From assembly GCA_016193585.1 (NCBI GenBank), contig JACPRW010000003.1, positions 193,649-257,648 of the forward strand: a stretch of DNA of 64,000 bases. Direction: 5' to 3'. A program made the position numbers and the translations under genes. Positions 1-64,000 of the stretch are shown here, piece after piece (within the stretch, counting starts at the first letter, position 1; each line of letters starts with the position of its first letter). This DNA is from Candidatus Aenigmatarchaeota archaeon (GTDB lineage: Archaea; Aenigmatarchaeota; Aenigmatarchaeia; GW2011-AR5). The notes under the pieces were generated by a model that was given only the letters and a program-made list of their open reading frames with translations, was not told where the DNA came from and ran no database searches.

Positions 1-214
1 GCTGGCGGTCGCTGACACGATAATGCGTCAGCATCTCCTGGACGTTATACGGCCTGTTCATGATGTCGACAAACTTGAGGTTAAACGAGAGCGACAGGCT
101 CTTGTTCGTGAACGACGCGATGAGGAAGACGACGAACATCGCCACGATTACCACAAGCGCGAGTATCCAGACGATGTACGTTGCCGGTATCTCTTCAAGC
201 GTGAGCGCTACCAT
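1..214 (-). CDS. N-terminal part of a membrane-anchored protein, cut by the window edge
   Basis: The frame stays open from an ATG at 214 to the window edge. It begins with a short polar stretch and then a strong transmembrane segment (about residues 10-32, rich in V, I, L, A and F), followed by an extracytoplasmic-looking start of a domain. The ATG at 214 lies five bases after the stop of the upstream gene at 220. An in-frame ATG at 238 would overlap that gene, so 214 is preferred. It is the last visible gene of a minus-strand series in which almost every product has one N-terminal anchor. The family is not recognised. Confidence 0.6.
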   Translation of the reverse strand, partial: MVALTLEEIPATYIVWILALVVIVAMFVVFLIASFTNKSLSLSFNLKFVDIMNRPYNVQEMLTHYRVSDRQ

Positions 215-219
215 ATCTA

Positions 220-1104
220 TCACGTGCTGTAGGGGCATGTCCCTTGTTCGCAGATGCAGAGCGCAATTGCGCCCACGTCATCGGTCGGTCCTGCCCTCCA
301 TGCAGGCAGGATGCTGGTGCATAATGCCGTCCCCGGGCCGATGAGGTTGCCAACGTTCGCCGCCTTTACCGGGACAGCAGCCAGCGGAACGGTTTTCCGT
401 GGCGTCACAAAATTATAATAGAATGGATGAAAGGGGATGTCTTCAGGAACATAGCGGCAGTCTCCGGTGTACGCCTTCGAGCCGCTCCGCTCGGCGAAGA
501 GGCAGAGGGCGCTGTCGGCGCTGCGGTCAATGCCGAACGGCTGGTCAGGGATACCGGCAACGCTGCCGTCAATGAGCATGCGCTGTTCCTTCTTGAGCCG
601 GTACGCGTTCTCCACCATGCAGGTCATCCGCGCGAACCACGTGTCATAGACGTCGAGCTTCATGATGAGGTGCCTGGCGTTATCATAATACGGCGCCGGC
701 CTTCCCGGGTCAGGCATGCCGAGCGCCGCCGGATACGTTCTGCCGAGAACTGCGTTGTCGACGCGCACGGCAGCAGGCTTGTAGCCGAACTGCCAGCGGA
801 CCTTCCACGTGTTGTCAGTGGTGTCGAAGTCCTCAAGCGCGACATGGTACCCGTACCTGCAGTGCCTGAAGTACGGCTCGACCGGCGTGCCGTCGTACTG
901 GTCCAGTCGTACCTCATCGAAAACCACCCTGCTCTCCACGAGGTTGTGGTGCACGACGTTTTCCGCTATCTCCATGGTTGCGCGTTCTATATCCTTAATC
1001 TCGAGCGTGCTCTTTAGGAAGCTGAAAAACACTATGCCGATGACCGCCACGCTGACGACGGCAATCAGCCGCACCGTGTTAAAGATGATGAGTATGGGGT
1101 CCAT
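220..1104 (-). CDS. Single-anchor pilin-like surface protein, unknown function
   Basis: The 294-residue product has one N-terminal membrane helix (about residues 7-29) followed by an E/K-rich amphipathic stretch and a long ectodomain with several cysteines, including a C-x-C pair near the C-terminus. A hydrophobic N-terminal helix running into an amphipathic helix is the layout of pilin-like and pseudopilin-like proteins, although no obvious class III cleavage motif is seen. It starts at an ATG one base after the stop of the preceding gene, so the two are surely co-transcribed. The function is unknown; a role in a surface appendage or secretion apparatus is inferred from layout alone. Confidence 0.7.
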   Translation of the reverse strand: MDPILIIFNTVRLIAVVSVAVIGIVFFSFLKSTLEIKDIERATMEIAENVVHHNLVESRVVFDEVRLDQYDGTPVEPYFRHCRYGYHVALEDFDTTDNTWKVRWQFGYKPAAVRVDNAVLGRTYPAALGMPDPGRPAPYYDNARHLIMKLDVYDTWFARMTCMVENAYRLKKEQRMLIDGSVAGIPDQPFGIDRSADSALCLFAERSGSKAYTGDCRYVPEDIPFHPFYYNFVTPRKTVPLAAVPVKAANVGNLIGPGTALCTSILPAWRAGPTDDVGAIALCICEQGTCPYST

Positions 1105-1105
1105 G

Positions 1106-1495
1106 CTATCCCTGTATGGTTATCCTGCCGTCAGCACGGGAAAATGTGAGCGTCTTCTCGCGTTGCTCGTCGCAGTCGAACTCGTACTGCTCGAGTGCCG
1201 CCGGCGTGCGGATGTAGTCGGTCACGTGCGACACGCCTTCATCAATAGAGAAGTTGACCTGGATGCCTATTTTCACCTTGCACTCGCGCGCCGGCAGATG
1301 ATACGCATGCGTCGTTCCCGAAGGCGAAGCCTGCAGGACGTTGATGATGCCGGCGATTTGCTGCGCGTTGAGCGCCGCCTGGCCGCGTAGCTGCTCGTCA
1401 AGCGACGGGCCGATGGTCCCCGACCAGATGAAGAACCCGACCACGATGAGCACAACAGCCAGGGAAACGATGATGTCAGCCCAGTAATCCTCCAT
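1106..1495 (-). CDS. Small single-anchor membrane protein
   Basis: The 129-residue protein has one transmembrane helix at about residues 9-27 and an ectodomain of about 100 residues. After the anchor comes a polar helix rich in Q and A, as in pilin-like proteins, and then a beta-rich part with two cysteines. It sits between genes of the same design with almost no intergenic space. The family is not recognised. Confidence 0.65.
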   Translation of the reverse strand: MEDYWADIIVSLAVVLIVVGFFIWSGTIGPSLDEQLRGQAALNAQQIAGIINVLQASPSGTTHAYHLPARECKVKIGIQVNFSIDEGVSHVTDYIRTPAALEQYEFDCDEQREKTLTFSRADGRITIQG

Positions 1496-1547
1496 ACTGA
1501 TAAACTAGCTCCTGCCCCAAATAAAGCTTCCATTGCTTTTTCTAAAA

Positions 1548-2825
1548 CTATGGCCACACCCAGCCGTTGTTGCCGAACAAACCCCGCGCCGCTTCCGGGA
1601 CGGCGCCCTGCGGCTTCACGAGGCTCGGCGGCTTCATAAAGACCACGTTGCCGCCTCCTGTAACAGTGCCTGCATACTCGGTCGTCTGCCGTATGTATTC
1701 AGTCGCGCCTTTCCCGGCAGGTCCCAGGTCTCCTGTTCCTGCAGCTGAGCAGTAATCCGCTATGGACGGAAACTCGACGATGACACAGCGCTCGACAGCA
1801 ACCTCTTGGAGCGGTGACGTTTGATCATCAACATAATTGAGGCAGGCGGTGTGCGTGCCCTTCTGGGAGAGCGTTTCGGTATTTTTATCGTACTCGTAGA
1901 TAGGATATTCAATTTTTTTGCACAGGCACCGGCCCTCGCCTTGTTCATTTTTCGGGATGTATATCTTCACTTTACCACCAGGTTTCGTGGAGCACGGGCT
2001 TGCGATGTTGAAGTCAGAGCGGGCTTTCGGCGAACCTATCCTGAACTGCACGTAGTCGATAGGCTGGTTTGCCCCTGTGCATAAATTGAGCGGGTACTTC
2101 TTGATGCCGTCGCTCGTGAGCAGGCAGAGGTTGCCGTCGCCGCATGACAGGTACTTGGCGAATGTGCTCTCGATGAGCGAGTGCTCTCCCTTGAACACGA
2201 AGTAGTCGCCGTCCCATGTGCCGAGGGGCGACGGCGCCGCCTTATCGCCTGTTATCTGTTCGCTTATTTTCTTGCCGGTCATTGGGTTGATGTCGCCGGT
2301 AAGCACGATATTGGCGATGAGCACATCCAGCTTGTCGTCAGGACGGGAAGCCCTGAACTTTGCGTCAACGTTTCTGGTGAACGATTCAAGCTCGCTGCGC
2401 GAGAACGGCGACGGCTTGTTAATGGCTGCAATCGCCCGGTACTTGAAGCCGCTCTGGTAGGTCTCCCAGCCGATGGCGTGGCCCGGCGGGAACATCTCAT
2501 AGTACAAAACGAACGACGGCTCGCCGCGGTTCGAATCGAGCGTCATGCGCGTGATGAACTCGCTCCTGTCTGCAAGCGCAGGGAGCGGCTGCCGCAGGCT
2601 GTCGAACGACATTTCAACAGGGCCTGGACCGTTACTCGTAGTACTGGTCGCCTCCCTGAAGCATGCCTCGTTGATTTTGCTCACGAGGACCTCGACGTCG
2701 GCTATTGTTGCTAGTGAGTGCGGGCTCGTTTTCTTGAGAAGTATAATGATGAACGGCGTGACGACAGCGGCGATGATTATGACAACAAGCAAAAGGTGAA
2801 GCAGGATGTTGAGGCTTCCCTTCAT
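1548..2825 (-). CDS. Single-anchor surface protein with a cysteine-containing ectodomain
   Basis: The frame is open from 2936, but the ATG at 2825 is the likely start because it is followed at once by a strong transmembrane helix (residues 5-28). This gives 425 residues. The ectodomain has a helical part, then a region with scattered cysteines (a C-x-C-x-x-C group near residue 290) and a C-terminal tail rich in G and P. The upstream part of the open frame overlaps the 42-codon gene that ends at 2830, which supports the shorter start. It belongs to the same run of anchored proteins. The function is unknown. Confidence 0.7.
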   Translation of the reverse strand: MKGSLNILLHLLLVVIIIAAVVTPFIIILLKKTSPHSLATIADVEVLVSKINEACFREATSTTSNGPGPVEMSFDSLRQPLPALADRSEFITRMTLDSNRGEPSFVLYYEMFPPGHAIGWETYQSGFKYRAIAAINKPSPFSRSELESFTRNVDAKFRASRPDDKLDVLIANIVLTGDINPMTGKKISEQITGDKAAPSPLGTWDGDYFVFKGEHSLIESTFAKYLSCGDGNLCLLTSDGIKKYPLNLCTGANQPIDYVQFRIGSPKARSDFNIASPCSTKPGGKVKIYIPKNEQGEGRCLCKKIEYPIYEYDKNTETLSQKGTHTACLNYVDDQTSPLQEVAVERCVIVEFPSIADYCSAAGTGDLGPAGKGATEYIRQTTEYAGTVTGGGNVVFMKPPSLVKPQGAVPEAARGLFGNNGWVWP

Positions 2826-2829
2826 ATCA

Positions 2830-2958
2830 TCACTTTCGCGAGAAGAGCGTCGGCAGGAACGACTCGATATTCGGCACCACGCCGGTGAGCATGCCGAGAA
2901 TGAAGATAAGGACAACAAGAGCGATGACCAGCACAACGACCGTATACTCTATCCTCAT
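2830..2958 (-). CDS. 42-residue single-span membrane microprotein
   Basis: An ATG at 2958 opens a 42-codon frame that ends five bases before the next start. The product is almost entirely one membrane helix (about residues 7-27) with a short basic C-terminus (F-S-R-K). Position in the operon, tight spacing and the resemblance in size and layout to the 48-codon gene at 3486-3632 support it as real. It could be a small subunit of the membrane complex formed by its neighbours; no family is recognised. Confidence 0.55.
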   Translation of the reverse strand: MRIEYTVVVLVIALVVLIFILGMLTGVVPNIESFLPTLFSRK

Positions 2959-3010
2959 AGACGATACCTGCTGGATAAATTATGCGTATGCCGGCTTTTA
3001 TAGCAATATA

Positions 3011-3051
3011 CTAAACTGCGAAACTTATATGACGCAGATTCGCAGTTTGTA
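3011..3051. repeat. Hairpin repeat, family G, intact copy
   Basis: A ten-base inverted repeat (AAACTGCGAA and its complement) surrounds a loop containing TTATATGACG. The same hairpin occurs at 44698-44890, where its loop has been split by a 149-bp composite element. This copy shows the undisturbed target. Confidence 0.7.
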
Positions 3052-3057
3052 TACAGA

Positions 3058-3258
3058 TATAGTGAACCCAGAAAAGAATCTGGATATGATTTCTGGGTTC
3101 ACCTACATGGTAAAGCAAGGCTTTACCTGTACAGGTGAAACGTTGTTTCACCATGTATAGCTCACAAGGAAGCAATACAAGGTGGATTCCATGAATCCAC
3201 CTGTACAGGAGAATCTTCGATTCTCCTCGTATCCTGTTTATTTCCTTGTAGAGCTATA
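3058..3258. mobile_element. Composite palindromic element, TATAG...CTATA ends (201 bp)
   Basis: The element starts TATAGTGAACCC and ends GAGCTATA. It is built of consecutive hairpins: GTGAACCCAG paired with CTGGGTTCAC, two small hairpins giving GGTAAAGC/GCTTTACC and GGTGAAAC/GTTTCACC joined by TGTACA, and further hairpins (GGTGGATTCC/GGAATCCACC type) inserted near the distal end. The central GGTAAAGC...GTTTCACC block is shared with the elements at 38660 and 44894. No open frame fits inside, so it is non-autonomous. Confidence 0.7.
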
Positions 3259-3293
3259 ACTGCTAATAATATATGTCACGCACATTATGCAGT
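3259..3293. repeat. Hairpin repeat, family H
   Basis: An imperfect inverted repeat (ACTGCTAATAAT ... ATTATGCAGT) lies exactly between two composite elements. A related half-copy follows the element at 44894-45033. Confidence 0.5.
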
Positions 3294-3442
3294 TATAGTG
3301 GACCAACAAAAGAATACCGACATATTACTTTTGTTGTCCGCTACACGCGGAAAACAAGGTTTTCCGGTGCACCAAAAAGCTTTGCTTTTTGCGTGTAAGT
3401 GAACCAAGATATAATACCTGATTGTTTACTTGGTTCACTATA
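3294..3442. mobile_element. 149-bp AB composite palindromic element, copy 1
   Basis: The element runs from TATAGTGGACC to GGTTCACTATA. Its two end modules are long hairpins (GGACCAACAAAAG with CTTTTGTTGTCC, and GTGAACCAAG with CTTGGTTCAC). Between them lie two short hairpins (GGAAAACAAGGTTTTCC and CAAAAAGCTTTGCTTTTTG). Four further copies in this window are 130 or 149 bp long and nearly identical, in both orientations. Confidence 0.85.
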
Positions 3443-3485
3443 TCGATACAACAAGCAGAAGATGACACGCCCTTGTTTGTAAAGC

Positions 3486-3632
3486 CTATCCGGAAAATAT
3501 CCTGCTGAAGAACGTGAATATCACCGAGAGCGTCTGCATGCCGCCGCCGGAGACGTACACCGCAATGAAAGTGATGACGACGAGCAGGACGAGCAGCAGC
3601 GCGCCGACAGCGATGAGCATTTTTGTTTCCAT
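3486..3632 (-). CDS. 48-residue single-span membrane microprotein
   Basis: The frame starts at the ATG at 3632 and encodes 48 residues: a short M-E-T-K start, a transmembrane helix at about residues 5-27, a G-G-G turn and a second moderately hydrophobic segment. A longer open frame in another phase over the same DNA (3325-3636) runs into the palindromic element and has no membrane character, so it is rejected. Size and layout match the microprotein at 2830-2958; both may be small partners of the anchored proteins downstream. Confidence 0.5.
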   Translation of the reverse strand: METKMLIAVGALLLVLLVVITFIAVYVSGGGMQTLSVIFTFFSRIFSG

Positions 3633-3779
3633 ACAATCACTATAAAAGCCCGCTCAATACAAGACTAGGAAAAACCAAATACAGCAAAAGAAAGAGGGCA
3701 ATCCTGTTCATAAAAATACTTTCCGCTCGTTAGAATAAAAAGACCTTTAGCTTCGTGGAAACCCTCTACGTAAGAGTAG

Positions 3780-4388
3780 CTATCGGCGCCGCGCCTTTCC
3801 GATTTCCCTGAGCAGTGCCCTCTCTTTCAGTTTCTGGTAGCCGTAGAGCAAGGCAACTGAGAGGAAAACGCTCGCAATGGCAACTATAGAATAATCTGCT
3901 GCAGGCTTTTGGGGTTCAGTCGGTGCAGCAGGACAGTCATCACTGCAGGTCGGGCTGGACTCTCCAAGATCAGGTTCGCATACATCGTTGTTGTTGCACA
4001 ACACTAAGGTTTCGGAAAAAATAACAGTTTCATTGTGCAGTATCTGGAATGTTTTCATGCCATCAAGGTACGGTATGCCGGCAGAAACAAATACCGAATC
4101 AAAGGTGATATTTGAGTAATCAACGCCTTGCTTCACAGGGCCACTGTACCCGAAATAGAGATACCGTTCCTCATTCCACAGAACTTCTCCGTCTTGTCCT
4201 AATACCCTAATTGTATAGTCGCCTTCGTCTCCTATCCGCAGCGCAGGGTTGCCGTCAACTACCTGCAATAGCCTTTTTTCAACGGTATCGTTTCTGTATA
4301 CAATAAACTCTCCACCGACAACTGGCATCGAAAAAGCATAGCCGGAGAAAGCCAAGAGCAGTAAGGCAATAAGAATAAGCCTTGACAT
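3780..4388 (-). CDS. Secreted surface protein with C-terminal membrane anchor, paralogue of the next gene
   Basis: The 202-residue protein has a cleavable-looking signal peptide (residues 1-20), a beta-rich ectodomain (about 24-130), a cysteine-rich segment of the C-N-N-N-D-x-C...C-x-x-D-C type, and a C-terminal membrane helix (about 165-185) followed by a basic tail. The ectodomain is clearly paralogous to that of the protein at 4422-4958: both have G-G/A-E-F-x-V/I-Y-R, L-R-I-G-D-E-G, G-P-V, G-x-D-Y-S and a final TFQI-H motif. It is therefore anchored with its domain outside. The function is unknown; a role in cell-surface binding is plausible. Confidence 0.75.
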   Translation of the reverse strand: MSRLILIALLLLAFSGYAFSMPVVGGEFIVYRNDTVEKRLLQVVDGNPALRIGDEGDYTIRVLGQDGEVLWNEERYLYFGYSGPVKQGVDYSNITFDSVFVSAGIPYLDGMKTFQILHNETVIFSETLVLCNNNDVCEPDLGESSPTCSDDCPAAPTEPQKPAADYSIVAIASVFLSVALLYGYQKLKERALLREIGKARRR

Positions 4389-4421
4389 GAATCTACTTTC
4401 AACATGCCAGAATAAAAAGCG

Positions 4422-4958
4422 TTATTCTATCTTCTCGGAAAAGACGACATCGTTGCCGTGCACAATCTGGAAGGTTTCCATGCCTTGTTGGAAGGGAATA
4501 GCAGCGGTAAGAAACTCAGAATCAAACCTTATCTGAGAGTAATCAATTCCACTTCGCACAGGCCCGTGATACACGAAGTCTATGCGTCTTTCCCCTCTCC
4601 ACATAGTCCTGCCATTGCTGTCCAGAATTCTAATTTCATAATTGCCTTCGTCTCCAATGCGCAAGTCGGGGCGGCCACATGCTTTCTTGAGCAGACGCTT
4701 TTCCACTCTCCCATCCCTGTAGATGACAAATTCTGCGCCTATAAGGGGTAGCGCACCCTTTTCACAGCTTTCCTGCATTTTGACAGATGGAGTAGGCGGT
4801 GCTGGGGCAGTGGGGTACAGTGCCGGAGAGGACACAGCATAGGGCGCTGGTTCCCTGTCATAGAGCGGTGGCGCATTGGTGCATGCTCCAGCCAATGAAC
4901 CTAAAACCCCTATACCCAGCAAAACAGTTCTTGGATTAAGATATTTTCCCGCCTGCAT
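4422..4958 (-). CDS. Lipoprotein-like paralogue of the 202-residue surface protein
   Basis: The start is taken at the ATG at 4958, which has AGGTGA six bases upstream. The N-terminal hydrophobic stretch ends in L-A-G-A-C, a lipobox, so the protein is probably lipid-anchored. A proline-rich linker (about 30-60) leads to the same domain as in the neighbour at 3780, with the shared L-R-I-G-D-E-G and Y-S-x-I motifs. The two genes lie in tandem, a local duplication in which one copy is anchored by lipid and the other by a C-terminal helix. The function is unknown. Confidence 0.7.
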   Translation of the reverse strand: MQAGKYLNPRTVLLGIGVLGSLAGACTNAPPLYDREPAPYAVSSPALYPTAPAPPTPSVKMQESCEKGALPLIGAEFVIYRDGRVEKRLLKKACGRPDLRIGDEGNYEIRILDSNGRTMWRGERRIDFVYHGPVRSGIDYSQIRFDSEFLTAAIPFQQGMETFQIVHGNDVVFSEKIE

Positions 4959-5071
4959 ACAAATCACCTAACCATAGATACACGCGTAAGATTGATAATT
5001 ATTTACTGTTAAGTAGTATATAAAGGCGGTGGTTGCCTGTTCACTCAGCCTCAGATTGCTTCTGGAATAAA

Positions 5072-7873
5072 CTAACAAGTCAGCGCATACTGGTTGCCCA
5101 AATACGCCTGTTCGTTTGCATCGTAGGACGATGGTCCGGCAGCACCTGCATAAGACATTATGGACCTCCCGCCAAGAGGGTTTATGTTGCCTTCGCAACA
5201 CAGAGCATTACGTTCGCATTCTCCTAGGTTTGCTGTCTCGCAGCATGAGGTGTCGGGTTGCGTTTCGCCGCATGCAGTCGTGCTGTGGCCAACAGGATTG
5301 CAGCCCAAGGCCTTACTTAACGGATTGATTGTTGTAGAGCCTGCTGTACAACGTGTGCCGCCATCGTTGCAGCCTGGATTAGCACTGCCCGCAACCCTGC
5401 TGCAGTATTGTTCCTTAAGACCAAATATGTGTCCTATTTCATGCGCCAGAGTGAATGCATCATCAGGCTCGGCCGATATATCGGACGTGAACCACAAACT
5501 TCTGAAACCAGTACTCCTCCCCACCACAGGGCTGCAAGGGGACGCTTTGGTAACACCAGCCACCACGTCGTAGAAAAATGAGTTGTACCTAGATTTGTAT
5601 GGTTCAGGTATGCAGTCTACCATTCTTTCTATGCTGCAGTCGTTCCAGTTCCTACAGTCTCCTGTTTGCACGCTTACGAAGTCTGTGTTTACTTTATTCC
5701 TGCAGCTGTTCAGCGGCACATTAGCTAGAAAAGCATTCAGTTGTGCCCGTGCTTCGTCCTCAAATGCGCTCTGGCTTTGCCACTGTCCCAGTGGCACAAA
5801 TAAAATTCGCAATTTATACGAATCTGTTTTTGGTTCAAGAACAAAATTAAGCGCCATGTTTCTATCGACGATGCTATTAGTTATCAGGTTCGGTTCAAAA
5901 CCTGGTTTGTAGGCAAAAATGTTATACACGCCATTTCTTACGCTCATTTCGTAATTGCCACGTTCATTTGTCCTGTTACGCGCAGAAAAATCAAGGTTGT
6001 AAGCAGCCATTTCGGTATCTTGAATTTTGTTTCCTGTAGTATCAGATACGGTCCCTGAAACGGTGAATGTTGCAACGCACCTCCCATCGCTCTGGCACGT
6101 CCCCGTCGAACAGCCGCAATCATCTGCGTTTCCAGCAATCCGGTCAGGACCGTAGCAGTAATTTTCCTGAAGCGAGCCGCTGTTGTCGCAGTACTTTGGC
6201 TTGGTTGACGAGCACCTACCGTACGCCGTGCTGTCAGGACAGGTGTTGGGAGTACTCGTCCCCTCTGGCAGCCACCGCCCGTTGCTGCACCGGAACGTCC
6301 CGGCGTCGAACCCGATGATGTTGCCTGACCGCGCGTCGGTGCACGCCTCCCACAATCCGTTGACGCAGAGGAGCTCGGATTTCGGCTTCCAGTAGAACTT
6401 GTTGTCGGCGCCCTTTTCCAGTAATTGACATGCGGTATCGGTGCACGGCTGGTTGTTGTTCGGCGTTGTTGTGTAGGGTGCACCGCCGACGTAACGCTCG
6501 TTTACAGGGCAGGGTGATGCGGTGTTTGGCTGGCCTGAGTACGATGTTTGGTATATGCGCGGTATCATGTCTATGGTGGTAGATTCGCAGTCATTATCCT
6601 GTATGCGGTGCGTATAAATTCGGCTGTCCTTCGTGATAATGCCTCCTGAGCGTATCTGCCAATGCGATGTTACGCTCGATGAGCCGAAGATGGTTGTCGA
6701 TTCCTCGTTCTCTGCGTAGACGTTGCAGTGCTCCGTGCTGAAAAAGATGTCATATGAGCCGCGGTGTCGCGGCGTGTCGCTCAGGTGGAATTCAAACACT
6801 TCAGTCGGATTGTCGTCGGGGTCTATTTTAATGTGCAGCAGCCTGCCCTTGTCGCCATCTTTGTACCTACATTCGTCATCAACCCACGCGCACCTCGTTG
6901 TCGCCGGCGCGCACTGGGTGCACTGCTCACGGGTGCTGAAGTCGCCGCAGTTCGTCGAGCTCGGGCATGGGAAGCAGTTGCTGCCCAGTCCAGTGCGACA
7001 GGAAACGGCGGGCGCGCCCGATGCGCACCAGTAGCATTTGCCGGCACCGGTCTGCGCGCATGCCTGCTCCGTATCGAAGTTCGGGCAGAGCGCCCTGTAG
7101 CAGGTGCTGTCCTCGTTAATCCACATCTCTACGCCCACGGCCGCGAGATAATCCTCCTTGCATCGGTCGCTCAGACCGCCGAACGAAAATTTGTCTTCAT
7201 TGTCGGAGCATTTCGAGGACTGCGCATTCCACGAGCAGACCTGCTCTCCTTTGTCATCCTTCGGCGCTGCGCAGCTCGCCTGGTCATTCCTGCCGGTGCA
7301 TCGGTTCATGTAATTCTTGACGCAGTCCGATTCGTGCCAGAACGACAGGTGGACGAACTTCTCGATTTTTGTTGGCTTCGGGAGGTCCTCCACTTTGTAG
7401 TAGAATTGCAGCGTAGGCTCATCAGGGTACGTCACCACCTTGATGCTGTTGTAAAGCGCATCCTTCCCGAAGACCAGCCGCCGGGTAGGCGGGTCGGATG
7501 AAAACTCCGCGACCGAGATGATGGGCAGCTTTTCTATCTCCCCTCTGTACGACATTTTGAGGTTGTTCGGGCTGAAGAGGTAGGTGGCTGTCGTCGCCGC
7601 GGGCTCGCAGGCATTATTCCTCCATGCACAGGCGCCGGTGCACTGGCTCTGGCTGCGGCCCGTGCATCCCTTGTCGTCGAAGAAGCAGTGCATCAGGATT
7701 TTCGGCTTGCTTTCGAACGTGAGCGAGAGCCTGCCGAGCTGGAACACGCTCGACAGTTCCTTGATGCCGCGCTGCTCTTGTTCGCCGAGAATTTTATTGA
7801 TGTTGAGGCCGATGCCGATAAGTACGAGAAGGACGATGCCGCCGACCATCATATAGGTTACCATTTGTGACAT
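5072..7873 (-). CDS. Large membrane-anchored zinc metalloprotease with cysteine-rich and CnaB-like domains
   Basis: The 933-residue protein has an N-terminal membrane helix (about 5-25). Residues about 60-345 hold repeated cysteine clusters of the form C-x-G-x-C-x-W...C. A carboxypeptidase-regulatory/CnaB-like beta domain follows at about 604-690. The C-terminal part contains H-E-I-G-H-I-F-G-L-K-E (His at 811 and 815, catalytic Glu 812), the zinc motif of metzincin-like and related secreted metalloproteases, followed by a cysteine-rich region and S-I-M-S-Y, similar to a Met-turn. The enzyme should act outside the cell. It shares its strand and close spacing with the anchored proteins on either side. 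The substrate is unknown. The 3' part is more A+T-rich than the 5' part. Confidence 0.8.
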   Translation of the reverse strand: MSQMVTYMMVGGIVLLVLIGIGLNINKILGEQEQRGIKELSSVFQLGRLSLTFESKPKILMHCFFDDKGCTGRSQSQCTGACAWRNNACEPAATTATYLFSPNNLKMSYRGEIEKLPIISVAEFSSDPPTRRLVFGKDALYNSIKVVTYPDEPTLQFYYKVEDLPKPTKIEKFVHLSFWHESDCVKNYMNRCTGRNDQASCAAPKDDKGEQVCSWNAQSSKCSDNEDKFSFGGLSDRCKEDYLAAVGVEMWINEDSTCYRALCPNFDTEQACAQTGAGKCYWCASGAPAVSCRTGLGSNCFPCPSSTNCGDFSTREQCTQCAPATTRCAWVDDECRYKDGDKGRLLHIKIDPDDNPTEVFEFHLSDTPRHRGSYDIFFSTEHCNVYAENEESTTIFGSSSVTSHWQIRSGGIITKDSRIYTHRIQDNDCESTTIDMIPRIYQTSYSGQPNTASPCPVNERYVGGAPYTTTPNNNQPCTDTACQLLEKGADNKFYWKPKSELLCVNGLWEACTDARSGNIIGFDAGTFRCSNGRWLPEGTSTPNTCPDSTAYGRCSSTKPKYCDNSGSLQENYCYGPDRIAGNADDCGCSTGTCQSDGRCVATFTVSGTVSDTTGNKIQDTEMAAYNLDFSARNRTNERGNYEMSVRNGVYNIFAYKPGFEPNLITNSIVDRNMALNFVLEPKTDSYKLRILFVPLGQWQSQSAFEDEARAQLNAFLANVPLNSCRNKVNTDFVSVQTGDCRNWNDCSIERMVDCIPEPYKSRYNSFFYDVVAGVTKASPCSPVVGRSTGFRSLWFTSDISAEPDDAFTLAHEIGHIFGLKEQYCSRVAGSANPGCNDGGTRCTAGSTTINPLSKALGCNPVGHSTTACGETQPDTSCCETANLGECERNALCCEGNINPLGGRSIMSYAGAAGPSSYDANEQAYLGNQYALTC

Positions 7874-7894
7874 GTGATCGCCATAGGTATGGTA

Positions 7895-8854
7895 TCAGGG
7901 AGCTTTAATTTCGAATGTGCCCAGATTATCCTCACCGCAATGGACGCGCAAGTCGTTGAATGCCCCGAAGTTGCCGACGCAGGCAGTGCTCTTCCAGAAG
8001 CTGACCAAAACCGTTTCCTTCGGCTCATAGGCAGTAGCGCCTCCGGTGACGCTGATTTCGACGTTCTTCGCCTTTGCCTCGTCGCAGTTCGCCTCGTTGA
8101 GCTTTATGTGGACCCTGCCATTGCACAGTTTCAGGTCACGCTCGCACTTCTCGTAATCCTTGTCCGCATCGCATAGCGGATATGCTTTGAGCGTCGGCGC
8201 TGCATTGACCGGGTCGCCGCACGCCACCGAGAAGCTGACGTAGCACGGCACGCTGCACGTTGATTTCGCGAGCACGCACGAAGGTCCTACCTTGTACCTG
8301 TCGACGACACTATCCTTGACGGCAGTTGCAGTGATGACAAACTTCCCCACATCAGAAAGCACCAAAGACTCGTACGCTTTCATCTCACCGGTGAAGCGCG
8401 AAGCTGGCGTCTGGGGATTCTGCCGAAGGGGAGCCCATTTGCTGTGCATGCACGTGCCGAACGTCCCGGTGAAGCTCGGGTTGTCACGGGAAATGGAAAA
8501 CGTCGTCCGGCTGCATACGCCGGTCGGCGCAGCGCAATCAAGCGATGCGCAGTCGACGAACGCCTTTGTGTCAGCGTCCTTGAACGAAAGGAGCGCAACG
8601 ACGTTCATGGCATGTTCGCCTTCCTTAAAATCGCCGGCGTACGTGACCGCAGCCGAGAGCTCGACCTGGTAGTCGTAGAGGCCTCCTAGGTCCCGTGACC
8701 GCAGCCGTGCAGCCGGCTCGCCGAGCAGCTTCATGGCAGGGCTCGGTTTGAGCTCTTCTTCAGCCTCCGCAGGAACCCGGAAGATGGCGAAGACGATGAA
8801 CACGATGGCAACCGCGACAATCAAAAAAACCATTTTCTGCAGGGGAAACTCCAT
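7895..8854 (-). CDS. Single-anchor membrane protein, unknown function
   Basis: The 319-residue protein has one N-terminal membrane helix (about 8-26) and a beta-rich ectodomain with several cysteines, including a close group around residue 210 (C-S-V-P-C type). It ends 22 bases before the metalloprotease start, so the two are probably co-transcribed. No family is recognised. The second half, with alternating hydrophobic strands, could be an immunoglobulin-like fold. Confidence 0.65.
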   Translation of the reverse strand: MEFPLQKMVFLIVAVAIVFIVFAIFRVPAEAEEELKPSPAMKLLGEPAARLRSRDLGGLYDYQVELSAAVTYAGDFKEGEHAMNVVALLSFKDADTKAFVDCASLDCAAPTGVCSRTTFSISRDNPSFTGTFGTCMHSKWAPLRQNPQTPASRFTGEMKAYESLVLSDVGKFVITATAVKDSVVDRYKVGPSCVLAKSTCSVPCYVSFSVACGDPVNAAPTLKAYPLCDADKDYEKCERDLKLCNGRVHIKLNEANCDEAKAKNVEISVTGGATAYEPKETVLVSFWKSTACVGNFGAFNDLRVHCGEDNLGTFEIKAP

Positions 8855-8903
8855 GCTGATATAATTACTATGCCCGGAATAAAAGGTTTGCAGCTGCAGG
8901 CAG

Positions 8904-9245
8904 TTATGTGAGCTGCCCGAGCATCTGCGCGAGGAAGTCCTTCACGTTGATGTTGAATACAACTGCTGCGATGGCGGCTATGATAAGAAAGACGACGATG
9001 GCGGCGATGAACCAGATGCCGAGCTCTTTCAGCTCGTCGAACGGCATCGTCACTCCCTTGCGCTTCGGTTTTCGCGCTCTCGGGTTGCCAGGTGCCTGCG
9101 CCAGCGGCGCAACGACGGACACGACGACCGGCGCCTCAGCGCCCCGTTTGCTGATGAGCTGGATGACGATGAACATGATGACAAGGAAGGTGAAGAGGAG
9201 CACGAGGAATGAAAGAAGCGACTCAAGCGGCATCTTCATCGTCAT
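8904..9245 (-). CDS. Small two-span membrane protein, first gene of the anchored-protein cluster
   Basis: The 113-residue protein has two strong membrane helices (about 10-31 and 76-98) joined by a basic, proline-containing loop (R-A-R-K-P-K-R-K). This is the most upstream gene of the minus-strand series that runs to the window start. It is divergent from carS, with about 80 bases between them for promoters. The function is unknown. Confidence 0.6.
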   Translation of the reverse strand: MTMKMPLESLLSFLVLLFTFLVIMFIVIQLISKRGAEAPVVVSVVAPLAQAPGNPRARKPKRKGVTMPFDELKELGIWFIAAIVVFLIIAAIAAVVFNINVKDFLAQMLGQLT

Positions 9246-9327
9246 AGTACATCTTTGGCAGCGCTTTCTATAAAAAGATTGGGAACGATTAAAAATTATT
9301 TATTGGGCAAAAAAGTCACGTGATTGC

Positions 9328-9834
9328 ATGCTCGATGTTGTGCTACGGACGCTGTGGTTCATCTTTCCTGCTTATGCGGCGAATGCGTTTCCTGTTGTTC
9401 TCAAGGGCACCCGTCCTCTCGATTTCGGAAGAACGCTGCGGATGCAGCGCATTCTTGGGGACGGCAAAACAATCGAAGGCACGTTCGGCGGCATCGCTTT
9501 CGGCATCGCCGCGGGCATGCTGCAGCTCTATCTGCAGCAGGCAGGCATCGTGCCGGTTGTGCTCACGGTGCAGCTCGTCGTGCTGCTGAGCGTCGGCGCC
9601 ATACTGGGCGACATCGCGGGCGCGTTCATCAAGCGCCGCCTCGGCATGCCCCGTGGTCATTCATTTTTTCCTCTCGACCAGCTCGATTTTGTCGCCGGCG
9701 CGCTCGTGCTCTCGAGCACCGTGTACCAGTTCGACATCTGGACCATTGCCGTTCTTCTGCTCGTGACGCCGCCCATCCACTACGGCACCAATGTCATCGG
9801 CTACATCCTGAGGTTCAAGCGGACGCCCTGGTAA
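9328..9834 (+). CDS. carS: CDP-archaeol synthase
   Basis: CarS transfers CMP from CTP to 2,3-di-O-geranylgeranylglycerol phosphate, giving the activated precursor of all archaeal polar lipids, at the membrane. The 168-residue product has the family hallmarks: A-N-A-F-P at about 18-22, the cytosolic block with R-P-L-D-F-G-R-T and G-D-G-K-T-x-E-G-T at about 29-52, and a second conserved block with L-G-D-x-x-G-A-F-I-K-R-R-L. About four to five membrane helices are visible and the length is normal for the family. A CDP-alcohol phosphotransferase that would use CDP-archaeol lies 1.2 kb downstream. Confidence 0.92.
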   Translation: MLDVVLRTLWFIFPAYAANAFPVVLKGTRPLDFGRTLRMQRILGDGKTIEGTFGGIAFGIAAGMLQLYLQQAGIVPVVLTVQLVVLLSVGAILGDIAGAFIKRRLGMPRGHSFFPLDQLDFVAGALVLSSTVYQFDIWTIAVLLLVTPPIHYGTNVIGYILRFKRTPW

Positions 9835-9885
9835 ATACCCGCATTCGACGCTTCGCTTTTCGAATGCGCCGTATCCCATGTTATA

Positions 9886-10101
9886 GATAATTGCGCAGCT
9901 TATGTCGTATTAACGCGCAATTTTCTATAGGTGAATTGCAAATAATATCAGGACATATAGTGAACCAAGTAAATAATCAGGTATTATATCTTGGTTCACT
10001 TACATGCAAAAAGCAAAGCCCTTGTTTTCCGCGTGTAGCGGACAACAAAAGTAATATGTCGGTATTCTTTTGTTGGTCCACTATAACCAGTGCAATTCAC
10101 C
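9886..10101. mobile_element. Family D palindromic element carrying a nested AB element
   Basis: In reverse orientation to the copy in hepT, this has the two D hairpins (AATTGCGCAGC...GCGCAATT and GTGAATTGCA...TGCAATTCAC). The second hairpin is interrupted by an AB element at 9956-10085 that has lost 19 bp inside. The junctions with AB are at the same D position as at 33284-33432, so D plus AB has moved as a unit. Flanks are TTATA and ATATTTT. Confidence 0.8.
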
Positions 10102-10123
10102 ATATTTTGACTTCTTCGAAAAC

Positions 10124-10411
10124 CCACACCTTTAGGTGTGGGATGCTTGGTGGAGTAAAACTCCACCTGCATAGGTGGAATCTCTGAGATTCCACCATAT
10201 GAAGGGGAAGACTTGAAAAAAGCAGAGCTTTTCTAAGTCGCCAAAGGACTTCTTATAGTGAAGCAAATAAATAATACCGATATTATACATTTGCTTCACA
10301 TATAGCAAACAAGGAAGTAATATCGTGTTTATTCCCTTGTATTGCTATAAGAAGTCCTTTGCACGAAGTCGAAAGAAATCCTCAAGAAACCACTGCCTTG
10401 AGGCAGTGGTC
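10124..10411. mobile_element. Possible non-autonomous IS200/IS605-like remnant
   Basis: The stretch starts with a perfect hairpin CCCACACC-TTTA-GGTGTGGG and ends with ACCACTGCC-TTGA-GGCAGTGGT. Subterminal hairpins of this kind at the two ends recall IS200/IS605 elements. Between them lie more hairpins (GGTGGAGT/ACTCCACC, GTGGAATC/GATTCCAC) and a 96-bp TATAG element. No transposase frame is present. The assignment is tentative. Confidence 0.35.
10254..10349. mobile_element. 96-bp family E palindromic element
   Basis: TATAGTGAAGCAAAT pairs with ATTTGCTTCAC and then a second hairpin CAAACAAGG...CCTTGTATTG ends in CTATA. Outside it the host DNA forms a further inverted repeat (AAAGGACTTCT and AGAAGTCCTTT), so the element sits at the tip of an existing palindrome. 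A shortened copy lies at 33476-33537. Confidence 0.75.
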
Positions 10412-10464
10412 ACAAAGGGGATTTCATTTTTTTTGCACAACAGCATGCGGTCTTTTCACGTGCA

Positions 10465-10944
10465 CTACCTGAAGAAGTCGGGCAGGAACATGATGCCCAT
10501 GCTGCTCGCGTAGGCGAGCGCTGCGTAGAGCACAAACCTGCCGATGAACACCGCAACAACGAATTTCCTGATGTCGTACTTGATGACGCCGCAAAAAATG
10601 CCGATGACATCGAATGGCAGGGGAAGCGCTGAAAAGAGCGCAATGGCAGCGAAGCTCGGGCGCTTCATAAACCATTGCTGCGCTCGTCTGATGTGCGCAT
10701 TCTTGTGCTTGAGCACGCGCCTGCCGCCGTACCCTACCCCGTAGCCCGTGAGCTCGCCGAGTGCGGCGCCGAGCGCGCCGGCAAGGGCAACGAGCCACGG
10801 ATTGAGCACCGCGCCGGCAGTGATGATAAAAATAAAGGCAGGCACGGGCAGCAGCACGGTCGCATTGGCGATAGCCGCGGCTATGAAAACGCCGAGATAA
10901 CCAAAGGTGTGCACCAGCCCGACAAGAAATTCGGCAACCGCCAT
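10465..10944 (-). CDS. DedA/VTT-family membrane protein
   Basis: The 159-residue polytopic protein has about four to five membrane helices and the features of the SNARE-associated/VTT (DedA) superfamily: a re-entrant G-x-x-x-G-E-L-x-G-Y-x-x-G-Y-x-x-G segment at about 60-75 and F-x-x-R-P-S-F-A-A-I-A-L-F-S-A-L-P-L-P near residue 100, followed by the conserved P-x-D. Members are thought to scramble or transport lipids. It is convergent with nothing and divergent from the CDP-alcohol phosphotransferase; about 50 bases separate the starts. The substrate is unknown. Confidence 0.75.
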   Translation of the reverse strand: MAVAEFLVGLVHTFGYLGVFIAAAIANATVLLPVPAFIFIITAGAVLNPWLVALAGALGAALGELTGYGVGYGGRRVLKHKNAHIRRAQQWFMKRPSFAAIALFSALPLPFDVIGIFCGVIKYDIRKFVVAVFIGRFVLYAALAYASSMGIMFLPDFFR

Positions 10945-10997
10945 TTTTCTATAGCCATCAATGAAACTTCTTAAAAGATGGTACGGTATAGTCTAGT

Positions 10998-11588
10998 ATG
11001 ATATCGCGCTACCGGAAGAAAAATGCATCGCATGACAGGATGCTCGGAAGGGTATTCGGTCGCATGCCGCTCAGCCCGAATGCGTGGACAGTACTTTCTC
11101 TGGCAGCGGTGCTGCCCGTAGTGTATTTCATTCTGCAGGAGCAGTTTGCTGCTGCTGCTGCGTTTCTGCTGGTTGCCAGCCTGTTCGATGCGGTTGACGG
11201 CGCGGTCGCCCGCGCGAGAAACGCGGCAACGAAACAAGGGGCGTATCTCGATACTATAGCGGACCGTTATGTTGAATTCATTGCCGTCATAGGTCTTTTT
11301 TTCATCCCCCTCCCGCATGTTGGTATCCCGGCGCAGGCATGGGTTGCAGCGTACGTGTTCGGAAGTATGCTCACCACCTATGCAAAGGCCGCAGCAAAGG
11401 AAAAGGGGCTGGTGAGGCAGGAGTTCGCAATCGGCATGCTCGAGCGGCCCGAGCGGATGGCGCTCCTTTTCCTTGCGCTGCTCGCAGGGGCGGCAAGCAC
11501 CTTATATCTGGTGTACGTCATAGGTATAGCAGCGGTCATGGCGAACGCGACCGCGTTCCAGCGCATACGCGCTGCGTTGAGGTCGTAA
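10998..11588 (+). CDS. CDP-alcohol phosphatidyltransferase, probably archaetidylinositol-phosphate synthase type
   Basis: The enzyme joins an alcohol or sugar phosphate to CDP-archaeol with loss of CMP. The 196-residue product carries the full signature D64-x2-D67-G68-x2-A71-R72-x8-G81-x3-D85-x3-D89, in which the aspartates bind two divalent metals. About five to six membrane helices follow the cytosolic N-terminus. The ending is only three bases from pth2, so the two form an operon. The acceptor cannot be fixed from sequence: inositol phosphate, glycerol phosphate and serine are all possible. Together with carS the gene supports archaeal ether-lipid synthesis. Confidence 0.85.
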   Translation: MISRYRKKNASHDRMLGRVFGRMPLSPNAWTVLSLAAVLPVVYFILQEQFAAAAAFLLVASLFDAVDGAVARARNAATKQGAYLDTIADRYVEFIAVIGLFFIPLPHVGIPAQAWVAAYVFGSMLTTYAKAAAKEKGLVRQEFAIGMLERPERMALLFLALLAGAASTLYLVYVIGIAAVMANATAFQRIRAALRS

Positions 11589-11591
11589 CGT

Positions 11592-11936
11592 ATGATGAAG
11601 CAGGCGCTGGTCGTGCGCAGCGACGTGAAGATGAGCAGGGGCAAGCTGGCTGTGCAATGCAGCCATGCGAGCTACTCCGCAGCTTCGGCGGCAAAGCGAC
11701 CTGCACTGCAGCAGTGGGCAAAGGACGGCCAGAAGAAAGTCGTGCTCAAGGCAAAGGACATTGCGCTGCTCATGCAGCTGAGGGACGCATGCATCAGGCT
11801 CAGGCTGCCGCATGCGCTCATCAGCGACGCGGGCATGACCGAGCTGTCCCCCGGGACGATAACATGCCTGGGCATCGGCCCTGCAGACGAGGCGGCAGTG
11901 AACAAAGTCACCGGCAGCCTGCCGCTGCTTAAATGA
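11592..11936 (+). CDS. pth2: Peptidyl-tRNA hydrolase, archaeal/eukaryotic type
   Basis: Pth2 releases tRNA from prematurely dropped peptidyl-tRNA. The 114-residue protein has the standard length and the family blocks: R-x-D-x-x-M-S-x-G-K-x-A-V-Q-C-S-H-A (about 9-26), K-K-V-V-L-K, the P-H-A-L-I-S-D-A-G-x-T-E region (about 73-86) and the final G-T-I-T-C-L-G-I-G-P. It starts three bases after the phosphotransferase stop, which implies translational coupling. Confidence 0.95.
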   Translation: MMKQALVVRSDVKMSRGKLAVQCSHASYSAASAAKRPALQQWAKDGQKKVVLKAKDIALLMQLRDACIRLRLPHALISDAGMTELSPGTITCLGIGPADEAAVNKVTGSLPLLK

Positions 11937-12044
11937 TTAAGGCATTCTATAGCTTTGCCCAAGTCTTATTGCCCACACTTTTTGTGCAGAGAAAAATGTC
12001 TCAATTCCAAGTTCGTGCATCTCTTTGATTATCAGGGGAAGCGC
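11937..12044 (-). pseudogene. Short open gene remnant next to the restriction island
   Basis: About 36 codons are open on the minus strand, bounded upstream by a stop, with no credible start of their own. The translation (L-P-L-I-I-K-E-M-H-E-L-G-I-E...) looks like a genuine protein tail. It may be the C-terminus of a gene whose front was lost when the neighbouring DNA was rearranged. From 12045 to 12193 I see no gene. Confidence 0.25.
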
Positions 12045-12193
12045 TTATAACGGTCACAACGGCTCATGAAGGCTTCACAGTGTACCGGGTTTGGCTATCT
12101 GCTAGACATTTATACGCAGGGAGGGAATGTAAGAGCCATGACCAACGATACCGTATTGCATCCCAATACAATCCGGAATCCGGGAAAAGGATT

Positions 12194-12342
12194 TATAGTG
12201 AACCAAGTAAATAATCAGGTATTATATCTTGGTTCACTTACACTCAAAAAGCAAAGCTTTTTGGTGCACCGGAAAACCTTGTTTTCCGCGTGTAGCGGAC
12301 AACAAAAGTAATATGTCGGTATTCTTTTGTTGGTCCACTATA
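12194..12342. mobile_element. 149-bp AB composite palindromic element, copy 3
   Basis: A full-length copy lies just upstream of the restriction-modification pair. Aligned to the copy at 33284-33432 in reverse it differs at only about two positions, so both are recent. It ends 30 bases before the methyltransferase start and could carry or mask its promoter. Confidence 0.85.
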
Positions 12343-12372
12343 AACCGAATACGCTAAATACTTTACTATGAT

Positions 12373-13329
12373 GTGAAAAATATGCAAACGAATTTCATTA
12401 ACCAATACGTTGTGGGAGACTGCAAGGATATCTTGGCAAAGGTGCCAAGCAATACAGTTGACCTGATAGTTACTTCGCCGCCCTATGCCGACAGCAGAAA
12501 GAACACTTATGGCGGCATACATCCTGACGACTATGTAGAGTGGTTCTTGCCGCGAGCAGAACAGTTTCTCAAAGTTCTAAAGCCGACAGGCACTTTCATA
12601 CTTAACATAAAGGAAAAATCAGTAGACGGAGAGAGACATCCCTACGTGATTGACCTGATAAAAGAACTCAGGAAACAGGGATGGATTTGGACCGAGGAGT
12701 TCATATGGCATAAGAAAAATACGCATCCTGGAAAATGGCCCAATAGATTCAGAGATGGTTGGGAGCGCTGTCTTCAATTCAACAAGAGCAAGAAATTCAA
12801 AATGTATCAAGAAGCAGTTATGATGCCAATAGGAGACTGGGCCAAAACTAGGCTCAAGAATCTAAGCGAAACAGATAAGATTAGAGACCCTTCACGAGTC
12901 GGAAGTGGGTTTGGAAAGAGAATAGCTAATTGGGTAGGAAGAAATATGGTTTATCCCGACAATGTCCTGCACCTCTCCACAGAGTGCGGAAACAAGATGC
13001 ATAGCGCAGTTTTTCCTACCGAATTGCCTAGATGGTTCGTAAAGCTCTTCACAAAAGAGGGCGATTTTGTATTAGACCCGTTTGCAGGTTCAGGCACAAC
13101 GGCAGTAGCATGTATTCAGCTTAAGAGAAACTATTTGATGATTGACGTCGTTGAAAAGTATAAGAAACTGGCAGAACTAAGATTCCATAATGAAACCAAT
13201 AAAGAAGCTCAGGGAAGTATCCACGTACGTGGAGAAAAACATAGTAAATTTTCACATAAACAGGCTGAAAAGTCTTCAGGACACGGACTTGAGAGATTTA
13301 TTAAAAAAGAAGAACCCTTACTTGTTTAG
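12373..13329 (+). CDS. Type II DNA methyltransferase, N4-cytosine/N6-adenine class
   Basis: The enzyme methylates the amino group of a base in the recognition site of the partner nuclease. Motif IV is T-S-P-P-Y at 34-38 (S-P-P-Y is usual for N4-cytosine enzymes) and motif I is D-P-F-A-G-S-G-T-T at about 235-243, an order typical of the beta group. The open frame starts at GTG 12373; an ATG at 12382 is an equally good start. The last 140 bases overlap the nuclease gene in a different phase, so the C-terminal 45 or so residues are poorly conserved in type. The region is more A+T-rich than its neighbours, as expected for acquired DNA. Confidence 0.85.
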   Translation: MKNMQTNFINQYVVGDCKDILAKVPSNTVDLIVTSPPYADSRKNTYGGIHPDDYVEWFLPRAEQFLKVLKPTGTFILNIKEKSVDGERHPYVIDLIKELRKQGWIWTEEFIWHKKNTHPGKWPNRFRDGWERCLQFNKSKKFKMYQEAVMMPIGDWAKTRLKNLSETDKIRDPSRVGSGFGKRIANWVGRNMVYPDNVLHLSTECGNKMHSAVFPTELPRWFVKLFTKEGDFVLDPFAGSGTTAVACIQLKRNYLMIDVVEKYKKLAELRFHNETNKEAQGSIHVRGEKHSKFSHKQAEKSSGHGLERFIKKEEPLLV

Positions 13330-13957
13330 GGCCAAAAACATACTTACGGCACAGGAATTGATAGAAGCCCTTTTAGATGCCAAATTATCTTCCTCTGAAG
13401 AAGAAATATTCGGAACCTTTTTGGAAAATCTTGCACTCTATGTATCCCAGAAAACTCTCGGAGCTTCTAAATCTTCTGCGCCTGGCATAGATTTTGAATA
13501 CACAAAAGACAATGCGCGTTTTCTTGTTAGCATCAAATCAGGTGTAAACTGGGGCAACAGCAGTCAGTGGCAAGCCTTAGAACACGATTTCAAAACGGCT
13601 AGCCGAGTCTTAAGCCAATCTACACATGTGAGCAGTGTCTTCTGTATATTGGGCATATGCTATGGAAAGGCCAGAACGACCATAAAGAGAGGGATTATCA
13701 AGCAAATTTGCGGACAGAATCTGTGGTACATGATTAGCGGCAATGAAAATTTATACACAGAAATAATCGAGCCTCTCGGCCACAAGGCCAAAGAACTTAA
13801 CAACGAGTTTCTAATCAAAAAAGCAGAGCTTATCAACCGGTTCACAAAACAGTTTATAGGAGAGTTCTGTGACAAAAAAGGTAGAATAATGTGGGATGAA
13901 GTGGTTAAATATAATTCTGGAAACATAACAAGCGATGACAGAAGAAGGTTGATATAA
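13190..13957 (+). CDS. Type II restriction endonuclease, PmeII-like
   Basis: The 255-residue product resembles the PmeII family of type II restriction enzymes: K-K-K-N-P-Y-L-F-R-A-K-N at about 39-50, then A-Q-E-L-I-E-A-L-L-D-A and E-E-x-x-F-G-x-F-L-E. The probable PD-(D/E)xK site is P-G-I-D...S-I-K-S-G at about 97-116. It cuts the DNA that the overlapping methyltransferase protects. The ATG at 13190 lies within the methyltransferase frame, and conserved N-terminal residues begin soon after it, so the 140-base overlap appears real. The recognition sequence cannot be read from the proteins. Confidence 0.8.
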   Translation: MKPIKKLREVSTYVEKNIVNFHINRLKSLQDTDLRDLLKKKNPYLFRAKNILTAQELIEALLDAKLSSSEEEIFGTFLENLALYVSQKTLGASKSSAPGIDFEYTKDNARFLVSIKSGVNWGNSSQWQALEHDFKTASRVLSQSTHVSSVFCILGICYGKARTTIKRGIIKQICGQNLWYMISGNENLYTEIIEPLGHKAKELNNEFLIKKAELINRFTKQFIGEFCDKKGRIMWDEVVKYNSGNITSDDRRRLI

Positions 13958-14021
13958 ATAAATCGAACTACTTTTTGTGCATAGGACTACTTTTAAAACA
14001 AAGCTATATTCTATTAATCCC

Positions 14022-14987
14022 ATGAAGCTTCGTTTCAGGCGCTGGACAAAAAATCCCGGAATCGGCGGTGTGCTCGAAACGCCCGAGGATTTTGTCGTCA
14101 GGGAAATCCTCCACCCGAAACTCCTCAGGAAATTCCAGCAGCAGAAATATATCCTCCTACACATACGGAAGCGCGGCATACCAACAGCCGAGGCGTTGCG
14201 GCGCCTGAAGCCGTACGCACGCGGCGAAATAGGCCTCGCAGGACTCAAGGACAAATTTTCGGTAAGTTACCAGTATTTCACCGTCAAAAATTATACTCCA
14301 TGCCACCTTGAAAATCCCTCGGTCATTCATGTCTCGCCGTGCGAGACATGGCTTTCTCCCGGCAGCCTTTTGGGAAACGAGTTCGAGATACTGCTCCACG
14401 GCTGCGACACGAGGCACATGAAAGTTATCGGGGAAGTTGCTGAAGGCATCCCGAATTACTTCGGCTCGCAGCGCTTCGGCAGCAAAGGGAACAATCATGA
14501 AATCGGCAAAATGATGGTGAAAAGGTCGTACAAGCGTGCGCTCAAACTGATAAACGAACAGTACGGCAAGCAGCTGACAAACATGCGCCATGTACCAAAA
14601 AGAAGGCTCAAGTTTTTCGTCAACGCCTACCAGTCATGGCTGTTCAACGAGACGCTGAACAGGTACGTGAAACACTACGACAAGCCGTATTTCAGGGAAG
14701 CGAAGATTTTTGGCGCTGACACGAGGATCGGAAAGAGCGTTCCAGACAGGATTCTCAGGGAAATTGTCACAAAGGAAAAAATAGCCGCGCGCGATTTTGG
14801 ATTTCCCGACCTCCGCCTTTCATGCAGGGGCGGCGAACGAAGTTTGTTCGTGAGGACGTCGGTCAGCTGCACGCCAACCGGCACTACCGTGAAGCTCGTC
14901 TTCTCCCTTCCGAAGGGAAGCTATGCGACAGTCCTGCTCAATGAGATTTGCAAGAAACCGTTTAATAGTAAAGAACATACTAAATAG
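14022..14987 (+). CDS. truD: tRNA pseudouridine synthase D
   Basis: TruD isomerises a specific uridine in tRNA (U13). The start is placed at the ATG at 14022, because the family begins close to this point; the frame is open from 13977. The catalytic block G-L-K-D-K-F-S-V-S-Y-Q-Y-F is at 74-86 with the nucleophile Asp77. The later blocks N-Y-F-G-S-Q-R-F-G and F-V-N-A-Y-Q-S-W-L-F-N are both present. Its 321 residues are near the lower end for the archaeal family. The final codons run into a duplicated TAAAGAACAT stretch next to a palindromic element, so the C-terminus may have been altered. Confidence 0.92.
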   Translation: MKLRFRRWTKNPGIGGVLETPEDFVVREILHPKLLRKFQQQKYILLHIRKRGIPTAEALRRLKPYARGEIGLAGLKDKFSVSYQYFTVKNYTPCHLENPSVIHVSPCETWLSPGSLLGNEFEILLHGCDTRHMKVIGEVAEGIPNYFGSQRFGSKGNNHEIGKMMVKRSYKRALKLINEQYGKQLTNMRHVPKRRLKFFVNAYQSWLFNETLNRYVKHYDKPYFREAKIFGADTRIGKSVPDRILREIVTKEKIAARDFGFPDLRLSCRGGERSLFVRTSVSCTPTGTTVKLVFSLPKGSYATVLLNEICKKPFNSKEHTK

Positions 14988-14988
14988 T

Positions 14989-15077
14989 AAAGAACATTGA
15001 TTTTGGAACATTTTACAATGTTCTTTCCCTATAGCAGATTGTGATATAAAGTTCCATTATTATTACAATCTGCTATA
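14989..15077. mobile_element. Family I two-hairpin element, copy 1 (89 bp)
   Basis: Hairpin AAAGAACATTG...CAATGTTCTTT is followed by TATAGCAGATTGT...ACAATCTGCTATA. An identical 89-bp copy lies at 60809-60897 and an inverted variant at 44539-44627. This one begins two bases after the truD stop, so it could act as its terminator. Confidence 0.85.
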
Positions 15078-15102
15078 AGAAGCTGACTGCCAATGCTATG
15101 AT

Positions 15103-15747
15103 ATGAAAGCGTCGGTCATCGTGCCTGCGTACAACGAAGGCAAGCGCATTGCGGCGCTCCTGTCGCGGATGCCTCGCGGCTACGAGGTCGTCGTGGTTGA
15201 CGACGGCTCTGCAGATAACACCGCCGAAGAAGCGCAGCGTTGTAGAGCAAAGGTCGTTCGGCTGCCAAAAAACATGGGTAAAGCAAATGCCTGCCTGGAG
15301 GGCATGCGGCACAGCACCCATGAATATTGTGTGTTCATCGACGGCGACGGACAGCACCGGCCGGAGGATATTCCGCGGATAATCAGTGCACTGCAGTCTG
15401 CGGACATCGTCATTGGGTCAAGGAACATGAAAACCGTGCCGCTGCACCGGCGGCTCGCGAACTGGTACGCAAGCAAGGCGGCATCGTTCGCCACCGGAAG
15501 GCATTTTCCCGACGTCCTTTCCGGTTTCCGCGGAGTCCGGAAAAGCCCTTTCAGCAATCTCACCTTCAAGAAAAGCGGCTATTTCTTCGAATCCGAAATG
15601 GCTATTGAGGCGGCGAAACACGGCTTGTCCGTGAGCTCGGTGCCGGTGAACGTGACGTATGAGTACGGCGCCAGGATGGGTGTTGTGAAGGGGCTTGAAA
15701 TCGCTGCGTGGCTTTTCGCGAAGTGCGTAGAAAAATTATTTGCTTAG
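15103..15747 (+). CDS. Family 2 glycosyltransferase, dolichol-phosphate hexose synthase type
   Basis: The 214-residue GT-A enzyme should move a sugar from a nucleotide donor to a lipid phosphate on the cytosolic side. Motifs seen are the N-terminal S-V-I-V-P-A-Y-N-E-G, V-V-V-D-D-G-S-A-D-N (about 30-39), the metal-binding D-G-D-G-Q-H at about 85-90 and G-S-R-N. There are no membrane helices. The polyprenyl-phosphate sugar it makes could feed the GT-C enzymes that follow on the opposite strand; the two genes overlap by four bases at their stops. Confidence 0.85.
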   Translation: MKASVIVPAYNEGKRIAALLSRMPRGYEVVVVDDGSADNTAEEAQRCRAKVVRLPKNMGKANACLEGMRHSTHEYCVFIDGDGQHRPEDIPRIISALQSADIVIGSRNMKTVPLHRRLANWYASKAASFATGRHFPDVLSGFRGVRKSPFSNLTFKKSGYFFESEMAIEAAKHGLSVSSVPVNVTYEYGARMGVVKGLEIAAWLFAKCVEKLFA

Positions 15748-17063
15748 GGTGTTCTGTAGATGATAACCTCGTCCCATCCACTCCCGAACCGCGCGACCAC
15801 GTTCGAGTTGTTGAACGCGTATGCCGGCGTGAACGGCACCTCTTTCGCCGCGACCGCATAGGTGTCGTACGCGGCAAGGTCGCTTTCGTTTTCAGGGAAG
15901 CGCACCGCCTTTTTGTCAGCCAGATAATTTATCGCCGGATAGTAGTCTGCGACGACGACTGTTTCATTAATTCCCCGGACGAAGAGCGCCGCGTTCCGCA
16001 CGTTCTCCCCGTCGTCTGCGCCGTCCTGTACAAGGAAATACGACTGGGCCGCATTTGCGGCGACGAATAGCAGAGCCACGGTCATCATCCATTTGCCTGC
16101 TTGCCGCAGTTCCAGAAGCCCGTACGCGAAGCAGGCAGCGAAGAACGGCGAGAAGGAGATGAGGTACCGAGCTTCCTTCCGGAAAATGATGAATGAGAAA
16201 AAGAGCAGCGCAAGCGCCGTTGTAATCAGGAGGAGCATTTCAAAATCGCTTTTCCTTTTCTTCAGGAGGAACGGAACCATGAACAGCGCGGAAAGGCCGA
16301 ATAGCTGCACCGCGTTCGATGCATAGTAATGCCAGGCACCGTAGAAATGCGTCTGGCTCGACAAACCATACAGCCCCTGCATGTCATCGAACAGTTGCGC
16401 GTGGATAAAGTTCGGCAAGGAGCCGTATGCGTGCACTTCAAAAGCGATAAATGGCACCATTACTGCGGCAAAACCAATTGCCGAAGCAAGAGCGTAGTTC
16501 GACCGCAACAAACCATACCGTCGTTTCCATACGAGAAACGCAGCGAATGCCGGAATCAGAAGGATGTTCTGGTACTTGGCGAGTATGCTCAGGCCAAGTA
16601 CGGGACCGAGAGCAACAAGATATTTTTCGTTGTGCATGCTGTAGAAAAAAACGGCCGCCGAAAGGAGCGCAAGGAATGCGCCTGCGGTTTCAGCAAGAAA
16701 GCGGTGGCCGAAGAAGAAAAACAGCGGCGATGTGCCCAGGAACAGCAGCGAAATCAAAGCAGCCCGCTTGTCGAGCCGTTCGATGCACATGTACAGAAGC
16801 ATGCAGGCGGCAATAGCAAATGCAATAACAACCACTTTGAGGAACAGTTCCCCGAACGGCAGGAAGGCGGCGACGGTAAGGGGAAAAACCGGCGGCCTGA
16901 ACGACTCCTGGCCGGAATTCATCTCGTAGAGACCGCTGCGCACGTTCTTTCCCAATTCAAGATACACGAGCTCGTCCCACCAGTATCCCCTGTTCGTGCC
17001 AAGGAACAGAAGCCAGAACAGGGACACCAGGACAATTGCCGCGTATGCATACGTTCGTTTCAT
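15744..17063 (-). CDS. Polytopic GT-C (ArnT/PMT-type) glycosyltransferase
   Basis: From the ATG at 17063 the product has 439 residues and about 10-12 membrane helices. The first external loop contains Y-W-W-D-E-L-V-Y, with the acidic D-E pair expected of the PMT/ArnT superfamily, which takes sugars from lipid carriers on the outer face. The start overlaps the stop of the upstream gene as ATGA, so translation is coupled. A second smaller external domain lies at the C-terminus. Acceptors, probably surface proteins or lipids, are inferred. Confidence 0.75.
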   Translation of the reverse strand: MKRTYAYAAIVLVSLFWLLFLGTNRGYWWDELVYLELGKNVRSGLYEMNSGQESFRPPVFPLTVAAFLPFGELFLKVVVIAFAIAACMLLYMCIERLDKRAALISLLFLGTSPLFFFFGHRFLAETAGAFLALLSAAVFFYSMHNEKYLVALGPVLGLSILAKYQNILLIPAFAAFLVWKRRYGLLRSNYALASAIGFAAVMVPFIAFEVHAYGSLPNFIHAQLFDDMQGLYGLSSQTHFYGAWHYYASNAVQLFGLSALFMVPFLLKKRKSDFEMLLLITTALALLFFSFIIFRKEARYLISFSPFFAACFAYGLLELRQAGKWMMTVALLFVAANAAQSYFLVQDGADDGENVRNAALFVRGINETVVVADYYPAINYLADKKAVRFPENESDLAAYDTYAVAAKEVPFTPAYAFNNSNVVARFGSGWDEVIIYRTP

Positions 17064-19243
17064 GAGTACCCTCGCCAGCAGATGCGCACATGGCCGTTGT
17101 CGTAGACGAGGTCGCGGTCGCAGCCATAATGTTCTGCGACGACTATATCCGCGCCCCATTTTTCCGCAATCGACAGGTTTCTTTCAGATTCGAAGCGCAG
17201 CACGTCCGTGAGGCGTGCGTTATCCGAGTACTCCACGTACGGGTCCGCGACGACCTTGAGCCCTGCAAGCCCGGTGATGGCGTGGCCGTACCGCAGCGGC
17301 GCGAGCACGGTGCTGCTGCCGGAATGCATCGAGAGGTACTCCATTGCGCCGAGGCATTCGCCGGTCAGGAAAACATCGTCGCAGGGCCGCTTGAAGCCGG
17401 TCATCGTGTACAGGAACGGAATCATGCTGAGCAGCAGCATGATAATCACGACAGGGACGATGCGCCTGTTTTCCGAGGCCCACTGCGCCAGCAGCAGGCT
17501 GCCCGTGAAGGCGAGGGCGACGTTGAGCCTGAATGAAACGGTCATGTACAGGACGAGCAGCGCGGCGAACAGCGCGAACAGCTTCCTGTTGTTTCTGGAG
17601 AACCATGCAGCAAGGAGCACCAGCGGCAGGGAGAAGGCGAGCTCGCCAAACAGCGAGCTGATGCCCCAATGAACCAGATAACCCCATTCCTGGGGCGCAT
17701 TCTCGTAGGGCATGCCAACGGCGATGAGCGTTGGCGCATAGAGCGCTCCGAACAAGCCCGAGCCAAGGAGGAACGGCACGGCTACGGTGCGGTCAACCGT
17801 TTCCTGCCGGTAGAACCGCAGGCCCGCCGCGAAGAGCAGGAAGAGGACCAATGAAAAAGGATGCACCATAGCCGATGCGCCAAGCATGATGCCGGACAGA
17901 AGGTGCTGTCGTTGCACTGCATAGGCAAGGGAAAAGAACAGCAGTGCCAGTGAAAGCACGTGCATGAGATTCGCGGCGAGCAGCACAAAGACGAAGAATA
18001 CCATGACAAACGAGAGGATGAATACCGCGCGCGCCGCATGACGCAGTCCGAGAACGCCGGTGAAATACGCCATGGAGCAGACAAGAAGCGCATTCGCCAA
18101 AAGGCCGAACAATGACGTCGCAAGCGTACCCGGCTCAAGCCCGGTGAGCCAGAAGAACGCCGCCTTTGATGCAAAGTAACCGTGCGGAAAGCTGAGGGGC
18201 CTGCCTCCATAGCTGAGCGGGTCGTACACAGGGACCTTGTGCTCGTAGAACGTTTCGTCTGCCTGCCGCTCATAATAGACGTTCCATGGCGTGATGCCGG
18301 ACGGAAAGAACAGTGATGGCACCGCAGCGAGCGCCAGCACGACAGCCAGCATGATGAACAGAAACCGGTAATCAATCCTGGTAAGTGGTTTTTGCGCAGC
18401 AAATCGATTGCTGAAAAGAAGGGCGGCAAGCGCCATAATGACCAGCACGGGAACGACGTACGTTAAGTCTGCCAGTCCGGCTAACGACGAGGCAATAACA
18501 AGGCACGCAGCCGAGAACGCAATGATGTGCAGTGCGTTATTTTCATGTTTTCTGAAAAGCAGCAGGCCCGGAACGGCCAGCAGGAGTGCAAGAAGGGGGA
18601 ACGAAAAGCGCGGTTCGGCAGATGTTGCTCCTTCGCCAGATTCACCAGTGTCGAGACGTGCAGTAATGATATTTGTTCCTGCGTGCCTGATGCGGATATG
18701 TTCGGTAACCGTCCTGGTTTCTCCCGGCATGAGTTCAAGAGGCATTTCCCGTACTGTTTCGTTGTCGGCGAGCAGTGACACGTAGCTGACGCGGCCTTTG
18801 TTCATGCCATTCGTGGCGGTGATGCGGACAGGGACGCGTTCGTACTGCCGCGCCTCAGGCTGCACGGTAACCTGCACCGCGCTGTCTGAAGCTTCCGGCG
18901 GATTCTCGAAACGTTTTTCCGTAAGGAACCACACGCTCCGTCCGCCGCTGCTGACAGAAATATTGAGTGCACCGTACGGGACGTCGATGCATACAGGGTT
19001 TGCCGAAACGACGGATGCTGACGTGCCATTAACAAGAATAGAACCGTCCGTTTCGGCAGCGTACCTGAAACAGAGAGGCTGACCTTCGTATAGTAGGTAG
19101 TCCCGTTCATAGAGGCGCAACTCGGTGGCGTTGCTGAAATAATCGAAGCCGGCAAGGTCCCAGGTGCTGAAAAACAGTGGCAACAGCGCCGCAGCAAAGA
19201 ACGCAACCGCCAGTGCAAGAGAAGGCGCCTCCCCTACATTCAT
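17060..19243 (-). CDS. Large polytopic membrane protein with an N-terminal ectodomain, probable GT-C glycosyltransferase
   Basis: The 727-residue protein starts with a membrane helix (about 8-26), then an ectodomain of about 180 residues containing a CARDB-like beta sandwich, then about 12 membrane helices up to residue 620 and a C-terminal soluble part of about 110 residues. The topology and its coupling to a PMT-type enzyme suggest a glycosyltransferase or oligosaccharide-handling protein, but the acidic motif expected in the first loop is not clear. Upstream, a TTTAAA box at about 19270 fits a leaderless message. The function is inferred. Confidence 0.6.
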   Translation of the reverse strand: MNVGEAPSLALAVAFFAAALLPLFFSTWDLAGFDYFSNATELRLYERDYLLYEGQPLCFRYAAETDGSILVNGTSASVVSANPVCIDVPYGALNISVSSGGRSVWFLTEKRFENPPEASDSAVQVTVQPEARQYERVPVRITATNGMNKGRVSYVSLLADNETVREMPLELMPGETRTVTEHIRIRHAGTNIITARLDTGESGEGATSAEPRFSFPLLALLLAVPGLLLFRKHENNALHIIAFSAACLVIASSLAGLADLTYVVPVLVIMALAALLFSNRFAAQKPLTRIDYRFLFIMLAVVLALAAVPSLFFPSGITPWNVYYERQADETFYEHKVPVYDPLSYGGRPLSFPHGYFASKAAFFWLTGLEPGTLATSLFGLLANALLVCSMAYFTGVLGLRHAARAVFILSFVMVFFVFVLLAANLMHVLSLALLFFSLAYAVQRQHLLSGIMLGASAMVHPFSLVLFLLFAAGLRFYRQETVDRTVAVPFLLGSGLFGALYAPTLIAVGMPYENAPQEWGYLVHWGISSLFGELAFSLPLVLLAAWFSRNNRKLFALFAALLVLYMTVSFRLNVALAFTGSLLLAQWASENRRIVPVVIIMLLLSMIPFLYTMTGFKRPCDDVFLTGECLGAMEYLSMHSGSSTVLAPLRYGHAITGLAGLKVVADPYVEYSDNARLTDVLRFESERNLSIAEKWGADIVVAEHYGCDRDLVYDNGHVRICWRGYS

Positions 19244-19328
19244 ACGTTAAATGTAGCGTTATTAAGCCCTTTAAAGGTACTTTCTCATAAGTTATAACAA
19301 AGGCAGTGCGCACAAGCATGGTGAATGC

Positions 19329-20822
19329 ATGAGAAGGAGCACTATAATATTATGGGCAATGGTCTCCCTGGCGTCGTTTTACTTTGCATACGAAATACTG
19401 TTCGTTTTCCCCAAGCTGGCGACACAGGGAGAAGTGCTTTTCAACACCGTGCTCATTGGAGCTGAGATACTGTGCGCGATGTTCAGCATCTATCTCTATC
19501 ACTCGGTATTCTGCGCGACCGAATGGAAGCACCCGAGGTACAAAGGCATCGCCTCGATGTCTTCCGTCCCGTTCGTGACCATACAAATCCCGACCTTCAA
19601 CGAGCCGGTGCGCGTACTTGCCGAAACTATCAACGCATGCAAGCGGCAGGACTACCCGAAAGACCGGTACAAAATCGTCGTCGCTGACGACTCCACAGAC
19701 GCAATGACCGTCAAAAGGATACACGGCCTGTGCAGGAAAAAGGGCGTTGTTTTTGTGCATAGGAATCACCGGAGGGGCTTTAAGGCAGGAGCGCTGAACG
19801 ACGCAGAGGCTCGTGTCGAAGGCGACGTCATCGCGCTCCTGGACGCGGACGACATGCCGGAGCCGTCGTTCCTTGCGCACTGCGTCGAAGTCCTCATGAG
19901 CGACAGCAACGTCGCCTTTGTTCAGACCCGGAACGCGGAGCGGAACGACAGGACAAATACCATAACCGGGATAGGACGGATGATACGCGACCTCTTCTTC
20001 GGCGCCATCATGAAAAGCAAGGACATGCGCAAGCTCGGCATTTTCTGCGGTTCAGGCGGCGTTATCAGGCGCCGTGCCCTGAGGCAGATGGGAGGCTGGC
20101 CAGAAGAAACGGTTACCGAGGACATCGACTTGTCGACCAAGCTGTTTGCGAGTGGTTACATTTCAAAGTACATCAATCCGGTGGAGTGCAGGGGGTTGCT
20201 TCCCACGACGTTCACTGGTCTTGCCGGCCAGACGTTCAGGTGGGCTCACGGCACCACGCACACCTTGCTGCTCAGGTGGAGAATGATACTGCGGATACCA
20301 TCGAAAACAAGGAAGCTTGAACACCTGTTGTCATGTTCGACGTACGTGCTGGGCCCCGCGATACTTGCCATAGACCTTCTCATGGTGGCGCATTTGCTGT
20401 TCCGCATACCTATTTTTCATATGTACGAGCCGTGGTCTATATGGATATTCGGCGTCGGATTCACGCTCAGCTCGTTCTCCGCGCTCCTTTTCGTTCAGAT
20501 GGCCGATGAAAAGATATCGATGAAGCGGCTGTTCATGTACATCTTCGCGGTATACGGACTCGCGGTCAACTTCACTATAGCTGCGGCCAGCGCGTTCATC
20601 GGGAGGAAATCCGCGTTTTTCAGGACGCCGCGCTCCGCAGGCAGGAAAGATTACGTGAAGCTTATGGGACGCTACTGGATTGAAGCGCTGATAGGTCTGG
20701 TTTCCTTGTACGCAGGCCTTACCTCGCTTACCAACCCTGTCTACAACGTGCAGGCGACATGGGTCATATTCTTCGGTGTAGGCTTCCTGACAGCGCCTAT
20801 TCTTGCCTTGAAGTATGGGTGA
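19329..20822 (+). CDS. Cellulose-synthase-like processive GT2
   Basis: The 497-residue protein has two N-terminal membrane helices (5-25, 37-58), a cytosolic GT-A domain, and about four to five C-terminal helices. The full processive signature is present: D-D-S at about 121-123, D-A-D at about 174-176, T-E-D near 262 and Q-T-F-R-W near 303, which is the Q-x-x-R-W motif. Such enzymes polymerise and export beta-linked polysaccharide. The downstream Yip1-like gene starts inside its stop codon. The polymer made is unknown, but a surface glycan is expected. Confidence 0.87.
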   Translation: MRRSTIILWAMVSLASFYFAYEILFVFPKLATQGEVLFNTVLIGAEILCAMFSIYLYHSVFCATEWKHPRYKGIASMSSVPFVTIQIPTFNEPVRVLAETINACKRQDYPKDRYKIVVADDSTDAMTVKRIHGLCRKKGVVFVHRNHRRGFKAGALNDAEARVEGDVIALLDADDMPEPSFLAHCVEVLMSDSNVAFVQTRNAERNDRTNTITGIGRMIRDLFFGAIMKSKDMRKLGIFCGSGGVIRRRALRQMGGWPEETVTEDIDLSTKLFASGYISKYINPVECRGLLPTTFTGLAGQTFRWAHGTTHTLLLRWRMILRIPSKTRKLEHLLSCSTYVLGPAILAIDLLMVAHLLFRIPIFHMYEPWSIWIFGVGFTLSSFSALLFVQMADEKISMKRLFMYIFAVYGLAVNFTIAAASAFIGRKSAFFRTPRSAGRKDYVKLMGRYWIEALIGLVSLYAGLTSLTNPVYNVQATWVIFFGVGFLTAPILALKYG

Positions 20823-21376
20823 GAAGATTGCTTAAAAACAAGATACTCCTCGACAATCCCAGCGACTTCTTTACAAGGAAAAAGGAGCGTACCGCAGAAA
20901 TGATTGCCTATGCGGCATGTTTCGTGCTGCTGTTCGCAACGCTCAACGAGCTGTCGATAATGGCAGGCATTACGCAGTACATACCGAAGGCGGGGCACCT
21001 GCAGTCGATTGTTATTAACTTCTTCTCGATAAGCGGCGGGCTGGTCATTCTCGCCGTCATCCTTGCTTTCATCACGGCAACGTTTACCAGGTTCAAGCAT
21101 TTCAGCCAGAACATGCCGAAGAGCTTTTTCCTGCTCAGCTATTCCTTCACGCCCATGTTCCTCATGGGTTGGGTGCCGTTCCTGGTGATAAAAATAATGG
21201 CACTGGCATGGTCGCTCTTTTTCCTCGCCTTGGGCATCAGAATTAAGTTCAGGGAATCGATGAAGAACTCCTTCTACATCACCGGCATGGTGCTGCTGGC
21301 CATCCTGTTGCTCAGCTTCATCTCGCAGAACTATATCCTTGGCGTCGTGCCGAACTACCTGCTTTCAAACACATAG
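20819..21376 (+). CDS. Yip1-like polytopic membrane protein
   Basis: The start chosen is the GTG at 20819, which overlaps the preceding stop as GTGA; the frame is open further upstream but would then overlap the glycosyltransferase. The 185-residue product begins with L-L-x-N-P-x-D-F-F, common at the start of archaeal Yip1-domain proteins, and has five membrane helices. It is coupled to the processive glycosyltransferase and may help its assembly or export; this is inference. Confidence 0.65.
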   Translation: MRRLLKNKILLDNPSDFFTRKKERTAEMIAYAACFVLLFATLNELSIMAGITQYIPKAGHLQSIVINFFSISGGLVILAVILAFITATFTRFKHFSQNMPKSFFLLSYSFTPMFLMGWVPFLVIKIMALAWSLFFLALGIRIKFRESMKNSFYITGMVLLAILLLSFISQNYILGVVPNYLLSNT

Positions 21377-21379
21377 AAA

Positions 21380-21946
21380 TTAGATGCGCACGTTCATGAC
21401 GACGAGCGCGAGCTTGTCGCCGGCCAGCGTCAGGTTCTTGTAGCTCGTTCCCCGAAGATACACGATACTACCGTCGAGCGTGAGCGATGTTTCGGCGGCG
21501 CCGGTGTCCGGTCCCATGAGCCAGAGTGCGTCGGTAAGATTCGGCTTCTCTATTTCGCCGTCAGCGTCGTACCACGTGTCGCCAAGATAGTATGCCGGGC
21601 TGAACCGCATCACCTTGCCCTCGTAGGCGAAGTACGTCCTGAGCTTGTCGATGACGTTGATGGACACGACCTGGAAATAGCCGTTGTCCGTGGAGCTTGA
21701 ACCATCAAAAACGATGGTTATAGCATCGGCCTGCGTAAACAGGCTTCGTATCCCTGTCTCGTCATTGGCAGGAACCTTTGAAGCTTCCCGGATGTCATGC
21801 GTGAACACATACACCTGCGAGCCATGGCCGGGAATCGTTATCTCCTTGACAGGCGCCGGCGACGTACAGCCTGCTACAAGAACGAGCGCGACGAGGAGCG
21901 ATGCTTTATGCACGACAACACCGGGACTACTTGCGCAACAATGCAT
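21380..21946 (-). CDS. Predicted lipoprotein, unknown function
   Basis: The 188-residue protein has a hydrophobic N-terminus ending in L-V-A-G-C, a lipobox, at about residues 22-26. The rest is a compact beta-rich domain with no cysteines, ending in V-V-M-N-V-R-I. The precise start is uncertain: a GTG about ten codons in would give a more usual signal peptide. It is convergent with the Yip1-like gene, three bases away. No family is recognised. Confidence 0.6.
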   Translation of the reverse strand: MHCCASSPGVVVHKASLLVALVLVAGCTSPAPVKEITIPGHGSQVYVFTHDIREASKVPANDETGIRSLFTQADAITIVFDGSSSTDNGYFQVVSINVIDKLRTYFAYEGKVMRFSPAYYLGDTWYDADGEIEKPNLTDALWLMGPDTGAAETSLTLDGSIVYLRGTSYKNLTLAGDKLALVVMNVRI

Positions 21947-21975
21947 AAAAACCTGTTGATGAGCTAGGGCGGCAG

Positions 21976-23193
21976 CTAATGGTAGTATCGTATGAACAGG
22001 TATACCGACACTGCTATGACAATGCCCGCAAGAAGAAGGAATATGACGGAGTTGTCCTGACCTGTCGCCTGCGAAGGCACGGTGGTTGTTGTCGGGCGGA
22101 TGGTCGTGGTCGTTGCCGGAGCGAGAGTAGCTGCGGCAATGGTGGTGGACTCTATCTTGGTCAGGTTCTTTTTGACGGTGTAGGACATATCTTTGCTCTC
22201 CCCTTTCTTCACCTCGTCAAAAGACCACTGCACGATGGGGTCTGCTTGTAATATAACCGGCTTGAGGCCGAGGAACACGAGGTCATTCGCACTCGCCGCG
22301 ACTGATTTCGGTATGACCTCGACAACCTTGATGTTCGTTGCATCAACCGGCGACGAGAATGACAGCGTTACTTTCGTAACGGTCGTCGATTTGCCCGTAT
22401 CCTTCGCAGTGACAAGGAACACTTCCACGCTCTTCGATACCAAGACCGGCTGGGACGAGGACGACTGCATGTTCTGCTTGATTTCCTGCAGTGCCTCCTT
22501 TGCGGTTTCGGTCACTGCAGTGGCAAGCGCTTGGTCTACCGTCTGCTCGACGCGCTCCGTGACAACAGACGTCACGACGCTTGCTTCGGCAACTTTCTCG
22601 ACCTTGACGGTCCCTGCATTGACTTCGGTGAGTCCAAGTGATTCAGGAGGGACGACCATAACGACTTCAGTGACCGTTGCTTGTTCCGTCACTTCAACAG
22701 GCGTTCCAAGATTTTGCACCGGAGGAAGGGTGGTGGTTGTCGTCGTTGCAGGAACAGTCGTCGTAGTCGTGGCAGAAACGGTGCTCGCAGAGCCGCTGCT
22801 GCCTCCCCCGCCGCCACTCGATTCGACGCACCCGTTGGTACACGCCCTGCCCGACGAGCAGCCGGAATTGTCACTGGTGCACGATTCGCCGGAATCGCAG
22901 TAACCGTCGCCGCAGGTCGGGTCAGAGGAGCGGCACACGTTATGCACGCAATAACCTGATGAGCAGGATACGTCCATGCACGTATCGTTCGTTGAAGGGC
23001 AGTTTGTCGATGCGGCAGTGCAGGCATCGCCGTTGCTGAGCAGGTAGGTGCCGCCTCCATAAGGACCTGCGTCGCCGCCGGGGCCTGCTGTTCCGTTTGC
23101 CGGACCCGTCGTTGTTTCAGCCGAGCCGACAGACGCGAAAAGTAAAGAAACAACAACTAAACAAAGGATTCCCCCACCCCTCATGCTATCCAC
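21976..23193 (-). CDS. Cell-surface protein with cysteine-rich head, Thr-rich linkers and C-terminal membrane anchor
   Basis: The 405-residue protein has a signal peptide, a cysteine-rich part (about 50-125) with C-G-D-G-x-C-D-S-G-E-S-C, a T-rich linker, a beta and helical domain of about 200 residues, a second T-rich linker, and a C-terminal membrane helix followed by a short tail. It starts either at the GTG at 23193, which shares one base with the stop of the giant gene, or at the ATG at 23184. The giant upstream protein has no anchor of its own, so this protein may hold it on the surface; that is inference. Confidence 0.75.
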   Translation of the reverse strand: MDSMRGGGILCLVVVSLLFASVGSAETTTGPANGTAGPGGDAGPYGGGTYLLSNGDACTAASTNCPSTNDTCMDVSCSSGYCVHNVCRSSDPTCGDGYCDSGESCTSDNSGCSSGRACTNGCVESSGGGGGSSGSASTVSATTTTTVPATTTTTTLPPVQNLGTPVEVTEQATVTEVVMVVPPESLGLTEVNAGTVKVEKVAEASVVTSVVTERVEQTVDQALATAVTETAKEALQEIKQNMQSSSSQPVLVSKSVEVFLVTAKDTGKSTTVTKVTLSFSSPVDATNIKVVEVIPKSVAASANDLVFLGLKPVILQADPIVQWSFDEVKKGESKDMSYTVKKNLTKIESTTIAAATLAPATTTTIRPTTTTVPSQATGQDNSVIFLLLAGIVIAVSVYLFIRYYH

Positions 23194-26100
23194 TATGAAT
23201 TTTGAAGCGAATACGTCGTTGAATATGACCCTGAAACCGTGGTCGTCGGCAGCTTCTGCTTGAGCGTGAGGTTTGCCTGGTAGCCCGCCACTGCAGAATC
23301 ATCATCAACAAGCGTGATGTTCGCCGCAGTTGCCATGCTCGTCGTGATGTTGTACGCCGTGCTGTTGTGCGTTATCGTCGTCATGTCGTTTCCTGAAACG
23401 CTGATTGAATTGGCACCGGAAGCCCAGTTCGCGAGCGTGAACTTGATGTTCTGGCTGCTTGAATTCACCCGTATGGTCCACTGCCAGTAGTCATAGCCGT
23501 TTGGTATTGCCGTTGTATCATCTGCTGTCACGTTGATAGTGTTCACATACACGGTCGTGTTCATGGTGAAGGTTCTTGTGCTGCTTCTCTGGTTGCCTGC
23601 GATATCTGATGCATTGATGGTTATGGTGTGTGCGCCTTCAGAGAGCGTCGTTGACGAATCGAACGAGCAGTTGTAGGTCCTGCCGTTGTCGCTGGTGTCG
23701 CAGCGGGCTCCTGAAAAGCCGAGGCTTCCGTTGAGGCTGTCGGCAAGCGCAATGGACGTTACATTCACCTTTGAAGCTGATACGTTGTCCTGGACAGTGA
23801 ACGTGACGGTCGGCGTCGCGTCGCTCAGGGTCGCGTTCGCCGGCGCACTGATGGTTATGGCAGGCGCTACGGTATCGAGCGTGAAGACGATTGCGTTGCA
23901 GCCGGCAATGCCCTGGCTGTTGTTCACGCAGACGCGGAGCGTCCTGTCGCCGTCAGCGACTGAGCTGACAGCCATAGTGAAATTGACGTCCTCGCTCGCC
24001 TCATCAAAGGTTCCGTCGGTCGCCACGCTGATGTTCCCTATGCGCACGTTTTCTATCTCATAGTATACGCTGCTGAGCGTGTAAAGGTTATTGGTTGCGC
24101 TGAGTGTTACCGTCGTGCTGCCATTGATGATTCTGTCAGCATCGCCGAGGGTGATGTTCATGACCGTTGGCGTGCTCTGGGCGTCAACCGTCCACGTAAC
24201 CGACCTGTTGGCATTATTTCCTGCCGAATCAGTGCAGCTTACGCCTACGGTCTTCGAGCCGCTTGTCAGGCTGCTGAGGTTCTGCTCATGGACGGTAGTT
24301 CCGGTGGTCGCCATGCTCGGTGCAGTGCTCGTGGTAATATTGTACGTGCAGGTGGCGGTTTCGCCCGTGAGGACGGTCAGCGTGACATTCGTTCCGAGCA
24401 CGCTGCCACTGACAGGATTACTTATAACAACCGCCGGGTTGACGGTATCTTTGGTGAACGTGGCGAACTCTGAAGAGGTCACGTTATTGCCTGCAGCATC
24501 CTGCGCCCTTGCGTAAATCCTGTTCTGGCCTTCCAGCGTGTTGTTGCTCGACCACACATTGAAGTTGGTGGCATAGGTTGCAGCTCCGATGCTGGATGCT
24601 ACGTTGACCCACGTGCCGTTTGCATTGACCTTGTACTGGACAAAGCTCAGCTGGTAATTATCAGAAAAGTCTATATCGACGATGCTTCCCTGGTCTGCAT
24701 TGTAAGGCCCGTAAGAGTTGTTGTTGAACGTGAACGTAGGCGCCGTTATGTCTATTCTTATGCCATTTGATGCAACGAAACCGGACGTCAGTCCTGCCCT
24801 GTCAACAGCACGCACCCTCAGCGAATAATTGCCGCCTTCAACAAGTCCTGACTGGGTATACGAGGTAGATGACGTGTTTGCGACAAGTATTGCGTAAGTG
24901 CCGCTTGCTGTGCTGTTAAGCTCCACGGTGTAGTAGCTTATTCCCGAACCGGAGCCGTCAGAAGGCACTGTCCAGTTCCATGTGACAACCCCGTCTGTGT
25001 CCCATACGCCAGAGTCTTCGACAGATGATATGTCGCTTGGCACGGTGTTATCGACAGTCACCGTCATGTTCTGCGATGCAAGCGTGTTGTTTGTAGTATC
25101 TGCCACAACAGCCCATATTCTTCGTGTTCCATCGTTAACTGCGCTTGTCGACCATGTCACGCTCCAAGGAGCGGACGTATCAGTGCCTATGATATCCGTT
25201 TCGTTGTAGAATGTGACGTTCTTGACAGCTATTCCATCAGCTACAGAAGCTATTATTACGACAGCTCCGGTAACAACCGAACCGTTTGCAGGACTGGTAA
25301 TGGCAACGCTCTGAGGTGCGGTATTGTCAACGGTGACCGATACAATGGATGATTCAACAGTGTTGCCAGCGTTGTCGTAAGCCTTTACCTTTATCGAGTG
25401 CGCTCCGTCTCCTGTCAGTGAAGTCGTCCAGCTCATGTCATACGTCGAAGTCGTGTCAGTGAAGTTCAATGCGCCGTCGATGTAGAACTCGACCTGCTGT
25501 ATGCCAGAGCCCCCTGTATCGCTTACCGACGTCGTAATTATCCATGTCCCATTGATGGTCATGCCATTTGAAGGCGATGATACCGAAGCGCTAGGCACCG
25601 TGTTGTCGACAATAACCCTTTCCACTTCCGTATCAGTTCCTGACTGGTTGACTGAGTCGTAAACAGTAACGGTCACATTGTACGTGCCCTCAGCAGCATT
25701 CACAGCTAATGTTACAACATCAGTCCTTGTGCCTGAGCCAGGGCTTGATACAGTCAGCGTGCCGACAGTTGTCGAGCTGTTGGTGATGTTGATAACAACT
25801 CTGCTAGGGTTAGCTTCCGTAATCGTATAAGTGACGTTAAGCGCCTGCCCTCCTCTCCTGTATTTCATTGCAACAGGGTCAACTATGTTAACGGTAGGCG
25901 CTGTATTGTCCACGGTTATTGTCAGGTTAGTTGAAGTCAGTGTGTTGTTGGCATTGTCAGAAACAACTACCCAGACAGCACGCCTCCCATCATTGGCTGT
26001 TGTAGTAGCCCATGCAATGCTCCAAGGAGCAGAGGTATCGGTGCCTACGACGCCTGATTCATTGTACAACGTTACATTTTTCACGTCAATTGCATCAGAT

Positions 26101-29100
26101 ACAGCCACGACGAAGTCTACACTGCCTATAACTACGGAATTGTTTGCAGGCGATGTTATGGCAGCAGAGTCAGGAGCGCCGTTGTCAACATTGATTGAAA
26201 CAATGGACGACTCAACGCTGTTATTGGCGTTGTCATACGCCTTGACCTTTATTGAGTGAGAACCGTCACCGACGAGCGTTGTGACCCAGCTGAAGTCGTA
26301 CGTTGACGTAGTATCAGTGAAGTTCAATGCGCCGTCGATGTAGAACTCCACCCTGTTGATGCCGGAGCCGCTGCCGTCAGAAACGGTTGTCGTTAGTATC
26401 CATGTCCCATTGATGGTCATGCCATTTGAAGGCGACGTAACAGAAGCGGTGGGGTTGGTGTTGTCAACGGTTATGTTAACAGCGCTTGCATTGAGCGAAT
26501 TGCCTGCCTTGTCTATAACACGGGCGCAGATTATTCTTGAGCCGCCGTCGTCAGCGGCAGTTGTCGCCCACGTGACTTCGTAAGGCTGGGCTGTTGCATT
26601 GCCTATAGGGCCGGACCCGCAGTCATTCTTGAAGAATTCCACCCTGTCTATGCCTGCCGTTGCATCAGCGCCTGACGCATTGATGAGTATGCTTCCGCTT
26701 AGGTTATGGCCGGCGAACGGCCGTGTTAATGTCGCCGATGAAGGCGCGGTAACGTCAACGGTCAGCGTCCTTGTAGCGGACCACGAGCCTGACTGGTTGG
26801 CGCTGTTGTAGGCGCGGACTTTCCAGTAATATTTTGCATCAGCTATGGCCGTGCCAGGCGTGAAGCTCGTTGTCGAAACGTTTGCTGTGATGTTGTAAGA
26901 CGAGAAGTCCGAAGCGTCATCTACGAGTATCTCGTACATCAGGGTATTTGCTACGGAAGACCACGAAAATGTAGGCGTGTTGTCTGCGGTGACGGCTGTA
27001 TCATTAGGGTCCGATAACGAAGGCACTCCTGCGCCGAGAGGTCTGAGGAAGTACGTGTAATCAGTAGCCAGTCCCTGCGGCAACACCGAGCCGTTTATCT
27101 GGTATGTCGCGCCTGTTCCCGAAGCAGGGTCAGGGTCTACGATATCAGTGTAGTTGGTTCTTGTTATTTTTATCTGGAAGTATGAGCTGTTCCCTATGTT
27201 GGCGAAGTTGTACTGCCCGTTCTGGCCGCTGCCTGCAGTGTTGTCGCCTGTTCTCTGGCAGTTGCCCGAAGGCGCGCCGCACAGCAGCAGCGTCTGCGTG
27301 CATGAGCTTACCGTGGTGCTGGTACAGTTATACAGCCTTACCGTGGCATCGGTTACCAGGTCGTTGGTATTGTAATCGCGGACTATGACCTTGACGCCGG
27401 TGTCGAGCGTTGTGTTGATCGAGGCGCTCAGCGTCACATCGTTGAGGTCAGGCGTCGCGCCATCGCCGTTCGTAACTGAATCCTTTGTCAGGTAGTTAGA
27501 CTTGTCAAATCGTATGTCGACCACGTTTATCACGGAGGCATACAGACGGTACGTGCCGGTGTTGTTTGTGATGGTGGTCGCGAGGACGTTGGCGTTGCCG
27601 TTGTCCTTGATGGTGACATTCACGTCTGATATGTTGAGTGCCGTATTGTACGATTCTGTCACGTTGCCCATGAGCTTGCCGTCCACGGATACGTTTACAG
27701 TGCTGCCTGCCGTAGATGTGAAGTTCCGGTAGCTGAAGAACTGGCTCACGCCCTCGCTGTCGTTCACCTGGAGGAAGTATCCCGTATCCCCGTCTTCCTG
27801 CTCGAAGAAGACCTCAAAGTCATTGGCGCTTGTATATTTGTTGTTTGAAGGCTCCTCAAGGATGGTTGAATGCGCAACCGTGCCGCAGACACCAAAGCTG
27901 CTAAAGGAAGCTATTTCATCGCAAACAAATATCGTATTGCCCGCAGCTTCCAGATCCTCGTGGGTTTCCCCGTATACGACAGAAACATTCACTTCAAGGT
28001 CAGATGCCAGGCTTTTTGTTTTATTCAGTCTGAGTGTTGACGCAATATCGCTGTAGAAATTGACCATGTCGCCTGAACCTCCGTGCGTGGAGTTCACGTA
28101 CATCCTGTACAGGCTGTCTGTACCGTTGTCAGCAACGATTGCAAGATAATCTATGGCTGTTGAGCCTTCTACATCTGCACCAACTGATAGGATATCTGTT
28201 GTAAGGACTGCATTGCTCAGGTCAGGAACCTCTCCCGAGAGCTTTCTGTCAAAGCCGACTGAAGCGTTTGTATTGCTGCTGAGCGTGAATCCGGCTCTCA
28301 TGCATGTCGAATAAACATTTGTGCCGTCGCCGAATGTGACATTAGCATAATACGTTGTCCCGTCCTGCCCTTCAAAGTACTGCGTATAGTCCACGCCTGA
28401 AGCGTCGGAAGGATGCTCAGGCTCGCTGCTCAGGCGGTTGACAGCGCATGTGTTGCTGTCCCAGACAGTTACGTTGTCATCTACTCCTTCCAGGTCAGTA
28501 TGCGCCTCTCCTGTCACGCTGCTTACATTGAATGTGAAATTAGTTGAGGCTGAGCCGCCCACAGGAGCAAAGTTCTTTGCCGTCCTGACAAGCTGCGATG
28601 TTGTGCTGTCAGAAGTGAAATTGACGTCCGTATCGGATGAGCCGTTAAAGTAAGCGACAAAGGTGTCAGGCGCTGTTGCAGTGACAACAGTAGCGTTGAC
28701 TTCCCAGTTTGCGCTGTTGCCGTCGTTGTCAAGATAAATCTGTGTCAGCCCGTTGGCAAGGGTGCCATTTACTTTTACCGTAAGATTGTATGCTACAGAG
28801 CCTCCTGCAGTGTCCATCACTACTTCTGTGTTTATGCAGGTTGTGTAGTTGTTGAAGACATTGTCGTCAACAACACTCATGTACAATGTGCCGCCGCCAT
28901 TTGGCCAGGCATAGTATTGCGTGAAATTCGTTGAAGCAGCCGTTATCAGGTCCTCGCTGCTAATCTGCGTGCCGCAGAGCGCGTCGCTGTAGAGCCTTAC
29001 AGCATCGCCTGATGCTGTGTTCGCCAAGTCTGTGTGCAGCGTGCCGTTTACCTTTGAGACATTGAGAGTTGCATTCATAAGGTCCAGAAGATTAACGCTC

Positions 29101-32100
29101 CTGTTGAGCAATCTCGTTCCTAGTGCATTAGGCAAACTGTAAGCAGAAACAAAATCAGAGTTACCCATCGTATACGTATAAAGCCTGTATTCGCCTGTCC
29201 TGCTGCCACCGCCCACGTTGGTGAACGCGTCCGTGGAATTGTCGGTGTTGTTGTCAACCACCACACTAAAGACATCGGCGTGCACCGTACCGTTGAGCAG
29301 GGCGGTGAGGTTGATCGTGGCAGAAGTGCCAGGCCCTGATGTCGTGAACTTCGCGCATGTCGTGAAGTTGAAGCTAGGGAAATCGCTTCCGACAGTTATG
29401 TTGACGACAGCAGTCGCGTTGATGTAGAAGGTGGTGCCTGCAGCGGCAGTTTCGTAGTACTGTGCGTACACATCAGATGCAGGTTGCTCAGGCTCGCTCG
29501 AGAGCGCGCTGCCGACACAGGTAGAGGTGTTGTGGATAGTTATATTGTCAGCCAAGTTCGACATTTGATTTAAGGCGAGAAGGTCAGGATGCACGCTGCC
29601 GGAGATCCGCGACACGTCAATGTCGTGCACTGCGGCGCCGCTGTTGGCGGCTGTCGAGCGCTCCAGTTCTCTCGTGGTGCCGTCACAGAACACGGCATAG
29701 CGCGTCGTGCCGTTCGCCTCGACATAGACACGGTAATCAGGATTGCCGCCGTCGCTCACCGCGTCCGATGAATATGCCGCCCCGTTGCATGCCTGGTTCT
29801 GGTTCTCTTCCACTTCAACGCGGTCGCCGTCGAACTGCGACGGCAGGTCGCCCTTGACCTCACTGACGTTAATCATCGTTTTCAGCGCCATATTCTGGGT
29901 GTAATTGAAGTTGGTTCCCGTCTCGTCCGTATTCTCGTCGAATTGTATAGCTTGCGTGCTCGCGGTGAAGTTGTGGTACATGCGGTAGCTGCCGTTGATG
30001 ATGTCGGCGCTGAAGTTCCACCTGCCGCTTGCCACGCCATTTTCTGTCCGCATCCACAGTCTGACGAGCGACCCCGGCGTCGTGCCGTTGAGCTGCTGGG
30101 TGAGGTTGAGCCTGATGGTGTTGCCCGGGCTGATGCTCGCTATCGCTCTGGAGGAAATATTGACGTAGGTCGTATAATTATTGACGGTCGCATCGCTGTC
30201 GTTGACATACAAAATAACTTCTGTCGTGCCTGCGAGGGGGACCTCAAAGTACAGCCGGTAGTCATTGTCGGTCCCTGTCAGGCTCACCGGCGTATTGTTG
30301 TCCGATGTCCTGTTCGTGCAGGCGATGGTCGTGCAGATTCTCATGACGTTGGCGCTGCCTTGCAGGTTCGCGTGCACGTCGCCGATGACGCGAGCAACGT
30401 CGAATGTCGAGTTCCCCGACGACGGCGTGAATGCCCTCGACAGGTTGACGCCGTCTGACGTGAGGTTGTCGCCGTCAGCGTTGAGGTAGCTCGCGGTCGT
30501 CTGGTTGTGGAATATCTGGTACTCGCCGGTCGTGACATTCGTGTCGCCTGCGAAGAACGGCGCATCGTCCGTGGGACTCGCGTCGTCGTCAAGCCAGACG
30601 ATGTCGATGCCCGGCACGTCGTTGGCTACCGGCGTCTTGCCGTGGATGAGGTTGGTCAGGTTGATGCTCTGGTTGAGGCCGCTGCCGACCACTGTCTTGA
30701 CGAAACTATAATATGTAGTGTTGGCGTCGGTGAACCGCAGGTAGTGCTGCGACAGGGTCGAGTCATGTTCAAAGTACACGGTGTATCCTGTACTTCTCCT
30801 GCCGGTCGAATTCGCCGTGTTGTCGGTATTGCTCTTCCTGGTGGTGGTGTTGACGTCGGTGTACACCTCAACGACGTCTCCCGAGCTGTCATTGAGCGAC
30901 AGGTGAAGGAACCCGTGCACCTGCGACACGTTAAGCGACAGGTTTCCTGAGGTCACGTCCTTGTCCCGCTCGAGCACGGTAATCGTCTGGTTGGCGCTCT
31001 CTGCGAAGAGCACGTCCACCGCGGCATCCATTGGCGCCGACAGCGCCGTCGAATCGGATGAGAAAATATAATACCTGCCGCTGCTGAAGTTGTCGCTGTA
31101 GACGTCGGTCGAGCCCGGCGACATGTCGTTGCCCTCGCTCGCGTCCAGCGCGATCCTGCCGATGTTGGCCTGCGCCACGCCGCTTATTTCAGCGTCCAAG
31201 TCAACGGACGCTGCCATGTTGGAGAGCGTGAAGGTGTTGCCGCACGAATGCCATGTCCTGTCCCTGACGGCGCGCAGGCGGTAGGTCGCCGAGGCGTCAG
31301 CCTCGAAGTACTGCGTGTAGTCAGGGCTTGACGAGGTGAGCGGGTTGACGACGTGTGAATTGAGGATTTGCAGCGTGTTCGCGTCGGCGCAGACGGCCGT
31401 GTTGCTCGCGTTGTGTACGGCGATTTCGTCGTCGCTGCCCGACCCGAGGTCAATGGCGACGCTGCCGGAAACGCGGCCTGCTGATAGCGTCACATTCATG
31501 CCGACATTGGTGACGCTGAAGTTAAGCGCCCTTGTCCTATTGAGCACCACCGTATTATTGATAAGGAATAGTACAGGAGTGTCGGTAGCTCCTACGTCCG
31601 TGTACAGGTTGTACACCATCACCGAGCCGGAAACGACCGTAGGCGTTGACAAAGTGATGCCCGTCGAGGTCACGTTCAGGTGCACGCGCACGTGCGTGAT
31701 GTCGTCGGCAATGCCGCCGGTCGTGTTCTTTATCGCGTGGATGAAGTCATAGCCGGTGGCGAAGTTGTTCGCGATGTTGGTCACCGTAAGGATGGATGCC
31801 GCGGAAATTGCAGTGCCGCTCGGGGTGATGTTGAGTGTGAGCGCGCCGCTTGCCGGGTTGTCATAGTAGAGCGTGTAATCATCATCCGCGTCGTCCTGCC
31901 CGTCTGCGCTCGCATTGAGGCTCTGGTTCAGCATGCCGATGCTGACGCCGTTCGAGTCGAACAGATGGAAGACGGCATCGTCGAGGTCGTGGTGCAGGTC
32001 GCCCACTGCCCGCTGCTCAGGCGACCATTGGACAAGTACACCGTAGTTCTCAGCAGACCGCGTCACGTTGATGCGCTTGCCTGCTGTTTTGGTGTTGTCG

Positions 32101-32684
32101 AACAAACAAGGGCTTGTAGTATCGTCATCGAAGAATACGTAGGCGACGGTGGTGTTCTGCTCGTCTACAGGATAAAACTGCTGATAGTCAGTGGCAGAAG
32201 CAGTGTTTATCTGCACGCTCACCGTGTCAAGTTGCGTACCCTCAAGGTTGTTGCAGACAAACACGTAGTCGTTGTTCAATGCTGCATGCACGCCGTTGCC
32301 GTCGTCTTTCACGTCCGCAAGGTCAATGTTATAGGACGATGTGTTGGAAGTGTATTTGGTTAAATTCGTTATCCGTGACGTGCCGTCGCAGAAATAGATA
32401 TACGACCACTGGGTTCCTGTCGAAAGGTTTGCCGTGACATTGTAGTCATTGTCATCGTCGTAGCTCGAGTCGCCGGTTCCGGAGCCGGTTATCAGCAGTG
32501 CACTGCCGCCGTCCGCAGAGCCGTCGCACGGCGACGACTGCGTGTCGTTGTATACCTCAACGGTCCGCGTGATCGCGTTCGGCATGTCTCCCTGGATAAC
32601 CGCGCCCGCGAACACAGGCGCCGATAGCGCAAGAAGCATGACGAGTACTGCACCGTGCACGCTGAAGATTCGGGTTTTATTCAT
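23193..32684 (-). CDS. Giant secreted multidomain repeat protein (adhesin-like)
   Basis: From the ATG at 32684 the product is 3163 residues with a clear signal peptide ending in A-x-A. About the first 1550 residues are a series of 100-130-residue beta repeats, each with a V-x-G-x-x-H-x-D-L start, an H/V...C-x-x-x core and a D-Y-x-x-Y-F-E strand. A fibronectin-III-like domain follows, with a W-K-V-R-A-Y motif. After it come tandem immunoglobulin-like domains (V-E-F-Y-I-D-G-A and D-N-A-N-N motifs), including an 858-bp duplication. Many N-x-S/T sequons suggest heavy glycosylation. No C-terminal anchor or catalytic motif is seen. The role, probably adhesion or a surface filament, is inferred. Confidence 0.8.
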   Translation of the reverse strand: MNKTRIFSVHGAVLVMLLALSAPVFAGAVIQGDMPNAITRTVEVYNDTQSSPCDGSADGGSALLITGSGTGDSSYDDDNDYNVTANLSTGTQWSYIYFCDGTSRITNLTKYTSNTSSYNIDLADVKDDGNGVHAALNNDYVFVCNNLEGTQLDTVSVQINTASATDYQQFYPVDEQNTTVAYVFFDDDTTSPCLFDNTKTAGKRINVTRSAENYGVLVQWSPEQRAVGDLHHDLDDAVFHLFDSNGVSIGMLNQSLNASADGQDDADDDYTLYYDNPASGALTLNITPSGTAISAASILTVTNIANNFATGYDFIHAIKNTTGGIADDITHVRVHLNVTSTGITLSTPTVVSGSVMVYNLYTDVGATDTPVLFLINNTVVLNRTRALNFSVTNVGMNVTLSAGRVSGSVAIDLGSGSDDEIAVHNASNTAVCADANTLQILNSHVVNPLTSSSPDYTQYFEADASATYRLRAVRDRTWHSCGNTFTLSNMAASVDLDAEISGVAQANIGRIALDASEGNDMSPGSTDVYSDNFSSGRYYIFSSDSTALSAPMDAAVDVLFAESANQTITVLERDKDVTSGNLSLNVSQVHGFLHLSLNDSSGDVVEVYTDVNTTTRKSNTDNTANSTGRRSTGYTVYFEHDSTLSQHYLRFTDANTTYYSFVKTVVGSGLNQSINLTNLIHGKTPVANDVPGIDIVWLDDDASPTDDAPFFAGDTNVTTGEYQIFHNQTTASYLNADGDNLTSDGVNLSRAFTPSSGNSTFDVARVIGDVHANLQGSANVMRICTTIACTNRTSDNNTPVSLTGTDNDYRLYFEVPLAGTTEVILYVNDSDATVNNYTTYVNISSRAIASISPGNTIRLNLTQQLNGTTPGSLVRLWMRTENGVASGRWNFSADIINGSYRMYHNFTASTQAIQFDENTDETGTNFNYTQNMALKTMINVSEVKGDLPSQFDGDRVEVEENQNQACNGAAYSSDAVSDGGNPDYRVYVEANGTTRYAVFCDGTTRELERSTAANSGAAVHDIDVSRISGSVHPDLLALNQMSNLADNITIHNTSTCVGSALSSEPEQPASDVYAQYYETAAAGTTFYINATAVVNITVGSDFPSFNFTTCAKFTTSGPGTSATINLTALLNGTVHADVFSVVVDNNTDNSTDAFTNVGGGSRTGEYRLYTYTMGNSDFVSAYSLPNALGTRLLNRSVNLLDLMNATLNVSKVNGTLHTDLANTASGDAVRLYSDALCGTQISSEDLITAASTNFTQYYAWPNGGGTLYMSVVDDNVFNNYTTCINTEVVMDTAGGSVAYNLTVKVNGTLANGLTQIYLDNDGNSANWEVNATVVTATAPDTFVAYFNGSSDTDVNFTSDSTTSQLVRTAKNFAPVGGSASTNFTFNVSSVTGEAHTDLEGVDDNVTVWDSNTCAVNRLSSEPEHPSDASGVDYTQYFEGQDGTTYYANVTFGDGTNVYSTCMRAGFTLSSNTNASVGFDRKLSGEVPDLSNAVLTTDILSVGADVEGSTAIDYLAIVADNGTDSLYRMYVNSTHGGSGDMVNFYSDIASTLRLNKTKSLASDLEVNVSVVYGETHEDLEAAGNTIFVCDEIASFSSFGVCGTVAHSTILEEPSNNKYTSANDFEVFFEQEDGDTGYFLQVNDSEGVSQFFSYRNFTSTAGSTVNVSVDGKLMGNVTESYNTALNISDVNVTIKDNGNANVLATTITNNTGTYRLYASVINVVDIRFDKSNYLTKDSVTNGDGATPDLNDVTLSASINTTLDTGVKVIVRDYNTNDLVTDATVRLYNCTSTTVSSCTQTLLLCGAPSGNCQRTGDNTAGSGQNGQYNFANIGNSSYFQIKITRTNYTDIVDPDPASGTGATYQINGSVLPQGLATDYTYFLRPLGAGVPSLSDPNDTAVTADNTPTFSWSSVANTLMYEILVDDASDFSSYNITANVSTTSFTPGTAIADAKYYWKVRAYNSANQSGSWSATRTLTVDVTAPSSATLTRPFAGHNLSGSILINASGADATAGIDRVEFFKNDCGSGPIGNATAQPYEVTWATTAADDGGSRIICARVIDKAGNSLNASAVNITVDNTNPTASVTSPSNGMTINGTWILTTTVSDGSGSGINRVEFYIDGALNFTDTTSTYDFSWVTTLVGDGSHSIKVKAYDNANNSVESSIVSINVDNGAPDSAAITSPANNSVVIGSVDFVVAVSDAIDVKNVTLYNESGVVGTDTSAPWSIAWATTTANDGRRAVWVVVSDNANNTLTSTNLTITVDNTAPTVNIVDPVAMKYRRGGQALNVTYTITEANPSRVVINITNSSTTVGTLTVSSPGSGTRTDVVTLAVNAAEGTYNVTVTVYDSVNQSGTDTEVERVIVDNTVPSASVSSPSNGMTINGTWIITTSVSDTGGSGIQQVEFYIDGALNFTDTTSTYDMSWTTSLTGDGAHSIKVKAYDNAGNTVESSIVSVTVDNTAPQSVAITSPANGSVVTGAVVIIASVADGIAVKNVTFYNETDIIGTDTSAPWSVTWSTSAVNDGTRRIWAVVADTTNNTLASQNMTVTVDNTVPSDISSVEDSGVWDTDGVVTWNWTVPSDGSGSGISYYTVELNSTASGTYAILVANTSSTSYTQSGLVEGGNYSLRVRAVDRAGLTSGFVASNGIRIDITAPTFTFNNNSYGPYNADQGSIVDIDFSDNYQLSFVQYKVNANGTWVNVASSIGAATYATNFNVWSSNNTLEGQNRIYARAQDAAGNNVTSSEFATFTKDTVNPAVVISNPVSGSVLGTNVTLTVLTGETATCTYNITTSTAPSMATTGTTVHEQNLSSLTSGSKTVGVSCTDSAGNNANRSVTWTVDAQSTPTVMNITLGDADRIINGSTTVTLSATNNLYTLSSVYYEIENVRIGNISVATDGTFDEASEDVNFTMAVSSVADGDRTLRVCVNNSQGIAGCNAIVFTLDTVAPAITISAPANATLSDATPTVTFTVQDNVSASKVNVTSIALADSLNGSLGFSGARCDTSDNGRTYNCSFDSSTTLSEGAHTITINASDIAGNQRSSTRTFTMNTTVYVNTINVTADDTTAIPNGYDYWQWTIRVNSSSQNIKFTLANWASGANSISVSGNDMTTITHNSTAYNITTSMATAANITLVDDDSAVAGYQANLTLKQKLPTTTVSGSYSTTYSLQNS
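25040..26450 (-). repeat. Direct duplication of a two-Ig-domain module, period 858 bp
   Basis: Within the giant gene a block carrying the T-I-N-G-T-W-I, V-E-F-Y-I-D-G-A-L-N-F and T-S-A-P-W-S motifs occurs twice, offset by exactly 858 bp (286 codons). DNA identity is high over parts such as the TCCATGTCCCATTGATGGTC stretch at 25541 and 26399, so the duplication is recent or kept uniform by gene conversion. Confidence 0.75.
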
Positions 32685-32744
32685 TCGCTTCCCCAAAACA
32701 TTACGCGGAAATTACATCGCGTCTAGTATCTATCGTTCTTCCTT

Positions 32745-32757
32745 GTATATATATTTT
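32745..32757 (-). promoter_or_regulatory. TATA box of the giant-protein gene
   Basis: On the minus strand AAAATATATATAC lies about 60 bases before the ATG at 32684, which would place transcription start near 32720 and give a short leader. It abuts the stop of the winged-helix gene. Confidence 0.45.
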
Positions 32758-32968
32758 ATCTGCCCCTCATTTTCGCAGGGCTGAACACATTCGAGTGCCC
32801 GACCTTCGTCATTTTCACCTTTCCCTGATGCCTGAGCGCTTCCATGTAGCCGGCAACAAGCTCGCGGCGCATATCGAGCTTCTTGGCTATGGCTGAAGTT
32901 GACATTAATTGCTCGTTGAGGAGCGCAAGAATCCGCTTTTCCACGTTAGCCGTTGAGCTCGCAGCCAT
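32756..32968 (-). CDS. Small winged-helix transcriptional regulator
   Basis: The 70-residue protein is a single winged helix-turn-helix: an N-terminal helix (V-E-K-R-I-L-A-L-L), the helix-turn-helix T-S-A-I-A-K-K-L-D-M-R-R-E-L-V-A-G-Y, and a basic wing ending in N-V-F-S-P. It lies directly upstream of the giant surface gene on the same strand. Its own promoter carries a perfect palindrome, so autoregulation and control of the giant gene are likely but unproven. Confidence 0.8.
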   Translation of the reverse strand: MAASSTANVEKRILALLNEQLMSTSAIAKKLDMRRELVAGYMEALRHQGKVKMTKVGHSNVFSPAKMRGR

Positions 32969-32969
32969 T

Positions 32970-33000
32970 ACGTATGCAATACGTTCCTGTTTATATAAAC
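32970..33000 (-). promoter_or_regulatory. Promoter with palindromic operator candidate for the winged-helix gene
   Basis: A TATA box, GTTTATATAAAC (32989-33000), lies about 26 bases before the ATG at 32968, which implies a leaderless message. Between them is a perfect inverted repeat ACGTAT-GCA-ATACGT (32970-32984) covering the expected transcription start, a good place for a repressor dimer. Confidence 0.6.
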
Positions 33001-33061
33001 TTTATATTGCAGCAATTTTGTGACTAAGTAATGGTGATAGTGCGGTACGACAAGGTATGCA

Positions 33062-33703
33062 TCATCGAAATGCTCTGAGAAAACGAGCTACTGCCTTTCT
33101 GAAGCGCATGAAGTCGCTGAGGTTCGCTTGTATGTTGGCAAAAACTTTCCGGTCGTCAACAATGCCATAGCGGTGCACGAGCACGTTTCTGAACTTTCTC
33201 ATTCTTTTCAGCGCCCCAAGCATCTCAACAGAGATAACGCCGTGCTTTCTGAGTTTCTCGAATATATGGTGAATTGCACTGGTTATAGTGGACCAACAAA
33301 AGAATACCGACATAGTACTTTTGTTGTCCGCTATACGCGGAAAACAAGGTTTTCCGGTGCACCAAAAAGCTTTGCTTTTTGAGTGTAAGTGAACCAAGAT
33401 ATAATACCTGATTATTTACTTGGTTCACTATATGTCCTGATATTATTTGCAATTCACCTATAGAAAATTGCGCGTTATAGTGAAGCAAATAAATAATACC
33501 GATATTATACATTTGCTTCACACCTTGTATTGCTATAATACGGCATAAGCTGCGCAATTATCTATATCATTTTCTCCAGAAGGGAGACCAAGTTTGAGCT
33601 CGATAACGAGCACGTTGCACACATCGATGACCGCTTCTATGGAAATCTGGAGCAGCCGTTCGCATGCCCCCCTCTTTTCGACCGATGCCTCATACTGGTG
33701 GTA
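33062..33703 (-). pseudogene. hepT: hepT-like toxin gene, split by a nested mobile element and lacking its 5' end
   Basis: Two pieces of one HepT (DUF86/HEPN) ribonuclease gene are visible. The upstream piece (33703-33563) gives Y-E-A-S-V-E-K-R...I-E-A-V-I-D-V-C-N...G-L-P-S-G-E-N-D-I. The downstream piece (33267-33062) continues F-E-K-L-R-K-H-G-V-I and carries the catalytic R-N-V-L-V-H-R-Y motif (R-x4-H-x-Y). Deleting 33268-33562 and one TATAT copy joins them in frame as G-E-N-D-I-F-E-K-L. The first 30 or so residues are missing, and no nucleotidyltransferase partner gene is adjacent. The toxin is therefore dead as it stands. Confidence 0.85.
33268..33562. mobile_element. Family D element with nested AB and E elements, inserted in hepT
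   Basis: TATAT repeats at 33263-33267 and 33563-33567 flank the insert. Compared with the simple D copy at 54356-54443, the first hairpin is interrupted by a full AB element (33284-33432) and the second by a 62-bp internally deleted E element (33476-33537). The three layers give an order of events: D entered hepT, and AB and E entered D. Confidence 0.9.
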
Positions 33704-33720
33704 GGTTGGCGCAGGAGGAA

Positions 33721-33760
33721 TGAAAAAGGAAAGGAAGGAAAAAGAAAAAAGAAAGAAGCA
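33721..33760 (-). terminator. T-rich terminator tract after the S-layer gene
   Basis: The minus strand is nearly pure pyrimidine, with several T runs, directly after the S-layer stop. T-rich tracts without a hairpin end transcription in archaea. Confidence 0.5.
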
Positions 33761-33762
33761 GC

Positions 33763-36489
33763 TTACGCTACTTCTGTCACCGTTGTTCCGGCAACCTTGA
33801 CCTCGGCACCCTTGAGCTTTCCTGCGAAGTCGTCGTACTTCATGAGTACGCTTGCAGCAGCTCTGGTGTCAGCAGCGCCGTGGCCTGCCACGATCAACGC
33901 AGCTTTCGTTGTTCCCCACGGGTCAGCAAGGTACTTGAGCATTGCGGTACCTGCCGGGTACCCCAAGCTTTCGAACTTGGTTACGCACGCCGGGAATGTG
34001 TTGTAGACGTCTGCTGCGCTGAGCACGTCGCCAACGAGCCTGTTGACGCATGGCCCTCCGACGAGGATCATGTTGCTCGTGCTCTTCTCAGTGCTGCCAA
34101 CTTCGGTGTCCAGTTTCGCTACCGCAGTCTTCACCGGGACCGCTTCCTTGACCATTGTCGCTGAAGTGCCTCCCGATGACAGGACGGAAGCGCTTTTTGC
34201 CAGGACGAAAACGTTTGCTACTGTCTGGTCGTCAGGGTAGTAGATGGTGACCTTGTCCTGGCCGTTGGTGTTCCGCTCGATGAAGGTACCCCAGAGGTCT
34301 GCGTACTGCGTGATGTCCGAGTTGCTGCCGAGCGACACGCCCGTGACGGTTTGCGTGAATCGCGGCGCGTCTGCCTTGGCGACGTTGTTGCTGCCGCTTG
34401 CCTCGGTTGTCGCAGGCACGACGACGCTGTACTCGTTTCCTGCATCATCCTTCTCTTCGGTGAGGACTACTGCAGGCTGCGTCAGGATCGCATCGCTTGA
34501 GCCGCCAACCACGGTGATGTTAAGACGGGTGCTGTTTCTATCTCCTTTTACGGTGTAGACAAGCCCCCCTGTTGACGTTCTGCCGAGGGTTATGTTCGCT
34601 GATGTTAGTGACCCGTCAGATACGTTCAACGTCGACAGACATGGCGTGCTGGCACATGCTGAGGTCGTGCTGTCTTCTCTGTTTACCGCAGTCAGGTTGA
34701 GGCGTATCGAGCCGTCCTGGATCCATGTCAATACTTGCACTGCGCCGGTCGGCAAACTGATGTTCAGGCCTTGTCGGATATCTACGGCTGCGCTTGGTGT
34801 CGTGAGTGCAAGCCGTCCGCCCCGTTGCGTCTTAATCACTGGATAGACCGTTGTGTAAGAGCCTGTTGCATTGCGCGCCGCGTTGGTACCCCAGGTGACG
34901 AGGAACGTGTCGGTACTGGCGTCAACACCCTGGAAGTAGTACGACTGGCCGTCAATGACCTTCTGGTCGTAGTCGTCGGTGCCGAGTGTTACGGTCAGCG
35001 AGGTTCCTGACATGACGTCTGACAAGGCGATGTTCGCGGAGCTGGTGCCGTCAACGGTCACGCCGGTTACCTTGTACATGTGCGAGAACTGGCCTCCATC
35101 AACGATGAAGTACTCGTCCTGTGCGATGGATTGATTCTCTACCACATGTATGGCCTTGGCGCTCGTGTCCTGCAGGCTGAATGAGGTTCCTGAGCTGGTT
35201 GATTTGTATGCCCATGGTACGGTCTTCTGGTTGCCGCGGTAGTCGGTGAAGGTCACCTGCACATAGTTGTCGCCGGAGTTCTGGACAGTGACGGTGTCGC
35301 CTGTGGCATCCTTCAGTGCTGGCGTTATCGAATTGAACGCAAGGTTGAAGCTTTCCCACAGCGGGTCCGCCATGCTGCCTGCTTTTTTGACAAAGTCTGC
35401 GCTGGTTGATTTCGCTGACGTGTAGATGGTGAACGCTGACAACGCGCCGTTCGATGTGGTCAGTGAAACGGACGTGCCATCGATCGAGTCTTCGTTCGTG
35501 CCCTTCTTCGCCTTCGCGCCGTTCTCCAGTACGAGCTTGTCCGAGCCAAGGAGCAGGGTACCCGAGTTTTGTGTCTGGTCTGTGGATGACAGGTAAAATA
35601 CCTTGTCCATGTAGACGTCCAGACCGCCGATTTTCTTGGATCTTCCCTGGTCGACGTTGTCCTGCGAGGAGCTTACCTTGACGACACCGGTGTCGGCGTC
35701 GCTTGAACCGATGTAGGTGACCTGATACGAGGTGCCCCCAACGGTTACGGTCAGTGTTTCCCCACCCTTGAGAGTGACCTTTTCAGATCCTCCTGCAAGG
35801 ACGAGCTTTGGAGTGGTCCCGAAGGTTGTGTCGCTGTGTATGGTGTATTCTTTGCCGAATAGGGCTATCTTATTGCCTATCGCTTCTGGCGTCGGCAATG
35901 CTTTGTCGAAGCTTACTGAGGTTCTATACAGGTAGGTCGTGGAGCTTGGCGATGTGCTGATGTCCTTGCCGAGGGTGTAATCAGGGTCTTCGGTTCCGCC
36001 TGCGCCAGGCTTGTCGAACTGGACTCTGAACGAGCTGCTGCTCGTCGTGTCGCTTGGCGTCAGGTAGACGAACTGCTGGTATTTGTAGGTGGAGTTCGTA
36101 CCGCTGACCGTGCCATCAGCGAGCAGTGTTGGTAATTCGTCCTTCGTCATGGTGTTTCGCAAACCAGACTTGCCGAGGGTGTCCCCAAGGAAAACCTGCG
36201 TGTTCGCTGTTGCTACCGACTTGCCCTCGCCGTTCACTGTCATGCCCGAGGTCGTGCCGCCGACGGTTACCTCTCGTGTAGACTGGCTACCGAGGCGTGC
36301 CGCGACGTCGATTGCTCCCACGACGTCAGATGGTGCTGCTTTTTCGCCAACAACCACCAAGAAGTCAGGAGAGCCTGTGGCTGACATGAAAGGCTGCGGA
36401 TAGTTACTGAGGTCAACTGCGAACGCTATGGTGGACGCTGCCATCACTGCGCCTATAGAACCTGCAGCAACGATTTTTCGTAGTTGCAT
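33763..36489 (-). CDS. Archaeal S-layer protein
   Basis: The product forms the crystalline outer coat. The start is set at the ATG at 36489, which has GGAGG seven bases upstream (36497-36501); an ATG six bases earlier is too close to this site. The 908-residue protein has a signal peptide (1-24, ending A-F-A), then the N-terminal motif F-L-V-V-V-G-E-K-A-A-P-S-D-V-V-G-A-I-D-V-A-A-R-L seen in archaeal S-layer proteins of the Methanococcus type. It ends with the matching V-G-G-P-C-V-N and A-A-L-I-V-A-G-H-G-A-A-D-T-R block. The middle is low in lysine and rich in T, S, G and D. No C-terminal membrane helix is seen. Confidence 0.9.
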   Translation of the reverse strand: MQLRKIVAAGSIGAVMAASTIAFAVDLSNYPQPFMSATGSPDFLVVVGEKAAPSDVVGAIDVAARLGSQSTREVTVGGTTSGMTVNGEGKSVATANTQVFLGDTLGKSGLRNTMTKDELPTLLADGTVSGTNSTYKYQQFVYLTPSDTTSSSSFRVQFDKPGAGGTEDPDYTLGKDISTSPSSTTYLYRTSVSFDKALPTPEAIGNKIALFGKEYTIHSDTTFGTTPKLVLAGGSEKVTLKGGETLTVTVGGTSYQVTYIGSSDADTGVVKVSSSQDNVDQGRSKKIGGLDVYMDKVFYLSSTDQTQNSGTLLLGSDKLVLENGAKAKKGTNEDSIDGTSVSLTTSNGALSAFTIYTSAKSTSADFVKKAGSMADPLWESFNLAFNSITPALKDATGDTVTVQNSGDNYVQVTFTDYRGNQKTVPWAYKSTSSGTSFSLQDTSAKAIHVVENQSIAQDEYFIVDGGQFSHMYKVTGVTVDGTSSANIALSDVMSGTSLTVTLGTDDYDQKVIDGQSYYFQGVDASTDTFLVTWGTNAARNATGSYTTVYPVIKTQRGGRLALTTPSAAVDIRQGLNISLPTGAVQVLTWIQDGSIRLNLTAVNREDSTTSACASTPCLSTLNVSDGSLTSANITLGRTSTGGLVYTVKGDRNSTRLNITVVGGSSDAILTQPAVVLTEEKDDAGNEYSVVVPATTEASGSNNVAKADAPRFTQTVTGVSLGSNSDITQYADLWGTFIERNTNGQDKVTIYYPDDQTVANVFVLAKSASVLSSGGTSATMVKEAVPVKTAVAKLDTEVGSTEKSTSNMILVGGPCVNRLVGDVLSAADVYNTFPACVTKFESLGYPAGTAMLKYLADPWGTTKAALIVAGHGAADTRAAASVLMKYDDFAGKLKGAEVKVAGTTVTEVA

Positions 36490-36660
36490 GTTCATGCCTC
36501 CATGTTTTGTTTTTACAAGTTCCGTTTCATGTTTTTCGACGGAACAGTTCATTGTCCGGACAAACCGCTGCCGTGTGTGTACATTGCATGCAATGGTTTG
36601 AGCATGATATGTTCCTTAATCACATCCAGAATGCTGGATTTTTTTGGAACAGGTCATCCC

Positions 36661-36685
36661 GAATGCCTTGCGAAACAAGGCATTC
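36661..36685. repeat. Perfect hairpin in the S-layer leader
   Basis: GAATGCCTTG pairs over ten bases with CAAGGCATTC around a CGAAA loop. It lies in the presumed 5' untranslated leader of the S-layer message and could stabilise it. It lacks the TATAG ends of the mobile families. Confidence 0.5.
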
Positions 36686-36737
36686 AAGATAACAGGTAGA
36701 CATCGCTACCTCTTTTCGTTTCTAGTACTATGGGTAA

Positions 36738-36750
36738 ACTTTATATATAA
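36738..36750 (-). promoter_or_regulatory. TATA box, probable S-layer promoter
   Basis: TTATATATAAAG on the minus strand is the strongest TATA-like site upstream of the S-layer gene. It predicts a leader of about 220 bases, long for archaea but known for abundant surface-layer messages. No gene on the plus strand is positioned to use it. Confidence 0.45.
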
Positions 36751-36879
36751 GCCTGACGCGAAACAGTTTCAGGGGTATTGCAACTGTTGAGAATACTCAG
36801 AAAGAGGGTTTCAAGAGATTATAATACGTTTATAATTGTTCCAAAAGGCATAAATTTCCTTTTTAGGACTATTTCGTCT

Positions 36880-37803
36880 TTATTTAACCGTCTTATTTTC
36901 CTGCTTCATTTCCTCGGTTTTTTTCAGCTTTTTCAGGCGGATAAGGTTCGTCCTGCCCTTGCGGACGCTCTCGATGAGGCCGCGCTGCACAAGGTTCTGC
37001 ACGATTCGCGATACTTTCGCCTTCGAATAGTCGAGCTCGGTGACGAGCCGCCGCTGGTCCGTATCCTTCTTTTCCCTGAGCAGAATCTCCACGACCTTCC
37101 GCTCGCCTTCGGTCAGGACCGGCAGCACCTCGTCGTACCGGCGTTTCCTCGAGTAGACGATGAAAAGAACAACGATGGTGACCAGGATGACGATGGCAAG
37201 GTTCTGCGCGACCTGGTTTATCTCAAGCACCCGCTCGTACAGTATGAGGACGTTGTGCGCCTGGCCTATCCGTGGCTTCTCGAGCTGCCAGAAGAGGTAG
37301 ATGCTCCTCCCGTCGCTTCCCTCGGTGCCCCAGACAGGCTCGAACGGGTTGAGTCCCGTGTCCTTCAGCTTCGATTTTTCGGCGATGCCGAAGCCGAGCG
37401 GCAGCTTGACGGTGACCGTGAAAGCGTCGGTCAGTTCGGTGATGGTGAACCGGTAGTTGAAGTTGGAAAAACCGGCAAAGTCAGACACGAGGCCGAGCGT
37501 GCGGAACCGGTATTCTACCCTGCTTGCGTTGATGCCTTCGACGACGATGGACGTGCCGATGCTCTGCTGGGCAAGCCGGTAATCAACGAACCGGCCATCG
37601 GCAAGGACACCGGGCTCGGTAACCTTCGCCAGAATGTAGTAGTCGCTCCGGCTGATGTTTTCCTTGTATTGGAAGACCACATTCCACCGGGCGGTCCCGT
37701 CGTCTTCCAGCGAGATGTTGACGTCCCAGCGCTGCAGCTCGGCATGGGCAGCTGGCATGAGCAGCAACACCAGAACCGCCGCAAGCGCCCGCATTCGTAG
37801 CAT
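36880..37803 (-). CDS. Membrane-anchored winged-helix regulator with an external sensor domain
   Basis: The start is at the ATG at 37803 or 37794; both precede a signal-like hydrophobic segment (M-R-A-L-A-A-V-L-V-L-L-L). An external beta-rich domain (about 25-210) is followed by one membrane helix (about 212-234), a basic stop-transfer (S-R-K-R-R) and a C-terminal winged helix-turn-helix (about 245-300, with S-K-A-K-V-S-R-I-V-Q-N-L recognition helix). This is the layout of archaeal one-component membrane sensors. Next to the S-layer gene it may report on envelope state; that is inferred. Confidence 0.8.
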   Translation of the reverse strand: MLRMRALAAVLVLLLMPAAHAELQRWDVNISLEDDGTARWNVVFQYKENISRSDYYILAKVTEPGVLADGRFVDYRLAQQSIGTSIVVEGINASRVEYRFRTLGLVSDFAGFSNFNYRFTITELTDAFTVTVKLPLGFGIAEKSKLKDTGLNPFEPVWGTEGSDGRSIYLFWQLEKPRIGQAHNVLILYERVLEINQVAQNLAIVILVTIVVLFIVYSRKRRYDEVLPVLTEGERKVVEILLREKKDTDQRRLVTELDYSKAKVSRIVQNLVQRGLIESVRKGRTNLIRLKKLKKTEEMKQENKTVK

Positions 37804-37861
37804 TACGCAGCAAGACGTTAAAAGACCATGGTTTAAAAAGGCTCGCGTCATAGTGCCGTGC

Positions 37862-38104
37862 ATGGAAGAGCAGCAAAGACATTCGTATATGGTATTTTTC
37901 AGAGATGCTGGCGGCAATCCTGTCAGCCATCTTGAAGAAGATCCCTATGTTATGGGAACGGTAAGATTGTTAGGCGCCCGCGGCTACAACGCCCGGCTTT
38001 CATTTGATACGGGTCCTTGGTATGGCTGGCACTGCCATACTGATAAGCCGGTACCTTTTGAACTCAGGCAGGAAATGGAAGCAACGGGCATCGTTCTTCG
38101 ATGA
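37862..38104 (+). CDS. Small acidic protein, unknown
   Basis: From the ATG at 37862 the frame encodes 80 residues of a soluble protein with H-S-Y-M-V-F-F-R-D and G-W-H-C-H-T-D-K-P-V-P-F-E-L-R. It is divergent from the regulator, 58 bases away. A palindromic element begins two bases after its stop. No family is recognised. Confidence 0.5.
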   Translation: MEEQQRHSYMVFFRDAGGNPVSHLEEDPYVMGTVRLLGARGYNARLSFDTGPWYGWHCHTDKPVPFELRQEMEATGIVLR

Positions 38105-38106
38105 TT

Positions 38107-38201
38107 TATAGTTAACCAAGTAAAGAATCCGGATATTATAACTTGGTTCACTATATGTGACCAACTTGTGTAATACCTGAATATTAAGTTGGTCAGCTAT
38201 A
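38107..38201. mobile_element. 95-bp two-hairpin TATAG element
   Basis: The first hairpin pairs TTAACCAAG with CTTGGTTCA (a diverged AB end module), the second GTGACCAACTT with AAGTTGGTCAGC, and the ends are TATAG and CTATA. Its right end supplies the last codons and stop of the gene at 38193-38633. Confidence 0.75.
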
Positions 38202-38633
38202 ACCTTGTTTTCCCGGCGAGATGACGATGCCGCCCGCGCCGGCGGCCGCGAACTGGTGCACCACGCCCGCGAGCGTGTTCGCCATGGTCTGCAACTCGTC
38301 AATGGTTATCTCCTTCCTGGAAGGCCCCAGAATCTCCACTGCCGACGGCCCGTAGACCATGATAATATTAAATAGCGTGAAGAGGTCCTTGGCGAACAGG
38401 CTGGCTTCGGCAATCTGGGAAAACCCCTTCTTGTCCCCGACATCGACCGCTACGGTCTCGCCGAGCGAGGTGCGGTATACCGCGACATCCTTGGCGCGCC
38501 CGAGCCGCTCCATATGGTCCTTAAGCGCGCCTTCCACTGTTTCCTTGCCGAATGCGAATGCCTCGATGGAAAACCACGCCTCAATCCACTGTTCCTTCCG
38601 TTTCCTGTCCATCTCTTCCCTTTCCATGGGCAT
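38193..38633 (-). CDS. Conserved archaeal soluble protein, C-terminus remodelled by an element
   Basis: The start is placed at the ATG at 38633; the longer frame reads into the element at 38660. The 146-residue product is alpha/beta with S-I-E-A-F-A-F-G-K-E-T-V-E-G-A-L, Y-G-P-S-A-V-E-I-L-G-P and a C-terminal A-N-T-L-A-G-V-V-H-Q helix. I recall a widespread archaeal protein family with a P-S-x-V-E-I motif in this position, but its function is not known. The last residues and the stop codon (G-Y-S-stop) come from the adjacent palindromic element, so the natural end has probably been lost. Confidence 0.6.
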   Translation of the reverse strand: MPMEREEMDRKRKEQWIEAWFSIEAFAFGKETVEGALKDHMERLGRAKDVAVYRTSLGETVAVDVGDKKGFSQIAEASLFAKDLFTLFNIIMVYGPSAVEILGPSRKEITIDELQTMANTLAGVVHQFAAAGAGGIVISPGKQGYS

Positions 38634-38659
38634 ACTCTTCGCGGAAAGCTTTAATGCTT

Positions 38660-38799
38660 TATAGTGAAACAAGAAAATAATACCGACATATTACTTCTTG
38701 TTTCACATACATGGTAAAGCAAAGCTTTACCTGTACAGGTGAAACGTTGTTTCACCATGTATAGCAAACAAGGAAGTCATATCGTGTTTATTTCCTTGT
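38660..38799. mobile_element. Composite TATAG element, family F, right end missing
   Basis: TATAGTGAAACAAGAA pairs with TTCTTGTTTCAC, followed by GGTAAAGC/GCTTTACC, GGTGAAAC/GTTTCACC and a final CAAACAAGGAA...TTCCTTG hairpin. The expected CTATA end is absent, so the right end is deleted. An inverted copy lies at 44894-45033. Confidence 0.75.
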
Positions 38800-38820
38800 C
38801 AGGCGGGAAAAATAATAGCG

Positions 38821-39384
38821 ATGTGCATCGAAATACTGAAGAACCCTGCAGGGGCGCTTGCAAAGGCAAAGAAAGTCAAGGATTATAAACACGTGGCCAC
38901 GGTTCTCCTCGAGGCAGCAGCGGCGGTCGGGGTTGCATTCGGCATCGCAGCCATGTCAATTACCCAATCGTATGCCGTGCTCGCGGCCGTCGCTGGCACG
39001 ATGTTCTCGCTTGCCATCCTGTTCATGCTCCTGTTTGCGCTGGTCGTGCACCTGTCCGTCCGCGCACTCGGCCAGTCGAAATACGTGCATGCGCTGACAG
39101 CGGTCGTCTACGGCATGGTGCACGTCAGCGCAGGCATGCTCGCAGCCGCTGCGCTGCTGTACGTCCCGTCAATCGGCGAGTATCTTGCCGTCGTGGTGTT
39201 GTTCCCGTTCCTTGCCGCGTCGCTTGCAGTTTTGTACCGCGGTCTTACCGGGCTGCTCAGCCTCGAGGCAGCAGCGGCGTTCGCCGTGATGTTCTTCTCG
39301 ATGCTCAGCGTTTTTCTTGCGGTGTTCGCGCTTCGCCTGCTTGTTGCCGTCAGCACACTCGCCTACTACGCCATGATGCTGTGA
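38821..39384 (+). CDS. Polytopic membrane protein, Yip1-like
   Basis: The 187-residue protein begins I-L-K-N-P-A-G-A-L-A-K-A-K-K-V, a beginning common in Yip1-domain proteins, and has five membrane helices very rich in alanine. Thus it resembles the product at 20819-21376 in design, though not closely in sequence. The gene precedes tRNA-Thr and starts 20 bases after the truncated F element. Confidence 0.6.
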   Translation: MCIEILKNPAGALAKAKKVKDYKHVATVLLEAAAAVGVAFGIAAMSITQSYAVLAAVAGTMFSLAILFMLLFALVVHLSVRALGQSKYVHALTAVVYGMVHVSAGMLAAAALLYVPSIGEYLAVVVLFPFLAASLAVLYRGLTGLLSLEAAAAFAVMFFSMLSVFLAVFALRLLVAVSTLAYYAMML

Positions 39385-39393
39385 ATATCGGCT

Positions 39394-39404
39394 CCTTATA
39401 AAAA
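39394..39404 (+). promoter_or_regulatory. TATA box for tRNA-Thr
   Basis: CTTATAAAAAT is centred about 30 bases before the first base of the tRNA, the usual archaeal distance. The same transcript could continue into the peptidase gene that starts one base after the tRNA. Confidence 0.5.
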
Positions 39405-39429
39405 TCTTGTTTCATACTATTAGACACAT

Positions 39430-39530
39430 GCCTCTGTAGCTCAACTGGCAGCTTTTCTCAAGAAGAAACGTCAGGAAAGAGCACCTGTTTCGTAAACAGG
39501 AGGTTGGGGGTTCGACTCCCTCCGGAGGCT
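39430..39530 (+). tRNA. tRNA-Thr (CGT) with a 28-nt insertion in the D-loop
   Basis: The acceptor stem GCCTCTG pairs with CGGAGGC (discriminator T). The anticodon arm CCTGT-TTCGTAA-ACAGG gives anticodon CGT. The T arm has the TTCGACT loop. The D arm GCTC...GAGC is interrupted after TGGCA by 28 extra bases. Without them the tRNA is 73 nt and normal, so the insertion behaves as an intron at a non-canonical site. Its ends (GCTTTTC and GAAAGAGC) can pair across the junction. CCA is not encoded. Confidence 0.85.
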
Positions 39531-39531
39531 T

Positions 39532-40596
39532 ATGGAAGAGAAAATTGATGAATTGTTTGACGCAATGCGTGCAGACGCCGTGCTGCTGCGCACGAACGAG
39601 CTGCACATAGACCCGAATTTCTACTATTTCGCCGGCATCTCGCGCCTGAAACAGCTGTCAAGCTTCCTCGTGCTGCGGAGAGGGAAAAAGCCGCTCGTCA
39701 TAACGAGCCCGCTTGAATACGGCGTGCTCAGGCAGCAGAAGCAGATTTCGGTCGTGTGCTACGCGAGCGAGCAGCAGCTGGCTGCGCAGCTCCGGAAGGC
39801 GCTCAGGGGAACTGTTGGCCTCAATTATGCCGCGTACCCGCTTGGTGCGTATCGCCGCCTCAAAAAGCTACTCTCAAGAAAGTCATTCGTTGACGTTTCG
39901 AAGGAGCTCGAGAAGGTGCGGGAGACAAAGACAACCGCAGAAATCAGGAAGCTTGCCGGCGCCTGCGCGATAACAGAGGAAATTCTCGCAGGCGTTCCCG
40001 GTATGTACCGGTCGGGCATGACCGAGGAGCAGCTCGCGTTTGAGCTCAACATGCGGGCGATGCGCGACGCAGAAGGCATTTCCTTCCCGACGATTGTCGC
40101 TGCCGGGAGCAACGCAGCAGTGCCGCACCACATAACAGGGAACAGGAAAATAGGCCGCGGTGTGCTGCTCGTCGATTTCGGCGTCATCAATGACGGTTAC
40201 TGCTCTGATGTGACGCGCTGTTTTGCCATTGGGAAGCCGACTGAACGCGAAATGCACGTCTACAACGTGGTGCACCGCAGCCAGCAGGCGGCGCTCGCGC
40301 TCGTTCGTGATGGCGTTGCTGCACGTGACGTTTTTCGCGCAGCGAATGCCATACTCGTCAAGGAACTCAAACAAAGCATGCTCCACAGCCTCGGCCACGG
40401 ACTCGGCGTTCTCGTCCATGACGTGCCCCACGGTCTCGGCGAGTCCTCGGCGTTCACCCTCAGGAAAGACATGTGCATCACCGCCGAGCCCGGCTACTAC
40501 AAGGAGTTCGGCGTGCGCATAGAAGACGATGTCGTCGTCACGAAGCGGGGCTGCCGGGCGCTTTCGAAAGCGCCCAAAGAGCTCACGAGATTATAA
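39532..40596 (+). CDS. Xaa-Pro aminopeptidase/prolidase, M24 family
   Basis: The enzyme removes N-terminal residues next to proline in the cytosol. The 354-residue protein has the creatinase-type N-terminal domain (about 1-125) and the pita-bread catalytic domain. All five metal ligands are visible in order: V-D-F-G, S-D-V-T-R, H-S-L-G-H-G-L-G, A-E-P-G-Y-Y and I-E-D-D. The start lies one base after the tRNA-Thr, so the message probably comes from tRNA processing or the tRNA promoter. Confidence 0.92.
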   Translation: MEEKIDELFDAMRADAVLLRTNELHIDPNFYYFAGISRLKQLSSFLVLRRGKKPLVITSPLEYGVLRQQKQISVVCYASEQQLAAQLRKALRGTVGLNYAAYPLGAYRRLKKLLSRKSFVDVSKELEKVRETKTTAEIRKLAGACAITEEILAGVPGMYRSGMTEEQLAFELNMRAMRDAEGISFPTIVAAGSNAAVPHHITGNRKIGRGVLLVDFGVINDGYCSDVTRCFAIGKPTEREMHVYNVVHRSQQAALALVRDGVAARDVFRAANAILVKELKQSMLHSLGHGLGVLVHDVPHGLGESSAFTLRKDMCITAEPGYYKEFGVRIEDDVVVTKRGCRALSKAPKELTRL

Positions 40597-40650
40597 CCTT
40601 TAAATACTACTTAAGAGTGATAATATTAAACAGATTTTGGAGGAGTCATT

Positions 40651-40941
40651 GTGCAGGAAGTATTCCTCGTTTCAGGCGACAACAAAAACGCGGCAGAGGA
40701 CGCGCTGCGGAAGGACGACGTAGTGGGCAGGCAGAGCATCATCGTCAAGGCTGCGCATGCGCTTGACATGAAGGAGGACGGCTATTTCATCATCATCGAC
40801 GGCAGCGACGAGGCGCTCAAGAAAGCAGAGGAGCTCCTGAAGAATATAGCGAGGAAATATGAGCATAAGGATGTTGTGATGGCGAAGCTCAAGGAGCAGG
40901 AAGAAGCGGCAATCGAGGGACTCGGCGACATCCTCGGATAG
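40651..40941 (+). CDS. Small conserved archaeal protein, unknown
   Basis: The start is the GTG at 40651 with GGAGGAG eight bases upstream. The 96-residue soluble product has a beta-alpha-beta part (V-F-L-V-S-G-D-N-K and Y-F-I-I-I-D-G-S) and a long charged C-terminal helix. It has the look of an ACT-like or ligand-binding small fold, but no family is assigned. It lies between the peptidase and a zinc-ribbon gene on the same strand. Confidence 0.65.
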   Translation: MQEVFLVSGDNKNAAEDALRKDDVVGRQSIIVKAAHALDMKEDGYFIIIDGSDEALKKAEELLKNIARKYEHKDVVMAKLKEQEEAAIEGLGDILG

Positions 40942-41005
40942 ATGTACATCATGGGATGCGACGAGAGAGCAATAGAATGGGATACGACACCAAAGGTGGG
41001 GTATT

Positions 41006-41479
41006 ATGGTAACAATCGCAGCACGCGCAGACAGAGTGGCAGCAGGCTCGCTCGACGAGCTGCATTTCTTTAAGCAGAAGAAGTACAAGCATATCTTCTT
41101 CTGCCCGTCGTGCATTCGCAGCTTCGAGAGCGCAAAGGAAGAGGAATTGTGCAAGTTCTGCGGCGGTCATGTCAGGAAAGTCGGCGACCTGCACAAGCAC
41201 GTGGTGGAGCCGGTGACGGAAAAAAAGCACCGTTTCTACTGCCCGAAGTGCCAGAAGATTTACGAGCACGCCCAGCGGCTCGAGAAATGCGCCGAATGCG
41301 GGACGCAGGTGACGCATTTCTACGGCTACCAGGATCTTGGGACGAGGGATAAAATACTCTACCATTTTCACCGGCTGTTCAAGGGACGACGCCAGTGGCG
41401 GGCAGAGGAGCGCACATCCCCGGCATCTCCTGCATCCAGAATCCCATTCAGGAAAGGCGAAGAGCTGCCGACGAAATGA
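41006..41479 (+). CDS. Double zinc-ribbon protein
   Basis: The 157-residue protein has two zinc ribbons: C-P-S-C...C-K-F-C at about 34-54 and C-P-K-C...C-A-E-C at about 78-98, joined by a basic linker. The C-terminal 40 residues are disordered and basic. RNA or DNA binding, or a scaffold role, is plausible; nothing more can be said. A purine-rich AGGTGGGG lies six to ten bases before the ATG. Confidence 0.7.
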   Translation: MVTIAARADRVAAGSLDELHFFKQKKYKHIFFCPSCIRSFESAKEEELCKFCGGHVRKVGDLHKHVVEPVTEKKHRFYCPKCQKIYEHAQRLEKCAECGTQVTHFYGYQDLGTRDKILYHFHRLFKGRRQWRAEERTSPASPASRIPFRKGEELPTK

Positions 41480-41494
41480 TAAGGTGAGGTATGC

Positions 41495-41875
41495 ATGGCT
41501 ACTATTTATCTGGAACCTGAAGATTCTGAGTTTATAAGGTCGGCTTTGCAGGCGGTCACACCATTCTCTCCAGACTGCCATGAATTACTGGCAAGAGCAG
41601 CTGTTGAGGAGCCTGACGGACAAGTAGGTAGGGATGCCATGGAACTGCTGACGCAAGAGGGTTATTTGGGCGTTGAGGTACGCGGTGGCGTACCATATCT
41701 TGGTCTTCCACGATACGTGTCAAGACCTCTTATTGAGGCTCTGTCAATTGTTTATGCACGACGTAATCCCGAAGCTGGACAACCAGTAGTTCGGTCAGTT
41801 CTGTCAATACCTCCGGAAGAATTCCCTGATGTTTACATAGCAATCCCTATAAACAATCCCTATAAAATAGGTTAG
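41495..41875 (+). CDS. Hypothetical soluble protein
   Basis: The 126-residue acidic protein shows I-Y-L-E-P-E-D-S-E-F-I-R-S and a helical middle, without cysteines or membrane segments. It begins 15 bases after the zinc-ribbon gene, so they may share a message. From 41876 to 42060 I see no gene. Confidence 0.45.
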   Translation: MATIYLEPEDSEFIRSALQAVTPFSPDCHELLARAAVEEPDGQVGRDAMELLTQEGYLGVEVRGGVPYLGLPRYVSRPLIEALSIVYARRNPEAGQPVVRSVLSIPPEEFPDVYIAIPINNPYKIG

Positions 41876-42060
41876 AAAAAATGGGCTTAGCCCGCAGATA
41901 TTTGACGACCAGTAGTCTTCAGTCTCTGATAGGTTCTTATATTTGCGCGACCAAGGAAGTAACGGTGAGGCATATGTGCACCATGTGTGCAGCACATTCA
42001 GGCATGGCAAAGTCGAAAAAGAAGAAGAAATGATTGATGTTCCTCTTTCTGTTTATTTTT

Positions 42061-42078
42061 GGATTCTTCAAAGAATCC
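42061..42078 (-). terminator. Hairpin downstream of the transketolase genes
   Basis: GGATTCTT pairs with AAGAATCC around CA, about 25 bases past the transketolase stop. On the minus strand no long T run follows, so its role as terminator is only likely by position. Confidence 0.3.
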
Positions 42079-42102
42079 TGACTACCGTTTACACCAGAGA
42101 TT

Positions 42103-43044
42103 TCATTTTTGTGCCTTGGCGATGCTGCGTATGCGCTGCGCTATGCCCTGCCCGTCAAGCTGGAACGCCTTGTACAATTCCTCGGGCGTTCCGGTGGCGC
42201 CATAGCGTTCCATGCCGAAGCGGTGCACCGGCATCTGGAGCGCTTCTGATACCGCGTCGCCGAGTCCCCCCTTGGTTCCATGGTCTTCAAGCGTACACAC
42301 CGTGCTGCATCCCTTCACTGCCTGCGCGAGGCTTACGACATCGATAGGCTTTATCGTGGACTGTGCAATAACGCGGACGGACAGGTCAGGCAGCTGCGCT
42401 GCCTCAAGCGCATGGTTGACAATGGGGCCGCAGGCGACGATGGCAGCATCACTGCCGTCTCGTAAGACGCGTGCTTTGCCCGGCACAAAGTGGTCGCTTG
42501 GTACAAGAACAGGCGTCTCCTGCCGCCGCGTCCTGATGTACACCGGCTTGTCATTTTCAGTGACCGCCCACTGCATGAGCTGCGCTGTTTCAGCCGCGTC
42601 GATGGGGTCGAAGACGTACGCCATGCCGGGGATGGACGCCATGAGCGTCATGTCGGTAATCGCCTGCGCGCTCTCGCCGTCCTGGCCGACGCCGAGCCCG
42701 GCATGGCTGAAAACGAACAGCGCGTGCGCCTGCCGCCGCAGGCCCTGGAAAATCTGGTCGTAGCCCCGGTGGCTGCCGAAAGCAGCGAACGAGTTGACGA
42801 CAGGGATGAAGCCCTCGTACGCCCACCCGAGCGCGCGCGACACCATATGCGCTTCCGATATCCCTGATTTGAAAAAGCGCCTGGGGAAACGCTTCTCGAA
42901 CTCCTGTATCTTGTTGGAGTCGTCGACGTCAGAACCGAAGACCATGATGCGCTCGTTCGCGGCGCCCAGCTCGACAAGTATCTTTCCGTACGCGTCGCGC
43001 GTCGAAACGTTGTCGCCAAGATTGTACACGGATGCCACCTTCAC
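42103..43044 (-). CDS. Transketolase, C-terminal subunit
   Basis: With the next gene it forms a split transketolase, which moves two-carbon units between sugar phosphates and supplies pentoses and erythrose 4-phosphate. The 313-residue subunit has the pyrimidine-binding domain (catalytic Glu in D-S-N-K...G-I-S-E-A-H) and the C-terminal domain with L-E-D-H-G-T-K-G-G-L-G. The GTG start at 43044 overlaps the stop of the N-subunit as GTGA. Confidence 0.9.
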   Translation of the reverse strand: MKVASVYNLGDNVSTRDAYGKILVELGAANERIMVFGSDVDDSNKIQEFEKRFPRRFFKSGISEAHMVSRALGWAYEGFIPVVNSFAAFGSHRGYDQIFQGLRRQAHALFVFSHAGLGVGQDGESAQAITDMTLMASIPGMAYVFDPIDAAETAQLMQWAVTENDKPVYIRTRRQETPVLVPSDHFVPGKARVLRDGSDAAIVACGPIVNHALEAAQLPDLSVRVIAQSTIKPIDVVSLAQAVKGCSTVCTLEDHGTKGGLGDAVSEALQMPVHRFGMERYGATGTPEELYKAFQLDGQGIAQRIRSIAKAQK

Positions 43045-44057
43045 AGGGAAGTTTTCAGCTTCTCGTATCCCTCAACTGCGGCCGCCCGGCTCGCGGTGAG
43101 CTCCTCTATCGCTTGTGCATACTCCCCGCCTTTCGGCGCCTTCCCGTGCCATTGCGCCTTGTTCTCCATGAACGACACGCCTTTGCCCTTGACCGTGCTG
43201 CAGAGCACGACCGTCGGCTTCCTCGCCGTAAGCGCCTCGGAGCACGCGTTGATGAGGAATACGAAATCATGGCCGCTCTCGCGGGGCGCTCCCCACGGAA
43301 CGTCATCGCCTATGGCATCCCAGCCGAATGCAAGGAACTTGTCTTTGATGGGGCTGACGCTCGAAACGCTCTCGACCGGTGCCGTCTGTTGCACGCCGTT
43401 GGCATCGATGAACGCTATAACATTGCGCGTGTTGGCGGCGCCGATGACGCGCGCAGCCTCCCATACCTGGCCTTCCTGCAGCTCGCCGTCGCCGAGAACC
43501 ACGTAGACGTTCGCGCGAATGCCCTTGCAGCTGACAGCTTCGGCGATTCCCTGGGCGATGGACAGTCCCTGGCCGAGCGAGCCCGTTGGCGCGTCGATGC
43601 CCGGCGTGACGTGCGAGGCGTGCCCCGGCAGCCCTCCCAGCCGCCTGAGTTTCGCCAGCTCGTCAATCGGGAAAAACCCGTGCCCGGCAAGCGCCGCGTA
43701 GACAATCGGCACGCCGTGGCCTTTCGAAAGGATGAAGCGGTCCCGCTGCTCCGCGTACGGCGTGGCGCTGTCGTACTTCATGAAAACCGAGAACAGGCAC
43801 GTCGCGATTTCAGCAGCCGAAAAGCTGCCGCCCGGGTGGCCTGAGCCGGCGCCCGCGATGGCGTGGAGCGTGTTGATGCGGTGAATAGCCGCCTCTTCCT
43901 TGAGCGAAAGGACGAACTGGTACAAGAGAGCCGCAGTTTTGTTCGCCGCCGCCCTTTCCCGCAGGTCCTTTTCGGAAACGAACGGGGAAAAGTCTTCGAT
44001 GCGCACGTCCGGGCGCGGGATGCGCCGTTCCCTGCTGTAATCGATAAATGGAGGCAC
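43041..44057 (-). CDS. Transketolase, N-terminal subunit
   Basis: The 338-residue subunit binds the diphosphate of thiamine diphosphate: G-H-P-G-G-S (about 69-74), S-L-G-Q-G-L-S and the metal motif G-D-G-E-L-Q-E-G-Q-V-W-E-A. The first 55 or so residues precede the usual start of the domain and are basic and acidic rather than conserved. The start is the GTG at 44057; a TATA-like TTTAAAAA at 44079-44088 fits a leaderless message. Confidence 0.9.
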   Translation of the reverse strand: MPPFIDYSRERRIPRPDVRIEDFSPFVSEKDLRERAAANKTAALLYQFVLSLKEEAAIHRINTLHAIAGAGSGHPGGSFSAAEIATCLFSVFMKYDSATPYAEQRDRFILSKGHGVPIVYAALAGHGFFPIDELAKLRRLGGLPGHASHVTPGIDAPTGSLGQGLSIAQGIAEAVSCKGIRANVYVVLGDGELQEGQVWEAARVIGAANTRNVIAFIDANGVQQTAPVESVSSVSPIKDKFLAFGWDAIGDDVPWGAPRESGHDFVFLINACSEALTARKPTVVLCSTVKGKGVSFMENKAQWHGKAPKGGEYAQAIEELTASRAAAVEGYEKLKTSL

Positions 44058-44078
44058 AAGAATCTAATGGGCAGTACA

Positions 44079-44088
44079 TTTTTAAAGA
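44079..44088 (-). promoter_or_regulatory. TATA box of the transketolase operon
   Basis: CTTTAAAAAT lies about 25 bases before the GTG start on the minus strand. It is also 10 bases downstream of the tRNA-Gly 3' end, so little room is left for termination. Confidence 0.45.
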
Positions 44089-44098
44089 AATAATGCGA

Positions 44099-44223
44099 TG
44101 CACCCATCGGGAATCGAACCCGAAACACAGGCTGTTTTCATACAATGGGATACCCGCACGATGAGCGAAGCGCTCGTGCGGGGTATTTGGGAAGCCCGTA
44201 TCATACCACTAGACCATGGGTGC
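44099..44223 (-). tRNA. tRNA-Gly (CCC) with a structured intron at 37/38
   Basis: On the minus strand the acceptor arm is GCACCCA with TGGGTGC and discriminator A. The anticodon arm is CGGGC-TTCCCAA-GCCTG and the T loop TTCGATT. About 52 bases separate position 37 from the 3' half of the arm, the canonical archaeal intron site. The intron is mostly one long hairpin, with CCCGCACGA pairing to TCGTGCGGG around GCGCTTCGC. Confidence 0.88.
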
Positions 44224-44226
44224 TCT

Positions 44227-44340
44227 ATGGCAGATTTACATATTAGGATTTGCACAATTTATGCTTCATAGGATCGTGCAAATCCTATATAGCGAATTAC
44301 GTTTCCATGTAGCACAAATAATGCAATTCTCTATACTTGA
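44227..44340. repeat. Two palindromic hairpins between the divergent tRNAs
   Basis: AGGATTTGCAC pairs with GTGCAAATCCT, followed by TATAGCGAATTACG...AATGCAATTCTCTATA, which has the TATAG...CTATA ends of the mobile families. The pair separates tRNA-Gly and tRNA-Val and overlaps their upstream regions. Confidence 0.6.
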
Positions 44341-44342
44341 GC

Positions 44343-44353
44343 TATTTTTAAAT
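44343..44353 (+). promoter_or_regulatory. TATA box for tRNA-Val
   Basis: TATTTTTAAAT is centred about 32 bases before the first tRNA base. It lies immediately after the last hairpin of the preceding repeat pair. Confidence 0.45.
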
Positions 44354-44379
44354 TTGCCTTGCATAAGTAGTGAGCACGT

Positions 44380-44506
44380 GGGCTCGTGGTCTAGCGGCTT
44401 GCAGTTGCCCGTGGATGACGCTTCCTTGACGTACCCTATCGGTTCACGAAGAATTGGTGGCGGTTCTGATTGGAAGAGGTCGGCGGTTCAAATCCGCTCG
44501 AGCCCA
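44380..44506 (+). tRNA. tRNA-Val (GAC) with two insertions: D-loop and 37/38
   Basis: The acceptor arm is GGGCTCG with CGAGCCC and discriminator A. The anticodon arm CTTCC...GGAAG has loop TTGACG followed by an intron of about 39 bases (44432-44470) at the canonical site. The T loop is TTCAAAT. The D-loop carries about 16 extra bases (GGCTTGCAGTTGCCCGTGG region), beyond any normal D-loop. Removing both gives about 72 nt that match the usual archaeal tRNA-Val(GAC) layout. Confidence 0.82.
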
Positions 44507-44538
44507 TAGAGGACCCAAGGGAAACCTCAGGTTTCCCT

Positions 44539-44627
44539 TATAGCAGATTGTAATAATAATGGAACTTTTAGCTGCAATCTGCTATAGGGAAAGAACATCA
44601 TAAAATGTTCCAAAATCAATGTTCTTT
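44539..44627. mobile_element. Family I two-hairpin element, inverted variant
   Basis: The order is reversed relative to 14989-15077 and 60809-60897: TATAGCAGATTG...CAATCTGCTATA, then AAAGAACAT...AATGTTCTTT. Loops differ at a few places while stems are kept. A separate hairpin GGGAAACC-TCA-GGTTTCCC just before it (44519-44537) could end the tRNA-Val transcript. Confidence 0.75.
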
Positions 44628-44697
44628 ACTATTAGTTCTCTCCGACTCCCAAACCCTTCCTACACAATCTTCAGTTCTCTCTGATTCCCGTCCTATA

Positions 44698-44890
44698 TAC
44701 TAAACTGCGAAACTTATAGTGAACCAAGTAAACAATCAGGTATTATATCTTGGTTCACGTACACTCAAAAAGCAAAGCTTTTTGGTGCACCGGAAAACCT
44801 TGTTTTCCGCGTGTAGCGGACAACAAAAGTAATATGTTGGTATTCTTTTGTTGTTCCACTATATATGACGCAGATTCGCAGTTTGTATAC
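44698..44890. mobile_element. Family G hairpin split by a 149-bp AB element (44715-44863)
   Basis: Compared with the intact G hairpin at 3011-3051, the sequence AAACT-TATATGACG has become AAACT-[TATAG...CTATA]-TATGACG. The insertion therefore kept all target bases and duplicated TA or TATA. This copy of AB has diverged most (GTTGTTCC in place of GTTGGTCC). Confidence 0.85.
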
Positions 44891-44893
44891 AGA

Positions 44894-45033
44894 TATAGCA
44901 ATACAAGGAAATAAACACGATATGACTTCCTTGTTTGCTATACATGGTGAAACAACGTTTCACCTGTACAGGTAAAGCTTTGCTTTACCATGTATGTGAA
45001 ACAAGAAGTAATATGTCGGTATTATTTTCTTGT
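44894..45033. mobile_element. Composite TATAG element, family F, inverted copy
   Basis: The element reads TATAGCAATACAAGG...CCTTGTTTGC, then GGTGAAAC/GTTTCACC, GGTAAAGC/GCTTTACC and GTGAAACAAGAA...TTTCTTGTT. Here the end missing from the copy at 38660 is present, while the other end is cut short and runs into half of an H hairpin (to about 45055). Confidence 0.75.
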
Positions 45034-45110
45034 TATGTCATGCAAATTATGCAGTTATCTATATGTTGCAGATTTCTTCAGGACGAGAAGCAGATTCCTG
45101 CAGGTTTCAT

Positions 45111-45440
45111 TCATTCGTATACCTTCACTTTGGCAATTTTTCTTTTCACGATGCCCTCTTTCAATTCAAGACAGTATTTCGCAGCGCTGCAACGGTATAT
45201 TCGCCATGTCGCCGGGTTCATGGTGAGCGGCACTGCTTTCTGCACGCCAACGACACGGCGCTGTGCATCAAGAAAAACCAGGTCAAGGTTGTGCTTCACG
45301 AACGGCATCCAGATGCTGCCGCCATAAATCAGCGCGCCGTCGCATCCCCGCATGTCGTCGAACATCAGCCCGCGTACGGACGCGAGCCCTCGGCAGTCTT
45401 TGATGCACAACATTTTGCCGTTTAGCCGCACGGTGAGCAT
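45111..45440 (-). CDS. DUF192 family protein
   Basis: From the ATG at 45440 the product has 109 residues with DUF192 motifs: V-R-G-L-M-F, the I-W-M-P-F-V-K-H-N-L-D-L-V-F-L-D block and A-x-x-C-L-E-L-K-E-G near the end. The family is small, soluble or exported, and of unknown function. It is divergent from the EndoQ-like gene. Confidence 0.82.
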   Translation of the reverse strand: MLTVRLNGKMLCIKDCRGLASVRGLMFDDMRGCDGALIYGGSIWMPFVKHNLDLVFLDAQRRVVGVQKAVPLTMNPATWRIYRCSAAKYCLELKEGIVKRKIAKVKVYE

Positions 45441-45486
45441 TTTCACAATCGGTTTTGTTTATGAAGATTTATATGCAAGGAGCATC

Positions 45487-46731
45487 ATGCATTTTGCCGA
45501 CCTCCACCTCCATTCGCACTACTCGCGCGCAGTATCACAGAACATGACCATCGAGGAGCTCGCACGAAACGCGAAGATAAAGGGGCTCGACATCCTCGGC
45601 ACCGGTGACTTCACGCATCCGCTGTGGCTCACGGAGTTGAAGAAGCGGCTTTCCTTTGAGAACGGCATCTACGATTTTGACGGAATGAAGTTCATCCTGC
45701 AGGCAGAGATTGCTCTCGTGTACACGCAGGGAGGTAAAGGCAGGAGAATTCACCACATACTACTTGCTCCATCATTTGATGCCGTTGACCAGATAAACGA
45801 GTTTCTCGACAAGAAAGGCAGGCGCGACTACGACGGCCGGCCGATATTCGGCTTTTCATCCATTGAACTCGTCGAAGTGATGCAGTCTATTTCACAGGAC
45901 ATCGAGGTCATTCCTGCCCATTCATTTACACCCTGGTTTGGCATGTTCGGGTCTATGTCAGGCTTCGATTCGCTCAGCGAATGCTTTGGCGACAAGGCAA
46001 AGCACATCCATGCAACCGAGACAGGTTTGTCCAGTGACCCTTTAATGAACTGGCGCTTGTCGCAGCTGGACAACATCACGCTCATCTCAAACTCCGACTC
46101 GCATTCGCCGTACCCGCACCGCATCGGAAGGGAGGCGAATGCGTTTGATTTGAAGGAAGTGAATTATGAGAATATAATCGATGCAATAAGAAAGAAGAAG
46201 CTTGCATTCACTGTGGAAGTTTCTCCCGAATACGGAAAATATCATATTGATGGCCACCGCAACTGCAACTTCTCCTGCTCGCCGCAGGAATCAGCGAAAT
46301 TAAAGAATCTATGCCCGCGCTGCGGCACCAAAATGACCATCGGCGTGCTCCACCGGATAGAGGAACTGGCAGACCGTCCTGAGGGCTTTGTGCCGAAGGA
46401 CGCGGTGCCGTACAAGTCGCTCATACCGCTGAGCGAGCTCATTGCAGCCGCGACCGGCTCGGGCGTGGTATCGAAGAAGGTGGCGCAGTTGTACAACCTT
46501 CTTATCGACAGGTTCGGCAGCGAGTTCAGTGTTCTATTGAATGCGGAAAGAGCAGATTTGCTCACGGTGGTTGGCGGGCCGATAGCCGATGTCATCATCA
46601 GCAACCGCGAAGGAAAATTAAAAATCATCCCCGGCTACGACGGCGTCTACGGGAAGCTCGTGCTCAATGAAGTGCAGCAGCCGGAACAAACAGCCGCGAA
46701 GAAAAAATTCACGACACTCAGGGATTTCTAG
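45487..46731 (+). CDS. Endonuclease Q-like PHP-domain DNA repair nuclease
   Basis: EndoQ cuts DNA 5' of deaminated bases (uracil, hypoxanthine) and abasic sites. The 414-residue protein begins with the PHP motif D-L-H-L-H-S (5-10), continues with G-T-G-D-F-T-H, P-A-H-S-F-T-P-W and S-D-S-H-S-P, which supply metal ligands, and has the four-cysteine zinc ribbon C-x3-C...C-P-R-C at about 260-280 typical of EndoQ. A helix-hairpin-helix-like tail (V-G-G-P-I-A-D) follows. The ATG at 45487 has AAGGAG seven bases upstream. It suits an organism that must deal with frequent deamination. Confidence 0.85.
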   Translation: MHFADLHLHSHYSRAVSQNMTIEELARNAKIKGLDILGTGDFTHPLWLTELKKRLSFENGIYDFDGMKFILQAEIALVYTQGGKGRRIHHILLAPSFDAVDQINEFLDKKGRRDYDGRPIFGFSSIELVEVMQSISQDIEVIPAHSFTPWFGMFGSMSGFDSLSECFGDKAKHIHATETGLSSDPLMNWRLSQLDNITLISNSDSHSPYPHRIGREANAFDLKEVNYENIIDAIRKKKLAFTVEVSPEYGKYHIDGHRNCNFSCSPQESAKLKNLCPRCGTKMTIGVLHRIEELADRPEGFVPKDAVPYKSLIPLSELIAAATGSGVVSKKVAQLYNLLIDRFGSEFSVLLNAERADLLTVVGGPIADVIISNREGKLKIIPGYDGVYGKLVLNEVQQPEQTAAKKKFTTLRDF

Positions 46732-47798
46732 GTATTGCAGCACACAACGCAGTCGCTCACCGCTACCGTTCGTTGCGATTTCCCAACGCATGCGTTGTTG
46801 CCGTCTTTTTCGCACAGCGGGCTTGCCCAGCCGACATCACGCGCATAAGCCCCGCATGTCTGAAGATTCGCTCGTTGCGTCCCGCGCACAATGACCGTTG
46901 CCGTTTTCTTGATAAAGTACTCGTAGTCAAGATCGATTTTGAACAGGATTGAATCTGATCGCGGGCCTGCCTTCCATTGGTCGACACCCACCTTAAATGC
47001 ACACAAGACAGGCGCAGTGCCGTCAGAGCGGAGCACCATGTCGGTTGTATCGCAGATAGCTTTATCGGCACTTGGTGCACTAACCCCCGGACCGGTCACC
47101 TCGATTGTCCCCCACACCCTCCCTAATTCTCCAGCGCTGATCGGCCAGCCGTCCCCAACATTCCGCACCTCAAGCCGGTAGGAGAACGTGCGGTCATCAG
47201 TGGTGGGATCGATGAGGAGCGGCACTGCACCGCTCACGATGCTGACCTTGATGGGAGAAAAGTCGTCCTGCGTCACGATAATCGGGTTGGTGACATCCTC
47301 TCCCCTGCTCCGCAAAATCTTGTTTTCATCAGTGTTAAGCGCCCTGAGAAGCACCACCTGCGACGAATAGTAGTTGTAGGTCACCCGCGCGTCGACTGAA
47401 AATGGCGTTACCGAGCCCTCGGGAAGTGTAGATGGCCTGAGGCTAATGATGCAGAACAGGAGCCCTCCCGGTGTCCGGTCAATGGGGTTGGGAGGATTGA
47501 GGCTGTTCGCAGAACATGCAGCAGGGATTGTGCCGGTCCACGTATACTTTTTTTCAGCATCGCTTGGCGCTGCCTTTATGGTGATTCCCTCTATTTTTGT
47601 GGTAACTTTATCCGCGCGCACGCCCCCGATATTCTCCATCTCGAGCAGGAAATCAACCTGTTGGTTGTCATTGACCTCTGTCGGGTCAGCAGAAAACTTG
47701 TTGATGACGATGCCGTTGTTTCCGACACGCACGTCCTGCTGCGTGGTGCACCCGGCAACAACGGCGATAAGCACGAGAAGCAAGAGGTATTTCTTCAT
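46728..47798 (-). CDS. Surface lipoprotein 1 of the beta-sandwich family
   Basis: The ATG at 47798 precedes a lipoprotein signal ending V-V-A-G-C. The 356-residue protein has two beta-sandwich domains. The first (about 30-150) shows N-K-F-S-A-D-P-x-E-V and L-E-M-E-N-I-G-G, a CARDB-like pattern, and closes with R-V-T-Y-N-Y-Y-S. The second (about 170-310) has V-R-N-V-G-D-G-W-P. A short cysteine-rich tail (C...C-x-x-C-C) ends the protein. The layout is shared with the three lipoproteins at 48141, 50592 and 51658 and with part of the 2029-residue protein. The stop overlaps the EndoQ stop by four bases. Confidence 0.78.
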   Translation of the reverse strand: MKKYLLLLVLIAVVAGCTTQQDVRVGNNGIVINKFSADPTEVNDNQQVDFLLEMENIGGVRADKVTTKIEGITIKAAPSDAEKKYTWTGTIPAACSANSLNPPNPIDRTPGGLLFCIISLRPSTLPEGSVTPFSVDARVTYNYYSSQVVLLRALNTDENKILRSRGEDVTNPIIVTQDDFSPIKVSIVSGAVPLLIDPTTDDRTFSYRLEVRNVGDGWPISAGELGRVWGTIEVTGPGVSAPSADKAICDTTDMVLRSDGTAPVLCAFKVGVDQWKAGPRSDSILFKIDLDYEYFIKKTATVIVRGTQRANLQTCGAYARDVGWASPLCEKDGNNACVGKSQRTVAVSDCVVCCNT

Positions 47799-47913
47799 GA
47801 TATCAGAAATTATATGGTACAAGCAGTATAAATATGTTTAACGCAGCGGCTCTGTAAACTCTTCTAACGAATAACCGGAAATCTAATTCTCAACCCAACA
47901 AAATTCACGGGAA

Positions 47914-48140
47914 ATGAGCATAAAGAGGAATCTTGAGTCTGGCAAGATACGCTGCCAGCGATGCGGGCATAGTAAAGTTTGGAAGAACGGTATATATGCT
48001 TGGCTTCAAGAACGATACTACATGAAGCAGTACGTGGAAGGTTTCAGGCGTTCTGGAATGCTAAATTTTTTGGCTTTCATTAAGCAGTATAATTGGATTT
48101 ACAGAGCCAACGCAGCGGCGCAGCATGAAAGTATTTTACT
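47914..48140 (+). pseudogene. Possible transposase remnant with a zinc-ribbon start
   Basis: The frame opens with a zinc-ribbon half, C-Q-R-C-G-H-S-K-V-W-K-N-G-I-Y, like the N-terminus of several insertion-sequence transposases, but no catalytic domain follows and the frame drifts into the opposite-strand lipoprotein gene. The DNA is A+T-rich compared with both sides. It may be a decayed insertion sequence; the evidence is thin. Confidence 0.3.
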
Positions 48141-49121
48141 TTACCGGCCCGTGCCGATGACCTGCACCGCGACCTCCTCGCTGACGAAGTAGCTATAGAA
48201 GAGTTCAAACTGGAGGGAAATTCTGCCTTCCGGTTGCGTCGCCCATGCTGATTTGGTTATGTTGATGATGCACGGAATGCGGAACTTGCCATCCTCCCGC
48301 ACGCGGGGCAGGATGTCACTTGATTCAAGGCGGACAGCTTTCTTTCCGATTATATCGGTGTCTGACGTCGCGAGCGTCTTTCCAAAGCAGCGGTCGAACG
48401 TGGTGCCCGGCCCGGTTATGTTGATAAGACCTGTCAGCTTTCCTGCCGTGCCGTCGGTTATCGGGAAGCCGCTGCCGACATTCGTGAATTCTATCATGAG
48501 CGTCTGTTGCTGAATCGTCGCAGTGTCATCGGTATCGATAATGAAAGGACTTGCCTTAAACCGATCCGGCACGGTCATCTTGAGCGGGCCAGGGCTGTTC
48601 ACTTCCACAATAGTGCTGGTAATCGGCTGGTTCGCCAGTTCGCGCAGTTCGAGCTGCTTCCGCGTGAGTGCGAAAACGTCAATGTACCCAGAAGTATTGT
48701 AATTATACTTCACGCGCGCTTCGACCGGCAGCACGGGGCTTATTCCCTGCGCAATGCGCGGCGTGGTGAGCTCCCATTGTACGGTGATGAAATCTCCGGG
48801 GAGGTTCTGGTCGAGAGAAGGCGGCCGGAGGTTAAACGGCCCTTTCTTCTGGGTATCGGTGATTGGCTCTTTCTTCGGCGTCGTGTCGCGCCAGCGGTCC
48901 TGAATGCCGATGAGCTCAATTTCCACGTTCCCGGCAACAGTCCCGCCGACGTTCTCTACATCTATGTCAAACAGCACGGTGTTGCCTGAGCGCGCCTGGG
49001 GAGGAAACGCTGAGAACGCATTGATGATGATGCCGTTGTTCAGGTCGACTTTCGTCTCGCGCGGCCCGGTGCAGCCGGCGACGACAACAAGCACAACAAT
49101 GGCAAGGGCGAATTTATGCAT
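48141..49121 (-). CDS. Surface lipoprotein 2 of the beta-sandwich family
   Basis: The ATG at 49121 begins a lipoprotein signal ending V-V-A-G-C. The 326-residue product repeats the layout of lipoprotein 1: N-G-I-I-I-N-A-F-S-A-F-P-P and V-E-N-V-G-G in the first sandwich, then A-R-V-K-Y-N-Y-N-T-S and a second sandwich with F-T-N-V-G-S-G-F-P. It ends after a strand ending Y-F-V-S-E-E-V-A-V-Q-V without the cysteine tail. Tandem placement with lipoprotein 1 points to gene duplication. Confidence 0.78.
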   Translation of the reverse strand: MHKFALAIVVLVVVAGCTGPRETKVDLNNGIIINAFSAFPPQARSGNTVLFDIDVENVGGTVAGNVEIELIGIQDRWRDTTPKKEPITDTQKKGPFNLRPPSLDQNLPGDFITVQWELTTPRIAQGISPVLPVEARVKYNYNTSGYIDVFALTRKQLELRELANQPITSTIVEVNSPGPLKMTVPDRFKASPFIIDTDDTATIQQQTLMIEFTNVGSGFPITDGTAGKLTGLINITGPGTTFDRCFGKTLATSDTDIIGKKAVRLESSDILPRVREDGKFRIPCIINITKSAWATQPEGRISLQFELFYSYFVSEEVAVQVIGTGR

Positions 49122-49282
49122 CAGTGTCACTACGGATACTATTGGGGCAGGCGGTTTAAATAATTAACGGAAAAAATTCGGCTAATCTCCCGGAGTTTTT
49201 GTAATTGACGCGTACTATTATTAGCTACTGAGCAGTGACGAAACATTTAAATACTTTTCGGAAAAGATAACTAGCGATTGGT

Positions 49283-50566
49283 ATGGCTGTAGCTGGTCCT
49301 CCGATAAGTCCCAGAAGGGTTCTAGCATATGGAGCGATTGGTGCTGCTGCAGCCATCATAGGAGGTTCATGCCTCATAAACCCGTTCGAAATGTACGGTC
49401 CGAGAGGCCCTCCTGGAACACCGTCCCCTACAGCAGTTGCAGGCGCGCCATCTCCGGCAGGAACACCAAGAGCAGGAACGCCGGCAGCAGCAGTTACGGG
49501 ATCGCCGACAGCTTCGCCGACAGCTTCGCCGACAGCTTCGCCGACAGCTTCGCCGACAGCTTCGCCGACAGCTTCGCCGACAGCAACGCCGGCATATACA
49601 CCAACACCCATCGTGAACGGCTATATGTGCGGCAAGGTGAACAGCGCCTATTGGGAGGACAGCAAGCCTGGCGCACGCCCTGACGAACCAAGAACGCCCG
49701 AGAGGCTGGTGATTGATGGCCAGATGGGACAATGCAATACTGCTGCTAGACATTATGTAGTAACAAATTTTTCTGGTGCTGATAGGGCTGCCGCCAGACA
49801 CACCGCTAATGTTATTGGGAATGGCGACGAGGTTCGATTTGAGCGTCGGGGTGGAGACGGTGTATACGGGACACTAACACTTGAACGTCGGGCGGACCGG
49901 TTCCCTTACGACAGGGAACTCACCATCAAGGGGATTAATGAAGACATTCTCCGTAATATGGTCACCTATGACGGCGCCGATGCCAGCCTGTTGCTGACGA
50001 CAACGGACAGAGTAACCGGAGAGACATACAAAGTTCGTATCAAAGTGACTCCGGAACAGGCAAACGCCATTCTTCGGAATACCATGAGGACCGGCAGGGA
50101 GCCGCGGTCGACAACAGGCGCGGCGATTATCGTTCCGTTACCGGGTCGTTCCACACCCGGTTATATGGGTCGTGTGCCGGCAAACGGGAGAGGGACCGGG
50201 GACCTCAGAACTCGTTCGCCTGAAGGCGATATATACGATTTCGCCGGACCGGTGTATTTTGTGGTCAGTAGTGATACAAAAGTAGACATCAGGCCTAATG
50301 GCTCGGGCACGCTGACGTCACGTGAGTTTATCCTGCCTGACGGCAGGCAAATCCCGTACAACCAGGTTCCAGACTTTTTGAGGCAGGAGCTCTTCGGCGA
50401 GTTCAGGGACACGCCAACAAGCGTGCCTACGTCAACGCCGACAAGGACACCGTCAGCGACACCGACAGCAGTGCTTCCAGCTACGCCAACCCCTACACGA
50501 GGTCCGAGGAAATCCCCGAAAACAACGCGCCCTCAGGTGCTCGACCGGCGGCCTCGCAGGCACTAG
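49283..50566 (+). CDS. Membrane-anchored protein with T-A-S-P repeat linker, unknown
   Basis: The 427-residue protein has a hydrophobic N-terminal helix (about 13-30) ending near a cysteine, a long linker rich in P, T, S and A (about 40-110) including a perfect T-A-S-P repeat, a soluble domain (about 115-375) with no recognised family, and a second P/T-rich basic tail. The linker is of the type that is heavily glycosylated on surface proteins. It is the only plus-strand gene between the lipoproteins. Confidence 0.65.
   Translation: MAVAGPPISPRRVLAYGAIGAAAAIIGGSCLINPFEMYGPRGPPGTPSPTAVAGAPSPAGTPRAGTPAAAVTGSPTASPTASPTASPTASPTASPTASPTATPAYTPTPIVNGYMCGKVNSAYWEDSKPGARPDEPRTPERLVIDGQMGQCNTAARHYVVTNFSGADRAAARHTANVIGNGDEVRFERRGGDGVYGTLTLERRADRFPYDRELTIKGINEDILRNMVTYDGADASLLLTTTDRVTGETYKVRIKVTPEQANAILRNTMRTGREPRSTTGAAIIVPLPGRSTPGYMGRVPANGRGTGDLRTRSPEGDIYDFAGPVYFVVSSDTKVDIRPNGSGTLTSREFILPDGRQIPYNQVPDFLRQELFGEFRDTPTSVPTSTPTRTPSATPTAVLPATPTPTRGPRKSPKTTRPQVLDRRPRRH
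49505..49588 (+). repeat. 12-bp tandem repeat inside a coding linker
   Basis: Six exact copies of CCGACAGCTTCG and one variant encode T-A-S-P units. Being a multiple of three, copy-number change would alter linker length and not the frame. Confidence 0.9.
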
Positions 50567-50591
50567 ACAACCTGTTGGCGATGGGCTTAGC

Positions 50592-51605
50592 CTATCGCCT
50601 GTTCATCCTTCTGCAGTCATCGTCGCTTTGCTCAGAGGCATCGCCATAGCAGCATAAACCAAGCGATGCCCTGCAGGTTTGCTGGGAAAATATGGTGTCT
50701 CCGTTGCAGTTAGCGCTGCGGCTCGTATCGCAGTTGCTGTTATCCGTAGCAGTGCATGTTCTCGCTGTCGCGAACAGGTCGCACGGCGCGCCGCCACCTC
50801 CCGGTCCTGCACCACCAGCAGCGCCGCCCACAATCGTCACGGGAATGCTCTTCCGCACACGGTACGTGTAATCAACGTTGACGATGACCGTGTGCGCGCT
50901 CGACGTCGTAACGCTCGGCATCATGACCCTGCACGTGAGCCGCGGGAAGGTCTTGACGATGGGCGTCAGCTCCCTGGTGTCGCACTGGACAAGGCCGCCT
51001 TCGACGCGGATGCTGCCTGCCGGCAGCCGCTCGACGAAGCCGTTGCCGATGTTCCGCACGGTGATGAACATGAACTCGTCCCTGCCGCTTGCAACGAGCG
51101 GCAGGTCGGCAGAGAACTCGATGTCAAGCTGCAGGTTCTTGTCGCTCGCCATGGAGCTCCGGGACAGCGAGGCGAGCGTTCCGGTCTTCTTCCGCAGCTC
51201 GAACTCGTTCTGCGAAATGACCTCGACGCTCCGCACCGTGCTGAGCCTCGATGAGAATTGCGTTTCAAGGCGTACCGTGTTTTCCACACGGCTTTCACTG
51301 ACAGCTTTTGCCTTGAGGTCGCACACCGTGCTGACGACCGCATTCTTGTCGATTGAGCTGAAGGTTGTTGAAGAGCACCGCTGCAACGTCATATGAGGGC
51401 CGGGGTCGAAAACGGTAACGTCGAGATTCGTGTACTCCTTGGCGTCCTTGTTCGTGATGTCGACGAAGAGTTTTGCCTCGCCGTCGCTGAAGATGAACGC
51501 CGGGTCGACCTCTGCCTTTATTGCAAGCCCCTCGGAAACGAACAACGGCGTTGTCGAGCAGCCGGCAACGAGGGCAAATAATGCAACGAAATACCAATGC
51601 TTCAT
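50592..51605 (-). CDS. Surface lipoprotein 3 of the beta-sandwich family, with cysteine-rich tail
   Basis: From the ATG at 51605 the 337-residue product has a lipobox V-A-G-C, two beta sandwiches (first with D-I-T-N-K-D-A-K-E-Y, second with T-V-R-N-I-G-N-G-F) and a tail of about 70 residues: a G-rich linker and then eight or so cysteines. The strand before the second sandwich (S-V-E-V-I-S-Q-N-E-F-E-L-R-K-K) is followed by the same kind of helix as in lipoproteins 1 and 4. The cysteine tail is probably a separate disulfide-bonded knob. Confidence 0.75.
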   Translation of the reverse strand: MKHWYFVALFALVAGCSTTPLFVSEGLAIKAEVDPAFIFSDGEAKLFVDITNKDAKEYTNLDVTVFDPGPHMTLQRCSSTTFSSIDKNAVVSTVCDLKAKAVSESRVENTVRLETQFSSRLSTVRSVEVISQNEFELRKKTGTLASLSRSSMASDKNLQLDIEFSADLPLVASGRDEFMFITVRNIGNGFVERLPAGSIRVEGGLVQCDTRELTPIVKTFPRLTCRVMMPSVTTSSAHTVIVNVDYTYRVRKSIPVTIVGGAAGGAGPGGGGAPCDLFATARTCTATDNSNCDTSRSANCNGDTIFSQQTCRASLGLCCYGDASEQSDDDCRRMNRR

Positions 51606-51657
51606 GCGCATACCTATGCGCTATATGTGCCTGGTACCGTATAAATATAATCAGGAG

Positions 51658-52899
51658 CTACGGCGCCGCAAGCGGCATGATGTCGATGTCCTTCGAGCCG
51701 CGGAGCTCGTACTGGTAGCTGACCGATGCAGTCATCGCATAGGTTTTGTACGGCGTTCCTGCCGGCAGGTCCGCGTCGGTTGTCGTGAACAGCAGCGGCG
51801 GCGACTCGCCCTTGAACAGCGGTATTGGCTCGGTATTCTCGCATTCAGTGCCGCCAGCCTGTCCGGTGCAGGCGAATAGCTGCGCGGCAGTGCCGCCTCC
51901 TCCTCCACCTCCGCCGCAATTCCTTGTCCCGCCGCACGTTACGGAGTTTGAGCACGCAATCCTGTTGACTTTGGAACCGGTGACTTCGCAGAGCATTTCG
52001 AGCTCGTCGTGTGCCTGGCAATGCAGACCTGCGCTTTGGCAAGGCACGGCGTGATTACTGTTGTAGCATTCACCCCATGTGTCGCCGGTGTTGTGGCTGC
52101 CGCAGTGCGACGAAAAGCTAACGACGTTCCCGTACGCCGTTTCATAGGATTCCTTCGACGGGCCTGCCGCGATGGACGGAGGGGTGATGGTCGGCAGGAC
52201 AGCAGGGAAGAATACCTTGAGTTTATGCGGCTTTATCTCGCTGCCGACGATGGTTCCCCTGGTCCGGTCACCCTTGTTGAACACCTTGACCATGACCATC
52301 GTCGGGTAGCCGTTGACCGCATATTTCGTGCCGAGGAGCTCGATGTGCACCTGTATCGGCCCGCTGCCGTACGGGTCGATGCCGTACGGGACCGTGACGG
52401 TCTGTCCCTCGCGCTGCAGACGCTTTATTTCCTCCAGATCGACGACCGCGAAATTGAACAATGTCGAGCCGCTGAAGTTGTAGAGCACGCGGAAATTGAC
52501 GTTCGTCTGCGTCTTGAGGCCGGCAATCTTGTCCTTGCTCGGTGATGTCATGTCGAACCTGATGAGCCGCTGTTCCTGCGGGAGGATGAAGCTGATGGTC
52601 TGGCTCGGCGTGGGAACGGTAAAGCTGCCGGTGTCGAATATCTCTGCCTGAATGTTGGTCGCTGATTTCCGGTCGTCCTTGTTCTCGATGACGAAATTAA
52701 GGGCAACAGCGACATTCCTGCCGGTCTCGCTCGGCAGCACCGGCGATTTCGGCAGCGTGTCGATGTCCTTGATGACGAGCACATCCTTGAACCCTTCCTC
52801 CTTCTTCTTCTCGTCGACTTTTATCACGCCGCCGCTGATGTCAGGAATCGAGCAGCCTGCGATAAATATAACGGCCAGAAGCAGTACTCCTATGCGCAT
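51658..52899 (-). CDS. Surface lipoprotein 4 of the beta-sandwich family, with a cysteine-rich insert
   Basis: From the ATG at 52899 the product has 413 residues with a lipobox I-A-G-C. The first sandwich contains N-F-V-I-E-N-K-D-D-R-K and ends N-F-R-V-L-Y-N-F-S-G-S; a D-L-E-E-I-K-R-L-Q-R-E-G helix leads to the second sandwich with V-K-V-F-N-K-G-D. This D-x-x-E-I-x-R-x-Q-x-E-G helix is matched in the 2029-residue protein. Inside the second sandwich lies an insert with about nine cysteines and a run of eight glycines. It is 50 bases upstream of lipoprotein 3. Confidence 0.77.
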   Translation of the reverse strand: MRIGVLLLAVIFIAGCSIPDISGGVIKVDEKKKEEGFKDVLVIKDIDTLPKSPVLPSETGRNVAVALNFVIENKDDRKSATNIQAEIFDTGSFTVPTPSQTISFILPQEQRLIRFDMTSPSKDKIAGLKTQTNVNFRVLYNFSGSTLFNFAVVDLEEIKRLQREGQTVTVPYGIDPYGSGPIQVHIELLGTKYAVNGYPTMVMVKVFNKGDRTRGTIVGSEIKPHKLKVFFPAVLPTITPPSIAAGPSKESYETAYGNVVSFSSHCGSHNTGDTWGECYNSNHAVPCQSAGLHCQAHDELEMLCEVTGSKVNRIACSNSVTCGGTRNCGGGGGGGGTAAQLFACTGQAGGTECENTEPIPLFKGESPPLLFTTTDADLPAGTPYKTYAMTASVSYQYELRGSKDIDIMPLAAP

Positions 52900-52942
52900 G
52901 AACTCCACATACCTTTATTACCTTCCTCCATATTAAAACGTA

Positions 52943-53845
52943 GTGAGCCGTATGGCACTTTCTGAGCTCATTGCAACGTACTACGTGAATCCCATCATCT
53001 ACGGCACCGGCTACAACATCGTCAACACGCTCACGTACGCGCTCGTTCTTGTCGCCGCGGCATTCGGCACCTACCGGTTGCTGCAGCGCATGCGGATAAC
53101 AGTGGACAGGGATTTCTTCATCGGCATCGCGCCGTTCATCGCGCTCGGCGGCATGCTCAGGGCGCTCGAGGACTATTACCAGGCGGCGCACATCAACGAT
53201 GCGCTCGCGCAAAGTTTGAATTTCATCATCTATTCGCCGGTGCAGGGAAAATACCTCAACCTCCTCCTCATCACGCCGGTCATGTACTTCACCATGTTCA
53301 TTATCGCGCTCGTCGCGCTGCTTGCCGCAATTGGCATTGCATCGCTGGCGCGGAAACAGCGCGTGCGCTACCATCACGTCTGGTTCGCCATCGGTGCTGC
53401 GCTCATCGCGGCGGTGGCACTTCAATACAAAATCACTGACGGGAACGCGGCGCTCATGATGCTCGGCGTTTTCGGCGCGTGGGTCGCGCTCGCGCTTCTG
53501 GTGAAGCAGTTCGTTGCGCCGCGGTTCGCCAAGCTTAACGCATTCATGAGCGCTGAAAACACGTTCCTCATGCTCGTTCATCTGTTCGACGCGTCGACAA
53601 CGTTCGTGTCGCTGCAGTTTTATCCATACGTCGAGCAGCACGTCGTGCCCCAGTTCTTCATCGGCATCTTTGGCCCGATAGCGATGTTCTTCATCAAGCT
53701 GCCGGTGGTTGCATTGGTCCTTTACTATCTTGACAAGGACCTCAGGCACGAGAAGGAAAAGCGCAATTTCATCAAGATAGTCGTCATGATTCTCGGGCTC
53801 GGTCCCGGCCTCCGCAACTTCTTCAGGCTCGCGATGCAGGCTTAA
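52943..53845 (+). CDS. DUF63 family polytopic membrane protein
   Basis: The 300-residue protein has about eight membrane helices and the motifs of DUF63: A-L-G-G-M-L-R-A-L-E-D, I-T-P-V-M-Y-F, H-L-F-D-A-S-T-T-F and G-L-G-P-G-L-R-N. The family is archaeal and its function unknown. The GTG at 52943 and the ATG at 52952 are both possible starts. The last four bases overlap the vapC stop on the opposite strand. Confidence 0.88.
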   Translation: MSRMALSELIATYYVNPIIYGTGYNIVNTLTYALVLVAAAFGTYRLLQRMRITVDRDFFIGIAPFIALGGMLRALEDYYQAAHINDALAQSLNFIIYSPVQGKYLNLLLITPVMYFTMFIIALVALLAAIGIASLARKQRVRYHHVWFAIGAALIAAVALQYKITDGNAALMMLGVFGAWVALALLVKQFVAPRFAKLNAFMSAENTFLMLVHLFDASTTFVSLQFYPYVEQHVVPQFFIGIFGPIAMFFIKLPVVALVLYYLDKDLRHEKEKRNFIKIVVMILGLGPGLRNFFRLAMQA

Positions 53846-54225
53846 TACGACTCTACTTTCAGCCCTTCAATTCTTGAGAATTGCCGGATATTCCTTGTAA
53901 GCAGTGTTTCGTTACGTTCGATAGCTATCGCGGCAATCATTACATTCTCGACGTCAATTGGCGTGCCCCTTTTTCCCAGAACCCTGCGGATAGTTCCAGC
54001 CTTCTTTGCGCTCTCCATGTCAAAAACCAAAGCACCGAATGCCTGAAACATCTCCAGCAATTTCCGCGCCTTCTCAGAGACCTCTTCAATTCCTCCCCAC
54101 AGTTCGTATACCGTTATGGTGGTAATAAACAATGGTTCGCCTGTATTCCGAAGATGGTCGGCTTTGGTAACGGCGTCCTTCTGGTTTCTGAGAAAGTCTA
54201 TTACAAAGGTTGTATTCAGTATCAT
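53842..54225 (-). CDS. vapC: VapC-like PIN-domain toxin, probably inactive
   Basis: The 127-residue protein is a full-length PIN domain with V-Y-E-L-W at about 39-43 and the usual L-T-R-N-I-R-Q-F end. Normally the first acidic ligand is in M-I-L-D-T; here the sequence is M-I-L-N-T. The later ligand, usually in D-x-x-I-A-A, reads E-N-V-M-I-A-A, so this position also appears to be Asn. Two of the metal-binding acids are therefore replaced, and ribonuclease activity is doubtful. The ATG overlaps the vapB stop (ATGA). Loss of activity matches the broken antitoxin. Confidence 0.85.
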   Translation of the reverse strand: MILNTTFVIDFLRNQKDAVTKADHLRNTGEPLFITTITVYELWGGIEEVSEKARKLLEMFQAFGALVFDMESAKKAGTIRRVLGKRGTPIDVENVMIAAIAIERNETLLTRNIRQFSRIEGLKVESY

Positions 54226-54557
54226 CGGACCAGCGTCCTCAGGCGTTCATTCCTTTTTGAGCTGAGCCTTCTGTTGAGCGCTCTGTTTTCTTTTACAGAC
54301 TTCTCCAGCTTATTCCCTTCCTTTCCGCTCAGTAAGCCTGCAAATTCCATTATATGGTGAATTGCACTGGGTATGTCCTGATATTATTTGCAATTCACCT
54401 ATAGAAAATTGCGCGTTAATACGACATAAGCTGCGCAATTATCTATATCCCTTTTTCCTGTTATTCTGTTTATCACATCGCTGAAACTCTCTCCTCCCTT
54501 TTTCTTGGCAGCAAGCCGCTCGTAGGACTCCTCGGTTATTGAAATTGAGCTCAGCAC
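54222..54557 (-). pseudogene. vapB: vapB antitoxin gene split by a D element
   Basis: A GTG at 54557, overlapping the stop of the 2029-residue gene, starts S-S-I-S-I-T-E-E-S-Y-E-R-L...S-F-S-D-V-I-N-R-I-T-G-K-R-D-I, the DNA-binding half. The element at 54356-54443 follows, with a stop in frame. The toxin-binding half resumes M-E-F-A-G-L-L-S-G-K-E and ends at the vapC start. Deleting the element with one TATAT restores R-D-I-M-E-F-A-G-L in frame. The insertion is 93 bp including the duplication, a multiple of three. A truncated N-terminal product and a restarted C-terminal product are both conceivable. Confidence 0.85.
54356..54443. mobile_element. Simple family D element (88 bp) inserted in vapB
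   Basis: TATAT at 54351-54355 and 54444-54448 flanks the element. It has two hairpins: GTGAATTGCA...TGCAATTCAC and AAATTGCGC...GCGCAATT. This is the only D copy without a nested insertion, so it shows the basic unit. At the site where other copies hold AB it reads CTGGGTATGTCC. Confidence 0.88.
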
Positions 54558-57500
54558 GTCGCCGCCGTCCGCGCCGGCGTGCCGCAGCCGCACACGAAGC
54601 ACGGGTCGACGTGCTTGCAGTCCTGGCGGTAGTCGGCAGTTGTGCCGCCCTTGTACAGCGTGAAGTGCAGATGGTTGGGTGTCGTCGTCGACGGGCAGCC
54701 GCTGCAGCCGACCGTGCCGATTTTCTGGCCTTTCGTAACCGGTGCGCCTGTCGCTATGCCGCTTTCTATCGTATCAAGGTGCGAGTAGTACGAATACCAG
54801 CCGGCCGCATACGGGTCGGTAGCAGAAACCGTTCCTGTATGCTGTATGACGGTGGCATTGCCGCCGGGGCCTGACGTTGCTACAGAGCTAATCGTGCCGT
54901 CATGTGCTGCCCGGACGTCCGTGCCGCGGGCCGCCAGAATATCGATGGAGCCGTGTATCCAGCTTCCTGCGCAGGTATTTCCTGCGGCAGTGTACGTGCC
55001 GTCGCACACGCCTTCCGGACCGCGCGGCGACGTATAGTCAGAGACAGGGCAGTTCACGCCCTGCACCGGGTTGGCGACGCCGCTGCTCGTCGTCACCGCA
55101 GCCTTGATGCACTGCTTCCACTGGTTGTAGTAGTTCATGACCGGAACGGTATAAACGGTATTAATAGTACAACCGCCGCCCTGATAATATTGCGTCAGTG
55201 CCTGTTCAATATTTCCGCCGCAGCTGGCGAGGTTGCCTGAGATGTGCACGGCGCCGCCTCTGAGGTTTTTCGCAGGGTCGAACCGCTCGTCATTCGGCTT
55301 GTCGCAGTTGGCAATTGACAGACCTGCTCCCGGATTCCTGCTGCAGACAGGAACGACATTGCTCGTGCCAGGGCAGCTGCCTGCAACTGTTTGCGTGGCG
55401 TACGACGGCACCTTAAGGCCTCGTGCAATTGCGGAAGCAGGCATGAGCTGCATCATTCCGGCAGCGCCGCACGTGCTCAGCGCATCCGCATTCCAGCCGC
55501 TCTCCTGTGATATGATGGCAGCGATGAGCGCCTGAGGATTCTCGCTGCGCGTCGCGAGTGCCTGCAGTGCCTGGGCATTGGCATCGGCAACCGCAGCATC
55601 TATCTGACCGGCATTCGCATTATACGTGCTTTCCCATGCCTGCACAGAGCCTGTGCATCCTGTCGCCACCGTGCTCGCGCCCCCGCCAGGCGGCACCACT
55701 CCACCGCCGCTCCCGGGGATGCCGAGCGGCGTCGTCACGATAAAGTTCTTCGTGTACTTGACCGTGAACTCGTACTTCGGCAGCTCCGCCCTGATGAAAT
55801 CGGTGCCGGCGATGGTGACCTGCGCGGCGTCGAAGGTGCACAGGAAGGCAAAGACGACGTTGAAGCCTGATTCGATGTCGATGTCCTTCTTGACCTTGAA
55901 CTTGTGCTTTATCGTGTCCGGTTGCTGGTCGAATCCCTCGTAGCTGACGAACGAGTCGTCGCACCGGAATGACCCCGTGCCGCCAGGAGAGGACGGCGGC
56001 ACGGCGATCGACGTCGGCATGTAAATGAAAAGATTATCGCCTTGCTTGAGCCGCACCGCGCCGTCGTCGCGCTTGTTGTTCACGGCGAAGAGGAGGAAGT
56101 TCCGCTGCCTGCCTGCGTAGAGCGGCTGCGGCCCGACGTTGATGGAAATTTCACCAGGCGTCGGGCTGCCGGTGGCGACCACCGGCCTGAAGACGTCTTC
56201 GCCTTCCTGCTGCCGCCGTATGATTTCGTCCTGGTGCATGATGGTGGTCTTGAGCGTCGAGCTCGTGGCGTACGCGTAGGTGACGTTGAATACGATTCGT
56301 GCGTTGCTTGCCTCTGCTTCATGGGCCTGTTGCGGCGCCCATGCCATGATGTTCTTGAACTGCAGCGCCTGCGCTTCGCCTGGCTTGAGTAATGTTCGCA
56401 GCGTCGTCGCATCCGGCGGCTCGAAGTTCGGGTTCTTGCAGCTGTCGTCCTGTGAGTCAGGCGGGCAGCAATACCCCCGGGGACTTCGGTCGCAGTAGAG
56501 ATTAACCTTGACATCGGTTGCCGTGTACTTGCCGTCGTTCTTGACGACGACTGCAGCGGCGAAGTAGGACGGCACGACGCCGCTTGCATCGCGCTTCGAC
56601 GCGGCTACGGTCCGCGGGAATAATTCGAAGTTCTTGATTTCGATGCCCTTGGGAAAGTCCAGCGCCGTTTCGGGTTTGACGTTCTTCGCCGCCTGTATCT
56701 TGGCGTACTCGGTCGGGTTCGTCGTGATGAGCCACACCTCCTGAATCGTCTTGCCGACCGCGTTGACGACGACGATGAGCGGCCGCTTCACCTGGTCGAT
56801 TGCCTGGGTAAAGTGGGCACTGTACGGCCCGAGCGCCACGTAGCCGAAGATGAGCATGACCGCGCCCATCTGGAATATGAAAGTGAACTTGCCCGACGGG
56901 TAGAACTGCATCGCGCCGAGGAAGAAGCAGAGCGCGCCCCAGATGAGGAAGGTGAGGAAGCCCCGTCCCGTGCTCTCGAACATCCATTCCGGCGTCATGA
57001 TTGACGCGAGGAATATGTACGTGCCGTAGGCGGTGATGGCGCCCGCGATGATGTGCGTGAGCGCGTCCAGCGGATACTTCGTGTCCTCGAAGTTGAGCAC
57101 GAGGAAAATGCCGCCCATGATGACGGGCGCAAGCCACAGGTAGAAGAACGGCCCGAACTGGCCGCCGAGCGCGGAACCAAAGACTTTCGAGTTGATGTAA
57201 AACGAAATCATCATCCACTGGAGCACGACCATGCCCGACCCGATGACCCACGGCCCGGCAACGACGCCCCATAAATTCTGGAGGAAGTCCATCCACACCT
57301 CGCGGAAGGTCTGGCCTCCCCGGCCGATGATGCGGAGCGCGCGAAGGAACGATTGCATGGCAGTGTTGCCGCGGGTGATGAGCTCTTCGGCGTAGTCTTT
57401 GGCGTAGTCGTCAAGCTCAGCTGCCAGTTGTTCCTGTATGTCTGAATGAAGCGGAAACTTGTACTGCCGTGCTATCCGCACGGTGACTACGCGCGCTTTT

Positions 57501-60500
57501 TCTTTCAGGTAGTCCCGCAGCGTTGCCGATGCTGTCTCAAGGTCGCGCTCGAACTCCTGCTCGTACTTGTCCCGTTCGTCGAAATACCGTTTCATGGTGT
57601 CCCGTACCTGGTTGAGCGTATCCATTTGTACCGGCGACAGACCGCCGCCTTCCGCTCCTTCAAGCACCCGTTCAGCCATCCCGAGCAGCTTCATCGGCCC
57701 TGCGGCGAGCATGCCGCTACCGAAGAGGCCACCACCCCGGCCTGTTGCTTGTCTTACTAATTGTCGCATCGTCCGCTGGGCTGTCCGGTACTGCTGCTCA
57801 AATTGGCGCAAATTATTCGCGCGCGTCTGGTACCGCACGGTCAGTCCCCGCGTCGGATGGAGGAACAGCCGCTCGTACTCAGCCTCGCCGTAGTCGTGGA
57901 GCATCCGGCGGCCGGTGTTGATGGCTGCAGACAATTGCGGCGATTCTGGCGCTCCTTTCCGGGTTACGTTCCCTCCATGTGTCATATCCCATCGCTCAGA
58001 CCACCGCGTCCCGGCGAGCGCGAGCGGCGTGCCCGCAACGCGGCCGAGCCTGCTGCCGCTCATCTCGGTGCCGGCGATGTAGCCGCCCCTGCCGCTCAGC
58101 AGCGTCGAAGAAGGACGTGTGCTGTGCTCGGCTGTGCCGCCTTTATAGAACGCGGTCATCGCGAATTTCGCGACGCGGTGCTGGACATTATTGATGGTTC
58201 GCGTTTCGATTGGAAGCAAAAATTCCTCGGTAGATGGCCAGTGCGGCGGCTCGGGCAGTTCTCGAGGCCGGATAAGCCGCGCAGCGATGTGCTGCACCCC
58301 GCCGACGATTCGAGGGAAAAACTCTATCCTGACGTCCCCGGAACCTTCAGGGGAAATGAAATCTTCAGGTTTCATTCCTCCATGCGGCGTTTCCCAGTGG
58401 GTGAACGCCAAAACCATGTTCTTTTGTTCATCCGACAGTCCCTGAAACGCTTCTCTACTGATTTCTCGGACACGTCCTCCACTTTCTAAGATAAGAGGGG
58501 GGATCGAGACGGTCATGGGGCCAAGATTCAGCAAACCGAGTGTGAAGTCCGTTTCGCCGACAGGTTCTCCCACTTTTATTTTTTCCACTTCCCCCAGAAG
58601 GGCTTCGAGCAGGCGAATCTGGTCGAGAATAAGAACCTTGGCAGCACCGGCTGTTTCGGCGTCCATCTCCCGCTTGAGGTCTGCCATGTGCTGTACCGTA
58701 TCCTGCTGCCACTTTTCCACAACTGGTATCGTTGTCAGAGGATTCGGTATCCACGGAGGATTTGGTGGTATAGGCAAGCCCGTCGACCACAGGAAAGCAA
58801 CGCCATTGATAATCTTTGGGACAAGGATTCCTGGTGCCGTTATGCGTACCGGAACCCCTCTCGCCGGCATCGAGCGGATGGTGATTTCTAGGCGTATTGG
58901 CTGGCCGGGAGGCGGCGGTGGAGGTGGTGGTGGAGGTGGTGGTGGAGGTGGCAACAATAACAGAGGCGGGCCAGGTGGCAATGCCGGTATTGCCGGCCCC
59001 GGCGGCAGTGCCGGTACATGAGGTCCCGGAGGCAGCGCGGGTGGTGGAGCAGGACCAGGGGGCAACGCAGGATGCGCTGGTCCGGGCGGCAGGGCAGGCG
59101 GACCTGGAGGTCCCGGAGGCAACGCAGGATGCACTGGAGGCGCAGGTAGTGCTAGGTGTGGTGGTCCCGGAGGCAACGCAGGATGCACTGGAGGCGCAGG
59201 TAGTGCTAGGTGTGGTGGTCCCGGAGGCAATGCCGGGTGTTGAGGAGGCGCAGGCAACAGAGGGCGTTGCGGCGGAGCTGGTAGTGCTAGACGCCCCTGA
59301 GCCGGCAGAAGTTCGTAATGCGCTCGAAAGAGCATCGAGCCTGCTATATCGGTTTCGATAACATTATTCTCCACGCGCTTGCTTCCGCGTCCGCGAGTGA
59401 AAAACCACCATCTGAAGGTGAAAACGCGGTTTGCAACGTCCCTGAACTCGAGCGGAGCTTCAAGGCGATACAACCCTGAATATAATTTTACGTATGCAGG
59501 GGTTGCAAAGGCTTCGGAAAAGGTGAACTGCCTGTTCTTGTATTTTTTCTGCGCGTCGGGAAGATTATATCTGCCGCTCGGTCCCTTGGTTCCGTATTCA
59601 ACTCCCTGTACCGTGACATTGGCATTCAGTTGTATCTTTCCCGCCTGCGCGACGATAGTGATGTCATTGCCTATAGTACGGCCGGCAGGTTTTTTTTGAG
59701 GAAGTTGTAGTGGAGGAGTGGCTGATTGCGGTAGAGTCGGTGAACGTGGTGTCGAACCAGCAGAGGGTAGTGGAATTGGCGTTGACGGCGATCTGTTCGG
59801 TAGTTCGGCAAAAGACGCTGGCTGAGGTGCCGGAAGCATGAGACGCTGGGGCGCGGCGGGGAGTGCACGTCGTTGCGCTACTTGGGCAGCCGGTGCATGT
59901 GTCGGCGGAGGCGGCGTCATGTCATAGTGCGCCCGAAAGAGCATTGAACCTGAAATATCGGTTTCGACAACATTACCCTCCACGCGCTTGCTTCCGCGCC
60001 CACGCGTAAAGAACCACCATTTGAACGTAAAGACACGACCTGACGCATCCTGTATTTCGAGCGGCGCCTCAAGTCTGTAGAGGCCCGAGAACAGCTTGAT
60101 GTAAGCTGGCGTCGTAAAAGCGGCAGAGAACGTGAACTGCCTGTTCTTGTATTTTTTCTGCGCGTCAGGACGGTTGTCTCGTCCTGTGGGTCCGCGTGTG
60201 CCGTATTCGACGCCTTCTATCTTGATGTCTATGTTCAGCTGTATTTTTTCAGCTTGTGCTTCGATAGTGATGTCATTGCCGATGGCACGGCTGCCTGACT
60301 GAGGAGCTGTGACTGCCGAAGAAACACCAGCCCGCGATACTGCTGAAGCAGGCTGTGCAGCAGGCGGCAGTGCACTATCCTGTTTCCTTACAGTGCCTGT
60401 TGTCCTGCCGGCACGTTTCGCTTCTTTTTCAAGGACATCACGCGCTTCATTGATTTCCGTGGCGATTTCAGCGTATTTTTTGTCTCCTCCATGAAGGTCG

Positions 60501-60640
60501 GGATGGTAATTCTTCGAAAGCACAACATATGCGCGCCTGACGTCATCGCCGGTATACGCCGCAGGAAGCGGTTGCTGACCATTGCGCGTCAGATACATGT
60601 GGAAAATGATTTCGGCTTCTTCCGGCGTCATTTGTGCCAT
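54551..60640 (-). CDS. 2029-residue fusion: J domain, unknown repeats, 6 membrane helices, ectodomain, lytic transglycosylase and M23 peptidase
   Basis: Order of parts: a J domain at 1-75 with H-P-D at 46-48; two copies of an unknown beta domain (about 116-245 and 322-450, each with G-N-D-I-T-I and W-W-F-F-T-R-G-R-G-S-K-R); a proline-rich hinge with P-A-L-P-P-G-P repeats and a run of about 15 prolines near 563-579; a helical part (about 600-1110); about six membrane helices (1115-1285); an ectodomain like that of lipoproteins 1-4 (1310-1640); an SLT-type lytic transglycosylase with Glu1713 in S-Q-E-S-G-W and G-M-M-Q-L-M-P; and an M23 peptidase with His1896, Asp1900 and H-L-H (1990-1992). The enzymes should face outwards and cut peptidoglycan glycan strands and peptides. 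The J domain should remain inside and could recruit Hsp70. Confidence 0.85.
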   Translation of the reverse strand: MAQMTPEEAEIIFHMYLTRNGQQPLPAAYTGDDVRRAYVVLSKNYHPDLHGGDKKYAEIATEINEARDVLEKEAKRAGRTTGTVRKQDSALPPAAQPASAVSRAGVSSAVTAPQSGSRAIGNDITIEAQAEKIQLNIDIKIEGVEYGTRGPTGRDNRPDAQKKYKNRQFTFSAAFTTPAYIKLFSGLYRLEAPLEIQDASGRVFTFKWWFFTRGRGSKRVEGNVVETDISGSMLFRAHYDMTPPPPTHAPAAQVAQRRALPAAPQRLMLPAPQPASFAELPNRSPSTPIPLPSAGSTPRSPTLPQSATPPLQLPQKKPAGRTIGNDITIVAQAGKIQLNANVTVQGVEYGTKGPSGRYNLPDAQKKYKNRQFTFSEAFATPAYVKLYSGLYRLEAPLEFRDVANRVFTFRWWFFTRGRGSKRVENNVIETDIAGSMLFRAHYELLPAQGRLALPAPPQRPLLPAPPQHPALPPGPPHLALPAPPVHPALPPGPPHLALPAPPVHPALPPGPPGPPALPPGPAHPALPPGPAPPPALPPGPHVPALPPGPAIPALPPGPPLLLLPPPPPPPPPPPPPPPGQPIRLEITIRSMPARGVPVRITAPGILVPKIINGVAFLWSTGLPIPPNPPWIPNPLTTIPVVEKWQQDTVQHMADLKREMDAETAGAAKVLILDQIRLLEALLGEVEKIKVGEPVGETDFTLGLLNLGPMTVSIPPLILESGGRVREISREAFQGLSDEQKNMVLAFTHWETPHGGMKPEDFISPEGSGDVRIEFFPRIVGGVQHIAARLIRPRELPEPPHWPSTEEFLLPIETRTINNVQHRVAKFAMTAFYKGGTAEHSTRPSSTLLSGRGGYIAGTEMSGSRLGRVAGTPLALAGTRWSERWDMTHGGNVTRKGAPESPQLSAAINTGRRMLHDYGEAEYERLFLHPTRGLTVRYQTRANNLRQFEQQYRTAQRTMRQLVRQATGRGGGLFGSGMLAAGPMKLLGMAERVLEGAEGGGLSPVQMDTLNQVRDTMKRYFDERDKYEQEFERDLETASATLRDYLKEKARVVTVRIARQYKFPLHSDIQEQLAAELDDYAKDYAEELITRGNTAMQSFLRALRIIGRGGQTFREVWMDFLQNLWGVVAGPWVIGSGMVVLQWMMISFYINSKVFGSALGGQFGPFFYLWLAPVIMGGIFLVLNFEDTKYPLDALTHIIAGAITAYGTYIFLASIMTPEWMFESTGRGFLTFLIWGALCFFLGAMQFYPSGKFTFIFQMGAVMLIFGYVALGPYSAHFTQAIDQVKRPLIVVVNAVGKTIQEVWLITTNPTEYAKIQAAKNVKPETALDFPKGIEIKNFELFPRTVAASKRDASGVVPSYFAAAVVVKNDGKYTATDVKVNLYCDRSPRGYCCPPDSQDDSCKNPNFEPPDATTLRTLLKPGEAQALQFKNIMAWAPQQAHEAEASNARIVFNVTYAYATSSTLKTTIMHQDEIIRRQQEGEDVFRPVVATGSPTPGEISINVGPQPLYAGRQRNFLLFAVNNKRDDGAVRLKQGDNLFIYMPTSIAVPPSSPGGTGSFRCDDSFVSYEGFDQQPDTIKHKFKVKKDIDIESGFNVVFAFLCTFDAAQVTIAGTDFIRAELPKYEFTVKYTKNFIVTTPLGIPGSGGGVVPPGGGASTVATGCTGSVQAWESTYNANAGQIDAAVADANAQALQALATRSENPQALIAAIISQESGWNADALSTCGAAGMMQLMPASAIARGLKVPSYATQTVAGSCPGTSNVVPVCSRNPGAGLSIANCDKPNDERFDPAKNLRGGAVHISGNLASCGGNIEQALTQYYQGGGCTINTVYTVPVMNYYNQWKQCIKAAVTTSSGVANPVQGVNCPVSDYTSPRGPEGVCDGTYTAAGNTCAGSWIHGSIDILAARGTDVRAAHDGTISSVATSGPGGNATVIQHTGTVSATDPYAAGWYSYYSHLDTIESGIATGAPVTKGQKIGTVGCSGCPSTTTPNHLHFTLYKGGTTADYRQDCKHVDPCFVCGCGTPARTAATC

Positions 60641-60808
60641 TGAGTCACACTCTGGATACTAACGACTATGCATGTCTCGTTGCCTACAAACTTATTGGAG
60701 AGGGCGTAATAAAAAGATTTTAACCGCTTTTCGCTCTGCAAGGAAAATTCCAAAGAATCAGCTGATATGACCTCCTGTAGAGAGTCTATGCAAAACTAAA
60801 GTAATAGC

Positions 60809-60897
60809 AAAGAACATTGATTTTGGAACATTTTACAATGTTCTTTCCCTATAGCAGATTGTGATATAAAGTTCCATTATTATTACAATCTGCTATA
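60809..60897. mobile_element. Family I two-hairpin element, copy identical to 14989-15077
   Basis: All 89 bases match the copy next to truD. It lies between the 763-residue gene and the 2029-residue gene. The rest of 60641-60950 holds no gene; TATA-like tracts near 60710 may serve the 2029-residue gene. Confidence 0.88.
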
Positions 60898-60950
60898 AGA
60901 GAAAAAATGAGAAGAAACGGGAAAAGCGTCGCTTTCCCCCACTTCCTCGT

Positions 60951-63242
60951 TTACTGAACGTCGTACTTCTTCAGTAGCCGCTGGTACGTTTCGTCGAGCA
61001 GGAAGTTGAATTCTTCCTGAGTTTCAGGCTGGCTGCCCCACTCCTGCAGAACGTCGACGTACGTAGTGTCGAGGTCTCTAAGGAGTTCCGTGTGTTGTGG
61101 TGTCAGGTTTACTGCAAATCTGATCGTGTTAAATCGCACTGCGGATTGCAGCGGTCCTCGTTGGGTATCACGATAGAATCCAGGGTATGTGGCCATTGTC
61201 GGGAGCCATACAAAACCTGGGTATGCACCTTCCAGTTGGTTTTCGAGTTGCTTTTCATACACTGCCCTGAGCGTGCCAGTCAATTCCCTTCGCGCGTTCC
61301 CGAGGTTACGCCGCTGCTTTTGCCTGCCGCTGAGGCGTTGGTCTCGTGCCCTGTCTGCCAGTGCAGCACGTTGGCTGTCTGTGTACGCAGGTCGCTGACC
61401 GATGGCGCCGAGTGCTTTCACTTCTTCCTGCACCGTATCAGGCGCATACCGTCCCTCCTTGAGCGGTTTCGGTCCCGCAACCGGAGCAGAAGGTTCCGCG
61501 GCTGTTGCAGCGCCCTGCATTTCTGCAGCTCTTTGTGCCTCGGTTTTAGTAGTAGTCTGCGGGTACTTCCCGCGCCGCATCCGGTCAGCCATCACCGCCG
61601 ATGCATATGCGCGGGCGGTGTCCCAAGAAACACCTTCATGTACAACCGCACTGTCCATAATTCTTAAAAAATCAGATTGCATGCGCCCTTGGACATCTTC
61701 TGGTGCCTTCGCATAACCTTGATCGATGAACTCTTGGACATCAGGAGTGAGCGATGCCGCCCTTCTCACCGTTCTTCGCTCACGGGCATCCCTTCTTCTC
61801 GACGCTCTATGGGCAGTTGCAGGATGCTCTTCGGGCAGGGACAGCCAGTCAGGCAATTCTGAAGGCGTGTATGGCGCTGCCTGTTCTGTTGGGGCTGCAG
61901 GACTGTTTTCTCTAGGCTGCTCAGCAGCTTCCACAATGCGGTACTTCCCGCGCCGCATCCGATTGGCTATTACAGCCCGCGCATACAGCATCGGGTTTAT
62001 CCCGGAAACCCCGTCGTATGCAACTGCTGTGTCTCTGATTCTTTCAAAATCCGATTCTATTTGCTTTTGGACATCGGATGGTACACTGTCGTAAAACCTG
62101 TCAATGAGACCCTGGTCATCAGCCCAGTTGAATGATGCCGCCCTTCTCTCAACTCTTTGCCGGCGGGCATCATTTCGTTTCATGCTGTTCAACGAAAGCT
62201 GCCCCTGCGGCACGGGCTCCTGCGGTGCTGGTTCCTCTGCAGCCACAGGCTCTCGATACACCATGCCCTCGAACTCCTCGAGCGGCAGCGGCGGCTGCTG
62301 GACAGGTTCTGCAGTAGGTTCTCCCTGTTTGTATTTTCCTCTCTTGATGTTTCGTGCCGTCATACGATAGGCGTAATAGAACGGGTCCTTGGCGCCCATG
62401 ATGCCTGGTACACATTCGTACAAGTCATGTCCACGTCGCAGGAATCCGTCAAAATCATCCTGAATGCGCTGTGCTGCTTCTGTACCTTGGAGCGATGAAG
62501 TTGTTTCCCAGACAAGATTCTTGTCATCGTGGCTGTACCGTTTCGCTCGCTTGAATACGGCGTTTCCGCGGGCGATATCCCGAGGCGAGTACGTCGGTCC
62601 AGCCGGTGCCGGTTCTGCTGGTACTTCTGCCGCTGCGCTTCGCGCTGTTTCGTAGCCCTGTGCAACCATGCGCTCGATGACTTCACGGGATCTCTGGAAT
62701 TCGTCTACTCTCTCCAGTGCGCGGGTTTGCACGCCACCAGCTCGTGCAGCATTCCATTCGTCCTCCGTCTTTCCTAATGCAAGACGGTACGCGGTTTCGA
62801 CGTCAGCGCCCTTGGCGACGAAGTCGTTGTACCGCTCGATGACGTCCTGTTGTGAAATTCCAGCTAATGTCTGGTAACGAGTGTTAAGGTCTGCCCTTGT
62901 TTCCGCCGTTTCCTGCACGTTTGCGATGTGCGGCGTGATGTCACGTTCCTCGGCGAGAAGCGGATTATCATTGTTCGAAGCATAGGTCCCGTTCGCAGAA
63001 CGATACACAGGAAGGTGCTGCTCTTCCCGTTGTTCCTTGAAGTCTCCGGTGACTTTAAGTGATCCCCCGATTTGTGCTACGTACGCGGCGACGTCCTCTG
63101 CCCTGTCGCCAGGCTTGTAGCCTACAATAGCAAGTCCTTCAATTCGCTGGCCGTTCGTCAGGTAGACAGCGGCGTTAGGAATGCGATCAATGCCTACCAT
63201 TGCCCGTTCTCTCAGCGGTCGTACGCGTTCTGCAGTTACCAT
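60951..63242 (-). CDS. Large soluble protein with three repeats ending R-R-G-K-Y, unknown
   Basis: The 763-residue hydrophilic protein has no signal or membrane segment. Three related helical modules are joined by P/E/A-rich linkers. Each has a D-F-x-x-I/F...Y/W...A...A-x-x-x-x-R-G-K-Y core (about residues 265-310, 400-445 and 535-580). An N-terminal domain of about 130 residues and a C-terminal helical domain of about 170 residues flank them. It precedes the 2029-residue gene on the same strand and is probably its cytoplasmic partner; it could act as a scaffold for the J-domain side. No family is recognised. Confidence 0.65.
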   Translation of the reverse strand: MVTAERVRPLRERAMVGIDRIPNAAVYLTNGQRIEGLAIVGYKPGDRAEDVAAYVAQIGGSLKVTGDFKEQREEQHLPVYRSANGTYASNNDNPLLAEERDITPHIANVQETAETRADLNTRYQTLAGISQQDVIERYNDFVAKGADVETAYRLALGKTEDEWNAARAGGVQTRALERVDEFQRSREVIERMVAQGYETARSAAAEVPAEPAPAGPTYSPRDIARGNAVFKRAKRYSHDDKNLVWETTSSLQGTEAAQRIQDDFDGFLRRGHDLYECVPGIMGAKDPFYYAYRMTARNIKRGKYKQGEPTAEPVQQPPLPLEEFEGMVYREPVAAEEPAPQEPVPQGQLSLNSMKRNDARRQRVERRAASFNWADDQGLIDRFYDSVPSDVQKQIESDFERIRDTAVAYDGVSGINPMLYARAVIANRMRRGKYRIVEAAEQPRENSPAAPTEQAAPYTPSELPDWLSLPEEHPATAHRASRRRDARERRTVRRAASLTPDVQEFIDQGYAKAPEDVQGRMQSDFLRIMDSAVVHEGVSWDTARAYASAVMADRMRRGKYPQTTTKTEAQRAAEMQGAATAAEPSAPVAGPKPLKEGRYAPDTVQEEVKALGAIGQRPAYTDSQRAALADRARDQRLSGRQKQRRNLGNARRELTGTLRAVYEKQLENQLEGAYPGFVWLPTMATYPGFYRDTQRGPLQSAVRFNTIRFAVNLTPQHTELLRDLDTTYVDVLQEWGSQPETQEEFNFLLDETYQRLLKKYDVQ

Positions 63243-63287
63243 TTCATTTCACCTCGAACATGTTTTTGCATAACTTTAAAAACACCA

Positions 63288-63680
63288 TCACCACAAATGC
63301 CTTCTTCCGGCGATTTCCCTGAGCCTGTCCATCGCGTTGTGCACGTTGTTCCGGTGTGCCTGATTGCCGGTCGCGGCAAAGCTGTTCAGCTCGGTAATCC
63401 CGTCCTGGTACGCGGCGTTGATGCGCTGCTGGCGGTCGTGCATCGCGTCTTCCTGCGCCCCGAGCGTCCGGAACGTGCGCTCTGTCAGGTTGACGCCTTC
63501 CCGCGTCAGATTTGTCGCAACGATGCCGGTGCCGATGCCTGCTGCGAGGTCGCCGAGATAGCGGCCTGCCTGCATGACCGGAGGCACGCCATGCGTGATA
63601 TCATGAAATACTTGCGCCCCGAGCAATCCTGCAGTATAGCCGACTGCGCCGCTCGCGTAGTTTGCCCAGTGGTCGCGCAC
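63288..63680 (-). CDS. Downstream part of a frameshifted small membrane-associated protein
   Basis: The frame runs for 130 residues, beginning at a GTG, with a glycine/alanine-rich segment (Y-A-S-G-A-V-G-Y-T-A-G-L-L-G-A) and a helical C-terminal part (about 60-125). Reading further upstream in this frame gives V-R-N-W-I-E-T-R-A-R-D-V and earlier plausible residues back to a run of four C at 63751-63754. It therefore probably continues the protein that starts at 63940. Confidence 0.5.
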   Translation of the reverse strand: MRDHWANYASGAVGYTAGLLGAQVFHDITHGVPPVMQAGRYLGDLAAGIGTGIVATNLTREGVNLTERTFRTLGAQEDAMHDRQQRINAAYQDGITELNSFAATGNQAHRNNVHNAMDRLREIAGRRHLW

Positions 63681-63697
63681 GTCCCGCGCTCTGGTTT

Positions 63698-63940
63698 CTA
63701 TCCAGTTCCGGACACGCGGTGCAGGAGCGGCGAGGCTTGCAGCGTATGCTCCCCGGCAGCTCCAATGCCGGCAGCCGGAATGTCAAGACCTGCCCGCACG
63801 ATGCCCGGCAGTTGATGCGCATACACGCCGTCATTGAGCAGGTAGCCTAATCCCGCGCCTACAGCGCCGGCGCCAGCTACTGCAGCCGTTCGCCAGTTCC
63901 TCTGGAGCCAGTTCTGCGGCGGGTTCATTACCATAGACAC
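63698..63940 (-). CDS. Upstream part of the same protein, ending early by an apparent frameshift
   Basis: The 80-residue frame has a basic N-terminus and a glycine-rich hydrophobic helix (A-V-A-G-A-G-A-V-G-A-G-L-G-Y-L-L). It stops at 63698. Shifting phase at the GGGG run (63751-63754, minus strand) would join it to the frame at 63288-63680, giving about 217 residues with two glycine-rich membrane-like helices. Either a base is missing in the assembly or the gene is broken. Bases 63941-64000 hold only an A+T-rich upstream region. Confidence 0.5.
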   Translation of the reverse strand: MSMVMNPPQNWLQRNWRTAAVAGAGAVGAGLGYLLNDGVYAHQLPGIVRAGLDIPAAGIGAAGEHTLQASPLLHRVSGTG

Positions 63941-64000
63941 ATCACTTTATCACTACTTAGTAGTAGATACTACTTAAAGATACTTATTGCAGAAAATAGC

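Follow-up and report, generated by a model that had tools for sequence, protein, structure and literature searches.

Among the systems nearest to the locus described here are the noncanonical tRNA introns known from the Thermoproteales, N. equitans, ARMAN-2 and the Thaumarchaeota (PMC4033280, PMC8450103, PMC6379350). Introns average 0.84 per tRNA gene in the Thermoproteales compared with 0.21 in archaea overall, and Pyrobaculum calidifontis has 71 introns in 46 genes (PMC8450103). Reviews already count the D-loop or D-arm among the archaeal intron sites (PMC6379350, PMC12397907). The known endonucleases that remove relaxed introns efficiently belong to the (alpha-beta)2 or epsilon2 type and are mostly equipped with special loops (PMC6379350, PMC12397907), and the characterised alpha4 enzymes are of narrow specificity (PMC6379350).

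We analysed a tRNA-Thr(CGT) locus in the window, the whole 64,000-nt stretch of DNA under study, which belongs to a genome of the Aenigmatarchaeota (DPANN; 1.17 Mb, 10 contigs, about 91% complete). By far the most probable explanation of this locus is that the sole tRNA-Thr(CGT) gene detected in the genome carries in its D-arm, at a site from 20/21 to 22/23, an archaeal intron of 28 nt that is spliced out by EndA and RtcB.

An interrupted D-arm in a tRNA-Thr(CGT) gene

The 101-nt gene at 39430-39530 on the forward strand encodes a tRNA-Thr(CGT) whose D-arm is enlarged by 28 inserted nucleotides (Table 1). All four stems outside the insertion are intact. The acceptor stem reads GCCTCTG/CGGAGGC, the D-stem GCTC/GAGC, the anticodon arm CCTGT-TTCGTAA-ACAGG and the T-arm GGGGG-TTCGACT-CCCTC, and the discriminator is U73. 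The original prediction, that this tRNA-Thr carries an intron-like insertion in the D-loop and that its stems are complete once 28 bases after TGGCA are removed, is borne out, with one G-U pair each in the acceptor stem and the T-arm. Because letters are repeated at the junctions, removal of the interval given in Table 1 or of either of its two equivalents yields an identical mature RNA, so that sites 20/21, 21/22 and 22/23 are indistinguishable from sequence.

Table 1. Features of the tRNA-Thr(CGT) locus and its neighbours (window coordinates).
Feature	Position	Strand	Basis or remarks
Yip1-domain membrane protein gene	38821..39384	+	Pfam PF04893; directly 5' of the tRNA gene
TATA-box-like element TTATAAAAA	39396..39404	+	Sequence; ends 26 nt upstream of the tRNA start
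tRNA-Thr(CGT) precursor, 101 nt including U73	39430..39530	+	CCA not encoded
5' exon, positions 1-21	39430..39450	+	Acceptor strand, D-stem GCTC 39439-39442, D-loop AACTGGCA; boundary from sequence and comparison with intronless orthologues
CUGGC, 5' strand of predicted exon-intron helix	39445..39449	+	MFE fold; partner GUCAG 39470-39474
Intron, 28 nt, GCTTTTCTCAAGAAGAAACGTCAGGAAA	39451..39478	+	Equivalents 39450-39477 (20/21) and 39452-39479 (22/23)
GUCAG, 3' strand of predicted exon-intron helix, intron-internal	39470..39474	+	MFE fold
3' exon	39479..39530	+	D-stem GAGC 39479-39482, variable loop, anticodon arm 39484-39500
3' exon, anticodon CGT	39491-39493	+	
3' exon, distal part	T-arm 39506-39522; acceptor 39523-39529; U73 39530	+	
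Predicted exon-exon junction stretch CUGGCAGAGCACC			28-nt gap relative to the gene
M24 metallopeptidase (Xaa-Pro-dipeptidase-like) ORF	39532..40596	+	ATG 1 nt past the tRNA end

ARAGORN found no tRNA in the 101-nt form when introns were disallowed and miscalled it as 'Asp' when they were allowed; after removal of the 28 nt it reported tRNA-Thr(cgt) of 73 nt, a complete canonical tRNA. The Rfam model RF00005 gave a partial match of 22.8 bits, under its cut-off of 29. Since ARAGORN without introns and Rfam at its cut-off miss interrupted genes, tRNA sets of this kind are easily under-counted. A group I intron was ruled out, as the insertion has 28 nt compared with more than 200 nt for a self-splicing core and no such Rfam match was obtained.

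The spacing of the TATA-like element upstream of the gene is compatible with an archaeal promoter. On the other side, the start codon of the M24 ORF follows so closely on the last base of the tRNA that 3' processing of the tRNA would produce a leaderless mRNA. In the loci of relatives that we examined, the vicinity of tRNA-Thr(CGT) showed no M24 homologue.

The minimum free energy (MFE) fold of the precursor retains the acceptor, D and anticodon stems and extends the D-arm by a long helix, in which the D-loop and the intron form five base pairs (CUGGC/GUCAG) followed by a short hairpin. The flanks had been expected to pair across the insertion as in a bulge-helix-bulge substrate. This pairing does occur in the MFE fold but is not significant on its own: when the intron is shuffled, folds that retain the D-stem equal or exceed its number of exon-intron pairs in 11% of cases with dinucleotide and 25% with mononucleotide shuffling. 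The pairing thus agrees with splicing, yet by itself it is no evidence for it. The bulges are irregular and depart from the strict 3-nt/3-nt form, and the predicted element is a relaxed bulge-helix-bulge. In the mechanism that we propose, the precursor would keep its acceptor, D and anticodon stems while the intron folds back onto the D-loop through CUGGC/GUCAG and a hairpin of U-rich and A-rich strands. EndA would then cleave within both bulges and RtcB would join the exons, releasing a 73-nt tRNA-Thr that decodes ACG.

Intronless orthologues and presence/absence pairs

Ten genomes of the family have an uninterrupted D-arm in tRNA-Thr(CGT), and the D-loops of the orthologues are of normal size (8-9 nt). 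In two of these genomes, G005 (L023) and G011 (L026), a Yip1 gene lies directly upstream of the intronless tRNA-Thr(CGT), as determined by tblastn and, for L023, from the sequence. This shared upstream neighbour identifies their tRNA genes as the orthologous locus without the insertion.

Genus g9 of the same family provides a presence/absence pair. Its member G017 (L137) has a 17-nt D-arm intron together with a 44-nt anticodon-loop intron, and the spliced form is identical at 73 of 73 positions to the intronless gene of G014 (L030) in the same genus. Pairs of this kind, in which the mature tRNA is the same with and without an intron, allow the gain and loss of introns to be traced directly. 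Family member G002 (L048) has the same tRNA sequence as L093, and G017 and L137 share their D-arm stretch. A search for the window intron sequence elsewhere in its own genome found no repeat.

Introns throughout the tRNA gene set

About 34 tRNA genes of the genome were delimited by T-arm and Rfam searches followed by acceptor-stem pairing. Counting as interrupted any gene whose length exceeds the maximum for a tRNA without an intron, we found introns in at least 31 of them. Three genes appear uninterrupted, namely C3:42005 (72 nt), C3:172460 (Phe, 74 nt) and C3:294557 (His-like, 71 nt, with a putative acceptor). Intron sites across the set include 37/38, the anticodon stem (Asn GTT at about 30/31 and Thr GGT at about 29/30) and the D-arm, where Arg GCG and Val TAC probably carry introns as well. 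The Aenigmatarchaeota thereby join the archaea with pervasive and oddly placed tRNA introns.

Several individual genes were recorded along the way. A tRNA-Gln(CTG) of the same genome (G000:C3:139528-139618, forward strand) has an 18-19-nt D-arm insertion. Within the window, a tRNA-Gly(CCC) at 44099-44223 on the reverse strand contains a 54-nt anticodon-loop intron, and a probable tRNA-Pro of 127 nt at 44380-44506 on the forward strand, with at least one intron, is missed by Rfam at its cut-off. Finally, a 79-nt intron stretch is common, at 97% identity, to two different tRNA genes, one on C7 near 42.9 kb and one on C9 near 114 kb. As judged from this similarity, the shared stretch suggests intron transposition between genes, which fits expectation given the transposition described in the Thermoproteales (PMC4033280).

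The splicing enzymes

Both EndA (PF01974 and PF02778) and RtcB are encoded in the genome, and excision of the window intron very probably relies on this pair. A single EndA gene was found, outside the window (L080:1474-2109, reverse strand; C3 at about 171.1 kb). It encodes a 211-aa protein of the alpha type. Alignment with the enzymes of M. jannaschii, A. fulgidus and ARMAN-2 shows that both the catalytic Tyr and the catalytic His are conserved. In the window genome the third triad residue, K282 in ARMAN-2 (the K of VRK), is Ala, within RLAHNIRARM. The catalytic Lys is replaced in every member of the class with a readable EndA motif, by Ala in most cases and once each by Thr and Ser. The class enzymes also have a conserved insertion, GV.LKKGPK...EHT, between the Tyr and the His, and the broad-specificity N. 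equitans enzyme has an insertion in the Tyr-His interval too.

That the sole EndA found is of the alpha type and without the canonical catalytic lysine counts against our explanation of the locus. One tentative reading, which we consider possible though on balance doubtful, is that the class-wide alpha EndA, with its lost Lys and its K-x-GPK loop, removes relaxed introns from nearly all tRNAs and represents a third independent route to broad specificity, the other two being the specific loops of the crenarchaeal and ARMAN enzymes. The catalytic lysine may even have moved to the loop, although it is speculative that a lysine of the loop takes over from the missing one. This class-wide change of the active site makes the evolution of broad specificity testable, and an EndA without the canonical lysine may be of more interest than the intron.

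Alternative explanations

The gene could be a pseudogene or decoy disrupted by the insertion, with a working tRNA-Thr(CGT) elsewhere. The weakness of the bulge-helix-bulge and the genome completeness of about 91% would agree with this. A better tRNA-Thr(CGT) elsewhere was one of two findings named in advance as fatal to the original prediction, and none turned up in our searches of the genome by tRNA family, T-arm, spliced DNA and D-arm pattern. Thr(TGT) and Thr(GGT) have genes of their own, and these are interrupted too. Moreover, ACG is a common codon, accounting for 85 of the 245 Thr codons in nine ORFs of the genome, the locus is syntenic with an intronless orthologue, and the T-loop and anticodon are as intact as the stems and U73. 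We therefore give a pseudogene very little credence. An error or chimera in the assembly is the least probable of the alternatives, and hardly credible. In its favour, the sequence is a draft of 10 contigs, and those relatives that have names were assembled from metagenomes; against this, the flanks run continuously into the Yip1 gene, which is syntenic, and into the M24 ORF, and similar D-arm insertions arise independently in other genomes.

A tRNA with an expanded D-arm might also work unspliced, the insertion being retained. The predicted fold, in which three stems are preserved and the long helix continues the D-arm, would suit such a molecule. In that fold, however, G18 and G19 would be locked in the exon-intron helix and the contact between D-loop and T-loop would be blocked. 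The normal D-loops of the orthologues also argue against retention, as does a related insertion that one member of a genus has and another lacks, with an identical mature sequence. Insertions in the anticodon stem or loop of other tRNAs, for their part, need removal. We regard retention as very unlikely, by a shade more so than a pseudogene. Four lines of evidence point to a D-loop intron in a functional sole-copy gene: the orthologue without an intron at this locus, the family's pair of genes with and without one, the abundance of introns among the tRNA genes of the genome, and the genes for both EndA and RtcB. We have high confidence, based on these sequence comparisons, that the insertion is an archaeal tRNA intron of the protein-spliced type and that the gene is not a pseudogene.

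Comparison with D-loop introns of other archaea

D-loop introns had been held to be rare and known mainly from a few hyperthermophilic and reduced lineages. This view proved too narrow. We scanned one genome of each species with a DNA pattern and obtained 78 loci, which were then checked for cloverleaf pairing. Among loci L092-L169, a tRNA-Thr(CGT) D-loop intron in a strict 20/21 register occurs on 43 contigs titled Methanomassiliicoccales or Methanomassiliicoccus, Thermoplasmata or Thermoplasmatota, or Euryarchaeota. The strict geometry consists of the D-stem, a 4-bp central helix between exon A14-G15-C16-G18 and intron CGYU, a 3-nt bulge on each side and an inner helix of usually 3-10 bp. 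The central helix is fully paired in 34 of the 43 and has A-G at the first position in the other nine; at L149 it shows a compensatory change from C-G to T-A. Matches in bacteria were discarded, being either tRNA genes in nested or tandem arrangement or chance matches. Similar-looking single matches came from Njordarchaeota (L145) and Micrarchaeota (L153). Insertions have thus recurred in the tRNA-Thr(CGT) D-loop across several phyla of archaea.

The window intron shares with the Thermoplasmatota/Methanomassiliicoccales introns the tRNA, position 20/21 as one of its three equivalent placements, and a similar length (about 13-31 nt in the 43 contigs). Their register was rejected for the window intron, which forms none of the four pairs: where they use the A14-G18 helix with CGYU and 3-nt bulges, the window intron sets GUCAG opposite C16-C20, with irregular bulges. 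Being off the strict register, it would represent either an insertion of independent origin or one that has drifted, and as the two show no evident sequence similarity, common descent is not established.

Closer to home, other Aenigmatarchaeota carry D-arm introns in tRNA-Thr(CGT), at L093 (G002), L137 (G017), L037 (G035), L125 and L133, and at L141, which has the same strict 20/21 geometry as the Thermoplasmatota introns. These agree with the window in gene, phylum (for L037/G035, by the class given in the genome collection) and sites 20/21 to 22/23. They differ from it in sequence, with lengths of about 13-40 nt, and some of the genes have extra anticodon-loop introns or another bulge geometry. 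A partial literature search found no report of tRNA introns in the Aenigmatarchaeota, or of the Thr intron in the Thermoplasmatota.

Compared with the noncanonical introns of the Thermoproteales, N. equitans, ARMAN-2 and Thaumarchaeota, the window intron is alike in being short, in its predicted relaxed bulge-helix-bulge and in its D-arm site, and its genome in having many interrupted tRNAs and some intron sequence common to different tRNAs. Unlike these lineages, the Aenigmatarchaeota were not found described as intron-rich in that partial literature search, and the sole endonuclease gene found here is of the alpha type rather than (alpha-beta)2 or epsilon2.

Follow-up and report, generated by a model that had tools for sequence, protein, structure and literature searches.

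Attack on bacterial walls has been proposed for other DPANN archaea (PMC8204110, PMC9723730), and very large proteins with a transglycosylase domain, for which such an action was suggested, have already been described in Woesearchaeota and Pacearchaeota (fam00969; PMC8204110). The fam00969 module was reported to be mostly absent from other lineages (PMC8204110). Secreted modular archaeal peptidoglycan (PG) hydrolases use M23 or glucosaminidase domains against bacterial murein, and enzymes such as Woldo of Halogranum salarium were demonstrated to be bactericidal; these enzymes carry a PG-binding domain, which the survey demanded, and Aenigmatarchaeota were not mentioned there (PMC12352652). The SPEARE proteins of Nanohaloarchaeota, also DPANN archaea, are giant and anchored in the membrane, with a proposed role in breaching the surface of a partner, and the cultivated DPANN archaea of known partner live on other archaea (PMC6642349). 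Outside the archaea, YomI/CwlP of phage SP-beta is a long virion-associated lysin (PMC9662197) with a C-terminal transglycosylase/muramidase followed by M23, and in bacterial polymorphic toxin systems, catalytic cassettes at the C terminus of a conserved trunk can be exchanged (PMC3482391). The VirB1/VirB6 type IV secretion systems (T4SS) of monoderm bacteria and Patescibacteria bring together wall hydrolases and a polytopic membrane protein, also in episymbionts, and VirB1 of Gram-positives and Patescibacteria joins SLT to CHAP or M23 (PMC12102498).

The window analysed here (the whole 64,000-nt stretch of DNA) lies in contig C3 of a DPANN genome, Candidatus Aenigmatarchaeota (G000), with a size of 1.17 Mb in 10 contigs and a completeness of 90.75%. 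It contains a single open frame for a 2029-aa protein with homologues in the archaeal order (Table 1). With moderate confidence, we interpret it as the local representative of an Aenigmatarchaeota protein that is tethered to the membrane and breaches murein on contact. A sequence-only reading of the window had described one protein joining a J domain to SLT and M23 hydrolases; all the motifs it named were found in place, and the DnaJ, SLT, and Peptidase_M23 profile matches exceed the Pfam curated cut-offs, so the three domains are not chance matches. In the SLT domain (PF01464), the catalytic E1713 within ESGW and the following G-M-M-Q-L-M motif (G-x-x-Q) are kept. The M23 domain (PF01551) has a complete set of H1896, D1900, H1954, and H1990-L-H1992, with the metal site in register with solved M23 enzymes. 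With the catalytic residues intact on alignment, both domains are predicted to be active on murein.

Table 1. Features of the 2029-aa protein and of the adjacent lipoprotein genes (positions in the window).
Feature	Position	Strand	Basis
2029-aa protein	54551..60640	(-)	single open frame; homologues in archaeal order
J domain, aa 29-77, HPD 46-48	60410..60556	(-)	Pfam DnaJ (E 6.5e-8); matches solved DnaJ chains
124-aa repeat, copy 1, aa 120-243	59912..60283	(-)	77% identity to copy 2
124-aa repeat, copy 2, aa 323-446	59303..59674	(-)	77% identity to copy 1
Pro-rich linker, about aa 455-597	58850..59278	(-)	read from translation
Conserved trunk, aa 890-1645 (coiled coil, five membrane segments, two Ig-like domains)	55706..57973	(-)	alignment, profile search, model
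Five membrane segments, aa 1131-1272	56825..57250	(-)	family-averaged hydropathy
Two Ig-like beta sandwiches, about aa 1333-1636	55733..56644	(-)	model; kinship with neighbouring lipoproteins
SLT lytic transglycosylase domain, two pieces (second at 55157-55300), catalytic Glu aa 1713	55157..55564	(-)	motif; Pfam (aa 1693-1744, E 1.8e-15); alignment
M23 peptidase domain, aa 1896-2002	54635..54955	(-)	Pfam (E 6.8e-17); alignment to solved enzymes
Lipoprotein 1	51658..52908	(-)	lipobox; profile E 7e-4 to trunk Ig-like region
Lipoprotein 2	50592..51611	(-)	lipobox; single-linkage grouping with family; direct profile match not significant (E 0.2)
Lipoprotein 3	48141..49130	(-)	lipobox; profile E 1.6e-4
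Lipoprotein 4	46728..47822	(-)	lipobox, Pfam LPAM_1; profile E 1.4e-4

No Mur ligase was found in G000 (90.75% complete) by a search that was positive in the controls (Methanocaldococcus, Haloferax, and 10 bacteria). Neither murein nor Mur-ligase-based pseudomurein is therefore expected in the cell, as the sequence-only reading had supposed for its archaeal host, and the substrate of SLT and M23 must be foreign. The nearest homologues belong to MAGs named Candidatus Aenigmatarchaeota and to GW2011_AR5. A bacterial origin of the contig was rejected because of these relatives in named archaeal MAGs, a tRNA extending over 125 bases, and the lack of Mur ligase hits. The tRNA (44099-44223, minus strand) was found as an Rfam match and missed by ARAGORN run with bacterial settings; its span suggests an intron. 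An S-layer protein (PF05124, TIGR01564) is encoded at 33763-36552 on the minus strand, and the cell thus probably has an S-layer.

The membrane block had been read as about six helices at residues 1115-1285. Its presence was confirmed, but family-averaged hydropathy resolved five segments (about 1131-1149, 1165-1185, 1197-1215, 1227-1246, and 1253-1272), and because this number is odd, the N- and C-terminal parts lie across the membrane from each other. There is no cysteine in the 1115 residues preceding the segments and 24 past the last one, and the split is repeated in 14 relatives (0-2 before the membrane, 4-54 after). The region following the membrane was modelled as two beta sandwiches, which by profile are kin of the adjacent lipobox-bearing proteins, and the translation shows no N-terminal signal peptide. 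The topology argument does without the positive-inside counts, which were ambiguous. Together, these indicators put the N-terminal half in the cytoplasm and the hydrolases outside in the predicted topology, in agreement with the outward orientation claimed earlier. The two 124-aa repeats in the N-terminal half (59303-60283, minus strand) look by eye like InlB-like repeats, which are usually extracellular, yet the topology locates them inside.

The J domain is genuine, with HPD located between helices II and III, and it is the sole one in G000. The sequence-only reading had taken it as a sign of energy-dependent assembly or remodelling, with HSP70 recruited to power the outward-facing machine. 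That the cytoplasmic end carries a recognisable J domain, HPD included, is in keeping with such a role; however, no HSP70 was found in G000 (90.75% complete), just 3 of the 19 family members gave HSP70 hits, and the N-terminal parts of the relatives contain no HPD. Energy-driven remodelling is thus not supported, and we regard it as extremely improbable.

The trunk was detected in 33 of 59 genomes by a single-sequence search. A profile search recovered it in the majority of the family's genomes; the order's other families also have it, complete or in part. In the rest of the class, matches to the profile are mostly short and fall largely in the Ig-like region. A fold search with the trunk gave no match beyond generic beta sandwiches, and the TM-scores were low. 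Nearly all records with a trunk match are named Aenigmatarchaeota or belong to unnamed archaea, a taxonomic spread which suggests that the trunk differs from fam00969. A viral origin of the trunk was rejected, with no trunk relative in viral contigs.

In the relatives, the conserved trunk carries SLT/lysozyme-like, M23, glucosaminidase, Amidase_2, and VanY tail domains. SLT tails were found in G002, G007, G008, G014, and G018, whereas G003, G009, and G013 have lysozyme-like domains with weak scores that share the ES...G..Q motif with SLT; the motif is retained by the SLT-like domains of the relatives. The tail of G006 combines a match to this motif, without a Pfam hit, with an esterase. The other combinations are glucosaminidase with M23 (G010), M23 with SLT (G021), SLT with Amidase_2 (G020), and glucosaminidase with VanY (G004, in which the trunk frame is broken). 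Enzymes have been swapped within genera g8 and g4, with the trunk and a Cys-rich end domain retained: G007 and G013, from one genus, have trunk branches of 0.02-0.04 substitutions per site and different enzymes but share the end domain, and G003 and G010, also from one genus, have the trunk and the end domain in common and differ in the enzymes between them. The enzymes are thus replaced more rapidly than the trunk that carries them. The search for the same domain order in related archaea, proposed with the sequence-only reading, recovered the trunk with hydrolase tails but not the J domain; the conserved element is the membrane and Ig-like trunk, to which the J domain is a local addition.

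The sequence-only reading knew of no archaeal machine with this order. Large DPANN murein-transglycosylase proteins had already been described, and what is new here is the Aenigmatarchaeota trunk, the exchange of its heads, and a conserved surface locus. No known PG-binding domain was detected in the 2029-aa protein by the Pfam scan; unlike the secreted Woldo-type enzymes, it is tethered to a polytopic trunk, and proteins of this class would tend to escape a survey demanding a PG-binding domain (PMC12352652). The protein shares 28% identity with YomI/CwlP over both catalytic domains. The latter is a phage tail protein without a comparable membrane trunk, but since the order of the tail resembles it, the 2029-aa protein may work like a virion-associated lysin opening a local hole. 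SPEARE proteins differ in having serine protease, adhesion, and nuclease domains directed against an archaeal host and no murein enzymes.

Wall hydrolases on a polytopic trunk could also belong to a conjugation or DNA/protein transfer machine, a role the sequence-only reading had considered; the hydrolases would then stand for VirB1 and the trunk for VirB6. The SLT fusions of VirB1 noted above and the polytopic trunk are in keeping with it. The VirB4/TraG-like ATPases it had named as a check were not found, however: P-loop_TraG had no match in G000, and AAA_10 had none above the cut-off in 31 genomes of the order. The scanned trunks had no Pfam match to TrbL/VirB6, and a fold search with the membrane block gave nothing significant. 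We therefore consider a transfer machine very unlikely.

The absence of own murein, the outward topology, the intact catalytic residues, and the turnover of tails make a tethered murein-cutting device against bacteria the best reading. The Cys-free N-terminal half and the coiled coil would lie in the cytoplasm, five helices would span the membrane, and two Ig-like domains would carry the disulfide-rich catalytic tail on the outside. This tail would cut bacterial murein, the glycan strand by SLT and the peptide part by M23, and the relatives would present other murein-active domains on the same trunk. Because the archaeon makes no murein, the enzymes would act on the wall of a touching bacterium; the dependence on contact is taken from the membrane anchor. 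Such short-range action could produce a local opening for feeding, attachment, or killing. From these features, we infer the enzyme activity, the bacterial target, and the contact mode, with parasitism, predation, or competition as the outcome.

Counting against a murein-cutting device, the Pfam scan gave no known PG-binding domain, the genome is only 90.75% complete, and no catalytic tail was found on the trunks of genus g6 (G005, G011, and G016) and of G019 (family f2), and the basic role of the trunk may differ from murein cutting. These trunks, together with the archaeal partners of cultivated DPANN (PMC6642349), would be expected if the trunk served mainly for structure or adhesion at the surface of the archaeon, with tails that act on a glycan or glycoprotein, other than murein, of a partner that is itself an archaeon. 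However, at least five unrelated tail families share murein as a common substrate, and we judge this alternative quite unlikely.

The gene for the 2029-aa protein is followed downstream on the same strand by four lipoprotein genes (46728-52908), and the set recurs in the relatives. A strict lipobox pattern is present in 25 of 31 such lipoproteins, with near-variants in most of the others. Their kinship with the trunk has clear profile support in several relatives and is weak for the copies in the window. Upstream of the trunk, the relatives share a conserved series that consists of a membrane protein resembling mechanosensitive channels, a coiled-coil protein, and a protein with a single TM segment. 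G000 has the first and the third of these upstream past the window edge, with several genes between them and the trunk. It is conceivable, though we offer this tentatively, that a multi-gene surface apparatus (the channel-like protein, the coiled coil, a single-pass Ig protein, the trunk, and about four lipoproteins) with swappable murein-cutting heads opens bacterial walls at contact sites and that these archaea are parasites or predators of bacteria.

The same enzymes would suffice for scavenging, in which tethered hydrolases digest murein fragments of dead bacteria as nutrients and living cells are not attacked, and DPANN genomes are small and nutrient-dependent (PMC8204110). A polytopic trunk within a conserved surface locus and the fast exchange of heads better fit interaction with living cells, and free secretion would be a simpler solution, making scavenging unlikely. 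The design of the murein-cutting trunk recalls the bacterial polymorphic toxin systems; in contrast to these, neither immunity genes nor orphan cassettes were noticed among the trunk neighbours, and a murein-free producer would need no immunity gene.

If the interpretation is true, the occurrence across an order of archaea of a conserved, tethered trunk whose murein-cutting heads can be swapped would speak strongly, on genomic grounds, for some DPANN archaea living on or against bacteria, unlike the cultivated ones of known partner. The trunk family would also provide assayable proteins and a marker to find partners.

Several other genes were recorded. Directly upstream of the 2029-aa protein, a 763-aa protein (60951-63242, minus strand) matches no family and, by eye, contains about three internal repeats. 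A 933-aa protein (5072-7873, minus strand) has a Cys content of 6% and a carboxypeptidase-regulatory-like domain, and its metalloprotease matches are weak. Just past the window, adjacent small genes (L021:7741-8786, minus strand) resemble by eye a nucleotidyltransferase/HEPN toxin-antitoxin pair. On another contig, a second, small M23 protein is encoded by a 166-aa frame (G000:C5:19902-20240, plus strand), and similar small ones are present in the relatives. A 3167-aa protein (23193-32696, minus strand) with many bacterial Ig-like (Big_7, Big_13) and fn3-like domains is a candidate giant surface adhesin.
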